The notes under the pieces: model-generated | The model's database searches: none | Told to the model about the DNA's origin: nothing | What the model saw: only the letters and a program-made list of their open reading frames with translations | Position numbers and translations under genes: made by a program | Shown: positions 1 to 39,150 of the stretch, piece after piece | How the letters are laid out: every line of letters begins with the position of its first letter | How positions within the stretch are numbered: position 1 is the stretch's first letter | Origin: a virus | Direction: 5' to 3' (one strand) | DNA length: 39,150 nt | Virus record (IMG/VR): IMGVR_UViG_3300030090_002134 | Span: 1 to 39,150 of that record

Positions 1-1
1 T

Positions 2-160
2 GAGCAAAAGGCAATGATTAATCATGTAGCTGATTTGGATAGAAAGATAGGTTCAAGTGAGTTTAATCTTCAACAGCTTAGGTTTGGTAAGCAAGCCTTC
101 TTAGATGCTTTAAAAGCTAGTGTAGAAAAGGAAGATAGTGAAGAAAAAGAAGAAAAATAG
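2..160 (+). CDS. C-terminal fragment of an unidentified phage protein
   Basis: An open frame enters from the left edge and stops at 158-160, giving 52 residues. The sequence is polar and probably helical (MINHVADLDRKIG, then QQLRFGKQAFLDALKAS) and ends in an acidic Glu/Lys tail. No family is recognised. It lies just before the small membrane-protein cluster and its end overlaps the start of the lipoprotein-like frame at 138. If the genome is circular it lies downstream of the tail fibre at the other end of the window. That it is coding is likely because the frame is intact up to the overlap. Confidence 0.6.
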   Translation, partial: EQKAMINHVADLDRKIGSSEFNLQQLRFGKQAFLDALKASVEKEDSEEKEEK

Positions 161-296
161 TAATCAATCAACATCTTATAATATCCCTATAAAGTTTGTC
201 TTTGTGGGGATGTTATTAACTAGTTGTGAAGGTTGGTCTGTTATGGGTTATGCCTTAGATGAGTCACAAGAAGATAACACAGAGATAAATGAATGA
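138..296 (+). CDS. Small lipoprotein, candidate outer spanin
   Basis: A 52-residue frame begins with GTG, preceded at good spacing by AAGGA. A Lys-rich N-terminus is followed by a hydrophobic stretch ending in a lipobox, VGMLLTSC, so the mature protein would be an acylated peptide of about 22 residues starting at Cys. It overlaps the next gene, a membrane-anchored coiled-coil protein. A lipoprotein next to such a protein fits a Gram-negative phage spanin pair that disrupts the outer membrane. The order (lipoprotein first) and the short mature part are unusual, so the role is inference. The alternative is a shadow frame, but the lipobox and ribosome binding site argue against it. Confidence 0.5.
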   Translation: MKKKKKNSNQSTSYNIPIKFVFVGMLLTSCEGWSVMGYALDESQEDNTEINE

Positions 297-609
297 AAAA
301 CCAAAAACTGCTAGGTCTTACAGGGGTAATGTTATTGACGACAATCTCGTTTTATCTTTTAATTTCAAATTCTTGGTTAACATTTTGCTTGTTGGTGGTT
401 CAATTGTATATGGTTGGTTCAGTTTGCAAGAAAGAATTACAAGTCTTGAGAAAGAAGTATTGGAGGCTAATGATGAAATTCGCAATCTCATGGCTAAACA
501 TCAGTTGGAAGAATCTGCACAACTAGAAGAACTTGAAAGTAAATTAAAGTTCTATGAAAAGGAACTCAATATTAACCCACTTTCGTGGAGAAAAAGGAAA
601 AAGAAATAA
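289..609 (+). CDS. Membrane-anchored coiled-coil protein, candidate inner spanin
   Basis: 106 residues. A hydrophobic span at about 30-44 (LVNILLVGGSIVYGWF) is followed by a heptad-like helix at about 47-92 rich in Glu, Leu and Lys, and a very basic tail. This N-in, C-out design matches inner spanins and other small phage envelope proteins. The start overlaps the stop of the lipoprotein frame by 8 bases, and the stop overlaps the next start as TAATG, so all are translated as a coupled set. No enzyme motif is visible. Confidence 0.7.
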   Translation: MNEKPKTARSYRGNVIDDNLVLSFNFKFLVNILLVGGSIVYGWFSLQERITSLEKEVLEANDEIRNLMAKHQLEESAQLEELESKLKFYEKELNINPLSWRKRKKK

Positions 610-926
610 TGGATTTCATGGCGGTTTACGGAGAAGCGGGAATGATTGGAGTCGTAGGTGCTATGTTTGTCTATTTAGTAGTTTCTCTTTCTAATAAATC
701 AGCTAAACAACAAGAAACATTAGAAAATTTAAAAGTAGAAAATAAAGGTCAAAGCGAAACATTAGAAAACATGGAAGGAATGATTATAAAATTAATTAAT
801 AGATGGAATCAATCAGATGATAAACTTGATAGAAAATTTGACGCTCTTACTAAAGAAGTAAATGATTTAGACAATCAAGTATCAAGAATAGATGGCTCTC
901 TTTCAAGGATAAATGGGAAACATTAA
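609..926 (+). CDS. Small membrane protein with coiled coil, holin-like
   Basis: 105 residues from the ATG that overlaps the previous stop (TAATG). I prefer this start to the upstream in-frame ATG at 585 because of that coupling. The N-terminus has one hydrophobic segment at about 10-26 (MIGVVGAMFVYLVVSL), then a long polar helical region with Asn/Gln/Glu heptads. Position among lysis-like genes suggests a holin or accessory lysis protein. A structural envelope protein is the alternative. Confidence 0.7.
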   Translation: MDFMAVYGEAGMIGVVGAMFVYLVVSLSNKSAKQQETLENLKVENKGQSETLENMEGMIIKLINRWNQSDDKLDRKFDALTKEVNDLDNQVSRIDGSLSRINGKH

Positions 927-1072
927 TGGATAGTTTAAAAGTAACTGGAGCAAGTTTTACGAGTCAAGTTATAGTTTTTATGGATATGTTGCCTTATTTT
1001 TTAGGGATTGCAATAGCTATAATGAATATTATTTATTTATATTATAAAATAAGAAACGAAAAGGAGTCATAG
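926..1072 (+). CDS. Single-span membrane peptide, holin-like
   Basis: 48 residues. ATG overlaps the previous stop. The central segment (FMDMLPYFLGIAIAIMNIIY) is strongly hydrophobic and is followed by a basic tail (YKIRNEKES). Size and topology fit a class III holin or antiholin, but nothing family-specific is seen. The end of the gene carries AAGGAG, the ribosome binding site of the next gene. Confidence 0.6.
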   Translation: MDSLKVTGASFTSQVIVFMDMLPYFLGIAIAIMNIIYLYYKIRNEKES

Positions 1073-1249
1073 ATGTTAGCTAAAATGATTGCAGATGAGA
1101 TGTTCTCAGAAGGTGCAAAAAATGAGTTAATTGATGAAATTAATAAATCAATTGATATACCAATTATTTCAGAAAAAACAGAAAAAGCTATACTTGAAGC
1201 ATTGTGGAAAGTAATTAAAGCTGTGTTCTATAAAAAGTTGGGGTTGTAA
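1073..1249 (+). CDS. Small unidentified protein
   Basis: 58 residues, starting one base after the previous stop, with AAGGAG 6 bases upstream. Mostly helical and polar, ending in a basic-hydrophobic tail (WKVIKAVFYKKLGL). It is part of the coupled small-protein run between the lysis-like genes and the tail genes. The function is unknown. Confidence 0.55.
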   Translation: MLAKMIADEMFSEGAKNELIDEINKSIDIPIISEKTEKAILEALWKVIKAVFYKKLGL

Positions 1250-1444
1250 ATGACACATTCAATAGTAACCTTAATCATAGCGTCTTCTTTGCATGGACAA
1301 CCGCTAGAAGAAATTAAAAATCAAGAGCAATATGCAATGATGGAAGACGTTAAAAAGAAAAAGAAAAAAGGTAAAAAGATTGGTGGGGCTAAAGGTAAAA
1401 AATCTAAAAAAGGTTTTTTCTCTAAAATATTTGGCTCTAAATAG
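1250..1444 (+). CDS. Small lysine-rich protein
   Basis: 64 residues, ATG directly after the previous stop. The N-terminus (THSIVTLIIASSLHGQ) is hydrophobic and may be a weak signal peptide. The C-terminal half is lysine- and glycine-rich (VKKKKKKGKKIGG) and ends FFSKIFGSK. This could be a secreted or envelope-associated basic peptide or a nucleic-acid-binding virion peptide. No family is recognised. Confidence 0.55.
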   Translation: MTHSIVTLIIASSLHGQPLEEIKNQEQYAMMEDVKKKKKKGKKIGGAKGKKSKKGFFSKIFGSK

Positions 1445-1456
1445 GTTGTATAATTA

Positions 1457-1873
1457 ATGGCAAAGGAGCTATTAACAATTAAAGATTGGTCTGGGGGAAT
1501 GAATAATAGGCGAGACCCTAGAGACCTTATAGAAAACCAGTACTCATATATAAACAATATGTCTATAGATGCTATTGGTAAAATAAAGAGTGCTGGTGAA
1601 ATGTATGCTCACATAGAAGGTAGTGATGGTTCAACTGACCTGTCTGAATACATTGTTGAGTGTACTAATTCGGTTTCTTCAACAAGTGGTGGATATAATC
1701 TTTTTTATTTTGAGTCTGACCATAGTAAAGACCCAGAGCAATCTATTATATACACAAGAAGTACTACTGCTTTACAATTAGGAACAAGTGTAGGGAATAT
1801 TAAATTTACCAAAGTTGAGTCTAATCCCGATAAGGTTGGGGGGGAAGCTCCTCCGGAATTTTCTGGTAACTAA
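1457..1873 (+). CDS. Tail/head-closure structural protein, N-terminal part
   Basis: 138 residues. The opening LLTIKDWSGGMNNRRDPRDL and IGKIKSAGE pattern resembles the N-terminus of large tail-hub or stabilisation proteins of podoviruses (the T7 gp12 and P22 gp10 type, where a 'GG...' start leads into a beta-propeller), from memory. It stops at 1871-1873, overlapping the start of the next 925-residue protein. In relatives these two may be one polypeptide. Neither alternative frame through the seven-G run near 1839 stays open into the next gene, because a stop at 1867-1869 lies in the downstream frame. So the split looks real in this sequence. Confidence 0.65.
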   Translation: MAKELLTIKDWSGGMNNRRDPRDLIENQYSYINNMSIDAIGKIKSAGEMYAHIEGSDGSTDLSEYIVECTNSVSSTSGGYNLFYFESDHSKDPEQSIIYTRSTTALQLGTSVGNIKFTKVESNPDKVGGEAPPEFSGN

Positions 1874-4650
1874 TGGCAAATTTACCTTCAAGCCACTATA
1901 TGACTTTAGTAGGTGGAGCTAACGCATTTAACAGCGACATCTACACTAGTAATAAAATACTTGCTGGAGATACTATACGTATTTCTGGAACAGCTAGTAA
2001 CAATGGAGTGTTTTTAGTTACGGAAGTTATAAGTACATTAAGTACCTCTAGCGGTATAGGAACTTCTTTTACTGATAATACTTGCGATACAACAAGTGGA
2101 AATACAACAATTCAACATGATGCTAATAATCAAATTATAGCTGGTTTATCTGTTTCTGGTTCGGGTATACCGGCTGAAAGTCATATAGCTTCTATTACAG
2201 ATTCAACATCTTTTGTTCTTAGCAAAACACCAACTGGAAGTGCAAGTAACGTGACTTTAACCTTTGCAGATATGGATATTTATTATGTTCTTAAAGGAAC
2301 TCCTTTAACAACTGAAAGTACTACAGGTTCTTTTACTCCGGCTATTAATGTAGCTAGAGCACCGGGAGATAAATTAATTGCATTGGGAAATCCTCAAGAA
2401 GCTGCTGGAATATCAGTTTGGTCAAACAATGCTACAACAAGCTATAGCACAAATAACAGCGGTTGGACAGCAAGTGCTATTAGTCCAACTCTTACAGGTG
2501 TGGGTGCAAAATATATTTATTACTTTGTAGATGAGGCTTTAAGAGTCTGTAATACAAACAACTCAAACAGACACAGAACAAAATGGTTTGGGTTTATTCA
2601 AAAAAATCAATTTAATCGTTCAACGGGTATGTCTTTTGCAGAGTGGCAAGAGCACCCTAATAATTTAAGCCCACCTAAACTTGCGGGTCTTTATAGCTAT
2701 GCTTTTGGAGGTGCTAATCACACTATCGGAACGGCTGGAAATTACTATGCTAACAACAGAGGTGTTGCTGTTTTAAAACAATCTACACTTAATGATGGCA
2801 GTACAATTGCTAATACTAGGTTAACTGGTGCTCATTCTTCAACAACAACTTCTTTTAATTTTGAAGACACGGAAGATAAAGTAACTAATGATTTAGGAAC
2901 AGTAGGTGAAGTTATTTCTATTGGAACAGCTTTAGGAACAGCACCATCAGAATTTTTATTTTGCAAAAAAGAATCTGATGGAACTGGTAGTGCAGTTACA
3001 TATCAAAGAGATTATGGTTCTGAAAATAGTGCAGTTGCATATAGTAATCACGACACAACTATAGCAGATAGAGGATTAGGATTTAATCTTTCCGTAGATG
3101 CTGGAACAGGAGATGGAACTTGGGCTTCTGAAATATATGAATTTTATCAAACCTTTATTTATGAAGGTAATCAAGAGTCTTTACCTGTGTCAATGTCTGA
3201 TGGAGCGTCTAGTATTGACAAATACACTTTAGACTTTACCGCATCTGGTAACATAGATAAAGCTATGCAAGTTTCTATATATGCAGATTTAGTATATAAC
3301 GCTAGAATTACAGGAGGAAGGATTTATATTAGAAAGGCAAACAGTAGTGACGATTTAACTCTTTTTGCCGATATAGACATTGTTAAGGGCGTTAGAACAA
3401 CGCTTGATGGAGACCATGTTCCTTGGACAGCCTCTACAGGTAAAGGATTTGCAGTTATTGGAGATGCGGTAGGAAACGCTAAATCTCCTAACTTAGATAC
3501 ATACACATCTATTAATGGGTTTTCCCCAGATGTAAATTTTGTTTCTATTGGAGGCATTAACGAAGGCTATCAAGCATCTGTTGTTGCAAACCGAAGAGCT
3601 TTTGTTGCTAACGTAAGATTAAAAGGTAAGTCTGGAGACGTAATGAAACACGGTGACAGGATTATGTATAGTGAAATTAATAAGTTTGATACTTTTTTAA
3701 GTCACAACTATATTGATGTGTCTTCTGGTGACTATGGAGAATATACTGCATTGGCTTCTTATGCAGATAGATTGTTGGCTTTTAAAAACAATTTAGTCCA
3801 TGTTATTAATATTACAAGTCCTAGTGTTTCTAATTGGTATTTAGAAGACACTATAAAATATTACGGAGTTAAATACCCTTATAGTGTTGCAAAAACAAAA
3901 TATGGAATAGCTTGGGTTTCTGACAATGGATGTTATTTATATGACGGTCAATCAACAAAAAATTTAACAGAAAAAAATATAGCTATATCAGAATCATCTT
4001 ATAAAACAACTAATGTAAATTGGTCTTCTTGGTATAGAGGAAGTGCTATACAAAAAGATGTTCAAATTGGTTATGACTCTACAAACAATTCTTTAATTAT
4101 GTTTAGAAGCCCTAAAGACGCATCAGATAATTCTAATCAAGCTTGGATATATGATTTTGATAATCGCTCATGGGTGTTTAATGATAATCTATTTGCAGAT
4201 AGCGGATTATATACAAATTTTATAACTGATTGGAATAATAATTTATCGGTGGGAATAAACAGTAGCGGTACAGTAGAATTTTTTAAATACATACCAGTAG
4301 TTACCTCTCAAGATGGACAAGAATTTGTTACAAAAGATATTGATTTTGGTAGCCCCGGTTTAATTAAAAAAGTGTACGCTGTTTACGTTACTTATAAATC
4401 AGACGGAGCAGAAACCACTCCTTTTCAATACGCTATTGACGGTAAACAAGCGTTTAGTGGAACAGGTGGAACTTTTACAGGAAACTTTGCAGATACTTCT
4501 GATACATGGGATGTACTAAAACTAACACCTTCTTCTCCTATTTCTTGTCAAAGTTTACAAATTAAATTTGACCCACCTAGTGCTGGTAAATTTGAGATAA
4601 ATGATATGACTATTGAATATAGAACATTAAGGTCAAAGAAGGTTTCTTAA
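1873..4650 (+). CDS. Large tail structural protein (tail hub/stabilisation type)
   Basis: 925 residues, ATG overlapping the previous stop. The N-terminus contains a beta-rich module at about 55-135 with the recurring phage pattern 'GLSVSGSGIPAESHIASI' followed by a Ser/Thr 'TSFVLSKTPTGS' strand. This module often decorates virion proteins. The middle and C-terminal regions look like repeated beta-blades (for example YADRLLAFKNNLVHVINIT, GIAWVSDNGCYLYDGQSTK, NRSWVFNDNLF), consistent with a beta-propeller tail hub as in P22 gp10-like proteins. It ends with a small beta domain. The tail role is inferred from the pattern and from the neighbours. Confidence 0.7.
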   Translation: MANLPSSHYMTLVGGANAFNSDIYTSNKILAGDTIRISGTASNNGVFLVTEVISTLSTSSGIGTSFTDNTCDTTSGNTTIQHDANNQIIAGLSVSGSGIPAESHIASITDSTSFVLSKTPTGSASNVTLTFADMDIYYVLKGTPLTTESTTGSFTPAINVARAPGDKLIALGNPQEAAGISVWSNNATTSYSTNNSGWTASAISPTLTGVGAKYIYYFVDEALRVCNTNNSNRHRTKWFGFIQKNQFNRSTGMSFAEWQEHPNNLSPPKLAGLYSYAFGGANHTIGTAGNYYANNRGVAVLKQSTLNDGSTIANTRLTGAHSSTTTSFNFEDTEDKVTNDLGTVGEVISIGTALGTAPSEFLFCKKESDGTGSAVTYQRDYGSENSAVAYSNHDTTIADRGLGFNLSVDAGTGDGTWASEIYEFYQTFIYEGNQESLPVSMSDGASSIDKYTLDFTASGNIDKAMQVSIYADLVYNARITGGRIYIRKANSSDDLTLFADIDIVKGVRTTLDGDHVPWTASTGKGFAVIGDAVGNAKSPNLDTYTSINGFSPDVNFVSIGGINEGYQASVVANRRAFVANVRLKGKSGDVMKHGDRIMYSEINKFDTFLSHNYIDVSSGDYGEYTALASYADRLLAFKNNLVHVINITSPSVSNWYLEDTIKYYGVKYPYSVAKTKYGIAWVSDNGCYLYDGQSTKNLTEKNIAISESSYKTTNVNWSSWYRGSAIQKDVQIGYDSTNNSLIMFRSPKDASDNSNQAWIYDFDNRSWVFNDNLFADSGLYTNFITDWNNNLSVGINSSGTVEFFKYIPVVTSQDGQEFVTKDIDFGSPGLIKKVYAVYVTYKSDGAETTPFQYAIDGKQAFSGTGGTFTGNFADTSDTWDVLKLTPSSPISCQSLQIKFDPPSAGKFEINDMTIEYRTLRSKKVS

Positions 4651-5282
4651 TGCCAGAAGATAGATTAATAAGAACCTTAATTAACACCAAACAAAGCTCA
4701 TTAGAGTATTCGGGTAAACCCGCTATTAATTCTATGGTAGATGGACAAACCGCAATAGAAAGAAAACCCAATGGACAATTAGCTTTGTATAAAAAAAAGT
4801 TTGGTAAGTTATGGAAATCTTTTATGTCTGACAATGGAGACCAGTATGTTGAAAGAGATTTAAACGTAACTGGAAACCTTACTGTAAATAAAAATTTTTA
4901 CCAAGGTTATAATACTATTAAAATATTTCCTACTGATTTTGTACCTAACGATGATTCTGCAAGACCGCTACAAGTAGTAGATAACGGAGGAAGTATTGTC
5001 GCTAATCACGCAGACCTTGAGGCTTATGCTAGTTATGAAATTCCAAAAGGTCACAACGCTATTTCGTTTTATCTTTATGGTAGCGATACAAATAACGTAG
5101 TAACTGCTTACAAAGCCAATATTGAAAACGCAACGGTTGCTTCGGCTGGAACAGGTACGATTGGAGGAGAAGTTTCTATTAATGTTCCCTCTACTTCAAC
5201 ACAATATTTAGTTATATACTGGGCACCAACTGCTACAGATGATGCCTTGTATGGTGGTTATATAGGCTTAAAAAAACATTAA
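4650..5282 (+). CDS. Virion tail-associated protein
   Basis: 210 residues, ATG overlapping the upstream stop. The first 70 residues (RLIRTLINTKQSSLEYSG, GQTAIERKPNGQLALYKKKFGKLW) are mixed. They lead to 'RDLNVTGNLTVNKNFYQGYN', a 'NVTGNLTV' repeat-like segment typical of phage fibre stalks. The C-terminal 120 residues look beta-rich. This suggests a tail fibre or spike attachment protein, without family recognition. A 40-base gap with a strong ribosome binding site separates it from the next gene. Confidence 0.6.
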   Translation: MPEDRLIRTLINTKQSSLEYSGKPAINSMVDGQTAIERKPNGQLALYKKKFGKLWKSFMSDNGDQYVERDLNVTGNLTVNKNFYQGYNTIKIFPTDFVPNDDSARPLQVVDNGGSIVANHADLEAYASYEIPKGHNAISFYLYGSDTNNVVTAYKANIENATVASAGTGTIGGEVSINVPSTSTQYLVIYWAPTATDDALYGGYIGLKKH

Positions 5283-5322
5283 AAGATATTATGTATAGTT
5301 TAGTATATTTAAAGGAGAAATT

Positions 5323-6333
5323 ATGAACACATTACTAGGACACGCACTTAAACCAACGCCTTATGCAAATGGTGGAAGAGTTTCTCCAGCAATGGCTGCC
5401 CTAAGAAGATTAAAGAGTAGACGAGAAGCTGCAAATTACGCACAACAACAACTTGATGCCGCAAATAAAAAAGCGGGTAAGTCTACTTTTCTTGGTTCAC
5501 TTGGAGGATTAGCTGGTGGATTAGGTATTCCAGCTTTAGCTGGTGCTTTAGGTTTTACTCCAGTAGGTTTACCTTTAGCTATATTAGCGGGTTTAGGAAC
5601 TGCGGGTGGTGCTTATTTAGGAAAGAAAAAAGGTTACGGTAAAGACGTTGATATTGATGAAGATATGAGATATGGGGGTAGCGAGTTTCTTGGAGAGGGC
5701 GGTCTTGATAGACAGGTAACAGCACAAGATGCGTTTACTGGTGCATTTGGTAAAGATTCTTTAATATCTGGTGTAAAGGCTGGATTAACAGCCGGGTTAG
5801 ATAAAACTGGTGGTATTTATGGAAGTGCTGGAAAGTTTGGGCAAAAATTAACTGGAGCTGGTCTTCCAACCGCAACAACAGCTATTGCGTCTAGCACTCC
5901 TTTATTAAATGAGGCTAATCAAGATATTGTAAACAGAGCATTAAGGTCTGATGCTTTTCAAGCTCCTACAGATGTTACTACGTTTGCAGATTCTGGGGCT
6001 GTTATTCCTCAAGTTAATCCTGTTGATATGGCAAGAGAATTTGTTCCAGAAACTGAACAAGTTTTTCAAAGCACATTACCAACTTCAACTGCAATAGGAC
6101 AAGAAAACAAAGTTCTTGAAGCGTTAAAGTCTTTACAAAGCTCTAAAAAAAGCCTTGAAAAAAGTGCTGATATTCAAAGCCGATTACTTGATTATTATAA
6201 TTCACAAGAAACAAATATTGACCCTCAACCTGTTATTAGTTTTAAGGATGCTTTTAGCAATGCAAGAAAAAATAATCTGTTAGAATTTTTATATAATAAT
6301 AATTTATACAGCACTCAATTAGGTAATAATTAA
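5323..6333 (+). CDS. Probable internal virion/ejection protein
   Basis: 336 residues, start set by AAAGGAG 6 bases upstream. Residues 50-105 form a Gly/Ala/Leu-rich hydrophobic segment (FLGSLGGLAGGLGIPALAGA and on), as expected of a protein that inserts into the host envelope. The N-terminal 'PYANGGRV' motif resembles the YxxGG-type motif in the neighbouring gene and in the gene at 29157. The C-terminus is helical. Its place before three other internal-protein genes suggests an ejection protein. No enzyme motif is visible. Confidence 0.55.
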   Translation: MNTLLGHALKPTPYANGGRVSPAMAALRRLKSRREAANYAQQQLDAANKKAGKSTFLGSLGGLAGGLGIPALAGALGFTPVGLPLAILAGLGTAGGAYLGKKKGYGKDVDIDEDMRYGGSEFLGEGGLDRQVTAQDAFTGAFGKDSLISGVKAGLTAGLDKTGGIYGSAGKFGQKLTGAGLPTATTAIASSTPLLNEANQDIVNRALRSDAFQAPTDVTTFADSGAVIPQVNPVDMAREFVPETEQVFQSTLPTSTAIGQENKVLEALKSLQSSKKSLEKSADIQSRLLDYYNSQETNIDPQPVISFKDAFSNARKNNLLEFLYNNNLYSTQLGNN

Positions 6334-6334
6334 A

Positions 6335-7057
6335 ATGCCAAATTTATTAGATTTAGTTTTAAAAAAATATGAACACGGAGGCTATCACGCTGATAACAGT
6401 ATAGACTTTGACCCATTTTCATATACGACACAAGCAGATACATTAAGTGATTTAGGAATAGAAATAACAAGCGATGATGCTCTTGCAGAAATATCTACTT
6501 TTGACCCAATGGCTCAAAACTTAGCTATTGAGGGTTATAATTTAAGGCAAGAGGGTTTTAAACAAGCAAATGAAACAGCACAGAGACAAGGTGCTCAATC
6601 TTTACAAGATTTAACTATACCATCTACAAGTGCTGGTGCTTCTGGATTTGGCGGTATGGGAGATTCTTTAAGTCAAATGACAAATATAAGAAAAGCTTTA
6701 ACTCGTGATTTTGCAGATACTCAAAGAGGAATAGATTTAAGCAGAGACCAATCTTACTTAGACTTACAACAAGATGTTTATAATATTAATCAAGCCTATC
6801 AAGATAGATTAGCACAAGATATATCTCAATTAGATGAGTCTGATTATAGATATACGTCTAGTGCAAGAATTGAGTATGACGATAGCACCGCTAACCAACC
6901 TTCTTTTACTGGTTACCTAGGACAAGAAGCAAAAGGTCAAGATGGAAGAACTTATATTTGGAGAGATTTTGGTGGTTATGGAGAATGGGAACTTGCTGAA
7001 TATATGGAAGAAGAATATACTCCAGAACCAAGCGAAGAAAATGAAGGGGATATTTAA
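6335..7057 (+). CDS. Probable internal virion protein, Gln/Asp-rich
   Basis: 240 residues starting one base after the previous stop. The N-terminus 'LVLKKYEHGGYH' carries the YxxGG-type motif. The middle is a helical region rich in Gln, Asp and Ser (QDISQLDESDYRYTS). The C-terminus is very acidic (EYTPEPSEENEGDI). It overlaps the next start as TAATG. No family is recognised. The role is inferred from position. Confidence 0.5.
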   Translation: MPNLLDLVLKKYEHGGYHADNSIDFDPFSYTTQADTLSDLGIEITSDDALAEISTFDPMAQNLAIEGYNLRQEGFKQANETAQRQGAQSLQDLTIPSTSAGASGFGGMGDSLSQMTNIRKALTRDFADTQRGIDLSRDQSYLDLQQDVYNINQAYQDRLAQDISQLDESDYRYTSSARIEYDDSTANQPSFTGYLGQEAKGQDGRTYIWRDFGGYGEWELAEYMEEEYTPEPSEENEGDI

Positions 7058-8931
7058 TGGCAAACGGAAGAGTAAAAAGTATATTAGATTCTGGTTATGA
7101 TACAACCCTCGCTGATTTTTTAGATAAAATACCCCAGTATGTTTTACAACAGCAACAGTTAAATGATGCTAAAGAAGAACGTGCAAAAGACAGACAGTTT
7201 CAACAAACTCAATATCGAAACCAATTAGAACAACAAAGAAAAAATAATGAGTTTAGGCAATCTCAAGCTGATTATACAAAAGAACAAAACAATCTAAACA
7301 TGACTTTAAAAACCATTGAGAGTCTTCCGTTTGGACAACAATATTTAGCTTTTCAAAATTTAGTAACTAACAGTACTGACTTTCCCAATTCTGACCTTTC
7401 TGCAATTCAACAAATGTACAAGAATAACCATGAAGGGTATCAAAAATATAAAGAAATAGACGATGATTATGATAAAGTAAATATGATGTCAACACTTGAC
7501 AAGTTTAGAAATTATACTGAGATGGAACAAACAAGTAAGGGTTTAAAAAATTTATCAAGCTCAATATCTAATCCTCAATTAAAAAAAGAAATAGATGCTA
7601 AGAACGAATTGATTAATAAAGAAATTAAATTTTTAAAACTTAATGCTGGTAAAAATTATCCAGACGACCAAATACCAGATAATTTAAAAAATGAACTTAA
7701 TTATTTAAGAACTAATAGACAAAATTTTTTTAACGACAGAAGAAATAATCAAAATAAACTTGAACAATTTGGCACGTATAATGCAGAACAAGACACTTAT
7801 GTTATGAAACCGTTTCCTGTTACATTAGGAGAAGTGTCAAAAGAAACACAAGAACTTATGGACAATGTTTCAGCTTCAATAAGTGGACTTGACTTAGGAA
7901 AAGACTCAAGACTAAGCCCAGAAGATAAATGGAAAATGACTTTTACTCAACTTAATGATAGGTATAAAGCAGACACAGCTCAATTAAATGGAGCTAATAG
8001 AGTTTTAAATTCTTTTTATAGAAGAAATAATCTTGTATACCCAGAGTTAAATGCAGATAAAATGGGCACATTAGAAGACCCAAAAGAAATTAGAAGTGCT
8101 GGGGATGATACAAGCGTATCTGACCCTAGTGCGTATTTAGAATTGTCTCCACAGGGGTTTCCAGAAAGACCAGTTATTGAAGACGAAGATTTAGCTGTTG
8201 TTAATAGAAATCCAGAATTAGCTGAACAATTTTTAAGACAAATTGAAACTGGTGAAGAAAAAGACGCTAAGGCTTTTAAAGATAACTTAGACATACAAAA
8301 TAATTATGCTGATATAATAAGTCAGTTTAATGAATTAGATAACAATATAAATCAAGATGCTTTAATCGGTGCGGGTACAGAAGAAATAGCTGTAGACGAT
8401 AGAGAAAGAGAGGTTATTGTAGATGAAGAATTTAATCCAGCTAATGATTTTGTTGAAGATGAAGAAGTAACAACCGCTCCTGTTGCATTAAGCCCAGTAA
8501 GTGCCGGTACTCGTTCAGATATGGAGGGAGTAGTTCCAAGTCAATCTGAAAAAATTAGCACAGATGCTTTATTTGCAGAACCAATTACATCAGACTCTTT
8601 AAATCAATTAAATCTTAAAGATGAAAAAGGTAATCAAATTGATTTTAATTCATCTGCAAGAAAAATTGATAATCAATTAAATTCTATGTATAAAAAAATT
8701 GACAATATTAGTAAACAAATAAGACAGGCTGGTTCTTCAAGAGAAGAAAAAAAGTTAATGGAGTCCAATGCTAAAGAAATTATTAATAATTTATTTAGTG
8801 CCCTAGAAGCGTCTAAAATGGAAGCTAATACTGTAAAAGAAAAAAACATTAAGTCTACAGTATCAAACTTTTTAAAAAATAAAAACACTTCTGTTGATAG
8901 GTTAAAAAAATATTACAACAATTTATTTTAA
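7057..8931 (+). CDS. Large coiled-coil internal virion protein
   Basis: 624 residues, ATG overlapping the previous stop. Residues about 28-80 are Gln/Asn/Arg-rich and helical (NDAKEERAKDRQFQQTQYRN). Long helical polar stretches follow, then an acidic segment at about 440-480. The C-terminus is lysine-rich and helical. No signal peptide or catalytic motif is visible. Large polar helical proteins in this place in podoviruses are commonly ejected with the DNA (T7 gp15-like role), which is inference here. Confidence 0.6.
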   Translation: MANGRVKSILDSGYDTTLADFLDKIPQYVLQQQQLNDAKEERAKDRQFQQTQYRNQLEQQRKNNEFRQSQADYTKEQNNLNMTLKTIESLPFGQQYLAFQNLVTNSTDFPNSDLSAIQQMYKNNHEGYQKYKEIDDDYDKVNMMSTLDKFRNYTEMEQTSKGLKNLSSSISNPQLKKEIDAKNELINKEIKFLKLNAGKNYPDDQIPDNLKNELNYLRTNRQNFFNDRRNNQNKLEQFGTYNAEQDTYVMKPFPVTLGEVSKETQELMDNVSASISGLDLGKDSRLSPEDKWKMTFTQLNDRYKADTAQLNGANRVLNSFYRRNNLVYPELNADKMGTLEDPKEIRSAGDDTSVSDPSAYLELSPQGFPERPVIEDEDLAVVNRNPELAEQFLRQIETGEEKDAKAFKDNLDIQNNYADIISQFNELDNNINQDALIGAGTEEIAVDDREREVIVDEEFNPANDFVEDEEVTTAPVALSPVSAGTRSDMEGVVPSQSEKISTDALFAEPITSDSLNQLNLKDEKGNQIDFNSSARKIDNQLNSMYKKIDNISKQIRQAGSSREEKKLMESNAKEIINNLFSALEASKMEANTVKEKNIKSTVSNFLKNKNTSVDRLKKYYNNLF

Positions 8932-8937
8932 AAAATA

Positions 8938-11900
8938 ATGCCAGAAGAATATGATATATATGGTGCTTATAACGAGCAACTAGATAACGCTGTTGCAAAT
9001 CAAGATAGATACCAAGACCCTTACAGACAAGATGCTCTTCAATATTATAGCGACAAAACAAGTGGTCAATTTGAAACAATAGACAAAACAGAGCAATACG
9101 AACCTCAAGCTAAAGAAGAGCTTACTAATACATTAAAAACTTCTAAAAAAGATAAAGACCTTTATGGTTTTATACCGGGAGATTGGCTTCCTAATTGGGT
9201 AAAACAAGGTTACAATAATAGTATTGAGGGATTAACTTATAATATTGCAAAAGGTGAAAGTTTTTATGACCTAGGAGAGTATGCAAAAAACCCGGAAGAT
9301 ATACCAATTCTTGAAGACATTGGTTCTACTTTAATTTCTTTTATTACTCCTACCGATATAGCAGCATTAACTGCTGGTGGAGGTCTTGGAGGGTTAGCTT
9401 ATAAGCAAGGATTAAAAACCGCAGTAGGTAAAATTATTAAAGACGGTATAAGAGACAAAGTTGCTAAGTCCGCTATTAAGGAATCTGTTGAACAGGCGGT
9501 TGGAAAAAATGGTTTAAAAGCTACTCAAATTTTAATGAAAAATGGCGTAAGTAAACCTATTGCAGAAAAAGTTATTCAAACTTCTATGAAACGTGTTAAT
9601 AACCAAGTATTAGAAAGTGGCTTTATGGGGGGTTCAACACTTGGTTTTTACGGAGGTCTTCAATCTGCTCTTGGTCAAAAAGTGTCTACTGGGGATATAA
9701 GCCTAACACAAACATTAGCAGATGCAAGTAAAAGCTTTTTATTGGGTAGTGTAACTGCCAGTAGTGGCAAGGCATTGAACAATAAATTAATTAGTTCTTT
9801 AGGTAAACCAGAAACAGCCACGCAAAAACTTGCTTACAATGTTGCTGGTAAGGCACTAGAAACTGCTCAGTTTGGAACATTAGCCCCCGCATTAGAAGGA
9901 GAAATGCCTACTGCAAAAGACTATGTCCATGCAGCCGGAACTATTGGAGGGCTTTGGGTACAAAAAGGCATTACAAGAAAAGCAAAAGAGTTGTCTGGTT
10001 TTGACAATCCATACGTTACAGCAAAAGAATATTCTAATATATATGGTAAGAAAAAATTTGATTTAGAAAGTCAATCAGATATTTGGGTAAACAGTAAGGG
10101 TCAAGAAATTACCAATGTAAAATTTAAAAAGAAAAAAAATGAGGAAGGAGTTGAGTCTTCTTATGTTGAGGGAAATTTAAAAAAGAAAGACGGTAGTGTT
10201 TCTGAAACGCAAACTACTATAGAGGGCGATGTTTTTATTAAAGAAAAATACGCAAGGTCTACAAAGAGAAGAGATTTAGATAGCGTAAAGAAACTTGAAA
10301 ATGTAAGACGACAAGAAGTATTTGGTAGAAAAAAGAAATTAAAAATGTCAGACAAAAAATTTAGAGATTTAGTATCTGGCATTACAGGAAAAACAATAGA
10401 CCCTAAAAAAAATAAAACTGGGTATAGTACTCTTTCAAAAATTGAACAAATTAAATTTTTAGATGTAATGAGAAAAGAATCTTTAACAAAAAAGATTTTT
10501 ACAGAATTTAAAAAAGAAGGAACTAGCGAGTTTATGATTCCTAAAAGAAGAATAAGCGAAGCCCTTACATTTGATTTATTAAAACAAGCTAAAAACAGAG
10601 TAAGAACTAAAATTGGGCAAGAAACCGTCAATGATATTAACGCTTCTGATGCAAGAGGGGTTGCATTAACTGGAACTTATTTACAGCAACTTACAGACGT
10701 TGGATTATTTAAAGGAGGTATTTTTAATAAAGTTTTTGGATTAAACAAAATTAAAACTAATAAAGGTCTTATAACTATAAGAAGTGAAACACAAGCCAAA
10801 GCTTATGCCGAAGACTTAGGAAGAAGACTAGCTGACCCAAAAGCAAGAGAACACGCTGATGTTAAAAAAACAAGAAAGATTTTAGATAAAATATTTAGAG
10901 ATGCAAAAAAAGCTGGAGTTCCAGTAGCGGGTTTTAGAAAAGATTACTTTCCCAACCATATTAAACAAAAATACTTAGAAACTATGGGTCAAGATATTTA
11001 TAAAATGGATGCCATAGATGTTAAAATAACAGGTCAAAAGCTTTCAGAAAGTAAAGACTCTGTAAGAAGAGTTAATGAAATAGTAAATGGGAAAACAATT
11101 GTTAGTATAAAAAACACAACAAAACAAGCTTTAGAACATATAAGAGATGGATATTTAAAACAAGCTGAAACAAAAGGGGAATCTCTAACAAAAGAACAGG
11201 CATTAGCTAAAGCTTGGAATCAATTAAGAAATGATATTTATGGACAAACTTATACTACGGTTGGAAATTTAGAAAAATCTAGGAAAATAGAATTACCAGA
11301 TTTTATGTATGAAAGAGATGCTAGAATTGTCCTTGCCAAATACGCAACAGATGTTGCAAAAAGAATTGCTTATGTAGAAAAATTTGGTGCTAAAGGTGAA
11401 ATAATGGACACTAAATTAAAAACATTAAAATCTTTAGGCGACTCAGCAGATAACGCAAAAACTAAAAATTTACTTTATCAAGAAAAAGCTTTATTAGAGC
11501 AAATGTTTAGTTCTCATACTGGTTTAATAGAAGTTGACCCAACTAAAAATTGGGGAAATGCAAGAGCAAGAGAAGCTTTAAAAAACATTGTTGATTTTCA
11601 AGTAGGAACTAAAATTGGTCTTGGTTATGCAACCGTACCTAATATAACCCAAACATTAATATCTACAGCAGTAAAAGCGGGTTATTGGAACACGTTAAAA
11701 GGAACTCATAAATTAGTTTTTGATAAAAATTTTAGAAGAGAAGTCCAAAAATCTGGTATAAGTACACTATCTGTTTTTCAAATGGTTTCTGGATTAGAAC
11801 CATCTAGCTCTATGATGGGTAAATTTGCAAACTTTACAACTAAGATTAGTGGATTTCAAGCAATGAACAAAGCTAATCAATATATATCAGCGGCAGCTGG

Positions 11901-12918
11901 TAAATTATATGTTGAAGGCTTAATAAAAACTAGCCAAGGAAAAGACTTAATAGGTAGAACAGGTTTATCTTTTAATTCTAGAAAAAATTGGGCAAATAAA
12001 AACCTACAAGAATTAGGAATTGCTAGAGGAACAAAAAAACTAACCGACCAACAAATGCTTGAAACAATGTACAGGTTTTCAAGAGACGCACAGCTACAAA
12101 GGAATGTTTTAAACGACCCATTATTTTTTAATGACCCAAGATTTAGACCTTTTATTTTATTTAAAAGATTTGGATATAAACAGTTTAATTGGGTTAGAGA
12201 AAACGTTGGTAAAGACTTTACTAGGGGAAACGCATTACCTCTTTTAAGATTAGGTGTTGGTGGTGCTTTAGGAGCACAATTTATAGTATGGTCTAAAAAA
12301 GCTTTAAATAATTATCTATCAGATGAAATAGTGTACGATGAAAACAGATTGTTTATACCGGGTTTACCAGAGCAAACTATAATTCGAGAAGGCATTGTTA
12401 ATACAGATATGTCTAAATATACTTGGTCAGATTTTCTTGACCACGTAGCCTCTGTTGGTGCAATGGGTTTTGTAGCCGATATAGCTGCATCAGAAAGCAA
12501 ATTAAGAGCACTTGAGTTTTTAGTAAAACCAGCAATCTATCAAGATACAATGAAAATTGTAGACGCTTTTACAAGAATGTATAAAGATTTAAATGATTTT
12601 GGTGTCGGTGCTTATGCAAGAGCACCTAAGTATATTGCTCCTATATTTGGTACTGTTCCTAGAAGACTTGCAAAGCAACTTGAAACACCGGGTCAACGTG
12701 AGACATACCAAAGATATAGAAAGGGTATTATTAAAGGTAGAATTTTAGATGCTTTAATTAATGGACAGCCAAAAGAGGCTGGAAAACTTATCAATGCTTG
12801 GAACTCATCTAATCAAGACAAGCCTATGACAGATACAGATATAAGTATAAATGCTGTGTACGATAGACTTAGAAAAAAATATGAAAAACGATTAAGAGAA
12901 ACAGGATTGAAGTTATAA
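8938..12918 (+). CDS. Giant (1326-residue) internal virion protein, polyvalent-protein-like
   Basis: 1326 residues, the largest gene, starting 6 bases after the previous stop with no clear ribosome binding site. An amphipathic Gly/Ala/Lys-rich region lies at about 137-300. A middle region has a 'YFPNHIKQKYLE' segment, then a region with 'DFMYERDARIVLAKYATDVAKR' split by short gaps, and a later region 'DPRFRPFILFKRFGYKQFNW'. The last two resemble segments of large polyvalent proteins carried in phage heads and of related mobile elements, from memory. I see no lysozyme or transglycosylase motif. It probably enters the host with the DNA. It ends the left plus-strand block and faces the minus-strand early operon. 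Confidence 0.6.
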   Translation: MPEEYDIYGAYNEQLDNAVANQDRYQDPYRQDALQYYSDKTSGQFETIDKTEQYEPQAKEELTNTLKTSKKDKDLYGFIPGDWLPNWVKQGYNNSIEGLTYNIAKGESFYDLGEYAKNPEDIPILEDIGSTLISFITPTDIAALTAGGGLGGLAYKQGLKTAVGKIIKDGIRDKVAKSAIKESVEQAVGKNGLKATQILMKNGVSKPIAEKVIQTSMKRVNNQVLESGFMGGSTLGFYGGLQSALGQKVSTGDISLTQTLADASKSFLLGSVTASSGKALNNKLISSLGKPETATQKLAYNVAGKALETAQFGTLAPALEGEMPTAKDYVHAAGTIGGLWVQKGITRKAKELSGFDNPYVTAKEYSNIYGKKKFDLESQSDIWVNSKGQEITNVKFKKKKNEEGVESSYVEGNLKKKDGSVSETQTTIEGDVFIKEKYARSTKRRDLDSVKKLENVRRQEVFGRKKKLKMSDKKFRDLVSGITGKTIDPKKNKTGYSTLSKIEQIKFLDVMRKESLTKKIFTEFKKEGTSEFMIPKRRISEALTFDLLKQAKNRVRTKIGQETVNDINASDARGVALTGTYLQQLTDVGLFKGGIFNKVFGLNKIKTNKGLITIRSETQAKAYAEDLGRRLADPKAREHADVKKTRKILDKIFRDAKKAGVPVAGFRKDYFPNHIKQKYLETMGQDIYKMDAIDVKITGQKLSESKDSVRRVNEIVNGKTIVSIKNTTKQALEHIRDGYLKQAETKGESLTKEQALAKAWNQLRNDIYGQTYTTVGNLEKSRKIELPDFMYERDARIVLAKYATDVAKRIAYVEKFGAKGEIMDTKLKTLKSLGDSADNAKTKNLLYQEKALLEQMFSSHTGLIEVDPTKNWGNARAREALKNIVDFQVGTKIGLGYATVPNITQTLISTAVKAGYWNTLKGTHKLVFDKNFRREVQKSGISTLSVFQMVSGLEPSSSMMGKFANFTTKISGFQAMNKANQYISAAAGKLYVEGLIKTSQGKDLIGRTGLSFNSRKNWANKNLQELGIARGTKKLTDQQMLETMYRFSRDAQLQRNVLNDPLFFNDPRFRPFILFKRFGYKQFNWVRENVGKDFTRGNALPLLRLGVGGALGAQFIVWSKKALNNYLSDEIVYDENRLFIPGLPEQTIIREGIVNTDMSKYTWSDFLDHVASVGAMGFVADIAASESKLRALEFLVKPAIYQDTMKIVDAFTRMYKDLNDFGVGAYARAPKYIAPIFGTVPRRLAKQLETPGQRETYQRYRKGIIKGRILDALINGQPKEAGKLINAWNSSNQDKPMTDTDISINAVYDRLRKKYEKRLRETGLKL

Positions 12919-12972
12919 AGATAGGTTCTTTTCTTTTTCCTATTCTATATAGCATTAAAAATATCCATTCCA

Positions 12973-13101
12973 TTATAATTTACGTTCTATTCTATCCAAC
13001 CTAATAATAACAAAAACCCACAGCGATGACCACATTATCGTTTGAATAATTGTGTCAAATGCCTGTGTTTGTAATACTTCCATTATATAATACCAAGTCA
13101 T
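12973..13101 (-). CDS. 42-residue membrane peptide
   Basis: This short frame begins 2 bases after the stop of the upstream minus-strand gene, with AAAGGAG inside that gene's end at good spacing. The peptide has a hydrophobic core (TIIQTIMWSSLWVFVIIRLD) and a basic tail (RIERKL). Good translation signals and operon end position support it. The role is unknown. It is the last gene of the minus-strand operon, converging on the giant virion gene with 54 bases between them. Confidence 0.65.
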   Translation of the reverse strand: MTWYYIMEVLQTQAFDTIIQTIMWSSLWVFVIIRLDRIERKL

Positions 13102-13103
13102 AA

Positions 13104-13451
13104 CTATCTCCTTTGTGGTCTATCGTCTTTATTTTTTACATCTTCGTGATGTAAGAAAGATAACAATAAAATTAAATAATTAATAATATCAGATACTCTT
13201 GATTCTAAACTTTCGTTACTAAAGGTCTGTCCTAATTTAAAAAAAGTCATTAATGATTTAATATGTTTAAGCAAATAAACAGCTAATATTTTTACAGGAC
13301 TTAAACCTAACTCTTCCCCTATCCTCCTAAAATTTGTATGCACATCTAAATCTTGATTTCCTTCTGTATATTCAATTCTTTTTTTATCGCTTAAATCAAA
13401 TGTTTTTTTAATAAACTCTTCTCTAAATAATTTATAATCTTCTGACTTCAC
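13104..13451 (-). CDS. Nucleotide-modification-associated (DUF1599-like) protein
   Basis: 115 residues from a GTG start, with AAGGAG upstream. The pattern 'N.D.....NFRRIGEELGLS' then 'VYLLKHIKSL' then 'RVSDIINYLILLLSFLH' matches, from memory, the small helical phage family known as DUF1599 or nucleotide modification associated domain 1. That family usually has the form Gx(N)xDxxxNF...G...KH...RxxDxxNY. These proteins are linked to nucleotide pools or DNA modification but their biochemistry is unsettled. The neighbouring methyltransferase-like gene in the same operon makes a DNA-modification link plausible. The family call is fair, the function is inference. Confidence 0.6.
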   Translation of the reverse strand: MKSEDYKLFREEFIKKTFDLSDKKRIEYTEGNQDLDVHTNFRRIGEELGLSPVKILAVYLLKHIKSLMTFFKLGQTFSNESLESRVSDIINYLILLLSFLHHEDVKNKDDRPQRR

Positions 13452-13461
13452 TACACTCTCC

Positions 13462-14067
13462 TTATTGTTTTGGTGTTGGCGTGTACTCTACAGCACAGCA
13501 ACTAGAACCACGTTTTAACGCCCAAGAATCTGACGGCATTTCTTTCTTACCACATCTACTGCAATATGCAATATAACCCAAACCAGATTTCATCAACTTA
13601 AACATCTCTTTTGTTTTTTTCTTTACACTCCATTCTTTATTATTATCTCTCCACTTAACAAGTCTTCTTGTTATCTCAAATGTTTTTTGCATTTCAAATC
13701 TCATCTTCAAACCAGACTTATTTTTTTCTGTCCAATAATCAAAAAAATTATCTACTTGTTTAGGAGATATGTCTTTAACGCCCCAAGAGGCGGCAAGACA
13801 ATCGTTTTTAAAATCTGTTTTTCTATCCTGTACTGTTTTAATTACTTTCTTTACAGGTTTTTTATACTTAAAATAATTTGTTTTATTTATATCTGGGTGT
13901 AGTTTTGAATTTTCAATAACGTAATTAGCAGAAACATCAATCATCATATCTTCAAGTTTTTTTAAAAGCAACTTTAAATAAATAGGGCTATAACTTTTAT
14001 TTTTTGTGTTTTCTTTTACACAAGTTATAGCATCGTCAATTGCAATTAAACTAAACTTATCTTTCAT
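13462..14067 (-). CDS. Replication-organizer-like protein with zinc-binding C-terminus
   Basis: 201 residues from the ATG at 14067, which overlaps the end of the upstream gene. A longer frame to 14265 is open but its extra N-terminus overlaps the neighbour fully. The segment 'VDNFFDYWTEKNKSG' then 'KMRFEMQKTFEITRRLVKW' matches the pattern of replisome-organiser or primosome-like phage proteins (FxxYWxxxxxxGxxMRxxxxxTFxxxxRLxxW). The C-terminal part has a short zinc-site candidate, CSRCGKK...SSCC. The N-terminus is helical. With no polymerase visible, this may help recruit host replication machinery, which is inference. Confidence 0.5.
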   Translation of the reverse strand: MKDKFSLIAIDDAITCVKENTKNKSYSPIYLKLLLKKLEDMMIDVSANYVIENSKLHPDINKTNYFKYKKPVKKVIKTVQDRKTDFKNDCLAASWGVKDISPKQVDNFFDYWTEKNKSGLKMRFEMQKTFEITRRLVKWRDNNKEWSVKKKTKEMFKLMKSGLGYIAYCSRCGKKEMPSDSWALKRGSSCCAVEYTPTPKQ

Positions 14068-14404
14068 CTTCTTTGTTGTTTTTATTGTTGTAATAGTACT
14101 GACTTTTCTTTTTTTTTCTATTGTAATAATAATTTCCCTTTCTACCTGTTTCAATACCTTGACATATCTTACACGTAACCCTTGGTAATTTATACGTAGG
14201 TAAATGTCCATAAGAATGAACAGAACCAGTATATCCAATTTCCCACACACGCTCACAACTTTCACAATATTTTAATCTTTTTGATTCTTTGATGTGCCCC
14301 ATACTGTTAACACCTTTTCTCTTTTTAGCTTCATTAGTTTTATTTTCACGACCAGTATTTAAAACCCAACTAATGCCATTATCTATTTTTTTCACAATAA
14401 TCAC
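14057..14404 (-). CDS. Zinc-ribbon protein, paralogue of the upstream gene
   Basis: Up to 115 residues. The frame opens at a GTG at 14404, a second GTG lies at 14395 and an ATG at 14302, and I cannot decide among them. Two metal-site pairs, CESC and CKIC, enclose 'RVWEIGY...LPTYKLPRVT'. The neighbour upstream has the same plan (CTVCNRVWEYE...IPKYKKRIKVCDYC), so the two are tandem paralogues. The tail is Lys/Tyr/Asn-rich. Function unknown, probably nucleic-acid or protein binding. Confidence 0.6.
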   Translation of the reverse strand: MIIVKKIDNGISWVLNTGRENKTNEAKKRKGVNSMGHIKESKRLKYCESCERVWEIGYTGSVHSYGHLPTYKLPRVTCKICQGIETGRKGNYYYNRKKKKSQYYYNNKNNKEDER

Positions 14405-14690
14405 ACACCTTTATTCTTTTTTTATATTTTGGAATGTCTGTGTAAAAAACCAATGTTGTTTTCTTACTAGATATTCTCGCAGATTGAAACTCGTACTCCC
14501 ACACTCTATTACAAACTGTACATACATAAGTTGTGTCATCTGCTGATTTTTTAAAATTAGTAGATTCAATATCATGCCTTGGGTCTTTTGATTGACACTT
14601 TCCTAGCATAACATCAGCGATGATTCCATCCCTAGAAACAATATCTCTAATGTTTTTGCCAATTAAATCTATTTTCTTTGTTTTTTTTAT
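14379..14690 (-). CDS. Zinc-ribbon protein, likely starting at an ATA codon
   Basis: The frame is open well upstream of the first ATG (14609-14607). The upstream part reads KKTKKIDLIGKNIRDIV, SRDGIIADVMLG and so on, which looks like coding sequence. No ATG, GTG or TTG starts it, but an ATA codon at 14690-14688 is preceded by AAGGGG at 7 bases spacing. That gives 103 residues beginning (M)KKTKK. Two cysteine pairs (CTVC and CDYC) form a probable zinc ribbon. If ATA is not used, the protein would be 76 residues from 14609. Function unknown. Confidence 0.55.
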   Translation of the reverse strand: MKKTKKIDLIGKNIRDIVSRDGIIADVMLGKCQSKDPRHDIESTNFKKSADDTTYVCTVCNRVWEYEFQSARISSKKTTLVFYTDIPKYKKRIKVCDYCEKNR

Positions 14691-14792
14691 GTTTTAACCC
14701 CTTTTTAAAAACTTGCTTAAAAAAACACCCTCTAATTTTGCGTATATGCTCGTATTATTTAATTTAGGTATAAATGTTCACCTGTAATTAAG

Positions 14793-14822
14793 ACAAAAAC
14801 GTAGGGGCGATTAAACCCCTAC
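14793..14822 (-). terminator. Rho-independent terminator after the SSB-like gene
   Basis: On the minus strand a 7-bp stem (14822-14816 with 14807-14801, GTAGGGG with CCCCTAC) has an 8-base loop and is followed by GTTTTTG. It lies 26 bases past the stop of the SSB-like gene, so it probably reduces reading into the genes at 14690 and beyond. Confidence 0.75.
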
Positions 14823-14847
14823 ATTGATGTCTGTTTTTATTTAAAGA

Positions 14848-15087
14848 CTAAAATGGAAGGTCATCGTCTGATTTGCTCGATTTCTTCACATCTTCGTCTT
14901 TTGGTTGAAAAACTCCCCTAAGATTGGTTTTTCCAGCCTTAGTTTTGTTTATCCAAAGAGATGCTTTCATATCTACGCCACCTATTTTAGCGTCTCCAGT
15001 ATAATCTGGGCGATTATCTCCATCGTCTTTGTAACCGTTCTTTAATAGACTCATACTATTGTCTTTCAACTCATAGTTTTGTGCCAT
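14848..15087 (-). CDS. Small SSB-like protein with acidic DDDLPF tail
   Basis: 79 residues. AGGAG lies 9 bases upstream of the ATG. The body has a 'NYELKDNSMSLLKNGYK', 'IGGVDMKASLWINKT' and 'KTNLRGVFQPK' pattern, resembling a small OB-like beta-barrel. The C-terminus ends KSDDDLPF, the classic acidic tip with which bacterial SSBs recruit partners. It probably coats single-stranded DNA during replication or recombination. Its length is well under that of cellular SSBs (about 150-180 residues). A structured leader precedes it and a terminator follows. The SSB role is inference from the tail and fold pattern. Confidence 0.65.
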   Translation of the reverse strand: MAQNYELKDNSMSLLKNGYKDDGDNRPDYTGDAKIGGVDMKASLWINKTKAGKTNLRGVFQPKDEDVKKSSKSDDDLPF

Positions 15088-15109
15088 TTTTCCAACTCCT
15101 ATTGTTAAG

Positions 15110-15177
15110 GGGTGTTAGGTTTTTCAGTTAGCCAACCTATTTGCGTCATCTTTTTACTTAGCAAATGCCCAACACCC
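15110..15177 (-). ncRNA. Structured leader: contiguous three-way junction RNA
   Basis: The whole gap between the nuclease gene and the SSB-like gene folds as three adjacent stems: P1 15110-15116 with 15171-15177 (7 bp), P2 15117-15121 with 15134-15138 (5 bp), P3 15139-15144 with 15161-15166 (6 bp), with only a 4-base linker (15167-15170). All pairs are perfect. It ends just before the ribosome binding site of the SSB-like gene. It could be an autoregulatory or ligand-binding leader. The direction is inferred from the neighbouring genes. It is not a terminator, because no U-tract follows. Confidence 0.55.
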
Positions 15178-15181
15178 TTTG

Positions 15182-15571
15182 TTAAAAAATCTTTCCAACA
15201 CTACCCATTAATAACTTAATAGGTATTAATAATATTTTTGATTGTTCATCATCTCCGCCCATTATCATCTTTATCTTTTTTTCTTTGAGTAAATATTTGC
15301 ATATATTTTTTAACTCTTCTACTGGTAAGCAAATCATTCCCTTTACTTTTTTGTCTAAAGATAAAATATGAAACCACCAATCTGACTTAGTCACAGATAA
15401 ACCCGAAGGCTTGTTGCGGCACATAACCTCTATAGCTATGTTACCAGTTTCTATCCACTTATCCCTTTCGGTCTTAACCTCTACTTTACCCTTTGAGTAT
15501 AAAAGTTTTTTCAAACCTTCTTCGTACACCTGTCCAAACTCCAAGTCTAAGTCAAATTTTGAGTTATACAT
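15182..15571 (-). CDS. Nuclease-like PD-(D/E)XK protein
   Basis: 129 residues from the ATG at 15571, which overlaps the stop of the upstream gene. A longer frame to 15616 is less likely because of that coupling. 'EFGQVYEEGL', 'KVEVKTERDKW' and 'TGNIAIEVM' form the pattern of restriction-endonuclease-like phage nucleases (acidic residue, then ExK, then TGN-IE). E31 and K33 are the likely catalytic pair. It probably acts on phage or host DNA in recombination or processing. It sits beside another resolvase-like nuclease. The exact substrate is unknown. Confidence 0.65.
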   Translation of the reverse strand: MYNSKFDLDLEFGQVYEEGLKKLLYSKGKVEVKTERDKWIETGNIAIEVMCRNKPSGLSVTKSDWWFHILSLDKKVKGMICLPVEELKNICKYLLKEKKIKMIMGGDDEQSKILLIPIKLLMGSVGKIF

Positions 15572-15893
15572 CAAGTTTTTCTTTAACAATGGACAACATC
15601 CAAACAAACTTATCATAGTCTATAACCATCATAGCCTTTCCCCTGTCTTCTCTTATAACAACACCATCTTCTTGTTTTTCGGGTTTTAGCCAACTAGCTA
15701 TAGTCTTTCTTCGTTTGCACCCATACCACTTCCCTTCAATTTCTATATCTCCAAGTTCGTGTTGTGCTCCACCCCTATCTCTATTGTAAGCCTCAAGACC
15801 AACTTCCTTTGCGGTGCGAACAGCATATCTTTGCAACTCTGCACCTCGTTGTCTATTACGCCTTCCTTGTCTTACTTTTTTTGGGTCTTTCAT
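15564..15893 (-). CDS. Holliday-junction-resolvase-like nuclease
   Basis: 109 residues. The pattern RRNRQRGAELQRYAV, then RDRGGAQHELGDIEIEG, then WYGCKRRKTIASW and IREDRGKAMMVI resembles the PD-(D/E)XK resolvase-type nucleases of phages, from memory. E19, D49 and K60 are likely catalytic. The usual (D/E)xK is replaced by GCK (58-60), so activity may be altered or use a different acidic residue such as E51. It probably resolves or trims branched recombination intermediates. It overlaps the next gene. Confidence 0.6.
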   Translation of the reverse strand: MKDPKKVRQGRRNRQRGAELQRYAVRTAKEVGLEAYNRDRGGAQHELGDIEIEGKWYGCKRRKTIASWLKPEKQEDGVVIREDRGKAMMVIDYDKFVWMLSIVKEKLDV

Positions 15894-15901
15894 ATTGCCT
15901 C

Positions 15902-16297
15902 CTAAAAAGGTGTGTTTACCACTTTAATAACTCTACCAACAGGATATTTAACATAGTTATCAAACTCGTTTCTAAAGTTTTTTTGATATACTTCAAGAGC
16001 AACAATCTTACCAATAATTTTATCATCAATTATATGTTGCATATTTTTTATACCCATTGACTTTAAAAACTTATAGTACCCCCAGTTTTTTTTAGCATCA
16101 TATAAATAACCTTCTTGTCTTTTATATTTAAAGATACCATTATCCCTAACAATAGAGTCCTCAACTGCATAAATCGGCTTAAAAACATCGGCTATATACC
16201 TCCCAAAACGAACACTTTTTGCTATTTCAATGTTTGTAATTCTAGCTGTATATTTACCGCTCTGTATTTCACTATTTTTTATCATTTGATAACGCAT
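15902..16297 (-). CDS. Conserved-looking phage protein of unknown function
   Basis: 131 residues from ATG at 16297, with GGAGAG 6 bases upstream. The sequence opens 'KNSEIQSGKYTARITNIEI' and has 'FGRYIADVFKPIY', a beta-strand-rich pattern, and ends with a helix and 'VGRVIKVVNTPF'. It could be an OB-fold or annealing accessory protein, given its place between the nucleases and the Cas4-like gene, but no family is recognised. The start overlaps the upstream gene by 26 bases. Confidence 0.5.
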   Translation of the reverse strand: MRYQMIKNSEIQSGKYTARITNIEIAKSVRFGRYIADVFKPIYAVEDSIVRDNGIFKYKRQEGYLYDAKKNWGYYKFLKSMGIKNMQHIIDDKIIGKIVALEVYQKNFRNEFDNYVKYPVGRVIKVVNTPF

Positions 16298-16706
16298 TTA
16301 TTCTCTCCAAACATCCTTGTAAATTATCTTTAGTAATGTCTCCTCTCTTTAAAGACTCTAGTACAGACTCTTGCTTGTCTTTACTAAGAACCTTTATTTT
16401 CTCTTTTATAATATGCTCTATCTCAATCTCTTCATTGACTTGCTTAACAACGCTTTTTGGCATAATTGTATTAAGTGCTCCAGAGATATGCCCCTTTGCT
16501 AATTTATTAACTACAGGCTTAGTTGTTGTTTGATTACTCTTAACACCTTTAGGTAATTCGCCACTTACAACGAACTTTACCCAATTGTTAATTGAATCTG
16601 CTAAATCACTTGTTAATTTCATACGACTCTCGAAGGCAGCAACTGCAAATCCGTGTCGTATCTTTCCTTCCGTTATTTTATCCCAATCGGGTTTTTTGTT
16701 TTCCAT
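16272..16706 (-). CDS. Phage protein of the recombination cluster, unknown function
   Basis: 144 residues from an ATG that overlaps the upstream stop as TAATG. 'KPDWDKITEGKIRHGFAVAA' at the N-terminus is followed by a Lys/Ser-rich linker and a helical C-terminus. The N-terminal pattern is one I associate with marine phage proteins, but I assign no function. Its place between two nucleases suggests a DNA transaction role. Confidence 0.5.
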   Translation of the reverse strand: MENKKPDWDKITEGKIRHGFAVAAFESRMKLTSDLADSINNWVKFVVSGELPKGVKSNQTTTKPVVNKLAKGHISGALNTIMPKSVVKQVNEEIEIEHIIKEKIKVLSKDKQESVLESLKRGDITKDNLQGCLERINALSNDKK

Positions 16707-17437
16707 TATAACTCACTTTCCTTTTCTTTTTTTAATCCACCACCACATACTTTATAAAACCCACAATATTTAGGGTTACACTCCCACGAATAGGCTGGTG
16801 CTACACCTAATTCAATTGCTGGGTTTCCTACTTTAAATCTGTTTTTTAAGCCGTGCCAATAGTTTTTAGCCTCTTCTATATACTCAACACTAACATTCAT
16901 TTCTCTCATTCTTGATGTATCTTTATTGTAGTAAATCAATGCTAACTTTTTCATTTTTTTATTGTATGTATTCTCATACCACCAAGCGTATGTGCCTAGC
17001 TGTAAATAATAATTAATAGATGGGTTTTTGTCTGGAAAACGACCAAATAACTTACTCCATTTAAAAGAATTACAGGTTTTTATATCATACAAAGCATCAT
17101 CATCAACAACTATAATATCTAAAAACCCCCGAACATTTACCTCTGGTATTTTAATTTCTTTTTCAATAAATATTTGTGTACCGTTTTCTTTTGCATATTC
17201 TCCAAGAGCATCCTGTATATCTTCGTGCACAACATCGCCTAGTCTAAACAGCCTCAATGTATTCTTGTCAATGCCTGTTGGTTTAACCTTTGCTACGTGC
17301 TGAAAATAATGCTTTCTCATACACATTCCAGAAGAAGATGCGTGATACCACTCTTTATGCTCTGAGTATCTTTTCTTTTGATGCGTTGAATTAACCTTTG
17401 CTATATAATTGTCATATATTTCTATAATATCAATCAA
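16706..17437 (-). CDS. Cas4/RecB-like PD-(D/E)XK exonuclease with Fe-S site
   Basis: 243 residues from a TTG start, with GGAGGG upstream. The nuclease motifs are visible: GDVVHED (H71), GFLDI (D107), DIKT (D118, K120) and QLGTY (Q146, Y150). C39, C220, C225 and C231 form the Cx(n)CxxxxCxxxxxC pattern of the 4Fe-4S cluster in Cas4/AddB-like enzymes. It probably resects DNA ends to feed recombination. No CRISPR array or other Cas gene is present, so it is a phage recombination nuclease. The call is strong, the substrate is inferred. Confidence 0.8.
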   Translation of the reverse strand: MIDIIEIYDNYIAKVNSTHQKKRYSEHKEWYHASSSGMCMRKHYFQHVAKVKPTGIDKNTLRLFRLGDVVHEDIQDALGEYAKENGTQIFIEKEIKIPEVNVRGFLDIIVVDDDALYDIKTCNSFKWSKLFGRFPDKNPSINYYLQLGTYAWWYENTYNKKMKKLALIYYNKDTSRMREMNVSVEYIEEAKNYWHGLKNRFKVGNPAIELGVAPAYSWECNPKYCGFYKVCGGGLKKEKESEL

Positions 17438-17438
17438 C

Positions 17439-17651
17439 TTAATCCCTCCTCAACATTTCAGTTGTTGCCCATTTATCTAATTCTGTTAATTCTTTAGAAC
17501 CTTCTTTTTGGACAACCTTTATGGCTTTTTTTATACCCTCTATTTCATAAAGCAAAGTCATATTACGACAATCGTCTTTTTCAAACTCTTTGCCAAGTTT
17601 ATTAATAACATTTTCTAGTTTGTGTTCTATATTTTTTAAAGTAAAAAACAT
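17439..17651 (-). CDS. Small helical protein
   Basis: 70 residues from the ATG at 17651, with AGGAAAG just upstream. I prefer it to the frame's earlier start at 17681, whose extra residues overlap a structured element. The sequence is helical (LKNIEHKLENVINKLGKEFE) and polar. It ends just before the TTG start of the exonuclease. No family is recognised. Confidence 0.6.
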   Translation of the reverse strand: MFFTLKNIEHKLENVINKLGKEFEKDDCRNMTLLYEIEGIKKAIKVVQKEGSKELTELDKWATTEMLRRD

Positions 17652-17668
17652 CTCTTTCCTATTTTTTT

Positions 17669-17722
17669 GAGGACAGCCCACCGAGGTATAGCGTGGAGTG
17701 AGGTAGGTAGTGAACTGCCCTC
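17669..17722 (-). other. G+C-rich hairpin after the HNH gene
   Basis: An 8-pair stem (17669-17676 with 17715-17722, one wobble on the minus strand) encloses a second short CCAC/GTGG pairing. Its G+C content is well above that of the flanks. It follows directly on the HNH gene stop, and no U-tract follows. Possibly a processing or regulatory hairpin. Confidence 0.45.
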
Positions 17723-18348
17723 TATTTAAGTTTATTTTTATTATCCAGCGATATTTTCTCCACTCTATCGCTCATAAGTTTATTATACTTTTTATTTAAT
17801 TGTTTTTGTTTATTGTTAAACGCCTCATCTGTTAAAAAGTTCCAGTTTTTTCTCTGTGTTTCATTAAAAAAATTTTCAATAAGTCCTTGTATCTCTTTCC
17901 AATAGTTAAAGTCTTTAGATGTTTTATAAAAATGACAATTTTGACATCTTACTTCACATTTATCTATTTCTTTTTTTACAATACCCCAACCAAACCCTTC
18001 TCTAACTAATTTTAAAACACCTTCTGTTTTAATAAATCTATGTTTTTTATATTTTGCGAGATGGTCAAAAACCATTGAAGATGGATGGTAAGTTTTTTTA
18101 CAATCAACACAAGGTTTATTTAAATATTTTGTAACAACTCTAACATAATTATGTAACGCTCTTCTTCGTTTATTGTTTGTTATCTTAGCTAAACATTTTT
18201 TTCTATTTTTTTTATAATACGCTTTAGCTATTATTTTTTGACACTCCTTACACTCTAACTGTAAATTATCTTTTCTTGCAACATTTTTATTAAAATGTAT
18301 AGTGTCTTTTTTTTCTTTGCACTTGTAACATTTTTTTAAATTATTCAT
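17722..18348 (-). CDS. HNH homing-endonuclease-like protein
   Basis: 208 residues. Two zinc-site pairs, CYKC (7-10) and CKEC (33-36), lead to a conserved HNH-type core: CVDC (80-83), VFDH (93-96), and CEVRCQNCH (131-139). This is the layout of marine phage HNH endonucleases, with D95/H96 as the likely catalytic residues. The C-terminus is helical and basic. No good ribosome binding site precedes the ATG. Both ends are flanked by hairpins, so the gene looks like a small mobile insert in the operon. It may act as a homing nuclease or as a DNA-packaging helper. Confidence 0.75.
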   Translation of the reverse strand: MNNLKKCYKCKEKKDTIHFNKNVARKDNLQLECKECQKIIAKAYYKKNRKKCLAKITNNKRRRALHNYVRVVTKYLNKPCVDCKKTYHPSSMVFDHLAKYKKHRFIKTEGVLKLVREGFGWGIVKKEIDKCEVRCQNCHFYKTSKDFNYWKEIQGLIENFFNETQRKNWNFLTDEAFNNKQKQLNKKYNKLMSDRVEKISLDNKNKLK

Positions 18349-18356
18349 AATTCATT

Positions 18357-18409
18357 GGGTGGATTTACGTAAATATGGAGGAAAGAGATGTGAGTATTTA
18401 CCACCACCC
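18357..18409 (-). other. Hairpin upstream of the HNH gene
   Basis: GGGTGG (18357-18362) pairs with CCACCC (18404-18409). Inside, GTAAATA (18369-18375) pairs with TATTTAC (18395-18401) around a 19-base loop. On the minus strand this lies 8 bases before the HNH start codon and may hide or shape its leader. Confidence 0.5.
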
Positions 18410-18451
18410 TAGGGTTAAACTTATCACTCTTGCCTTTAAAATTCAACTTAT

Positions 18452-18706
18452 TTATGAGCTAAAGGTATAATAACATTGCCACCCTACCTTTGAAATCCAA
18501 GCAACCTCTTTGATTTTTAAATTGCAATGAAGTTTAATATAATCAAGGGTTTCTTTTCTAATTGGACACCACAAATCATAACTAAACATTTGCTTACGTT
18601 CTTTATCTATGCGGCTGAAACGAACTTTATTCTTATCAAGTCCTTCCATGCCTAATAAAAGCAATATCTTATTTTCAATTGGGTAATTCTTTGTCTTTAA
18701 TTGCAT
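18452..18706 (-). CDS. Small unidentified protein
   Basis: 84 residues from ATG at 18706, with GGAGAGA upstream. The frame is open to 18748 but the ribosome binding site fixes this start. The sequence 'FSYDLWCPIRKETLDYIK' and 'VAWISKVGWQCYYTFSS' is aromatic-rich at the C-terminus. It overlaps the end of the upstream gene. No family is recognised. Confidence 0.55.
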   Translation of the reverse strand: MQLKTKNYPIENKILLLLGMEGLDKNKVRFSRIDKERKQMFSYDLWCPIRKETLDYIKLHCNLKIKEVAWISKVGWQCYYTFSS

Positions 18707-18872
18707 TGGTATCTCTCTCCGTAAATATTTTAACCACATCATTTCCAAATTTTTTCACTATAGAATCAAATATCTGGCGATATTCATATAATTCTACCTC
18801 CATTTCCCCTAACTCTTTTAATAGACTTTCATTTTTTTCTATTAAAGTTATTATTTTTTTATCCTTATCCAT
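18675..18872 (-). CDS. Small helical coiled-coil protein
   Basis: 65 residues from ATG at 18872, one base after the upstream stop, with GGAG inside the end of the upstream gene. A continuous helix is likely ('KNESLLKELGEMEVELYEYR'). Its role is unknown. Confidence 0.55.
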   Translation of the reverse strand: MDKDKKIITLIEKNESLLKELGEMEVELYEYRQIFDSIVKKFGNDVVKIFTERDTNAIKDKELPN

Positions 18873-18873
18873 T

Positions 18874-19497
18874 TTATTTCTCCATTTTAGATATGGTGTC
18901 ACTTATATACGTAGCAATTTCTTCAACACTTAAACTTACGTGCTTTAATTGGTCTATCAAATCAGATTTATCTAAATCTCTATTTACACCTTCTGTATAA
19001 GCGTATATTTGAGTGACTTTTGATTTTATGTTTTTTAATATTTTATTATAATCACGAAATCTATGTCCATCTTCTATTTCAATTGCTTTTTCAATTTCAT
19101 CATCAGAAAGACTAACAGGTTTTTCAATTTCCCAAACACCTGTTTCAATTGGAGTAGATGTCGCACTACTTATTGAAGAACCGTCTCCAATAACGTAAAG
19201 CATAGCGTCTTCGGAAAGATGTTCACTAATTACATCTGCCCAAGAAACCATTTTACGAATAAATAAACCACTACGAACACCTTCAACCATATCCAATGTT
19301 TCCAAGATAATGTCATCAACTTTATACAACTCGCCATAAAAAGAATGTCCTTCACTTTCACAAACCATAGGATAACCAAACCCTGTGTCGTACATTCTAT
19401 ATCCATCTACTTCTACATCTTCTATATATTTAGCACCTTCCATATATCCATGAAACCTTCCATGTTTTTTAAGTGTGCCATACACGATTACATACAT
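18874..19497 (-). CDS. AIG2/gamma-glutamyl-cyclotransferase-like protein
   Basis: 207 residues from ATG at 19497, with GGAGGAAG upstream. The N-terminus 'VIVYGTLKKHGRFHGYMEG' is the hallmark of the AIG2/GGCT fold (YGTL then small residues). GFGYP (39-43) and YGELYKV (54-60, E56 likely catalytic) complete the pattern. The known family cleaves or transfers gamma-glutamyl groups with formation of 5-oxoproline. A C-terminal region of about 90 residues is extra and helical. As I recall, enzymes of this fold occur beside amidoligases in predicted peptide-modification systems, and this phage has an amidoligase operon too. Confidence 0.7.
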   Translation of the reverse strand: MYVIVYGTLKKHGRFHGYMEGAKYIEDVEVDGYRMYDTGFGYPMVCESEGHSFYGELYKVDDIILETLDMVEGVRSGLFIRKMVSWADVISEHLSEDAMLYVIGDGSSISSATSTPIETGVWEIEKPVSLSDDEIEKAIEIEDGHRFRDYNKILKNIKSKVTQIYAYTEGVNRDLDKSDLIDQLKHVSLSVEEIATYISDTISKMEK

Positions 19498-20000
19498 ACT
19501 TCCTCCATTTTCTTTTTAAATATCTTAGGTATTTTTCTACCTTTCCATTCTGTTTTATTGTTTAATTTTTCTGCAATATAATACTTTCTATAAGATTGTA
19601 CTGCATCATACTTACCACCTACCTTTGTTTTATACTCTACAGGCATTGCTAATGCAAAATTACTTTTCTGTTTTACTTTATCAATATTCAGTTTTACTGC
19701 ATTATAATAACACCACTTGATAACATCTAAAGACTTGTGAGTTTTGCCGTACCTGTATGTATACTCGTTTGATAAGGCAAAGCCGTGTTGTATTAACCAC
19801 ATAAAATTAGCCATAGATTCTCTTGTCCAAACACTACAAGGGTGATTATAATGTGTACGCCTGTATGGTACATCAAACTTATCTCTGTCAAATACAGAAC
19901 ACAACATTTGTGCTGATTCTAATATCATTTTAACTACGTGCTTATTGTGTTGTAGTTGTGCTGATTTTACAGGAGAATCATCTAATACAAATATATTCAT
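19488..20000 (-). CDS. Conserved 'MNIFVLD' phage protein, pyrimidine-dimer-glycosylase-like
   Basis: 170 residues. The opening MNIFVLDDSPVKSAQ, 'NKHVVKMILESAQML' and 'NHPCSVWTRESMANFMWLI' match a family common in T4-like and marine phages, which I remember as sometimes annotated in the endonuclease V/pyrimidine-dimer glycosylase group. The 'YRYGKTHKS' segment also fits. The function is unproven here. It overlaps the upstream gene as ATGA. A DNA-repair role would fit the surrounding nucleases. Confidence 0.5.
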   Translation of the reverse strand: MNIFVLDDSPVKSAQLQHNKHVVKMILESAQMLCSVFDRDKFDVPYRRTHYNHPCSVWTRESMANFMWLIQHGFALSNEYTYRYGKTHKSLDVIKWCYYNAVKLNIDKVKQKSNFALAMPVEYKTKVGGKYDAVQSYRKYYIAEKLNNKTEWKGRKIPKIFKKKMEEVCM

Positions 20001-20302
20001 TGTTTATTCTCTTTTGTTTTACGTTCCCACTTTTTAATCCACTTTCTAATTTGCTTTATTTCATCACGACATTCTTGTTTTTGTTTTGTAGTTCCTTCTT
20101 TTAACTGTTCATTTCTTACATGACCATCTTCATAATAAGTTGCTAGAACATACTTGGCATCACTAATTAAAAGTTTAGGCATTTCTTTTTTATAGTCGTA
20201 ATAATCATAGCCATTTGATTCTATTATGCACGTACAAGCATATTCTAGTTCTCCGATTTCCCACATCTCATCTCGCATTTTATAATACGTTGTTTCGTTC
20301 AT
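19997..20302 (-). CDS. Small acidic-basic phage protein
   Basis: 101 residues from ATG at 20302, with GGAG 6 bases upstream. Helical with an aromatic and acidic middle (NGYDYYDYKKEM) and a very basic C-terminus (KWIKKWERKTKENKQ). No family is recognised. A promoter-like pair lies just upstream, so it may start a secondary transcription unit. Confidence 0.55.
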   Translation of the reverse strand: MNETTYYKMRDEMWEIGELEYACTCIIESNGYDYYDYKKEMPKLLISDAKYVLATYYEDGHVRNEQLKEGTTKQKQECRDEIKQIRKWIKKWERKTKENKQ

Positions 20303-20331
20303 ACTCACTCCATTTACACTTTGTTATATAT

Positions 20332-20362
20332 GTTATACGTGCAATTACTTAAAAAGTTCCAA
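20332..20362 (-). promoter_or_regulatory. Promoter-like TTGGAA-19-TATAAC pair
   Basis: On the minus strand TTGGAA (20362-20357) is followed after exactly 19 bases by TATAAC (20337-20332). The same layout occurs at 22624-22594. It lies in the only sizeable gap before the gene at 19997-20302. Confidence 0.5.
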
Positions 20363-20367
20363 ACTAA

Positions 20368-20931
20368 TTATCCCCATTGGTTTGCCATTGCATCTGCTAT
20401 CCCTTGAAATGTTCTACTTCTTGCAATAGAATTTCGGGGGGTTTTATACCAACCCTTTGTATACCTATATCCGTTTTTTGTTGTAATGTACGTTATCTCA
20501 ACTACTTTAGTTGGTTCTAGTTTAGGTAAACCCTTTAACCATAAACACGTTTTTTTAGAATGGTCGTGTCCGTGATGATAGGGTTGTATTATTTGGTCAT
20601 ACTTAGGCAATCCAGCTTGTTTACTTGGAACAGGATTTTCAATACATATCTTAGGTATATCTGCATTAAGTAAACCCATAAATAAACTTGTGTCTATTTC
20701 TTTCTTTTCTATCTTGTTTAGCCTTGCCCTGTTCCTACATATATACGTACATACAGGATGACCTATCATTAAATCCCACCCCTTATCTAAGTGGTTCATT
20801 ACATCATCTTGAATGTGGTATTTACTTGGTATTTCCGTTTCCATTAAATCACAACTCCAAGCCTCGTGACCTTTCTTATTAAAAGCCTCACGAATTATAC
20901 CACTCATCTCACACGCTATCAGTACTTTCAT
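20368..20931 (-). CDS. DNA cytosine-methyltransferase-like protein
   Basis: 187 residues from ATG at 20931, with AAGGAG upstream. The start 'KVLIACEMSGIIREAFNKKG' is motif I-like, with a 'SCDLM' motif II. 'GHPVCTYI' occupies the place of motif IV: the catalytic Cys (C61) is kept but the usual PPC is PVC. 'IENP' (97-100) fits motif VI (usual ENP/ENV). This matches phage C5-cytosine MTase-like proteins, which are shorter than cellular enzymes (about 300-400 residues) and lack an obvious target-recognition domain. It may modify phage DNA against host restriction or may be a fossil. Start overlaps the previous gene. Confidence 0.65.
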   Translation of the reverse strand: MKVLIACEMSGIIREAFNKKGHEAWSCDLMETEIPSKYHIQDDVMNHLDKGWDLMIGHPVCTYICRNRARLNKIEKKEIDTSLFMGLLNADIPKICIENPVPSKQAGLPKYDQIIQPYHHGHDHSKKTCLWLKGLPKLEPTKVVEITYITTKNGYRYTKGWYKTPRNSIARSRTFQGIADAMANQWG

Positions 20932-21124
20932 CTTTTTTATACTCCTTCATATATACATTTCTTAGAGCATTTAACAATAAGACCTTCTCATTGTTATTCA
21001 TTTTGCTCCACGCTTTCGCACCTACTACTTTAAATTGCTCACGTAACACTCTACCAACACCCATAAATGCTTGAGCCATTCTATAACTATAATCTTGCCT
21101 ATCTTTATAATCTTGTCTGTCCAT
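20909..21124 (-). CDS. Small unidentified protein
   Basis: 71 residues, start fixed by GAGGT 6 bases upstream. Sequence is helical and basic/polar (MAQAFMGVGRVLREQFKVVG). It overlaps the next gene by 23 bases. No family is recognised. Confidence 0.55.
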   Translation of the reverse strand: MDRQDYKDRQDYSYRMAQAFMGVGRVLREQFKVVGAKAWSKMNNNEKVLLLNALRNVYMKEYKKDESTDSV

Positions 21125-21125
21125 A

Positions 21126-21527
21126 TTATACCTCTAGGGGGGATTTAAGAAAGTCCTCGTAGAAATTAATACCCTTCACTTGATTATTTTTAGGTTGATT
21201 TACTGCAATGGACATAACATATTTATCATTAGGTCTGTTATTTTTAAACCATAGTACGTAGGTTTTATTTCCAACCTTATGAGGTGTTGCAATCCAATCT
21301 GCTTTGCATTTATTTAAGTGAATTTGAATAGATGCTTGAGTTTTACTTACGTTCATTGAAGTATGATATTTGACATTAATTGTAATTTTTTTACCCTTAC
21401 TAATTACCAACAGGTCTATGGTCTTGTCATCTACGACAGGCTCATAAACCTGTATATCCTTATAGTTTTCTAATAGGTTTTGTATAACAATTAATTGTCC
21501 TATATACCCCTTACGAGTAGTATTCAT
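21126..21527 (-). CDS. PD-(D/E)XK-like endonuclease
   Basis: 133 residues. 'TRKGYIGQLIVIQNLLENY', 'VYEPVVDDKTIDLLVISKG' and 'KKITINVKYHTS' match restriction-type nucleases (D38, then NVK with K53). The usual N-terminal Glu and the acidic residue of (D/E)xK are replaced by Q11 and N51, so activity may be reduced. It overlaps the end of the acidic zinc protein gene. It probably acts on DNA. Confidence 0.55.
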   Translation of the reverse strand: MNTTRKGYIGQLIVIQNLLENYKDIQVYEPVVDDKTIDLLVISKGKKITINVKYHTSMNVSKTQASIQIHLNKCKADWIATPHKVGNKTYVLWFKNNRPNDKYVMSIAVNQPKNNQVKGINFYEDFLKSPLEV

Positions 21528-21693
21528 CTTCTATTGAGAATTCTACGTGTTCTCTGTAAGCTTGTTCCTCTTCTTGCCTACGTTCTTCTGCAAATAATTC
21601 TTCGTCTTCATCTACACAACTATAACACAGATTTTGGTCTAAATCAAATTCTGTTTCATCATAATCACTTTCACAGGTTAAACAAGTCCACAT
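21511..21693 (-). CDS. Acidic zinc-ribbon protein
   Basis: 60 residues, with GGAGGT 6 bases before the ATG. A CLTC pair and a CYSC pair form a zinc ribbon in the first half. The rest is extremely acidic (DEDEELFAEERRQEEEQ). This could be a DNA-mimic or host-inhibitor type protein. It is the first gene after the terminator at 21756-21841. No function is assigned. Confidence 0.55.
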   Translation of the reverse strand: MWTCLTCESDYDETEFDLDQNLCYSCVDEDEELFAEERRQEEEQAYREHVEFSIEDEYYS

Positions 21694-21724
21694 AATGTAC
21701 CTCCGTATTTTATTTTACTTACTT

Positions 21725-21755
21725 ACTTTACTCACTTAAATTTAAAAAGTTCCAA
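21725..21755 (-). promoter_or_regulatory. Weaker copy of the promoter-like pair
   Basis: TTGGAA (21755-21750) is followed after 19 bases by TAAAGT (21730-21725) on the minus strand, 32 bases before the acidic zinc-ribbon gene. The second hexamer matches the -10 type poorly. It directly follows a terminator, which supports a new transcript start. Confidence 0.4.
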
Positions 21756-21841
21756 AAAAAATAATAAGGGCGAAAGTTTTAAGAGTTAATAATATTACCA
21801 AACGTGTTATTAGTTAGTGAATCTCTTTACTAATTTCGCCC
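21756..21841 (-). terminator. Long hairpin terminator
   Basis: On the minus strand GGGCGAAA (21841-21834) pairs perfectly with TTTCGCCC (21775-21768). Between them AAGAG/CTCTT pairings add to a nested structure of about 74 bases. A run TTATTATTTTTTTT follows. It separates the gene at 21852 from the next unit. It could also be an attenuator. Confidence 0.6.
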
Positions 21842-21851
21842 CTAGTTTTGT

Positions 21852-22010
21852 TTATTCGCTAGTTAATTCAATACCATATACATTAGCTACTTTTTTTAAA
21901 AGTATTTCCGTGTAGTGTCTTTTATCACTAGTCATTTCTAAAGTATATCCACTAGTCCACAAATAATTTATAGCATCCATACATTCTTTTTTAGTTACTT
22001 TGTTTTTCAT
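21852..22010 (-). CDS. 52-residue unidentified protein
   Basis: ATG at 22010 has AGGTAGG just upstream. The peptide begins MKNKVTKKECMDAINYLW and ends ANVYGIELTSE. It is helical and polar. It lies between the gene at 22031 and the terminator. No family is recognised. Confidence 0.55.
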   Translation of the reverse strand: MKNKVTKKECMDAINYLWTSGYTLEMTSDKRHYTEILLKKVANVYGIELTSE

Positions 22011-22030
22011 TATTTACCTACCTTTTTTAT

Positions 22031-22258
22031 TTAATATTTAATTAATTTTAAAATTCTTGCAACTTCGCTATATCTACTCATTAGATTTAAATCATAAACT
22101 CGATTTATTAAAATATCATTAATAGAATCTTTTGTATAAATAGAAATCTTATTTAGATAATATTTTTCAATTTTATTTTGAGATGGATTACTTTCTAAAA
22201 ATTTAATCAATTTATGTATTTCTCTGCTCAATCTTATATTTCTCAAGTTTTTTTTCAT
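22031..22258 (-). CDS. Small basic helical protein
   Basis: 75 residues, starting 3 bases after the upstream stop, with a GGGGGTAGG ribosome binding site in the gap. Arg/Lys-rich N-terminus (KKNLRNIRLSREIHKLI). A DNA-binding role is possible. No clear helix-turn-helix is seen. Confidence 0.5.
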   Translation of the reverse strand: MKKNLRNIRLSREIHKLIKFLESNPSQNKIEKYYLNKISIYTKDSINDILINRVYDLNLMSRYSEVARILKLIKY

Positions 22259-22261
22259 TAC

Positions 22262-22552
22262 CTACCCCCTTATAATTTTATTTAATTCATTAGTGGTTTT
22301 CATATGAAAAGAATTTTTAATAAATAAATTAGGTCTTAACTGTGTTTGTTGTTTGCTAGTTGAAACGCTATATTTATCTTTATTTTCGTACCATGTTTGG
22401 GTACTTGCTTTATATACATACATTGGAAAGTGCCTTCCGTAAGAATACACTACGTACTTACCTTCATGCCACTCTGCAAACGTGTTTGAACCTTTGAATT
22501 CGTTTTTGTCTGTTGTGTATTCAGAACCGTTTTTATTTGCTATTTTTACCAT
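22262..22552 (-). CDS. Conserved phage 'YVVYSYGRHFP' protein (DUF8033-like)
   Basis: 96 residues, first gene of the operon, with GGAG upstream. The pattern 'KYVVYSYGRHFPMYVY', 'WYENKDKYSVSTSKQQTQLRP' matches a family seen in many phages, which I remember as DUF8033. The function is unknown. A promoter-like pair lies about 42 bases upstream, so it is probably the first early gene transcribed. Confidence 0.65.
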   Translation of the reverse strand: MVKIANKNGSEYTTDKNEFKGSNTFAEWHEGKYVVYSYGRHFPMYVYKASTQTWYENKDKYSVSTSKQQTQLRPNLFIKNSFHMKTTNELNKIIRG

Positions 22553-22593
22553 GTTATCACTCCGTTTTTTATTAATTAAATACTTGTTAATAT

Positions 22594-22624
22594 GTTATAC
22601 AATAGTACCCCCAAAATGTTCCAA
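22594..22624 (-). promoter_or_regulatory. Leading early promoter-like pair
   Basis: TTGGAA (22624-22619) then 19 bases then TATAAC (22599-22594) on the minus strand. The spacer contains TACTATTG, also found in the plus-strand pair at 25677. It precedes the whole left early operon. Confidence 0.55.
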
Positions 22625-22675
22625 AATAGTAAAACTTTTTTTTATTAGTGGGTAAATTAGTGGGGATAGTAAACT

Positions 22676-22757
22676 CATAGTATTATAATAGTATTGTAAT
22701 AGTACTATAGTAGTTTTAAAAGTTTAGTATAGTATTGTAGTATCATAGTATAGTTAA
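22676..22757. repeat. AT-rich TAGTAT-type repeat tract
   Basis: Short variants of TAGTATT and ATAGTA recur many times. A tract with the complementary ACTATT word occurs at 25716-25846 near the late promoters. Together they bracket the amidoligase operon in inverted sense. Possibly unwinding or promoter elements. Confidence 0.4.
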
Positions 22758-22810
22758 CGCATGAAATAAAAGAAAGTTCCCTACTATTTTAAATAAATTA
22801 TAAAAAAGTA

Positions 22811-23003
22811 CCTACGTGCATACTATTTTTAATAAAATTAATTACTTACGTGCATAAATAAATACTTACGTGCATATTTTATACCTACGTGCATAAATTT
22901 TTACTACTTACTTGAATATTTTTTTCATTTCTCTAATCATAGAGTTTTTAAAACTCGAATCTCTATTTATCTATTTTTTGCTTACCTACTTACCTACGTG
23001 CAT
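22811..23003. repeat. Five iteron-like repeats (YTACGTGCAT)
   Basis: Five near-identical 11-mers start at 22811, 22845, 22865, 22884 and 22993 ((C/T)TTACGTGCAT or CCTACGTGCAT). The middle three are spaced about 20 bases apart, two helical turns. They lie in AT-rich non-coding DNA, as in replication origins or repressor arrays. No protein partner is known. Confidence 0.6.
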
Positions 23004-23009
23004 ATTTTA

Positions 23010-23041
23010 AAAAATAAAAAAAATTTATCATTTTTGATAAA
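23010..23041 (-). terminator. AT-rich terminator after the structured RNA candidate
   Basis: On the minus strand a 7-bp stem (23041-23035 with 23030-23024, loop of 4) is followed by a long T-rich run. A smaller GTAAC hairpin (23043-23056) lies just before it. The stem is all-AT apart from one G-C pair, so it may be weak. Confidence 0.4.
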
Positions 23042-23072
23042 AGTAACATTTGTTACGTTAATAGGAAATTAT

Positions 23073-23190
23073 GAAGCGGGTGAAGGCTTAACAATTTTTA
23101 CGGCTGCATCCAGTTTTAATGCTGCATAGCCAGATAGGCTTTTCCTTCCAGTCACCTACCCCGCTCAGAGTGCTCTGTGAGAGAGCTACC
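23073..23190 (-). ncRNA. G+C-rich structured RNA candidate
   Basis: A clear G+C-rich island within AT-rich non-coding DNA. AGCGGG (23075-23080) pairs with CCCGCT (23160-23165), and GAAGG (23082-23086 region) with CCTTC (23144-23148). Inside, GGCTGCAT (23102-23109) pairs with ATGC and AGCC (23119-23130). A second hairpin (CAGAG/CTCTG, 23166-23176) flanks it. The minus direction is inferred from the U-rich stop at 23010. No known RNA family fits by eye (checked against tRNA, tmRNA, RNase P, common riboswitches and ribozymes from memory). Confidence 0.5.
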
Positions 23191-23222
23191 TACGTATTTT
23201 GCTATATTTTAAGCTAATTTTA

Positions 23223-23300
23223 CTATACATAATCTAGTTTTCTGTGTTATGTATAGTTCATTTTAATTATACATAATATCTAAATTTGTGTTATGTATAG
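23223..23300. repeat. Two tandem copies of an inverted repeat
   Basis: Copy 1 is CTATACATAA (23223-23232) and TTATGTATAG (23247-23256), a perfect 10-base inverted repeat with 14 bases between. Copy 2 is TTATACATAA (23267-23276) and TTATGTATAG (23291-23300), with one mismatch. The copies are 44 bases apart. They may be operators or hairpins ahead of the structured RNA. Confidence 0.55.
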
Positions 23301-23312
23301 TTATTTTTAGGC

Positions 23313-23346
23313 AAAAAAAAAGGGGAAATCCGTTAAGACTTCCCCT
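23313..23346 (-). terminator. Rho-independent terminator of the amidoligase operon
   Basis: On the minus strand AGGGGAA (23346-23340) pairs perfectly with TTCCCCT (23327-23321) and is followed by about nine T. It lies 18 bases past the stop of the amidotransferase gene. A textbook terminator. Confidence 0.85.
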
Positions 23347-23364
23347 ATTTTATTACACTACTTA

Positions 23365-24111
23365 CTAAATACTGTAATGCTCGTTATCACAAGTTGAGCA
23401 CATTCCAGTATTTTGCTCATATAATGTTGACAAATTAGCTTTACATTGTTTACAACTATATCTAATAACTCCACCTAGATATTTTTTCTTTTTCTTCTTC
23501 TTTGGCTTTGTGGGAGAGTGGAGACCGTGACCACCCCAATAATAACTCCCATAATTATAATGAATTGTACATGACTCAAAGGTTTCATTAGAATACCATA
23601 TCCCATTATCCCAAAGACCTTTATGTTCATTACACATTGTATAATTGCCATCATTATCTAAGAAAGCTAGTTTACTGTTACTGCTTATCGCTTCCTCAAT
23701 TAATGCTATTACACCTTGATTACTCAAAAAATCCTTTGGTAATAGTTTTAAGACCGTATCATTAAACATTGATGTATCAGACCTAGTCTTATCATTATCG
23801 ACAAAGTGAATAACTCCATTGTGAGCAAAGCCAAGATTTTGATTAACTTGGAAGGGGTGACAGTTTGATTTATCGGTCAAACCGTGAGTTGTGATTCTGA
23901 AATGCAAGATTGCAGTTGGATTGTCATTCTTAACCATAGCTTGACAATATGAACCCCAAAATTTATCAAAATCAAAAAATCCCTTTCTAATGGTTAATGA
24001 ACCTTTACTAGCGAACATAAAACCCGCCCCATCTGGATTATTTTCAAAACAATTTTGAGCGGTTTTCTTAGATATGAAAACGCCCTTTGGTTTCGTTGCA
24101 ATTATACACAT
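23365..24111 (-). CDS. Class II glutamine amidotransferase with zinc ribbon
   Basis: 248 residues, with GGAGGT upstream. It starts MCII, placing the N-terminal nucleophile Cys at position 2 after Met removal, as in Ntn-type amidotransferases. 'HFRITTHG' (70-77), 'CHPF' (84-87), 'AHNG' (96-99) and 'SDTSMF' complete the class II glutaminase signature. A lysine run is followed by a C-terminal zinc ribbon (CKQC and CSTC). It should release ammonia from glutamine or transfer an amide. It lies 1 base from the amidoligase and should be coexpressed. Glutaminase assignment is strong. The acceptor is unknown. Confidence 0.8.
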   Translation of the reverse strand: MCIIATKPKGVFISKKTAQNCFENNPDGAGFMFASKGSLTIRKGFFDFDKFWGSYCQAMVKNDNPTAILHFRITTHGLTDKSNCHPFQVNQNLGFAHNGVIHFVDNDKTRSDTSMFNDTVLKLLPKDFLSNQGVIALIEEAISSNSKLAFLDNDGNYTMCNEHKGLWDNGIWYSNETFESCTIHYNYGSYYWGGHGLHSPTKPKKKKKKKYLGGVIRYSCKQCKANLSTLYEQNTGMCSTCDNEHYSI

Positions 24112-24112
24112 A

Positions 24113-25297
24113 TTATAATACCTCCAAATTATCAGAATTATACTCTAAATTGACTAAGTTGGTCATATGTTTTTTAGTCATCATGTTTTGAGATTTGGTG
24201 AACATTGGATAGCCTTTCTTGTGAAGAAAAAAACATAAGTTCAAATATGAACTTTGGTGTTTCTTCAAAAATCTAAGATAACTAAGTCTACCTATCTCTG
24301 TTGCGTCTTTCAAGCTTGTCACATCTCCCCAATGTAGCACACTTCTTACAAAATCCATATTTTTTAAAAATGAATTATAATTTAGTGTACCTCTAAAGAG
24401 TCTGAACTCTATTGTGTTTCTAGGGTGTAAGTTGATTGCACTTGACCTATCAAGATACTCTCTTATTTCTCTATAATTACTGTTAGCCATAAATGAAAAT
24501 GGCTTTTTGAAATTATCAAGGAAATACGAACCTAATTTAGGCTTTGCCCATTCATCAAGTGCACTTTCTCGCCTTTGAGAAATATCAAGAATTAATTTGT
24601 AATAATCCTCATTAAAAACCAAAGATAACACCTTATAAAGTGTAGTTGGTTTTATGCTATTTCTTGAGACGTGAACGTGCATACCTGAGTCATTAGCATT
24701 ATGAGAGCGAAATGAATCCTTCCTAAGCATTTTAAATAAGGTCTTAAATACTCTGTGACCGTATTTATTAAAATACTTCCATGTGAAAGGATGAGATACT
24801 ATTTCATTATCACAGGTGCTATCAGATTTAACGTATAATAATTCCTCGTTATTCGTTAAACCTTTACCTAATAAACCTATCATTGATGCAAGTTTATTCC
24901 CGTGTAAGTGGTTATAACCGTCGGTTTCAATCTCAACGCCAAAGTGTCTATATCCTTTGTCTCTCTCAGAAATAATACATTGACCTTTATGAACTCGATG
25001 AAATAAAGAATTAGGTTTTTCACTATATCCTAGAATACACCTAGTATTAGTAATGCAATTCTTACAAACATTGTCATCATTCATACCTAGTCTTTTTCTA
25101 CCACAGGAAACACATCTTTCTAAGTCGTCAAAACAATCATGGCAAATAGGTTGCCTAGTTGAATAGTTCATGTTTAACCCTGTTTCATGGCACCTTTCCT
25201 CACACACAATGCAAATACTTTGTGGAGGTTGGGGATTAATGAACGTTTCAAAGTCACCTTGACTTAGTCTATCCTCTATTGATTTTAATATACTCAT
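24113..25297 (-). CDS. ATP-grasp-type amidoligase with zinc ribbons (Amidoligase_2-like)
   Basis: 394 residues, GAGGT 10 bases upstream of the ATG. Four Cys pairs at the N-terminus (around 29-32, 52-55, 62-65, 78-81) make two zinc ribbons. 'FGVEIETDG' (119-127), 'VKSDST' (156-161), 'SGMHVHVSR' (204-212) and 'NTIEFRLFRGT' (294-304) are the patterns of the Amidoligase_2 family, as I recall. Such enzymes are predicted to use ATP to join a carboxylate to an amine. The peptide or small-molecule substrate is unknown. It is the first gene of a separate operon with its own leader and terminator. Confidence 0.75.
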   Translation of the reverse strand: MSILKSIEDRLSQGDFETFINPQPPQSICIVCEERCHETGLNMNYSTRQPICHDCFDDLERCVSCGRKRLGMNDDNVCKNCITNTRCILGYSEKPNSLFHRVHKGQCIISERDKGYRHFGVEIETDGYNHLHGNKLASMIGLLGKGLTNNEELLYVKSDSTCDNEIVSHPFTWKYFNKYGHRVFKTLFKMLRKDSFRSHNANDSGMHVHVSRNSIKPTTLYKVLSLVFNEDYYKLILDISQRRESALDEWAKPKLGSYFLDNFKKPFSFMANSNYREIREYLDRSSAINLHPRNTIEFRLFRGTLNYNSFLKNMDFVRSVLHWGDVTSLKDATEIGRLSYLRFLKKHQSSYLNLCFFLHKKGYPMFTKSQNMMTKKHMTNLVNLEYNSDNLEVL

Positions 25298-25379
25298 TGG
25301 TTGCTATACCTCTTTATTTGTTAGTTAAAAATATATGTAATTATACTCTCTCGCAGTACGTTGGTCATTGCAAGAGTCT

Positions 25380-25448
25380 GTTTGGAGTTCGGTATTTCGA
25401 GCATAAACCGAATTATTTTAACTACCTCATAAGAGTCACTATCCAAAC
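25380..25448 (-). promoter_or_regulatory. Structured leader ahead of the amidoligase gene
   Basis: GTTTGGA (25380-25386) pairs with TCCAAAC (25442-25448), 7 bp perfect. Inside, TTCGGT (25388-25393) pairs with ACCGAA (25407-25412). Read on the minus strand this is a leader hairpin about 80-150 bases before the amidoligase start. A -10-like TATAAT lies at 25345-25340. A possible -35 (TGACCA) at 25367-25362 would start transcription after the hairpin, so the order of leader and start site is uncertain. Confidence 0.45.
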
Positions 25449-25546
25449 AAGTAAGCCGAATTTTCAAAAATCTAATATCATTAATGTACTCACAAATTAA
25501 TTAACATTCAAGAGGCAAGGCTCAATTATATATGTGTGTATGCAAG

Positions 25547-25604
25547 GGAAATTCTCAACGCCGCCGACGTGAAACCGATTTTTTCAACGTGGAATTTTCA
25601 ACCC
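25547..25604. repeat. Degenerate direct repeats in the divergent control region
   Basis: GGAAATTCTCAACGCC (25547-25562) and GGAATTTTCAACCC (25591-25604) resemble each other, and a third TTTTCAACG (25581-25589) lies between. CCGATT also occurs twice nearby. G+C content rises here. Possible protein-binding or origin element. This 606-base gap (25298-25903) also holds the leader above, promoters and a palindrome, and no gene I can support. Confidence 0.35.
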
Positions 25605-25676
25605 AAATCCGATTAGGGGCGTACTACATACAATAATAAGAAGGACACCCATATTAATATATTTTTTTTAAATTTT

Positions 25677-25707
25677 TTGGAGTTTTTACATTTTACTATT
25701 GTATTAA
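25677..25707 (+). promoter_or_regulatory. Plus-strand copy of the promoter-like pair
   Basis: TTGGAG (25677-25682), 19 bases, then TATTAA (25702-25707). The spacer ends TACTATTG, as in the minus-strand copy at 22594. It lies upstream of the late plus-strand operon. Confidence 0.45.
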
Positions 25708-25734
25708 AACTGTGCGGGTACTATTTTATATAAC

Positions 25735-25752
25735 TATGTTATATATAACATA
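25735..25752. repeat. 18-base perfect palindrome
   Basis: TATGTTATATATAACATA is its own reverse complement. It lies between the two candidate late promoters, so it could be an operator for a dimeric regulator. Confidence 0.5.
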
Positions 25753-25787
25753 TCTAATACTATTATACTATTTTACTATTTTATATA

Positions 25788-25816
25788 TTGACAGATACTA
25801 TATACTATTTTATATA
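25788..25816 (+). promoter_or_regulatory. Sigma-70-like promoter for the late block
   Basis: A perfect TTGACA (25788-25793), a 17-base spacer and TATATA (25811-25816). It points at the gene at 25904 and the terminase genes. Confidence 0.5.
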
Positions 25817-25903
25817 GAATAGTAATACTATGTTACTACGTCAAAACAACTTTATATATGTAAAATCATTTTACATTTGACATAATTTATATTAAATTAG
25901 TCT

Positions 25904-26143
25904 ATGAGTAAACAATACAGTAACGAAAACACCTTTGCTAACTTAAATGCAATAAAAAAGTTATCAGAGGAGATAGAGTTGGTAGACATAATGAATCCAT
26001 CAGAAGATTGCGTTGCCAAATTAATGGAGTTGGTTTCAAGGGCAAAATGTATTGAGGAGTTTCAAATATTAGAGGGTGGGGATTTATTGTTTGAGGGGAG
26101 TGTGTTGATAGATAGTCCGGGTGTGGGAAAGATTCGGTGCTAA
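25904..26143 (+). CDS. First gene of the late block, unidentified
   Basis: 79 residues. No clear ribosome binding site precedes the ATG, so it may be leaderless or use a distant site. The sequence is acidic and helical in the first half (AIKKLSEEIELVDIMNPSED) and ends 'GSVLIDSPGVGKIRC'. It sits 6 bases before the small terminase gene. No family is recognised. Confidence 0.5.
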   Translation: MSKQYSNENTFANLNAIKKLSEEIELVDIMNPSEDCVAKLMELVSRAKCIEEFQILEGGDLLFEGSVLIDSPGVGKIRC

Positions 26144-26149
26144 AATATT

Positions 26150-26893
26150 ATGTATAAAAGAACTATAAAGGGAGAGCAGTATGTCCTTTACAAAGATGAA
26201 GAAGAGTTTTATAAATATAACCCACAAAAAAAAATCCAAGAGGATTGGAGAACTGCACAAACTGGTGATTGGATTAAATCGGATGATGGTAAAGTTACTG
26301 TGGTTATCAAGCGTGGTTATATTGATAAGCTTAATAAAGACGGAAGCCAGTATATTAGAACCTTATTGGGAATGGTTAACTGCAATAAAACAAAGTTTTT
26401 TGGGGGAGAACCTGTAAAGGATATATGGAGGTTTGGCAAAGTATCTTGGTATGAAAAAACATTAAACGGTTCTTTATCTACCCAAAAACGAGTATTTGCA
26501 AAATACATTGCATCTGGAATAGAACCATTAGACGCTTATAAGAAAGCTTATCCAAAATGCAATAGCGACATATACGCTAAACAGAGAACACAAGTATTAT
26601 TAAAAAGTGAAAAGGTAAAGCAATTGATTGACAAAGAAATAGAGTTGTTATTAAACGACACAGGAATTACAAAATCATATTTATTAGAACAAACTAAAGA
26701 CATCGTAGATAAAAAAGATGGGCGAGATTCAGATAAGCTTAGAGCTATAGAAACTCTTATGAAAATTTCCGGCTTATTGAATACAGAAAAAACATCAGAA
26801 TCCGTAGCGTTGATTCAAGAATTTACAGGATTTAGTAAAGAAAAGCTTAATGCGTTTAAATCGGGGGTTCTTCCAAGTGGAGAGGAAAGCTGA
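26150..26893 (+). CDS. terS: Terminase small subunit
   Basis: 247 residues. The C-terminal half carries the helix-turn-helix pattern of small terminases ('TQKRVFAKYIASGIEPLDAY', 'KAYPKCNSDIYAKQRTQVLL', 'SEKVKQLIDKEIELLL'). It should bind DNA and start packaging. The N-terminal 100 residues are an extra beta-rich domain. It overlaps a small zinc-site gene and is followed by the large terminase, which supports the call. Confidence 0.75.
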   Translation: MYKRTIKGEQYVLYKDEEEFYKYNPQKKIQEDWRTAQTGDWIKSDDGKVTVVIKRGYIDKLNKDGSQYIRTLLGMVNCNKTKFFGGEPVKDIWRFGKVSWYEKTLNGSLSTQKRVFAKYIASGIEPLDAYKKAYPKCNSDIYAKQRTQVLLKSEKVKQLIDKEIELLLNDTGITKSYLLEQTKDIVDKKDGRDSDKLRAIETLMKISGLLNTEKTSESVALIQEFTGFSKEKLNAFKSGVLPSGEES

Positions 26894-27143
26894 AATATTA
26901 ATACCAGTTAGACTTGCCAACAGAAAAGAAATAAGAAAGCTAATTTATGGAACAGCTTATTGCCCAGCGTGTGATTGCCAAGTTATTGGCGATGACATAA
27001 TGAATAAATTACCTATTATAAACCCAAAAAATTGCCTACAAGGTTGGATGTGTAGTATATGCAATAGTGAGTTTGACCTAAACGATAACATTGTATATAT
27101 AGGAGATTTTGATATATTTAGCCAAGACATTGGAGAAGCTTGA
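26850..27143 (+). CDS. Small zinc-site protein between the terminase genes
   Basis: 97 residues from ATG, or 88 from a GTG at 26877, which would start near ERKAEILIPVRL. CPACDC and CSIC form a zinc ribbon. It overlaps terS by 44 bases and terL as a TTGA overlap. No function is assigned. A packaging accessory or DNA-binding role is possible. Confidence 0.6.
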   Translation: MRLNRGFFQVERKAEILIPVRLANRKEIRKLIYGTAYCPACDCQVIGDDIMNKLPIINPKNCLQGWMCSICNSEFDLNDNIVYIGDFDIFSQDIGEA

Positions 27144-28732
27144 AAAACTTTAATATAAACCCTAGCCCTAGCGATATGAAAGAAAGGGATATGGTATTGC
27201 AAAACGCTTTTAATGATTTAATATATTTTGGTAGGGCGTTTTTGCCTAGAGATTTTTTAAACAAGTCTCAATCAGCTCCTTTCCACTATGAGATGGCTAA
27301 GAAAATGATTGACACTAAACCCGGTGCTCGTATATGCAACATTATACCTAGAGGGCATGGTAAGTCTGTTATTGCAAAAGCTGCGATTATGCACAAACTT
27401 TGTTTTGCTAAAAGCGATAGTCAACATTTTATTGCGTGGGTTTCCGAAGAACAAAGTCAATCTATTGACCACTTAAAGTATTTAAGGTCTCATTTTGAAA
27501 ACAATAAGATGATTAAGTATTATTTTGGAAATATGGATGGAGGTACGGTAGGAAAAAGATGGACAGAAAAAGATATTGTAACAACTAAAGGTGATAGAGT
27601 TATTTCTAAAGGAACTTCTCAAAGGTTAAGAGGTAGAGCAGAAGTAGATGTACGTTACACAGGAATTGTGTTAGATGATTTTGAATCAGAATTAAATACT
27701 AAAACTCCAGAGCGTAGAGCTGATATTAAAAAATGGATTGTTTCTACGGTATATCCAGCGTTAGAAGAAACTCCGGGTAATGAAGGTTGGATATGGCTAT
27801 CGGGCACAATTGTTCATTTTGATTCTTACTTGCAAATGACTTATGATGGTTATAAGAAAGCAGTAGAAGAAAACAGACCTTATCCTTGGGATGTAAATTT
27901 TTATAGAGCTATTGAAGACGGTAAGCCTTTATGGTCTTCTCAGTTCTCTCCGGAAAAATTAGAAGCAAAAAAACGAGAATTTATTGAGGCTGGGTTAGTA
28001 AATAAATTTGCTCAAGAGTATATGAACGATGCTCGTGATGTAACCAATGCTGCATTTAAAATAGATAGAATACAGTATTACAATGGCACGTTTAAAAACA
28101 AAGGAAATATGCCTTACATTTTTGAGGGAGAAGAAGCGATACCAATTAATGTATACATTGGAGTGGATTTGGCGGCAACGGCAAGTGAAACTTCTGATTA
28201 TCAAGTTATTATGGTTATGGGTATTGATTCAAATAATAATAGATATGTTCTTGATTACTACAGAGAAAGAATCCCCGCATTTGATGTTCCAGCTAAAATA
28301 ATTGAATACGCTAAAAAATATTCTCCTATAAGAAGAGTAACTATTGAAACTGTTGCAGCTCAAGAAATGGTAAGAGATATGGTAACTCGTATGTCTGTAA
28401 AAGAAAAAAGACTTATGCCCGGAATATTTAAAGGTGTTAAACCACCGGCTAGAATTAAAAAAGAAGACAGGTTAGAAACAGCATTAGGTCAAATTGTTAA
28501 TTCTAAAAAACTTTATATCTATAGACATATGACAGAATTAGTGGATGAGTTTTTTGAACACCCAAAACCACGCCATGATGACTTGTTGGATGGATTGTAT
28601 TATGCTGACTACTTTGCAAAAGCACCTAAGTCGCAAAGAATGAAGCAAGACAAGATGGTCAATCCTAAAGAAAACGAGGTGTATAGAAAATTTAAAAAGA
28701 CTTACAACTGGATGACAGGAGCTAAAGGATAA
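27140..28732 (+). CDS. terL: Terminase large subunit
   Basis: 530 residues from a TTG start, GGAGA just upstream. Walker A 'PRGHGKSV' (70-77), Walker B 'GIVLDDFES' (175-183), and an RNase H-like nuclease domain: 'YIGVDLA' (D343), 'TIETVAAQEM' (E403) and 'PRHDDLLDGLYYAD' (D480-D484). This is the ATPase that translocates DNA into the head and cuts it. Length is typical. Strong call. Confidence 0.9.
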   Translation: MKNFNINPSPSDMKERDMVLQNAFNDLIYFGRAFLPRDFLNKSQSAPFHYEMAKKMIDTKPGARICNIIPRGHGKSVIAKAAIMHKLCFAKSDSQHFIAWVSEEQSQSIDHLKYLRSHFENNKMIKYYFGNMDGGTVGKRWTEKDIVTTKGDRVISKGTSQRLRGRAEVDVRYTGIVLDDFESELNTKTPERRADIKKWIVSTVYPALEETPGNEGWIWLSGTIVHFDSYLQMTYDGYKKAVEENRPYPWDVNFYRAIEDGKPLWSSQFSPEKLEAKKREFIEAGLVNKFAQEYMNDARDVTNAAFKIDRIQYYNGTFKNKGNMPYIFEGEEAIPINVYIGVDLAATASETSDYQVIMVMGIDSNNNRYVLDYYRERIPAFDVPAKIIEYAKKYSPIRRVTIETVAAQEMVRDMVTRMSVKEKRLMPGIFKGVKPPARIKKEDRLETALGQIVNSKKLYIYRHMTELVDEFFEHPKPRHDDLLDGLYYADYFAKAPKSQRMKQDKMVNPKENEVYRKFKKTYNWMTGAKG

Positions 28733-28739
28733 TTTACTA

Positions 28740-28769
28740 TTGTTAAATAGTAACAATGTTTTGTATAAT
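28740..28769 (+). promoter_or_regulatory. Promoter candidate before the endopeptidase
   Basis: TTGTTA (28740-28745), 18 bases, TATAAT (28764-28769). An 8-base inverted repeat (TTACTATT/AATAGTAA, 28735-28754) overlaps the -35. It would start a transcript near the endopeptidase gene. Confidence 0.4.
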
Positions 28770-28776
28770 CAGCCCA

Positions 28777-29157
28777 ATGCCCCACTTCGGAAAAAAGTCT
28801 AAAGAACGTCTTAAAGGCGTTGACAATAAACTTATTAAAGTTTTAAATGAGCTTATAAAGATAATGGATGTAACTATTATCGAGGGTGTAAGGTCTTCTG
28901 AAAGACAAGAAAAGCTTCTTAAACAAGGGGCAACTAAAGTAAAATACTCTAAACATATGGAGGGAAAAGCTGTAGACTTAGCACCTTATCCAATTGATTG
29001 GGATGATTTAGAGCGGTTTTATTATATGGGTGGTATGATACGAGGAATTGGTAAAGAATTAGGAATTAATGTTCGTTGGGGCGGAGATTGGGATAGCGAT
29101 GGAAACATACGAGACCAATCATTCAATGACTTAGTTCATGTAGAAATTAAAGGCTAA
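28777..29157 (+). CDS. M15-type endopeptidase (endolysin-like)
   Basis: 126 residues from the ATG at 28777, where relatives usually start (MPHFGKKSKERLKGV). A start at 28756 adds seven residues and cannot be excluded. 'GVRSSERQ', 'SKHMEGKAVDLAP' (H60, D67) and 'LVHVEI' (H121) form the zinc-site pattern of VanY/L-alanyl-D-glutamate peptidases. It should cut peptidoglycan crosslinks at lysis. It is the only endolysin-like gene here and lies between the terminase and the head genes, far from the holin/spanin-like genes at the left end. Confidence 0.8.
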   Translation: MPHFGKKSKERLKGVDNKLIKVLNELIKIMDVTIIEGVRSSERQEKLLKQGATKVKYSKHMEGKAVDLAPYPIDWDDLERFYYMGGMIRGIGKELGINVRWGGDWDSDGNIRDQSFNDLVHVEIKG

Positions 29158-30134
29158 TGGCATCATCTGATACAATTGTTGTAAACGGAGTGCCAAGTGG
29201 CTCATTTGTTATTAATCGAGATTCGGCTGTTGCAAACAAAGAGATAATAGACGCTATGTATAAAAATAAAAAAAAGATGAAAAAATATAATTATGGGGGT
29301 CAAACTAACCCTATGAATGAAAACATTGTTGTTGGTGATGGTGAGGCTCTTATGGACAACTCTATGGTAAATCAATACGGACTTGGCGTTATGCAAATGC
29401 TTAATCAGAAACCAACTGCTCACGAAAGCATTGATGGGTTAATTGCATCTGCACAACTTTCTAATATGCAAAACTTTAAAGGAGGTGGTTACGTATCTGG
29501 AGCTGGGAACATGATGAGGGAAACCGGTATGCCTACTATGGGTTATAAAAGAGGTGGTTATGTTCCTAAAATGGGAAATATGATGCGTGAAAATAATATG
29601 CCTACTATGGGTTATAACGATGGCGGATATGTTAATGAGTACGAAGACGGTGGTATGACCAATAATTTAAAAAAAGTTCCTAGTGACAATCCGGGTTTAG
29701 GAAAGTTGCCAAAAATGGTTAGAAATAAAATGGGGTATATGCAAGATGGTGGCATGACAGATGACCCTTTAAACATTGATGCTAGAATGTCTATGGGAAA
29801 TCAAGGTCAAAATATGGGAATGATTAGTGGAGAGTTTGGAGCACAAAATATTCCCCCAGCTTGGATGCAACCGGCTATGCCAGAAATTCAAAGCCCACAA
29901 CAGGCGGCAGCTTTTCAAGATATGATTAACAAGTTAATGGTAGAAGAGGCTTTAAAAAAAGCAAGAGAAGCGGGAGAACAAGTACAACCAGAAAAAATTG
30001 AAATGTCTAATGAAGCATATTCTTTACAAGACCTTATACCTCAAATGAATCAAGAAATGAGTAATATAATGCAACTTCCATTGTATCGAGCAAATAATAT
30101 GTCTAATCTTGGAAGAGGTATGATAGACCGATAA
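29157..30134 (+). CDS. Virion-associated protein with GGY repeats
   Basis: 325 residues, ATG overlapping the previous stop. The middle has two tandem units, GGYVSGAGNMMRETGMPTMG and GGYVPKMGNMMRENNMPTMG, about 27 residues apart, and later GGM-type words. The 'KKYNYGGQT' motif echoes those of the genes at 5323 and 6335. C-terminus is helical. Role unknown, possibly a portal- or injection-associated protein. The portal gene follows as TAATG. Confidence 0.6.
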   Translation: MASSDTIVVNGVPSGSFVINRDSAVANKEIIDAMYKNKKKMKKYNYGGQTNPMNENIVVGDGEALMDNSMVNQYGLGVMQMLNQKPTAHESIDGLIASAQLSNMQNFKGGGYVSGAGNMMRETGMPTMGYKRGGYVPKMGNMMRENNMPTMGYNDGGYVNEYEDGGMTNNLKKVPSDNPGLGKLPKMVRNKMGYMQDGGMTDDPLNIDARMSMGNQGQNMGMISGEFGAQNIPPAWMQPAMPEIQSPQQAAAFQDMINKLMVEEALKKAREAGEQVQPEKIEMSNEAYSLQDLIPQMNQEMSNIMQLPLYRANNMSNLGRGMIDR

Positions 30135-32185
30135 TGCCAGAAAAAATTCAAAAAGACCCTAGAGCTGATGTAAACGAACAGCTCTATAGAGAGTGGAGCG
30201 ATGCTAGAGCAGATTGGGATGAAGAAGCACGTAAAGATATTGATTTTTATTTAGGAAATCACTTTACTACTGACGAGTCAGATGAACTTCAATCTCGAAA
30301 CCAAGCAGATGTGCCTATGGATAGAGTATCTGCAGCAGTTGAAAAGTTTAAAGCAGTTTTAACATCAAGACCTCCAGCGTTTACGATTACACCTAGGGAA
30401 GACTCAGATGTTCAAATATCATCTGTGTGGAGAACTATCGTAGGATATATATGGCAAATATCTGATGGCGATTCTCAAATGAAACAAGCTATACACGATT
30501 ATGCTACAACAGGACTTGGTTATCTTTATGTATATACTGATAGAGAATCTGACTTTGGCAAAGGAGATATTAAGTTTACATATATAGACCCTTTTCGTGT
30601 GTATATACCACCTTCTTCAAGAAATAGGTGGGCAGATGACGCAGATGGAATTATTTTATCTACTGTGCTTACAGGCGAACAAGTTTTAAATTTATATCCA
30701 GAGCTGGGAGACCAGCAAGACCCAGAGACAGGAGAGTTAATTGAAGGATTAATTAACAACATATCTGAGCATTCAGATAATTATGACAGGGATTATCCAG
30801 CATCTCAAAACAAAAATTCAACTACAGTATTTACTCCAGCGGAAGTCAAAGATAAAGATTACATACAAACAAAAAGTTATAGAATCTTAGAAAGATTTTA
30901 TAAAGTTAAAGTTCCTTTTTATATTGTGGTTAGTACACAAACTGGCGATGAAATGGTTTTATCAGAAGATGAGTTTGTTGAGTTTAGCGAAGAAAACAAA
31001 GATGTGTTAGAAGCCGGTCTAATGGATGTTCAGCAAGTATATCAAACAAGAGTAAAGGTATGTGCGTCTATCGGAGAAATTATTTTATATGAAACTGTTT
31101 TAAATACAGATATATATCCAATTGTTCCTCTTCCAAATGTTTGGACAGGTACACCTTATCCTAAGTCAGATATATCAAGAGCAAGACCTATGCAGAGACT
31201 ATTAAACAAGTTATGGTCTTTAGCATTGTCTCACGCTCAAGCATCTGCGGGGTTAAAGCTATTAGTTCCTTTAGGGAGTGTAGATGATATATCTCAACTA
31301 GAACAAGATTGGGCAAATCCTAATGCGGTTATTGAAGTAGATTCTTCTCAAGGAGAACCACACTATCCACAACCATCTCCTCTTGCTGGTGAGTTTTATA
31401 GACTAATACAGCAATGCGAATTTTATATTGATTTTATATTTGGTTTGCCAGAGATGATGCACGGTTTTTCTGATAAGGCACCAGACACGGTTCGGGGCAC
31501 AGAAAGAATGATTGCACAAGGAAGTGAAAGACCTAAGTCTAAACTTAGAGATATTGAATTTTCTATTAATCGCCTTGGTAAAGTAATTTACAATTTATCT
31601 AAAGGTCATTATACTTATAAAAAAATGTTTAGGTTAGCTCAACCTAACAACGACATGACAGAAGCAATGGTTAATTTTTATACAGATGTATCTGGAGCTG
31701 TTGTTGATATTAAAAAAGAAAAGTATAACATAGAGCAACACGATATAAGAATTGAACCCGGTTCTACTATGCCAACTAATAAGTGGGCAGAACTTAGTGT
31801 TTATTTAGAAGCCTTTCAATTAGGAATTGTTGATAGGCTAGAGGTTCTTAAAAAGAACCCAGAAATTTTTGACAAAGAGGGTATTATGAGAAGAACGGAT
31901 GAACGTGAGCAAATGCAACAACAAATCCAAGCCCTTAATAGTCAGTTAAAGAATTTGCAAGGTGACTTGCAAACAGCCCAAAGAGAATCTGTTCAAGATA
32001 GAAAACGAGTTGAAGTTGAAAAGTTTAAATCAAAACTTTCAGAAGTTAATTCCGATTCTAAAGCGGACAGAAGAGTACAACGTAATAAACTAGAAACAGA
32101 GGTGAAGCTTGAGGTTGAGAAATTAGCAAACCGAATTGGTCGTGAGGCTGATAAGGTTGTTGGTTCTGCTCAAAAACCAATATAG
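30134..32185 (+). CDS. Portal protein (P22-type large portal)
   Basis: 683 residues, ATG overlapping the previous stop. 'EARKDIDFYLGNHF', 'VPMDRVSAAVEKFKAVLTSR', 'YIDPFRVYIPPSSR' and 'MHGFSDKAPDTVRGTERM' are the pattern of P22-type portal proteins. The C-terminus is a coiled-coil of about 80 residues, basic. The dodecameric ring is the DNA entrance at the head vertex. Length is close to family size. Confidence 0.85.
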   Translation: MPEKIQKDPRADVNEQLYREWSDARADWDEEARKDIDFYLGNHFTTDESDELQSRNQADVPMDRVSAAVEKFKAVLTSRPPAFTITPREDSDVQISSVWRTIVGYIWQISDGDSQMKQAIHDYATTGLGYLYVYTDRESDFGKGDIKFTYIDPFRVYIPPSSRNRWADDADGIILSTVLTGEQVLNLYPELGDQQDPETGELIEGLINNISEHSDNYDRDYPASQNKNSTTVFTPAEVKDKDYIQTKSYRILERFYKVKVPFYIVVSTQTGDEMVLSEDEFVEFSEENKDVLEAGLMDVQQVYQTRVKVCASIGEIILYETVLNTDIYPIVPLPNVWTGTPYPKSDISRARPMQRLLNKLWSLALSHAQASAGLKLLVPLGSVDDISQLEQDWANPNAVIEVDSSQGEPHYPQPSPLAGEFYRLIQQCEFYIDFIFGLPEMMHGFSDKAPDTVRGTERMIAQGSERPKSKLRDIEFSINRLGKVIYNLSKGHYTYKKMFRLAQPNNDMTEAMVNFYTDVSGAVVDIKKEKYNIEQHDIRIEPGSTMPTNKWAELSVYLEAFQLGIVDRLEVLKKNPEIFDKEGIMRRTDEREQMQQQIQALNSQLKNLQGDLQTAQRESVQDRKRVEVEKFKSKLSEVNSDSKADRRVQRNKLETEVKLEVEKLANRIGREADKVVGSAQKPI

Positions 32186-32205
32186 ACATCTTACAAGGAG
32201 ATAGT

Positions 32206-32973
32206 ATGGAATCGTTACAAAACAATGAGGCAAATGTCGAAGCTCAAGCGAATGGAGATGAAATGTTATTAGCAGAGCAAGAAGCCTTGGGGCAACATGG
32301 GCAACCAGTTGTCGCTGAACAATCACAAGAACAGCCTTTAACAGAAGAATCAGAAGCTAGGAAATTTCAATCAATGTATGACCGTAGTCAAGCGGAATTA
32401 CAGGGGTTAAAAAAATATGAGCCATTGGTTAATCTTTTAGAGTCTCGACCAGATTTAGTTCAGAAACTCCAAGACGGAATTGCACAACAACCTACTGATA
32501 CACAACAATCACCTCCCGGTATAGGTAAAGACGAATTTAATCCTTGGGAAGCGTTTACAGAAGACGGTTCTGCATCAAATCGCCACGTACAAAACAAAAT
32601 AGAAAACATGGCAAATCAAATAGTATCTAAAAAAATGGCTCAACAACAACAGCAAATGCAAACGCAAATGCACTTAAACAATACGGTCAATGAACTTAGA
32701 AATACTTATAAGATGTCGGACAATGAAGTTAAAGATTTTCTACAATTTACTACTCAGCCTAAAGAGGCTGTTGGTATGGGAAATCTTGTTAAACTGTATC
32801 GTGATGTCAAGGGGAATAATCAAAACACAAATACTATAGATGCGGTAAGAGCCGCACAAGATGCTCCTCGTTCTGCTGGAGTTTTACAAGGTCAAGCACC
32901 ACAAGCAAAAAGTGATGTAGACACCATGTGGGATTCCGTAATGAAAGCGGGGCAACGTAGTAAGGTTTTATAA
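32206..32973 (+). CDS. Probable scaffold protein
   Basis: 255 residues, with AAGGAG 6 bases upstream. Gln/Glu-rich, no cysteine, coiled-coil middle, and a C-terminal basic helix ('TMWDSVMKAGQRSKVL'). Its place between portal and capsid genes fits a scaffold that guides head assembly and leaves before packaging. Confidence 0.7.
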   Translation: MESLQNNEANVEAQANGDEMLLAEQEALGQHGQPVVAEQSQEQPLTEESEARKFQSMYDRSQAELQGLKKYEPLVNLLESRPDLVQKLQDGIAQQPTDTQQSPPGIGKDEFNPWEAFTEDGSASNRHVQNKIENMANQIVSKKMAQQQQQMQTQMHLNNTVNELRNTYKMSDNEVKDFLQFTTQPKEAVGMGNLVKLYRDVKGNNQNTNTIDAVRAAQDAPRSAGVLQGQAPQAKSDVDTMWDSVMKAGQRSKVL

Positions 32974-32996
32974 TTAATAACTAGGAGAATAAAAAA

Positions 32997-34322
32997 ATGG
33001 CTACTTATAATAGTGGACAAGTAAAATTTGGAACTCCGGGTGCAGTTATTGATAGTACTATTCCGTCACGTAGACTATATGACTTTAGTGATAGAATTGC
33101 TGAACTAGCTCCAGACGAATCTCCATTTTTTGTATACTTGTCAAAAGTAGGGAAAGTTCCAACTTCTGACTCTCAATTTAGATTTTTAGAAGACAGAACT
33201 AAAGTGTCAATGACCGACAGAACCTTTACCACTTCAAGTAACCTTGGTGCAATAGCAGAAGATACTACAGATACAATGACGGTTTCTTCATCACCTTGGC
33301 TTATTAAAGGTATGGTAATAATGGTTTCATCAACAATTTCTGGCATGGGTGAGGGTACAAATGCTGCTACTTGTGTTATCACAGCAGTAAACTCTGCTAC
33401 AGAAATAGAAGTTCGTTGGTTAAGAGAAAATAGCACAAGTGCTGTTACTGTTGATGGTTCAAGTACAGCGGTTAATTGTCAAGTAATTGGAACTGCATAT
33501 GCAGAAGGCTCTGGTGCTCCAGATGTATTTTCACAAGAAATGGATAACGATTATGGGTTTACTCAAATCTTTAAAACAGCTTGTGAAATGTCTAACACAG
33601 CAAGGGCTACAGTTTATCGTGGTTATGCTGATGAATGGCAACGTATTTGGAATCTTAAATTGCGTGAGCACAAAGTAGATATTGAACGTGCTATGTTATT
33701 TGGTCAACGTGCAAGTGTTGGAGGTGTTCAATACACCGAAGGTATTGTTGGTCATATCATCGCAGAAGGTGCTGCTCCAGCAACAGATACAACTAAACTT
33801 TCTTACACAGAAGGTCAAGCTTATCATAAATCTATTGCCGCAGGTAGTATGACTTACGATAACTTGCTTGGTGATTTTGAAGTTGTGTTTGACCCAGCTC
33901 GTGGTGGTAGTTCATCAAAGTTAGCTTTATGCTCATTGCCAGTTATTTCATTGTTTAACAAAATGGGTAACGGTGGTTTTATTGACAATTCAACTGTTTC
34001 TACTCAAGCTCAGTATATGCTTGAAAGAGCACAGGGGAATTTTGGTCATAAAGTTATGAAGATTGATACTGTTCATGGTGATTTAACACTTGTTAAAGAA
34101 CCTTTGTTTAGAGGATTGTCTTCTACTTTTATGGCAATGGTTGACTTAGACCACGTTTCTTATAGACCGTTAGTTGGTAACGGTATAAATCGTGATACTG
34201 CAATTACAACAAACGTACAACAGGCTGATGAAGATTTACGTAAAGACCTTATCTTAACAGAAGCGGGTCTTGAAGTTTCTTTACCAGAAACTCATGCGTT
34301 GTTTAACTTTGAAGGAGCTTAA
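32997..34322 (+). CDS. Major capsid protein
   Basis: 441 residues, with TAGGAG upstream. 'RIAELAPDESPFFVYLSKVG' and 'DEWQRIWNLKLREHKVDIERA' and the TAITTNVQ..DLRKDLILTEAGLEV end are typical of HK97-fold capsid proteins of this podovirus kind. Located after the scaffold gene. Length fits. A beta insertion with Ser/Thr at about 80-165 may be a surface domain. Confidence 0.85.
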   Translation: MATYNSGQVKFGTPGAVIDSTIPSRRLYDFSDRIAELAPDESPFFVYLSKVGKVPTSDSQFRFLEDRTKVSMTDRTFTTSSNLGAIAEDTTDTMTVSSSPWLIKGMVIMVSSTISGMGEGTNAATCVITAVNSATEIEVRWLRENSTSAVTVDGSSTAVNCQVIGTAYAEGSGAPDVFSQEMDNDYGFTQIFKTACEMSNTARATVYRGYADEWQRIWNLKLREHKVDIERAMLFGQRASVGGVQYTEGIVGHIIAEGAAPATDTTKLSYTEGQAYHKSIAAGSMTYDNLLGDFEVVFDPARGGSSSKLALCSLPVISLFNKMGNGGFIDNSTVSTQAQYMLERAQGNFGHKVMKIDTVHGDLTLVKEPLFRGLSSTFMAMVDLDHVSYRPLVGNGINRDTAITTNVQQADEDLRKDLILTEAGLEVSLPETHALFNFEGA

Positions 34323-34324
34323 TC

Positions 34325-34777
34325 ATGAGAAGTGATGTCTTAAATACAAGTAGTAATAGCTATGGTAAAAACCCAGAGGTTTATAAGTTCTCTGCAAAAA
34401 CTGCTAATTTTTCAGCGGTTGATGGACACGCTTATCTTGTAACAAAACTTGATGGCTGTGCGGTAACGCTTCCAGCCCCAACGATTGGAGCAAAGATAAA
34501 AATTGTCTTTGGAGCAGTAACAAGTAACGCCCACACAATTACCTGTGATGCAACAACTACTTTGTTGAGTGGTTATGCCCTTATGTTAGATAATGATGGT
34601 ACAGCTGCACAATGCAAAGTTTTTGCACCAGATGAATCAGATGATGATGTTATGTCACTAAATGGTGGCACAACTGGTATTTCTGGAACAGTAGAGTTGC
34701 TTGGTGTTAGTGATAAGATGTGGCAAGTACAGGCACTTATATACTCTGCGGGAACTGTAGCAACACCATTTGCTTAA
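34325..34777 (+). CDS. Probable capsid decoration/head protein
   Basis: 150 residues, 2 bases after the capsid gene. The beta-rich pattern 'GHAYLVTKLDGCAVTLPAPT' and 'IKIVFGAVTSNAHTITCDA' resembles capsid decoration proteins seen after capsid genes in marine phages. No direct proof. Probably binds the head surface. Confidence 0.55.
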   Translation: MRSDVLNTSSNSYGKNPEVYKFSAKTANFSAVDGHAYLVTKLDGCAVTLPAPTIGAKIKIVFGAVTSNAHTITCDATTTLLSGYALMLDNDGTAAQCKVFAPDESDDDVMSLNGGTTGISGTVELLGVSDKMWQVQALIYSAGTVATPFA

Positions 34778-34813
34778 TCTTAATTAAATAAAGATAATAG
34801 TCCTTAGAGCTAT

Positions 34814-34841
34814 GGGGAGTGTCGTATAAAGGATGCTCCCC
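34814..34841 (+). other. Hairpin after the head genes
   Basis: GGGGAG (34814-34819) pairs with CTCCCC (34836-34841). No U-run follows, so it is probably an mRNA processing or stability hairpin rather than a terminator. Confidence 0.45.
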
Positions 34842-34859
34842 GAATCTAAAAAGGAAAAT

Positions 34860-35057
34860 ATGAATTGCAAACATTGTGAAGCTCCAAATAAAGAAGGTTG
34901 GTTTTATTGTAAGTCTTGCGGAAAGAAAGCGTCTGTTCGTAAATTTACAAGTACCATGTTTATGAGAAGCGAACTAGGTAAAAGAACTGATATTGAAATA
35001 TCAACAATGAGTATGGATGACAGCATTAAACAAATGAACGAAGCAAACCGTGCCTAA
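34860..35057 (+). CDS. Small zinc-ribbon protein
   Basis: 65 residues from ATG at 34860, with AAAAAGG upstream. I prefer this to the ATG at 34833, which lies inside the hairpin. CKHC and CKSC form a zinc ribbon. The rest is polar. It overlaps the next gene's GTG by 8 bases. Role unknown. Confidence 0.6.
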   Translation: MNCKHCEAPNKEGWFYCKSCGKKASVRKFTSTMFMRSELGKRTDIEISTMSMDDSIKQMNEANRA

Positions 35058-35385
35058 GAAAAAACCAGCTAGTAGAAAAAAATCTCCAGCTTGGCAACGC
35101 AAAGCGGGTAAAAACCCTAAAGGTGGATTAAACGCAAAAGGCAGAGCTAGTTATAAAAAACAAACTGGTGGAACTTTAAAAGCACCAGTTAAATCTGGAG
35201 ATAACCCCAGAAGAGCTAGTTTTCTTGCACGTATGGGTAATATGCCCGGAGCAGAAAAAAAGAACGGTAAACCTACTAGGTTATTACTTTCTTTAAGAGC
35301 TTGGGGTGCGAGTTCTAAAGCAGATGCTAAGAAAAAAGCGGCAGCAATAAGCAAAAGAAATAAAGCTAAAAAGAAAAAGAAGTAA
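35050..35385 (+). CDS. Highly basic virion protein
   Basis: 111 residues from a GTG start. Rich in Lys, Arg, Gly and Ala ('PAWQRKAGKNPKGGLNAKG', 'RLLLSLRAWGASSKADAKKK'). The pattern is familiar from marine phage genomes as a conserved protein of unknown function. Probably binds DNA or RNA. Confidence 0.65.
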   Translation: MPKKKPASRKKSPAWQRKAGKNPKGGLNAKGRASYKKQTGGTLKAPVKSGDNPRRASFLARMGNMPGAEKKNGKPTRLLLSLRAWGASSKADAKKKAAAISKRNKAKKKKK

Positions 35386-35387
35386 TT

Positions 35388-35570
35388 ATGAAAGGCGTAA
35401 GACATTATACAAAAGAAGGAAAGACTTGGAAAGGCGGTATGCACAAAATGAAAAACGGTGATTTGCATAGCGGTAAAACCCATACTAAGTCGTCTCAAAA
35501 ATTATATCACTTTGGCGAATTAAGTAAGAAAGCTAAAGTTAATGCTAAAAAAAGTTGGAGAAAAAAGTAA
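35388..35570 (+). CDS. Small basic protein
   Basis: 60 residues, ATG 2 bases after the previous stop. Lys/His/Gly-rich ('HYTKEGKTWKGGMHKMKNG'). The second of three basic proteins in a row. No family is recognised. Confidence 0.6.
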   Translation: MKGVRHYTKEGKTWKGGMHKMKNGDLHSGKTHTKSSQKLYHFGELSKKAKVNAKKSWRKK

Positions 35571-35740
35571 TGCCAAAGAAAAAGAAAAAAGGTTTATATG
35601 CTAACATCCACGCTAAGAGAAAAAGAATTAAAGCGGGTAGTGGGGAAAAAATGAGAAAGAAAGGTGCAAAGGGTGCTCCAACAGCTAAAAATTTTAAACA
35701 AGCAGCTAAGACCGCTAAAAAAAGAAAAAAGAAAAGATAA
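35570..35740 (+). CDS. Small very basic protein
   Basis: 56 residues from ATG at 35570, which overlaps the previous stop. I prefer it to the earlier ATG at 35555. 'GLYANIHAKRKRIKAGSGEK' and 'APTAKNFKQAAKTAK' look conserved in marine phages, as I recall. Perhaps a DNA-compaction or virion protein. Confidence 0.65.
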   Translation: MPKKKKKGLYANIHAKRKRIKAGSGEKMRKKGAKGAPTAKNFKQAAKTAKKRKKKR

Positions 35741-35747
35741 GTAATAA

Positions 35748-37046
35748 ATGGCTACATTTGAAGCACAAGTAGAGGCGTTAACAAGTTTAAGTATAGATGG
35801 TAGTAGTGCACCAACTCAAACTGAATTAAGTCAGTTTTTATCAGACGGTGCTATGGAAGTTATAAATTCTATGCCACCTAATTTAAAAATGTTTTGTGCT
35901 ACCGAAGATACTTTTACAAGCACAGCGGTAGGTAGCGAAGCTGAAACATTAACCTCTGCTAAAGTTTTATCGGTAACTCGCAGAGATGGTTCAAGTGTTG
36001 AACAACCCTGTAGATTAATACCGGCAACATTAAGAGGTAGGGCTTCTGATAGCGATGATATGATAGCAGCAACAGCAAGTGACCCTGTTTATTATGTTTA
36101 TAATGGCAAATTAAATGCTTTACCAGCTTCCGGTTCTTGTAAATATTTAGAGATTACTAGTCAATCGGTAGCTTATGGAGATTCTGCAATAAGTAGTTTT
36201 CCAGATGAGTATGAATATTTAGTTCCCTTATACGCATCAATCAAGTCATTGCAAAATACTATGGCTAATATGAATACTTTGTCTGCTATTGATACAACTT
36301 CTTTAGGTGCGGTTGTAACTGCTATAGGAAAAGTAACCGCTGAAATTGAAGAAGCTAATGTAGAAGTAGATGATGCGGTAGCTGAAATTTTAGAATCAAC
36401 TGCATTAGTTGATGCTTCCTCGTCTGGTATTAAAACCGCTATAGACGCTATGGCAGTTGCTAATGCAAAATTTAGAGCAGACGGACAAGACCCAGCTTTA
36501 TTTGGTGACGACTCTGTATATCATACTGGCAACAAATCTTTAGCAAAAGTTAAAACTTATGTAGATAGAGCTATAAGTTATATTGATGGAAACCACCCTA
36601 ACGCTAATTATGACTTAACTGCTAATCTAGCTGATATTGATGCAGAACTAACTAACGAAGATACAGAACTTGCAAGTGCTAGGATGCAACAAGCTAGGTC
36701 TACAATAGAGGCTATAAACGCAGATTTAAAAATAGCAGATGTGTATTTTAAAGAATGGAATACACTTTCTGATACATTAATAAAAGAAGTCAATGCTTTT
36801 GCAAGTGAAGCGGGTTCTAGGGCAAATTGGATTTCTGCTAAAGCTCAAACTTGGAATGGTAAGTTGTCTTCTGCTAAAGCTTATATGGAAACAGCAATGG
36901 GTTACAACTCACAAGCACAGGGCTATATAGCTGAAACAAATGTTAGGATGGCTAGAGAAGAGCAAAGATATAAATGGTATCAAGGTCAACAAGCAAAACT
37001 ACAAGCTGATTATGATAAGGGTATTCAGATTATGAAAGGTTCTTAA
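35748..37046 (+). CDS. Virion structural protein, connector-like
   Basis: 432 residues. The N-terminus 'FEAQVEALTSLSIDG' and 'LSQFLSDGAMEVINSMPP' resembles the N-terminal domain of adaptor or tail-tube-start proteins of marine podoviruses. From about residue 170 on it is largely helical with Ala/Glu/Asn repeats, as in a stalk. The C-terminus is a coiled-coil. Exact role unknown. Confidence 0.6.
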   Translation: MATFEAQVEALTSLSIDGSSAPTQTELSQFLSDGAMEVINSMPPNLKMFCATEDTFTSTAVGSEAETLTSAKVLSVTRRDGSSVEQPCRLIPATLRGRASDSDDMIAATASDPVYYVYNGKLNALPASGSCKYLEITSQSVAYGDSAISSFPDEYEYLVPLYASIKSLQNTMANMNTLSAIDTTSLGAVVTAIGKVTAEIEEANVEVDDAVAEILESTALVDASSSGIKTAIDAMAVANAKFRADGQDPALFGDDSVYHTGNKSLAKVKTYVDRAISYIDGNHPNANYDLTANLADIDAELTNEDTELASARMQQARSTIEAINADLKIADVYFKEWNTLSDTLIKEVNAFASEAGSRANWISAKAQTWNGKLSSAKAYMETAMGYNSQAQGYIAETNVRMAREEQRYKWYQGQQAKLQADYDKGIQIMKGS

Positions 37047-37297
37047 TGTCTAAAACATTAGTTACATTAAATACTTCACCTTCATTTACTGGGGTATCTT
37101 TAAATACATCACCGTCTTCAACGTTGGTAAGTTTAAACACTTCTCCATCTTCTACACTTGTTAGTTTAAATACATCGCCAAGTTTAACATTGGTTTCGTT
37201 ACCGTCTTCTATAACTTGGCTTGTAAAAGGATTTTGGTCTAGTTTTAATATTGATAATTGGGAAGACACAACTTTAAGTTGGGAAGAGGCAGAATAA
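37046..37297 (+). CDS. Small protein with four 11-residue repeats
   Basis: 83 residues, ATG overlapping the previous stop. The unit V(S/T)LNTSPS(S/L/F)T(L/G) repeats four times and a shorter fifth copy follows. The DNA units differ at synonymous positions, so the protein repeat is kept by selection rather than copied recently. It ends FNIDNWEDTTLSWEEAE. Function unknown. Confidence 0.6.
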   Translation: MSKTLVTLNTSPSFTGVSLNTSPSSTLVSLNTSPSSTLVSLNTSPSLTLVSLPSSITWLVKGFWSSFNIDNWEDTTLSWEEAE

Positions 37298-37605
37298 TGG
37301 CAGTACATAGCTTAACAGTAAAAAAAATTATATCAAGGGTTAGACAGGCTTTTCCAACTGCTCCAGAAAACTATATTATGAATTTAGTTAATGAGGCTTT
37401 GGTTGAGTTAGGTAACTATAATACTAAAGTTGAATACGCTAAAACAAACTCTGTTGCAGACCAACAATGGTATACATTAAGTGATGCAAATTCGGGAGTG
37501 GAAATTAATAAAGTTTTTAGAGTAGATTTTATGGATTCTAGTGGCGAGTATGTTAAGATACCACGTTTATTAGATAATGAAATACACACAATGGATATTG
37601 ATTAA
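37297..37605 (+). CDS. Connector-like head-tail protein
   Basis: 102 residues from ATG at 37297, overlapping the previous stop. I prefer it to the upstream ATG at 37258. 'TVKKIISRVRQAFPTAPE' and 'NYIMNLVNEALVELG' are helical and fit the gp6-type adaptor proteins. Structural role is inferred from position. Confidence 0.6.
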   Translation: MAVHSLTVKKIISRVRQAFPTAPENYIMNLVNEALVELGNYNTKVEYAKTNSVADQQWYTLSDANSGVEINKVFRVDFMDSSGEYVKIPRLLDNEIHTMDID

Positions 37606-38036
37606 TGGCAAGTACATACACATACCCAGAAAGTTATTTAGCTTGGTTTATTAGAGGAAATCATTTAGCTGTTGTAACTACAAAAGGAAATACCGCTGGA
37701 ACAAGTCATTCTTTAGAAGGTCAATATAAACCTATTAACGAGGCAGTTACTAATGGTATATTAATACATTATTATGGAGAACCTAATGCGGTAACTGCTA
37801 TTACTGACACACCAGACGTAGATAATGTTTTTCATAATTCTATTGTAGATTATGTTAAGGCAAGGTTGTATGAAGATAAGGCTGGTAATTCAGAAGATAC
37901 TAATTTAGCACAAGTTAGTTTAAATTTAGCTACGATTCACCAATCAAAGTGGAAAGAATCTGTAAAGAAAAATGGAATGAAAAAACGAGATAAAACTGGA
38001 GGAACTAGGGCGATTAGATTCCCAAGTTTTAGATAA
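37605..38036 (+). CDS. Virion structural protein
   Basis: 143 residues, ATG overlapping the previous stop. Mixed N-terminal half (YPESYLAWFIRGNHLAVV) and a helical, basic C-terminus (SIVDYVKARLYEDKAGNSED, then KKNGMKKRDKTGGTRAIRF). It probably belongs to the connector complex. Confidence 0.55.
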   Translation: MASTYTYPESYLAWFIRGNHLAVVTTKGNTAGTSHSLEGQYKPINEAVTNGILIHYYGEPNAVTAITDTPDVDNVFHNSIVDYVKARLYEDKAGNSEDTNLAQVSLNLATIHQSKWKESVKKNGMKKRDKTGGTRAIRFPSFR

Positions 38037-38094
38037 AACCAATATGCCCATGAGAATTGTCAAGCTCGGCAAGGCATAAGAAAGGAGAAACAAG

Positions 38095-38403
38095 ATGGCA
38101 AGTGGAATAAATAAACTTACTGTAGTAGAAGCTCAGAATACAGCTTTAGGACAAGCTGGTTCTGTTTTTGAAGATGGAACTACTGCTCTTTCCGGATATA
38201 AGATAGTAGCCATACAATTTATAGAGGATTCAACATTTACAACTCTAACACCTTCTAGTTCTGATTTTATAGGAACATCTGGTGGCAATGGTGACGCTAT
38301 TGATACAAGCAATACATTTCCTCAAGGAATGACAATATTTGGTCAATGGACAGCGTTAACATTAGCAAGTGGTTCGGTTGTAGCTTATCTTGGTGCTTTT
38401 TAA
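38095..38403 (+). CDS. Small beta-rich structural protein
   Basis: 102 residues, AAAGGAG upstream. The Gly/Ser/Thr-rich sequence 'DSTFTTLTPSSSDFIGTSGG' and 'WTALTLASGSVVAYLGAF' suggests a beta-fold. Its place just before the fibre gene suggests a tail or fibre-attachment protein. Confidence 0.6.
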   Translation: MASGINKLTVVEAQNTALGQAGSVFEDGTTALSGYKIVAIQFIEDSTFTTLTPSSSDFIGTSGGNGDAIDTSNTFPQGMTIFGQWTALTLASGSVVAYLGAF

Positions 38404-38528
38404 TGTTAAATCTAGGTTTAAGATTAACATCTATAGTTAAGCAAACTGCACGGCTAGTTAGAGATATTTGGAATTCAATTAACGACACTTGGGATAATGA
38501 ACTTCGCAAGTGGGAAGATATAGTATAA
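38403..38528 (+). CDS. Small Trp-motif protein
   Basis: 41 residues from ATG at 38403, overlapping the previous stop. The C-terminus 'WDNELRKWEDIV' resembles 'WEDTTLSWEEAE' at the end of the protein at 37046 (W, six residues, WE). Function unknown. Confidence 0.55.
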   Translation: MLNLGLRLTSIVKQTARLVRDIWNSINDTWDNELRKWEDIV

Positions 38529-38538
38529 AGGATTTATT

Positions 38539-39150
38539 ATGGCAACAGGAACATTAACTGGGCAAACAATAGCGAATACTTATAAATCGCTTTTAAAAAT
38601 TACAGGTACAACTGCTGGTGGTGAAACATTACATTCAACTACTCAGAAAGTTATTGAAGATGGAGATGGTAATGCTTTTCCTTTATCAGTAGCGGCAGAT
38701 GCAATTATGATTACTAGTACAAATAGGTTAGAATTTGGAGATGATGGTACTTATATACATCAATCAGCAGATGGAACATTAGATTTAGTAGCTGATACTA
38801 TATTAGAGTTAAATGGTGGTGCTGGTAGTATAAAAATAGATGCCAACTCTCGCATTTCTCTAAGTAATAATGATAGTGGTGGAACTGGTGGTCAAGCTAG
38901 TACTTCTGGAAACACAATTTTGGGATATTTGGCGGGAAATGCCATTTCTGATGGCGATGTAAATAATACCATAATTGGACATGAATCAGCAAAGTTATTA
39001 AACGATGGAGATAATAATGTTGCTATTGGAACTGGAGCGATGGATGCAACAACAGCATCAAGTGATAATATTGCTATTGGTAGGTCTGCTTTAGGTGGTG
39101 GCAATGTTACTAATGGTAAAGCGATTGCTATCGGTGGAGATGCATTACAG
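38539..39150 (+). CDS. Tail fibre/adhesin, N-terminal part (runs off the window)
   Basis: 204 codons are present, with AAAGG upstream, and the frame is open at the edge. The N-terminus is followed by 'TYIHQSADGTLDLVADTILE', a fibre-stalk type segment. Then repeats typical of YadA-like heads follow ('NTILGYLAGN', 'NNTIIGHESAK', 'NNVAIGTGAMD', 'DNIAIGRSALG'). This is the pattern of phage receptor-binding fibres. The host receptor domain lies outside the window. Confidence 0.75.
   Translation, partial: MATGTLTGQTIANTYKSLLKITGTTAGGETLHSTTQKVIEDGDGNAFPLSVAADAIMITSTNRLEFGDDGTYIHQSADGTLDLVADTILELNGGAGSIKIDANSRISLSNNDSGGTGGQASTSGNTILGYLAGNAISDGDVNNTIIGHESAKLLNDGDNNVAIGTGAMDATTASSDNIAIGRSALGGGNVTNGKAIAIGGDALQ

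Follow-up and report, generated by a model that had tools for sequence, protein, structure and literature searches.

Does the 94-base spacer that precedes a small single-strand-binding (SSB)-like gene in an uncultured phage work as a structured leader RNA and, if so, what might such a leader do? The window, that is, the whole stretch of DNA analysed here, covers 39,150 bases out of a 42,597-base IMG/VR virus record. The large terminase and the portal (P22-like) that it encodes, together with the Pelagibacter phage relatives of the gene upstream of the spacer, point to a podovirus-like phage, probably of marine origin. The main features, all on the minus strand, are the following:

14798–14825, minus: intrinsic-terminator-like hairpin 3' of the SSB-like gene, from the sequence
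14848–15087, minus: P0001, the SSB-like gene, 79 aa, with a C-terminal acidic tip DDDLPF (open reading frame; phrog_18154)
15088–15181, minus: leader RNA of the SSB-like gene, filling the intergenic spacer (sequence reading; match of covariance model R2)
15096–15100, minus: Shine-Dalgarno AGGAG (direct reading; kept in relatives)
15110–15119, minus: 3' arm of the closing stem P1, CCTAACACCC, with 9 nt between its end and the Shine-Dalgarno
15131–15137, minus: conserved word GGUUGGC (RRUUGGY, UA usually next), from the comparison of leaders
15139–15144, minus: 3' arm of P3, GCAAAT, in the window and L095
15161–15166, minus: 5' arm of P3, ATTTGC, the second stem of the first-pass annotation and an optional hairpin, in the window and L095
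15168–15177, minus: 5' arm of P1, GGGTGTTGGG, pairing with 15110–15119
15182–15616, minus: P0002, the upstream gene, 144 aa, phrog_13596 (unknown function), with Pelagibacter phage relatives and a stop codon directly next to the leader

Elsewhere in the window (23365–25297, minus strand), a phage-encoded amidoligase (PF12224, E 2.8e-9) adjoins a class-II glutamine-amidotransferase-like protein (PF13522, E 3.6e-5). Nearby, at 23218–23305, two 44-nt units that are 75% alike, each with TATACATAAT arms, make up a set of nested inverted repeats in an interval devoid of long ORFs, where the covariance model R1 described below also matches weakly.

The leader in the window and the protein encoded behind it

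The first-pass annotation had drawn a gap-free three-way junction of three perfect stems with one 4-base linker, and as a reading of the letters this is exact: positions 15177–15110 of the minus strand run GGGTGTT-GGGC-ATTTGC(16-nt loop)GCAAAT-AGGTT(12-nt loop)AACCT-AACACCC and take up 68 of the 94 spacer bases (15088–15181). The shared GCTAA..AAAAA word that it had seen at both hairpins is also literally there, partly in stem bases. The minimum-energy fold lacks the third stem and extends P1 to 10 bp (GGGTGTTGGG/CCTAACACCC), using part of the AACCT arm. With a folding energy of −19.3 kcal/mol and a z-score of −1.88 (−1.50 with flanks), the minus-strand leader is unremarkable for a single-sequence fold; what places the feature above chance is that P1 is rebuilt with other letters in relatives and that these share the GGUUGGC word.

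The gene behind the leader encodes a protein with a weak profile match to the single strand DNA binding protein family phrog_18154 (E 8.8e-6 for P0001, 2.6e-6 to 1.7e-5 for its relatives), the match being weak in all five members tested. Proteins of this family measure 66–80 aa, and most end in an acidic PF tip (DDDLPF, SDSDSPF, DDAPF, NDSPF), while some end in KKKTPF, which is not acidic. P0001 matched no Pfam family, phrog_18154 being its only match, and hence does not belong to the gp32 family; it had no match among GenBank phages, and a PDB sequence search returned nothing. Its predicted model is four-stranded (pLDDT 74) and has no significant PDB match: the fold comparison is headed by PC4/Sub1 and PUR chains, with no E-value below 0.25 and no Z above 4.1, and OB-fold SSBs are not at its head. 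The predicted fold may thus lean weakly, and without significance, towards the PC4 and PUR single-strand binders.

A closing stem conserved in shape and the word that it encloses

Scanning IMG/VR with the SSB-like protein as a guide yielded about 30 distinct leader-bearing loci, which follow the same plan in different letters. P1 is a closing stem of 10–20 bp that ends upstream of the ATG, mostly 16–29 nt from it. Its arms read GGGGCATTG/CAGTGCTCC in L094, GGTGTTGTACATAAT/ATTATGTATAACACC in L085, GAGGTGGCTCAGT/ACTGAGTCATCTC in L109, GGGCGACCTGATTC/GAATTAGGTTGCCC in L111, TATGATGATTC/GAATCATCATA in L135 and GGGC..ATATAAG/CTTATGT..GCCC in L098. When 12 bp of each arm were anchored in 25 distinct leaders, we counted 116 both-side changes, distributed over all 12 counted pairs. 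In the same leaders, 95.3% of the cells were paired, against 56.3% in shuffled and 35–42% in slid controls, a percentage inflated by the fact that the arms were picked by their pairing. The enclosing helix outperformed all 60 shuffles of its own flanks in 25 of 31 leaders; matching shuffles occurred in L094 (13 of 60), L098 (6), L135 (2) and L116, L117 and L136 (1 each), and L124 had no motif to which this test could be applied. Within subclades, alignments made from sequence only recovered P1 in every one of the four subclades tested, each structure showing one to four both-side changes when counted over the whole of it. RNAalifold found zero pairs on sequence-only MAFFT alignments of the whole set, since the P1 arms are out of register between subclades, so that the cross-group result for P1 depends on arms aligned by their pairing. 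P1 is conserved in shape, not in sequence.

The element enclosed by P1 is kept in its letters. RRUUGG(C/U) is present in 25 of 25 leaders, with an invariant TTGG followed by a nearly invariant C and, usually within a few bases 3' of the word, by UA. Of 12 group representatives, 11 contain TTGGC and nine contain GTTGGC, counts that no word matched in 1000 dinucleotide shuffles. In the window GGTTGGC is unique (15137–15131, minus strand); the first-pass annotation had not singled it out. The L109–L125 clade shares the word with the upstream ORF, where it forms the codons GGT TGG CTA; L098 reads it in a different frame, as GTT GGC (DLVGSS); and in the window it lies outside any gene, which argues that its conservation acts on the RNA. 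The Leu codon after the Trp is always CTA in the L109–L125 clade, although CTA makes up 18% of Leu codons there. In this clade the end of a small upstream ORF doubles as leader RNA, and in its GGGC subgroup the stop codon of that ORF lies inside the 3' arm of P1.

In the predicted folds, L091, L092, L094, L098, L135 and most of L082–L088 carry the word in a hairpin loop, and the window, L089 and much of the L109–L125 clade have it adjacent to a second hairpin. Its predicted accessibility is uneven, and in the window's own predicted fold it is partly paired. The second stem of the window is accordingly one form of a variable insert. Pairing of GUUGGC with the start-codon region, judged by eye, is possible in some leaders and impossible in others, and was rejected; likewise by eye, and with nested folds computed only, we saw no conserved complement of GUUGGC.

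The comparison therefore redraws the structure proposed at first. A structured leader RNA before the SSB-like gene is real, as P1 covariation and the conserved word attest. The three stems are not all kept with compensatory change, and a conserved gap-free three-way junction has to be abandoned: compensatory changes strongly uphold the first stem, partially the second and not the third. For the second stem (AUUUGC/GCAAAU), only part of the family, namely L089 and the L109–L125 clade, offers positional analogues made of other letters, and the third (AGGUU/AACCU) is in conflict with the extended P1 and missing from relatives.

Specificity and distribution of the leader

How closely is this element tied to the SSB-like gene? 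The pooled loci contain 226 unique RRTTGGY sites. Those that combine the word, an enclosing helix with a score of at least 10 and a Shine-Dalgarno and ATG behind number 27, and all 27 are leaders of SSB-like genes, the window included (score 10.0); none stands before another gene, and lowering the helix cut-off to 9 brings in one other site. In the loci examined, the leader is thus associated with the SSB-like gene alone. It occurs a single time in its own record, and GGTTGGC a single time in the window, so we discarded a repeat element or a promoter.

Covariance models built from relatives, a check that the first-pass annotation had put forward, gave a divided answer. R1, built from L082–L088, had as its top five matches in 190 kb L148, L094, L092, L098 and L135, all of them leaders of other groups (E 0.001 to 0.057, E-values being rough for both models), and missed the window leader. 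R2, built from the L111 group, recovered L109, L110, L113, L122, L095 (rough E 0.12) and, as its best match in the window, though a weak one, the window leader (15091–15181, minus strand; 16.1 bits, rough E 0.42); it also gave one apparent false match, L081, at 22.4 bits.

A search of the window and 12 related loci against Rfam returned zero matches at the gathering threshold, be it to glutamine and other marine riboswitches, STAXI or ribozymes, and the known marine riboswitch class that had been considered at first is not supported. A known riboswitch or ribozyme was also rejected at E up to 5, where two leaders retrieved unrelated families and nothing credible. The leader is therefore a real, covarying RNA that is absent from Rfam.

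The gene reaches further than the leader. In L124 and in L150, a relative almost identical to it, the SSB gene is present and both word and P1 are absent; the distant SSB relatives L096, L099–L107 and L138–L140 have no leader and mostly no spacer, and three regions read around distant phage SSBs found via a relative had no such leader. The pattern GGATGA..GGTTGGCGCTA retrieved 65 stretches from IMG/VR, of which only two, both already known leaders, were relevant. In bacterial genomes, a first scan found none and a second one a single Marinimicrobia MAG contig, that of L150, from which the leader is absent. On this contig (DKQR01000126.1), a phage-type SSB gene and the leader region are nearly identical to those of L124, and this near-identity indicates that it is probably viral. 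At the other end of the gene, a GGGG..CCCC hairpin follows the SSB-like gene both in the window (14798–14825, minus strand) and in L014 (3200–3255), which suggests that this gene end is conserved between the two.

A putative operator for the SSB-like protein

The most likely role of the leader is to bind a protein, one of the two roles that the first-pass annotation had proposed. An operator for the SSB-like protein itself is the simplest reading, since a structured element keeps a fixed word beside the ribosome-binding site of that gene, and on balance we incline, with modest confidence, to regard the leader as an autogenous translational operator. P1 would enclose and present RRUUGGY..UA, with its end few nucleotides before the Shine-Dalgarno. 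SSB-like protein in excess of the available single-stranded DNA would bind this element and spread over, or sterically cover, the A-rich ribosome-binding site, thereby stopping its own translation; as replication exposes single-stranded DNA, the protein would leave the leader and translation would resume. The SSB-like protein as ligand, repression upon binding and titration by single-stranded DNA are all inferred. The Shine-Dalgarno is mostly unpaired in the predicted folds of many leaders, and so the RNA would not obviously shut the gene alone, which fits a protein-dependent rather than a built-in block.

The main rival is that P1 serves as an RNase III processing site or mRNA-stabilising hairpin, being cut or shielding the 5' end to leave a short stable SSB mRNA that extends to the terminator. 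P1 does lie between two co-directional genes with a terminator-like hairpin 3' of the second, it is often stacked with an inner hairpin, its shape is kept while its sequence is free, and 10–20 bp with an internal loop resemble in general shape phage processing signals such as those of T7. However, such a role has no need of a conserved GUUGGC, P1 often falls short of the length usual for RNase III substrates, and in L109–L125 the stem overlaps the upstream coding region, all of which makes this explanation unlikely. We consider it quite improbable that the element is addressed by another reader, whether an RNA-binding protein of the host, another such protein of the phage, or the ribosome, for which P1 would be part of a translational standby or coupling device and be opened by ribosomes that finish the upstream gene. 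The upstream stop codon abutting P1 in the window, or inside its 3' arm in the L111 subgroup, and the distance of mostly 16–29 nt between the end of P1 and the ATG would suit it, but coupling would not conserve the GUUGGC word, and one gene family is constant while contexts vary, with P0002 upstream of the leader in some groups, an unrelated small ORF in L098 and L109–L125 and a RusA-like ORF in L135.

Although a structured leader with a conserved core might also recall a small-molecule riboswitch of a new class, the core is very small (about 7–9 nt) and set in a variable architecture, no alternative pairing clearly hides the Shine-Dalgarno and Rfam gives no match, so that we hold this to be highly improbable. 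Least credible is an effect of chance or coding, with ordinary AT-rich palindromes as stems and the word as a by-product of a conserved Trp-Leu in the upstream ORF: taken singly, the window leader does have an unremarkable folding energy (z −1.5 to −1.9), but the covariation and the persistence of the word across reading frames and in non-coding positions disfavour it.

An autogenous operator would have precedents. The SSBs gp32 of T4 and RB69 and gp5 of M13 repress translation via operators in mRNA (PMC535899, PMC3014915), and the comparison with T4 gene 32 made at the outset, with the proviso of a different fold, was apt. In T4 and RB69, as here, a structured leader 5' of a phage SSB gene is followed by a less structured A/U-rich ribosome-binding site, and leader sequence diverges while structure is kept; the gp32-type feature found here is a conserved RNA structure just upstream of the ribosome-binding site of the SSB gene. 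By contrast, the T4 operator is a pseudoknot of about 28 nt, 67 nt upstream, plus UUAAA repeats (PMC535899, PMC3014915), whereas here there is a long closing stem with GUUGGC, the conserved P1 being a plain helix as far as nested folding, the only kind computed, describes it, and the P0001 family is unrelated to gp32. As to UUAAA/UAAA repeats, L082–L088 read AUAAAUAAAGGAG and the window has one UUAA, in a background that is A/T-rich. The gene 43 operator of T4 and RB69 is similar in that a hairpin with conserved loop bases lies near the ribosome-binding site of a replication gene, and differs in being a 16–18 base hairpin with a UAAC loop whose ligand is DNA polymerase (PMC3014915). The STAXI motif is likewise a structured element often found near ssb genes, but it consists of tandem pseudoknots near varied DNA-handling genes (PMC2864571), and the leader has no Rfam match. 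Among PUR proteins, BpuR of Borrelia burgdorferi represses its own translation via its mRNA (PMC4347634) and Pur-alpha binds GGN motifs (PMC4764581). BpuR is, like P0001, a small nucleic-acid-binding protein, the word here can be read as GGU-UGG against the GGN of PUR, and PUR chains head the weak fold comparison, but the likeness in fold does not reach significance (Z 4.1, rmsd 6.5; Foldseek E 0.3) and there is no sequence match. Since Pur-alpha reads GGN and BpuR represses its own translation, recognition of GGU-UGG by a PUR-like protein may be taken as a lead only.

To our knowledge, few single-strand-binding proteins are known to control their synthesis through an RNA operator. How T4 gp32, largely indifferent to sequence, picks out its own message has been stated to be unclear (PMC535899). 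Tentatively, we see here a possible new RNA family of uncultured podovirus-like phages, in which a sequence-free long stem would present GUUGGC, a base-specific word, to a tiny PUR/PC4-like SSB, and which would have evolved independently of T4 gene 32. The leader adds to a group of uncultured phages a structured RNA family that is absent from Rfam, and it joins a minimal protein of 66–80 residues to a stem that varies freely around one short word that is kept. As the stem varies while the word stays, evolution has marked the probable contact site, and the recognition by such a protein of its own message thus becomes directly testable with short RNAs.

Follow-up and report, generated by a model that had tools for sequence, protein, structure and literature searches.

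An amidoligase and glutamine amidotransferase gene pair in a virus genome, with a cyclotransferase-like gene in the neighboring early operon

The window analyzed here is a stretch of 39,150 bases out of the 42,597 of an IMG/VR virus record (IMGVR_UViG_3300030090_002134), and terminase and portal genes are present in it. Three genes had been proposed in an initial annotation of this DNA, namely an amidoligase, a class II glutamine amidotransferase (GATase) and a GGCT/AIG2-like cyclotransferase (GGCT), and all three were confirmed as open reading frames on the minus strand (Table 1). The GATase start lies 1 nt past the amidoligase stop codon. The stem and T run behind the GATase (-23.6 kcal/mol, z-score of -5.3 against shuffled sequences) were graded as a strong terminator; together with the 1-nt gap, this upholds the proposed two-gene operon with its own terminator. 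As was also proposed, the GGCT gene belongs to the operon that follows on this strand, a separate early operon 3.9 kb beyond the pair, past the terminator and a non-coding gap of about 800 nt. The end of a neighboring phrog_624 gene falls within the GGCT gene, at 19488. On the other side of the pair, the amidoligase gene and the terminase-side genes diverge from a non-coding region of about 600 nt (25298-25903), and this position of the pair is kept in the clade. The window also contains big genes, of 925, 624 and 1326 aa, at 1873-12918, all of them without a PHROG match. An Rfam search gave no match.

Table 1. Features of the amidoligase-GATase operon and of the GGCT gene, with positions counted from the first base of the window.
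Feature	Position	Strand	Basis or description
Amidoligase (Amidoligase_2) gene, first of the operon	24113..25297	-	394 aa; PF12224, phrog_16683, model
Amidoligase GS-like catalytic core, residues 113-364	24206..24961	-	Aligned to YbdK and its Salmonella homologue; key residues invariant
Amidoligase N-terminal zinc ribbons (predicted)	25055..25213	-	Cys pairs 29/32, 52/55, 62/65 and 78/81
Class II glutamine amidotransferase (GATase) gene	23365..24111	-	248 aa; motifs, GlmS profile, fold
GATase C-terminal Cys4 knuckle (predicted)	23389..23454	-	C220, C223, C238 and C241; preceded by a Lys-rich linker
Intrinsic terminator of the amidoligase-GATase operon	23321..23346	-	11-bp stem and T8 run
GGCT/AIG2-like gene	18874..19497	-	207 aa; PF06094, phrog_2520, E. 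coli YtfP
GGCT C-terminal extension, residues 124-207	18877..19128	-	84 aa; outside the Pfam match

The amidoligase exceeded the PF12224 cut-off of 22 bits (37.6 bits, 2.8e-9) and matched phrog_16683 (1e-26). Its structural model (mean pLDDT 80) gave Z-scores of 10.5 with E. coli YbdK and the Salmonella homologue, 10.2 with plant glutamate-cysteine ligase, 10.0 and lower with glutamine synthetases, 9.7 with Dop and 9.3 with PafA, and a glutamine-synthetase/YbdK/PafA fold is predicted on this basis. Motifs of the ExE, HxH and ExR types were located in the core (E122xE124, E165, H207xH209, R242 and E297xR299), and residues G120, E122, E124, D159, E165, H207, H209, R242, E297 and R299 were invariant in 48 relatives.

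Taken as a single sequence, the GATase scored just under the Pfam cut-offs (24.3 against 27 bits for PF13522 and 19.8 against 23 bits for PF13230). It was here that the check by profiles and structures suggested in the initial annotation fell short; the amidoligase and the GGCT passed, and the folds of both members of the pair matched. The GATase family profile matched the glutaminase domain of GlmS (1xff, E-value 7.5e-11) and also PurF, with no EgtC chain among its matches. The model (pLDDT 82) aligned over residues 2-187, with Z-scores of 14.8 for GlmS over 172 residues, 14.4 for EgtC and 13.2 for PurF, and a GlmS/EgtC-type glutaminase fold is predicted. Since both the family profile and the fold match, the family assignment stands despite the Pfam scores below the cut-offs, and with PF12224 and PF06094 above theirs all three initial assignments held. 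In the GATase relatives M1-C2, H70, R72, H85, P86, N98, G99 and D112 were invariant and T75 was conserved in at least 90%, and the protein could be aligned to the GlmS motifs HTRWATHG and HNG. The full NCBIfam models were not reached: EgtC (TIGR03442) gave 15.3 bits against a cut-off of 218.65, and glmS gave 22.2 bits against 418, GlmS having an additional sugar isomerase domain whereas the GATase is only 248 aa long.

Predicted cysteine elements lie outside the catalytic domain of each protein. All eight ribbon cysteines of the amidoligase were invariant in its eight-member clade and seven of the eight were conserved in at least 90% of the 48 relatives, with at least two CxxC motifs before the core in 83 of 90 amidoligases. 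The GATase knuckle was invariant in eight close relatives, and 58 of 84 partner GATases had at least two CxxC motifs past the GATase domain. Zinc ribbons commonly bind nucleic acid; lysines in a row make up the GATase linker, and genes of DNA metabolism are found in the early region. These features would suit ribbons that grip DNA or RNA, with an amide-linked mark that shields the phage DNA or alters host RNA or tRNA. We consider such a role improbable: the amidoligase ribbon profile matches LIM domains, which are chiefly protein-binding, and no nucleotide hydroxylase, kinase, 7-deazaguanine or like base-modification gene was recognized among the proteins scanned.

To follow the pair in other viruses, 80 viral loci were collected by scanning viral contigs with the amidoligase alignment alone; this alignment was needed, as scans with the single amidoligase or GATase protein recovered only one near-identical phage. 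A GATase on the same strand was present in 76 of the 80 loci, nearly always directly downstream. Two of the remaining loci (L021 and L066) end at a contig edge, and the other two (L081 and L091) cluster with the C. difficile phage L008. The distance from the amidoligase stop to the GATase start was between -40 and +30 nt in 64 of 77 measurable cases, as expected if the subunits are translationally coupled. Half of the loci come from a single clade, which makes a count by lineage the one that matters; when the amidoligases were clustered at 50% identity, 19 of the 20 clusters had the pair, with a bias in four that had been retrieved by way of the GATase. The pair is near-obligate. Conserved third genes beside it were confined to clusters other than that of the phage of the window. 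A scan of genome contigs with a closer amidoligase alignment found no relative.

The window was also compared with a near twin (L003). DNA identity was about 97-98% in the flanks and about 94% over roughly 22,950-25,450, a block that spans the two-gene unit and its terminator and contains few protein changes. The dS values of amidoligase and GATase were 0.40 and 0.28, those of the neighboring genes 0.03-0.15; dN was 0.011 and 0.012 for the pair, and dN/dS about 0.03-0.04. Synonymous change exceeded non-synonymous change in all three genes against the close relative, markedly so in the pair, and purifying selection on the amidoligase and GATase is strong. One possible reading of the block is that the two-gene segment has been exchanged by recombination. 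In more distant clade members, terminase and portal were about 84% and 85-86% identical, as against 36-42% for the amidoligase and 45-50% for the GATase. A claim of coevolution was considered and dropped, the protein distances being correlated overall (0.69) yet not among 18 divergent representatives (Spearman 0.04).

The GGCT passed the PF06094 cut-off of 22.8 bits (64.9 bits, 1.3e-17; residues 3-123 covered) and also matched phrog_2520 and E. coli YtfP (5.9e-7). Judged by eye from the sequence, the Glu of its LDMVEG motif, a candidate catalytic residue, is placed as in the LDALEG of relatives in which the cyclotransferase is fused to a GATase. PF06094 was detected in 7 of 50 pair-bearing records and in none of 32 control viral contigs (Fisher p 0.026); the controls were shorter, and at an equal rate per base zero matches would have a probability of 0.11, so that the enrichment is weak. 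In the clade of the window, GGCT was present in all three members with enough sequence (the window, L003 and L016), the others having too little downstream sequence. The initial annotation had counted phages with the pair and without the cyclotransferase against the trio, and such phages were the majority, although none was seen in this clade. In the relative L016, a separate short ORF (9838-10044) just 3' of its GGCT matches part of the 207-aa ORF of the window. GGCT and YbdK-type enzymes act on cellular gamma-glutamyl amino acids, and the set might accordingly recycle host gamma-glutamyl compounds or glutathione and so feed phage synthesis. This appears very unlikely, as ribbons on both partners would be unusual among small-molecule enzymes and the pair mostly occurs without GGCT.

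The best evidence that all three enzymes belong to one pathway comes from proteins in which GATase and GGCT are fused. Such a protein was found in the annotated phages C75C1 and ctfjg026 and in 13 further viral loci, 15 in all, and an amidoligase was detected upstream in 12 of them. These fusions, with the amidoligase upstream, support a functional link between the three enzymes, and they narrow the chemistry to amide or gamma-glutamyl handling. The proposal that the trio forms one system is thus supported as regards shared function, while as a fixed unit it fails, with GGCT in only 7 of the 50 records. Fusion proteins lie at 5001-5897 in locus L013 and 5001-6218 in locus L014, and others are encoded in L154-L166. 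No published report of the fusion was found in a literature search that did not include Iyer et al. (2009) itself.

We give about even weight to the reading that amidoligase and GATase are the two subunits of one glutamine-dependent amidoligase, acting most likely on a peptide of the cell envelope or on a carboxylate of a host protein. The N-terminal Cys2 of the GATase would cleave the gamma-amide of glutamine, as its fold and invariant residues suggest; the ammonia would pass to the partner amidoligase, in which the GS-like site, with ATP, would activate a carboxylate and convert it to an amide. The zinc ribbons of both partners may bind the complex together or grip a macromolecular substrate, and the envelope peptide or host protein would be modified during infection. 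GGCT would be an accessory that takes off gamma-glutamyl groups as 5-oxoproline. Several lines of evidence argue for two subunits: a GS/GCL/PafA fold beside a GlmS-type glutaminase fold with invariant catalytic motifs, the close spacing and the recurrence of the pair across loci and clusters, purifying selection on both genes in a unit that has diverged from its flanks as one block, and the GATase-GGCT fusions with their upstream amidoligases. Against it, GS-fold ligases can take free ammonia or amines without a glutaminase, partner distances were uncorrelated among the 18 divergent representatives (Spearman 0.04), no substrate gene for the pair was found, and EgtC, a gamma-glutamyl bond hydrolase that supplies no ammonia, ties with GlmS in the structural comparison (Z 14.4 against 14.8).

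The tie with EgtC also bears on a close rival, in which the amidoligase gamma-glutamylates an amine or peptide, an EgtC-like GATase removes the gamma-glutamyl group, and GGCT, where present, is a second remover. Gamma-glutamyl ligation is the activity of YbdK, PafA and gamma-glutamylmethylamide synthetase, and the top structural matches of the amidoligase are the gamma-glutamyl ligases YbdK and plant GCL, together with PafA and Dop. Turnover of gamma-glutamyl groups accounts for the fusions no less well than a supply of ammonia does, and earlier authors assigned GATase and GGCT to the degrading side (PMC5498523). We hold this alternative possible but somewhat unlikely, since GlmS and PurF, but no EgtC chain, are among the matches of the GATase sequence profile, most pair-bearing records are without GGCT, and a ligase kept in fixed ratio with its reverse enzyme by one coupled operon would tend toward ATP cycling. 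Together, the products of the pair probably form amide bonds with nitrogen or glutamyl groups from glutamine, and the GGCT gene, apart from them, is for an enzyme that cleaves such bonds.

Sets of this kind, noted in phages since about 2009, are already described in phiEco32, LUZ24, RIO-1, Marvin and OM43 phages, and that of the window is apparently a reduced form. The gene-neighborhood prediction mentioned in the initial annotation is borne out by papers citing Iyer et al. (2009). According to PMC5498523 and PMC3890496, through which Iyer (2009) and Hardies (2013) are cited, the peptide-modification cassette of phiEco32, LUZ24 and RIO-1 comprises Amidoligase_2, class II GATase and AIG2/GGCT in the early region. 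The same three genes lie in one early region of the window, with GGCT as a separate transcription unit. That cassette also carries a COOH-NH2 ligase and/or ATP-grasp ligases; a PF14395 search of the record of the window gave no match, the control genomes being equally silent, and no ATP-grasp ligase matched among the window proteins scanned, a subset of the ORFs. UFV-P2 has an HNH gene between amidoligase and GATase, unlike the window. In the OM43 phages MEP401 and MEP402, mycobacteriophage Marvin and Manatee Spring phage ctgrD200, an amidoligase is followed by an adjacent GATase on the same strand, as in the window; their amidoligases are 20-24% identical to that of the window, the MEP402 GATase is 46% identical, and GGCT is absent within the fetched flanks. 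The fusion phages (C75C1, ctfjg026 and L154-L166) share the three enzyme families, with the amidoligase upstream where detected, although their GATase and GGCT form one protein. EgtC, which acts in ergothioneine synthesis, shares the class II GATase fold, while the window GATase lies far under the EgtC model cut-off.

A working likeness, with no claim of homology, is offered by MurT-GatD. MurT has a Mur-ligase fold and GatD belongs to another GATase class, unlike the pair described here. MurT-GatD is the Gram-positive lipid II amidating complex, a two-gene ligase and glutamine amidotransferase, and the term "zinc ribbon" occurs in the paper concerned (PMC6113224). A bolder and rather unlikely proposal is that amidoligase and GATase, each with its zinc ribbons, assemble into a dedicated phage complex by which one particular host macromolecule is amidated or tagged with glutamyl during infection, as by a viral counterpart of MurT-GatD or PafA; GGCT, in some phages part of the GATase protein, would then be the eraser. 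For relatives, a published guess is cell-wall modification against superinfection by other phages. Of the aims suggested initially, a modification of virion peptides gained no support, and neither did the defeat of a host defense, a PADLOC run having returned nothing meaningful. The papers covered here report no activity, substrate or experiment for phage amidoligase/GATase sets. The minimal, translationally coupled two-gene form is compact and can be directly expressed and assayed; if the target is the host surface or a protein carboxylate, the phage would be altering its host covalently, in a way that mass spectrometry could read.

Finally, five exact copies of the repeat TAC(C/T)TACGTGCATA lie at 22809-23004, in the non-coding DNA that separates the GATase terminator from the early operon. 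No copy occurs elsewhere in the window and none is expected in shuffled sequences, while the relative L003 has six; the repeats are iteron-like or operator-like.
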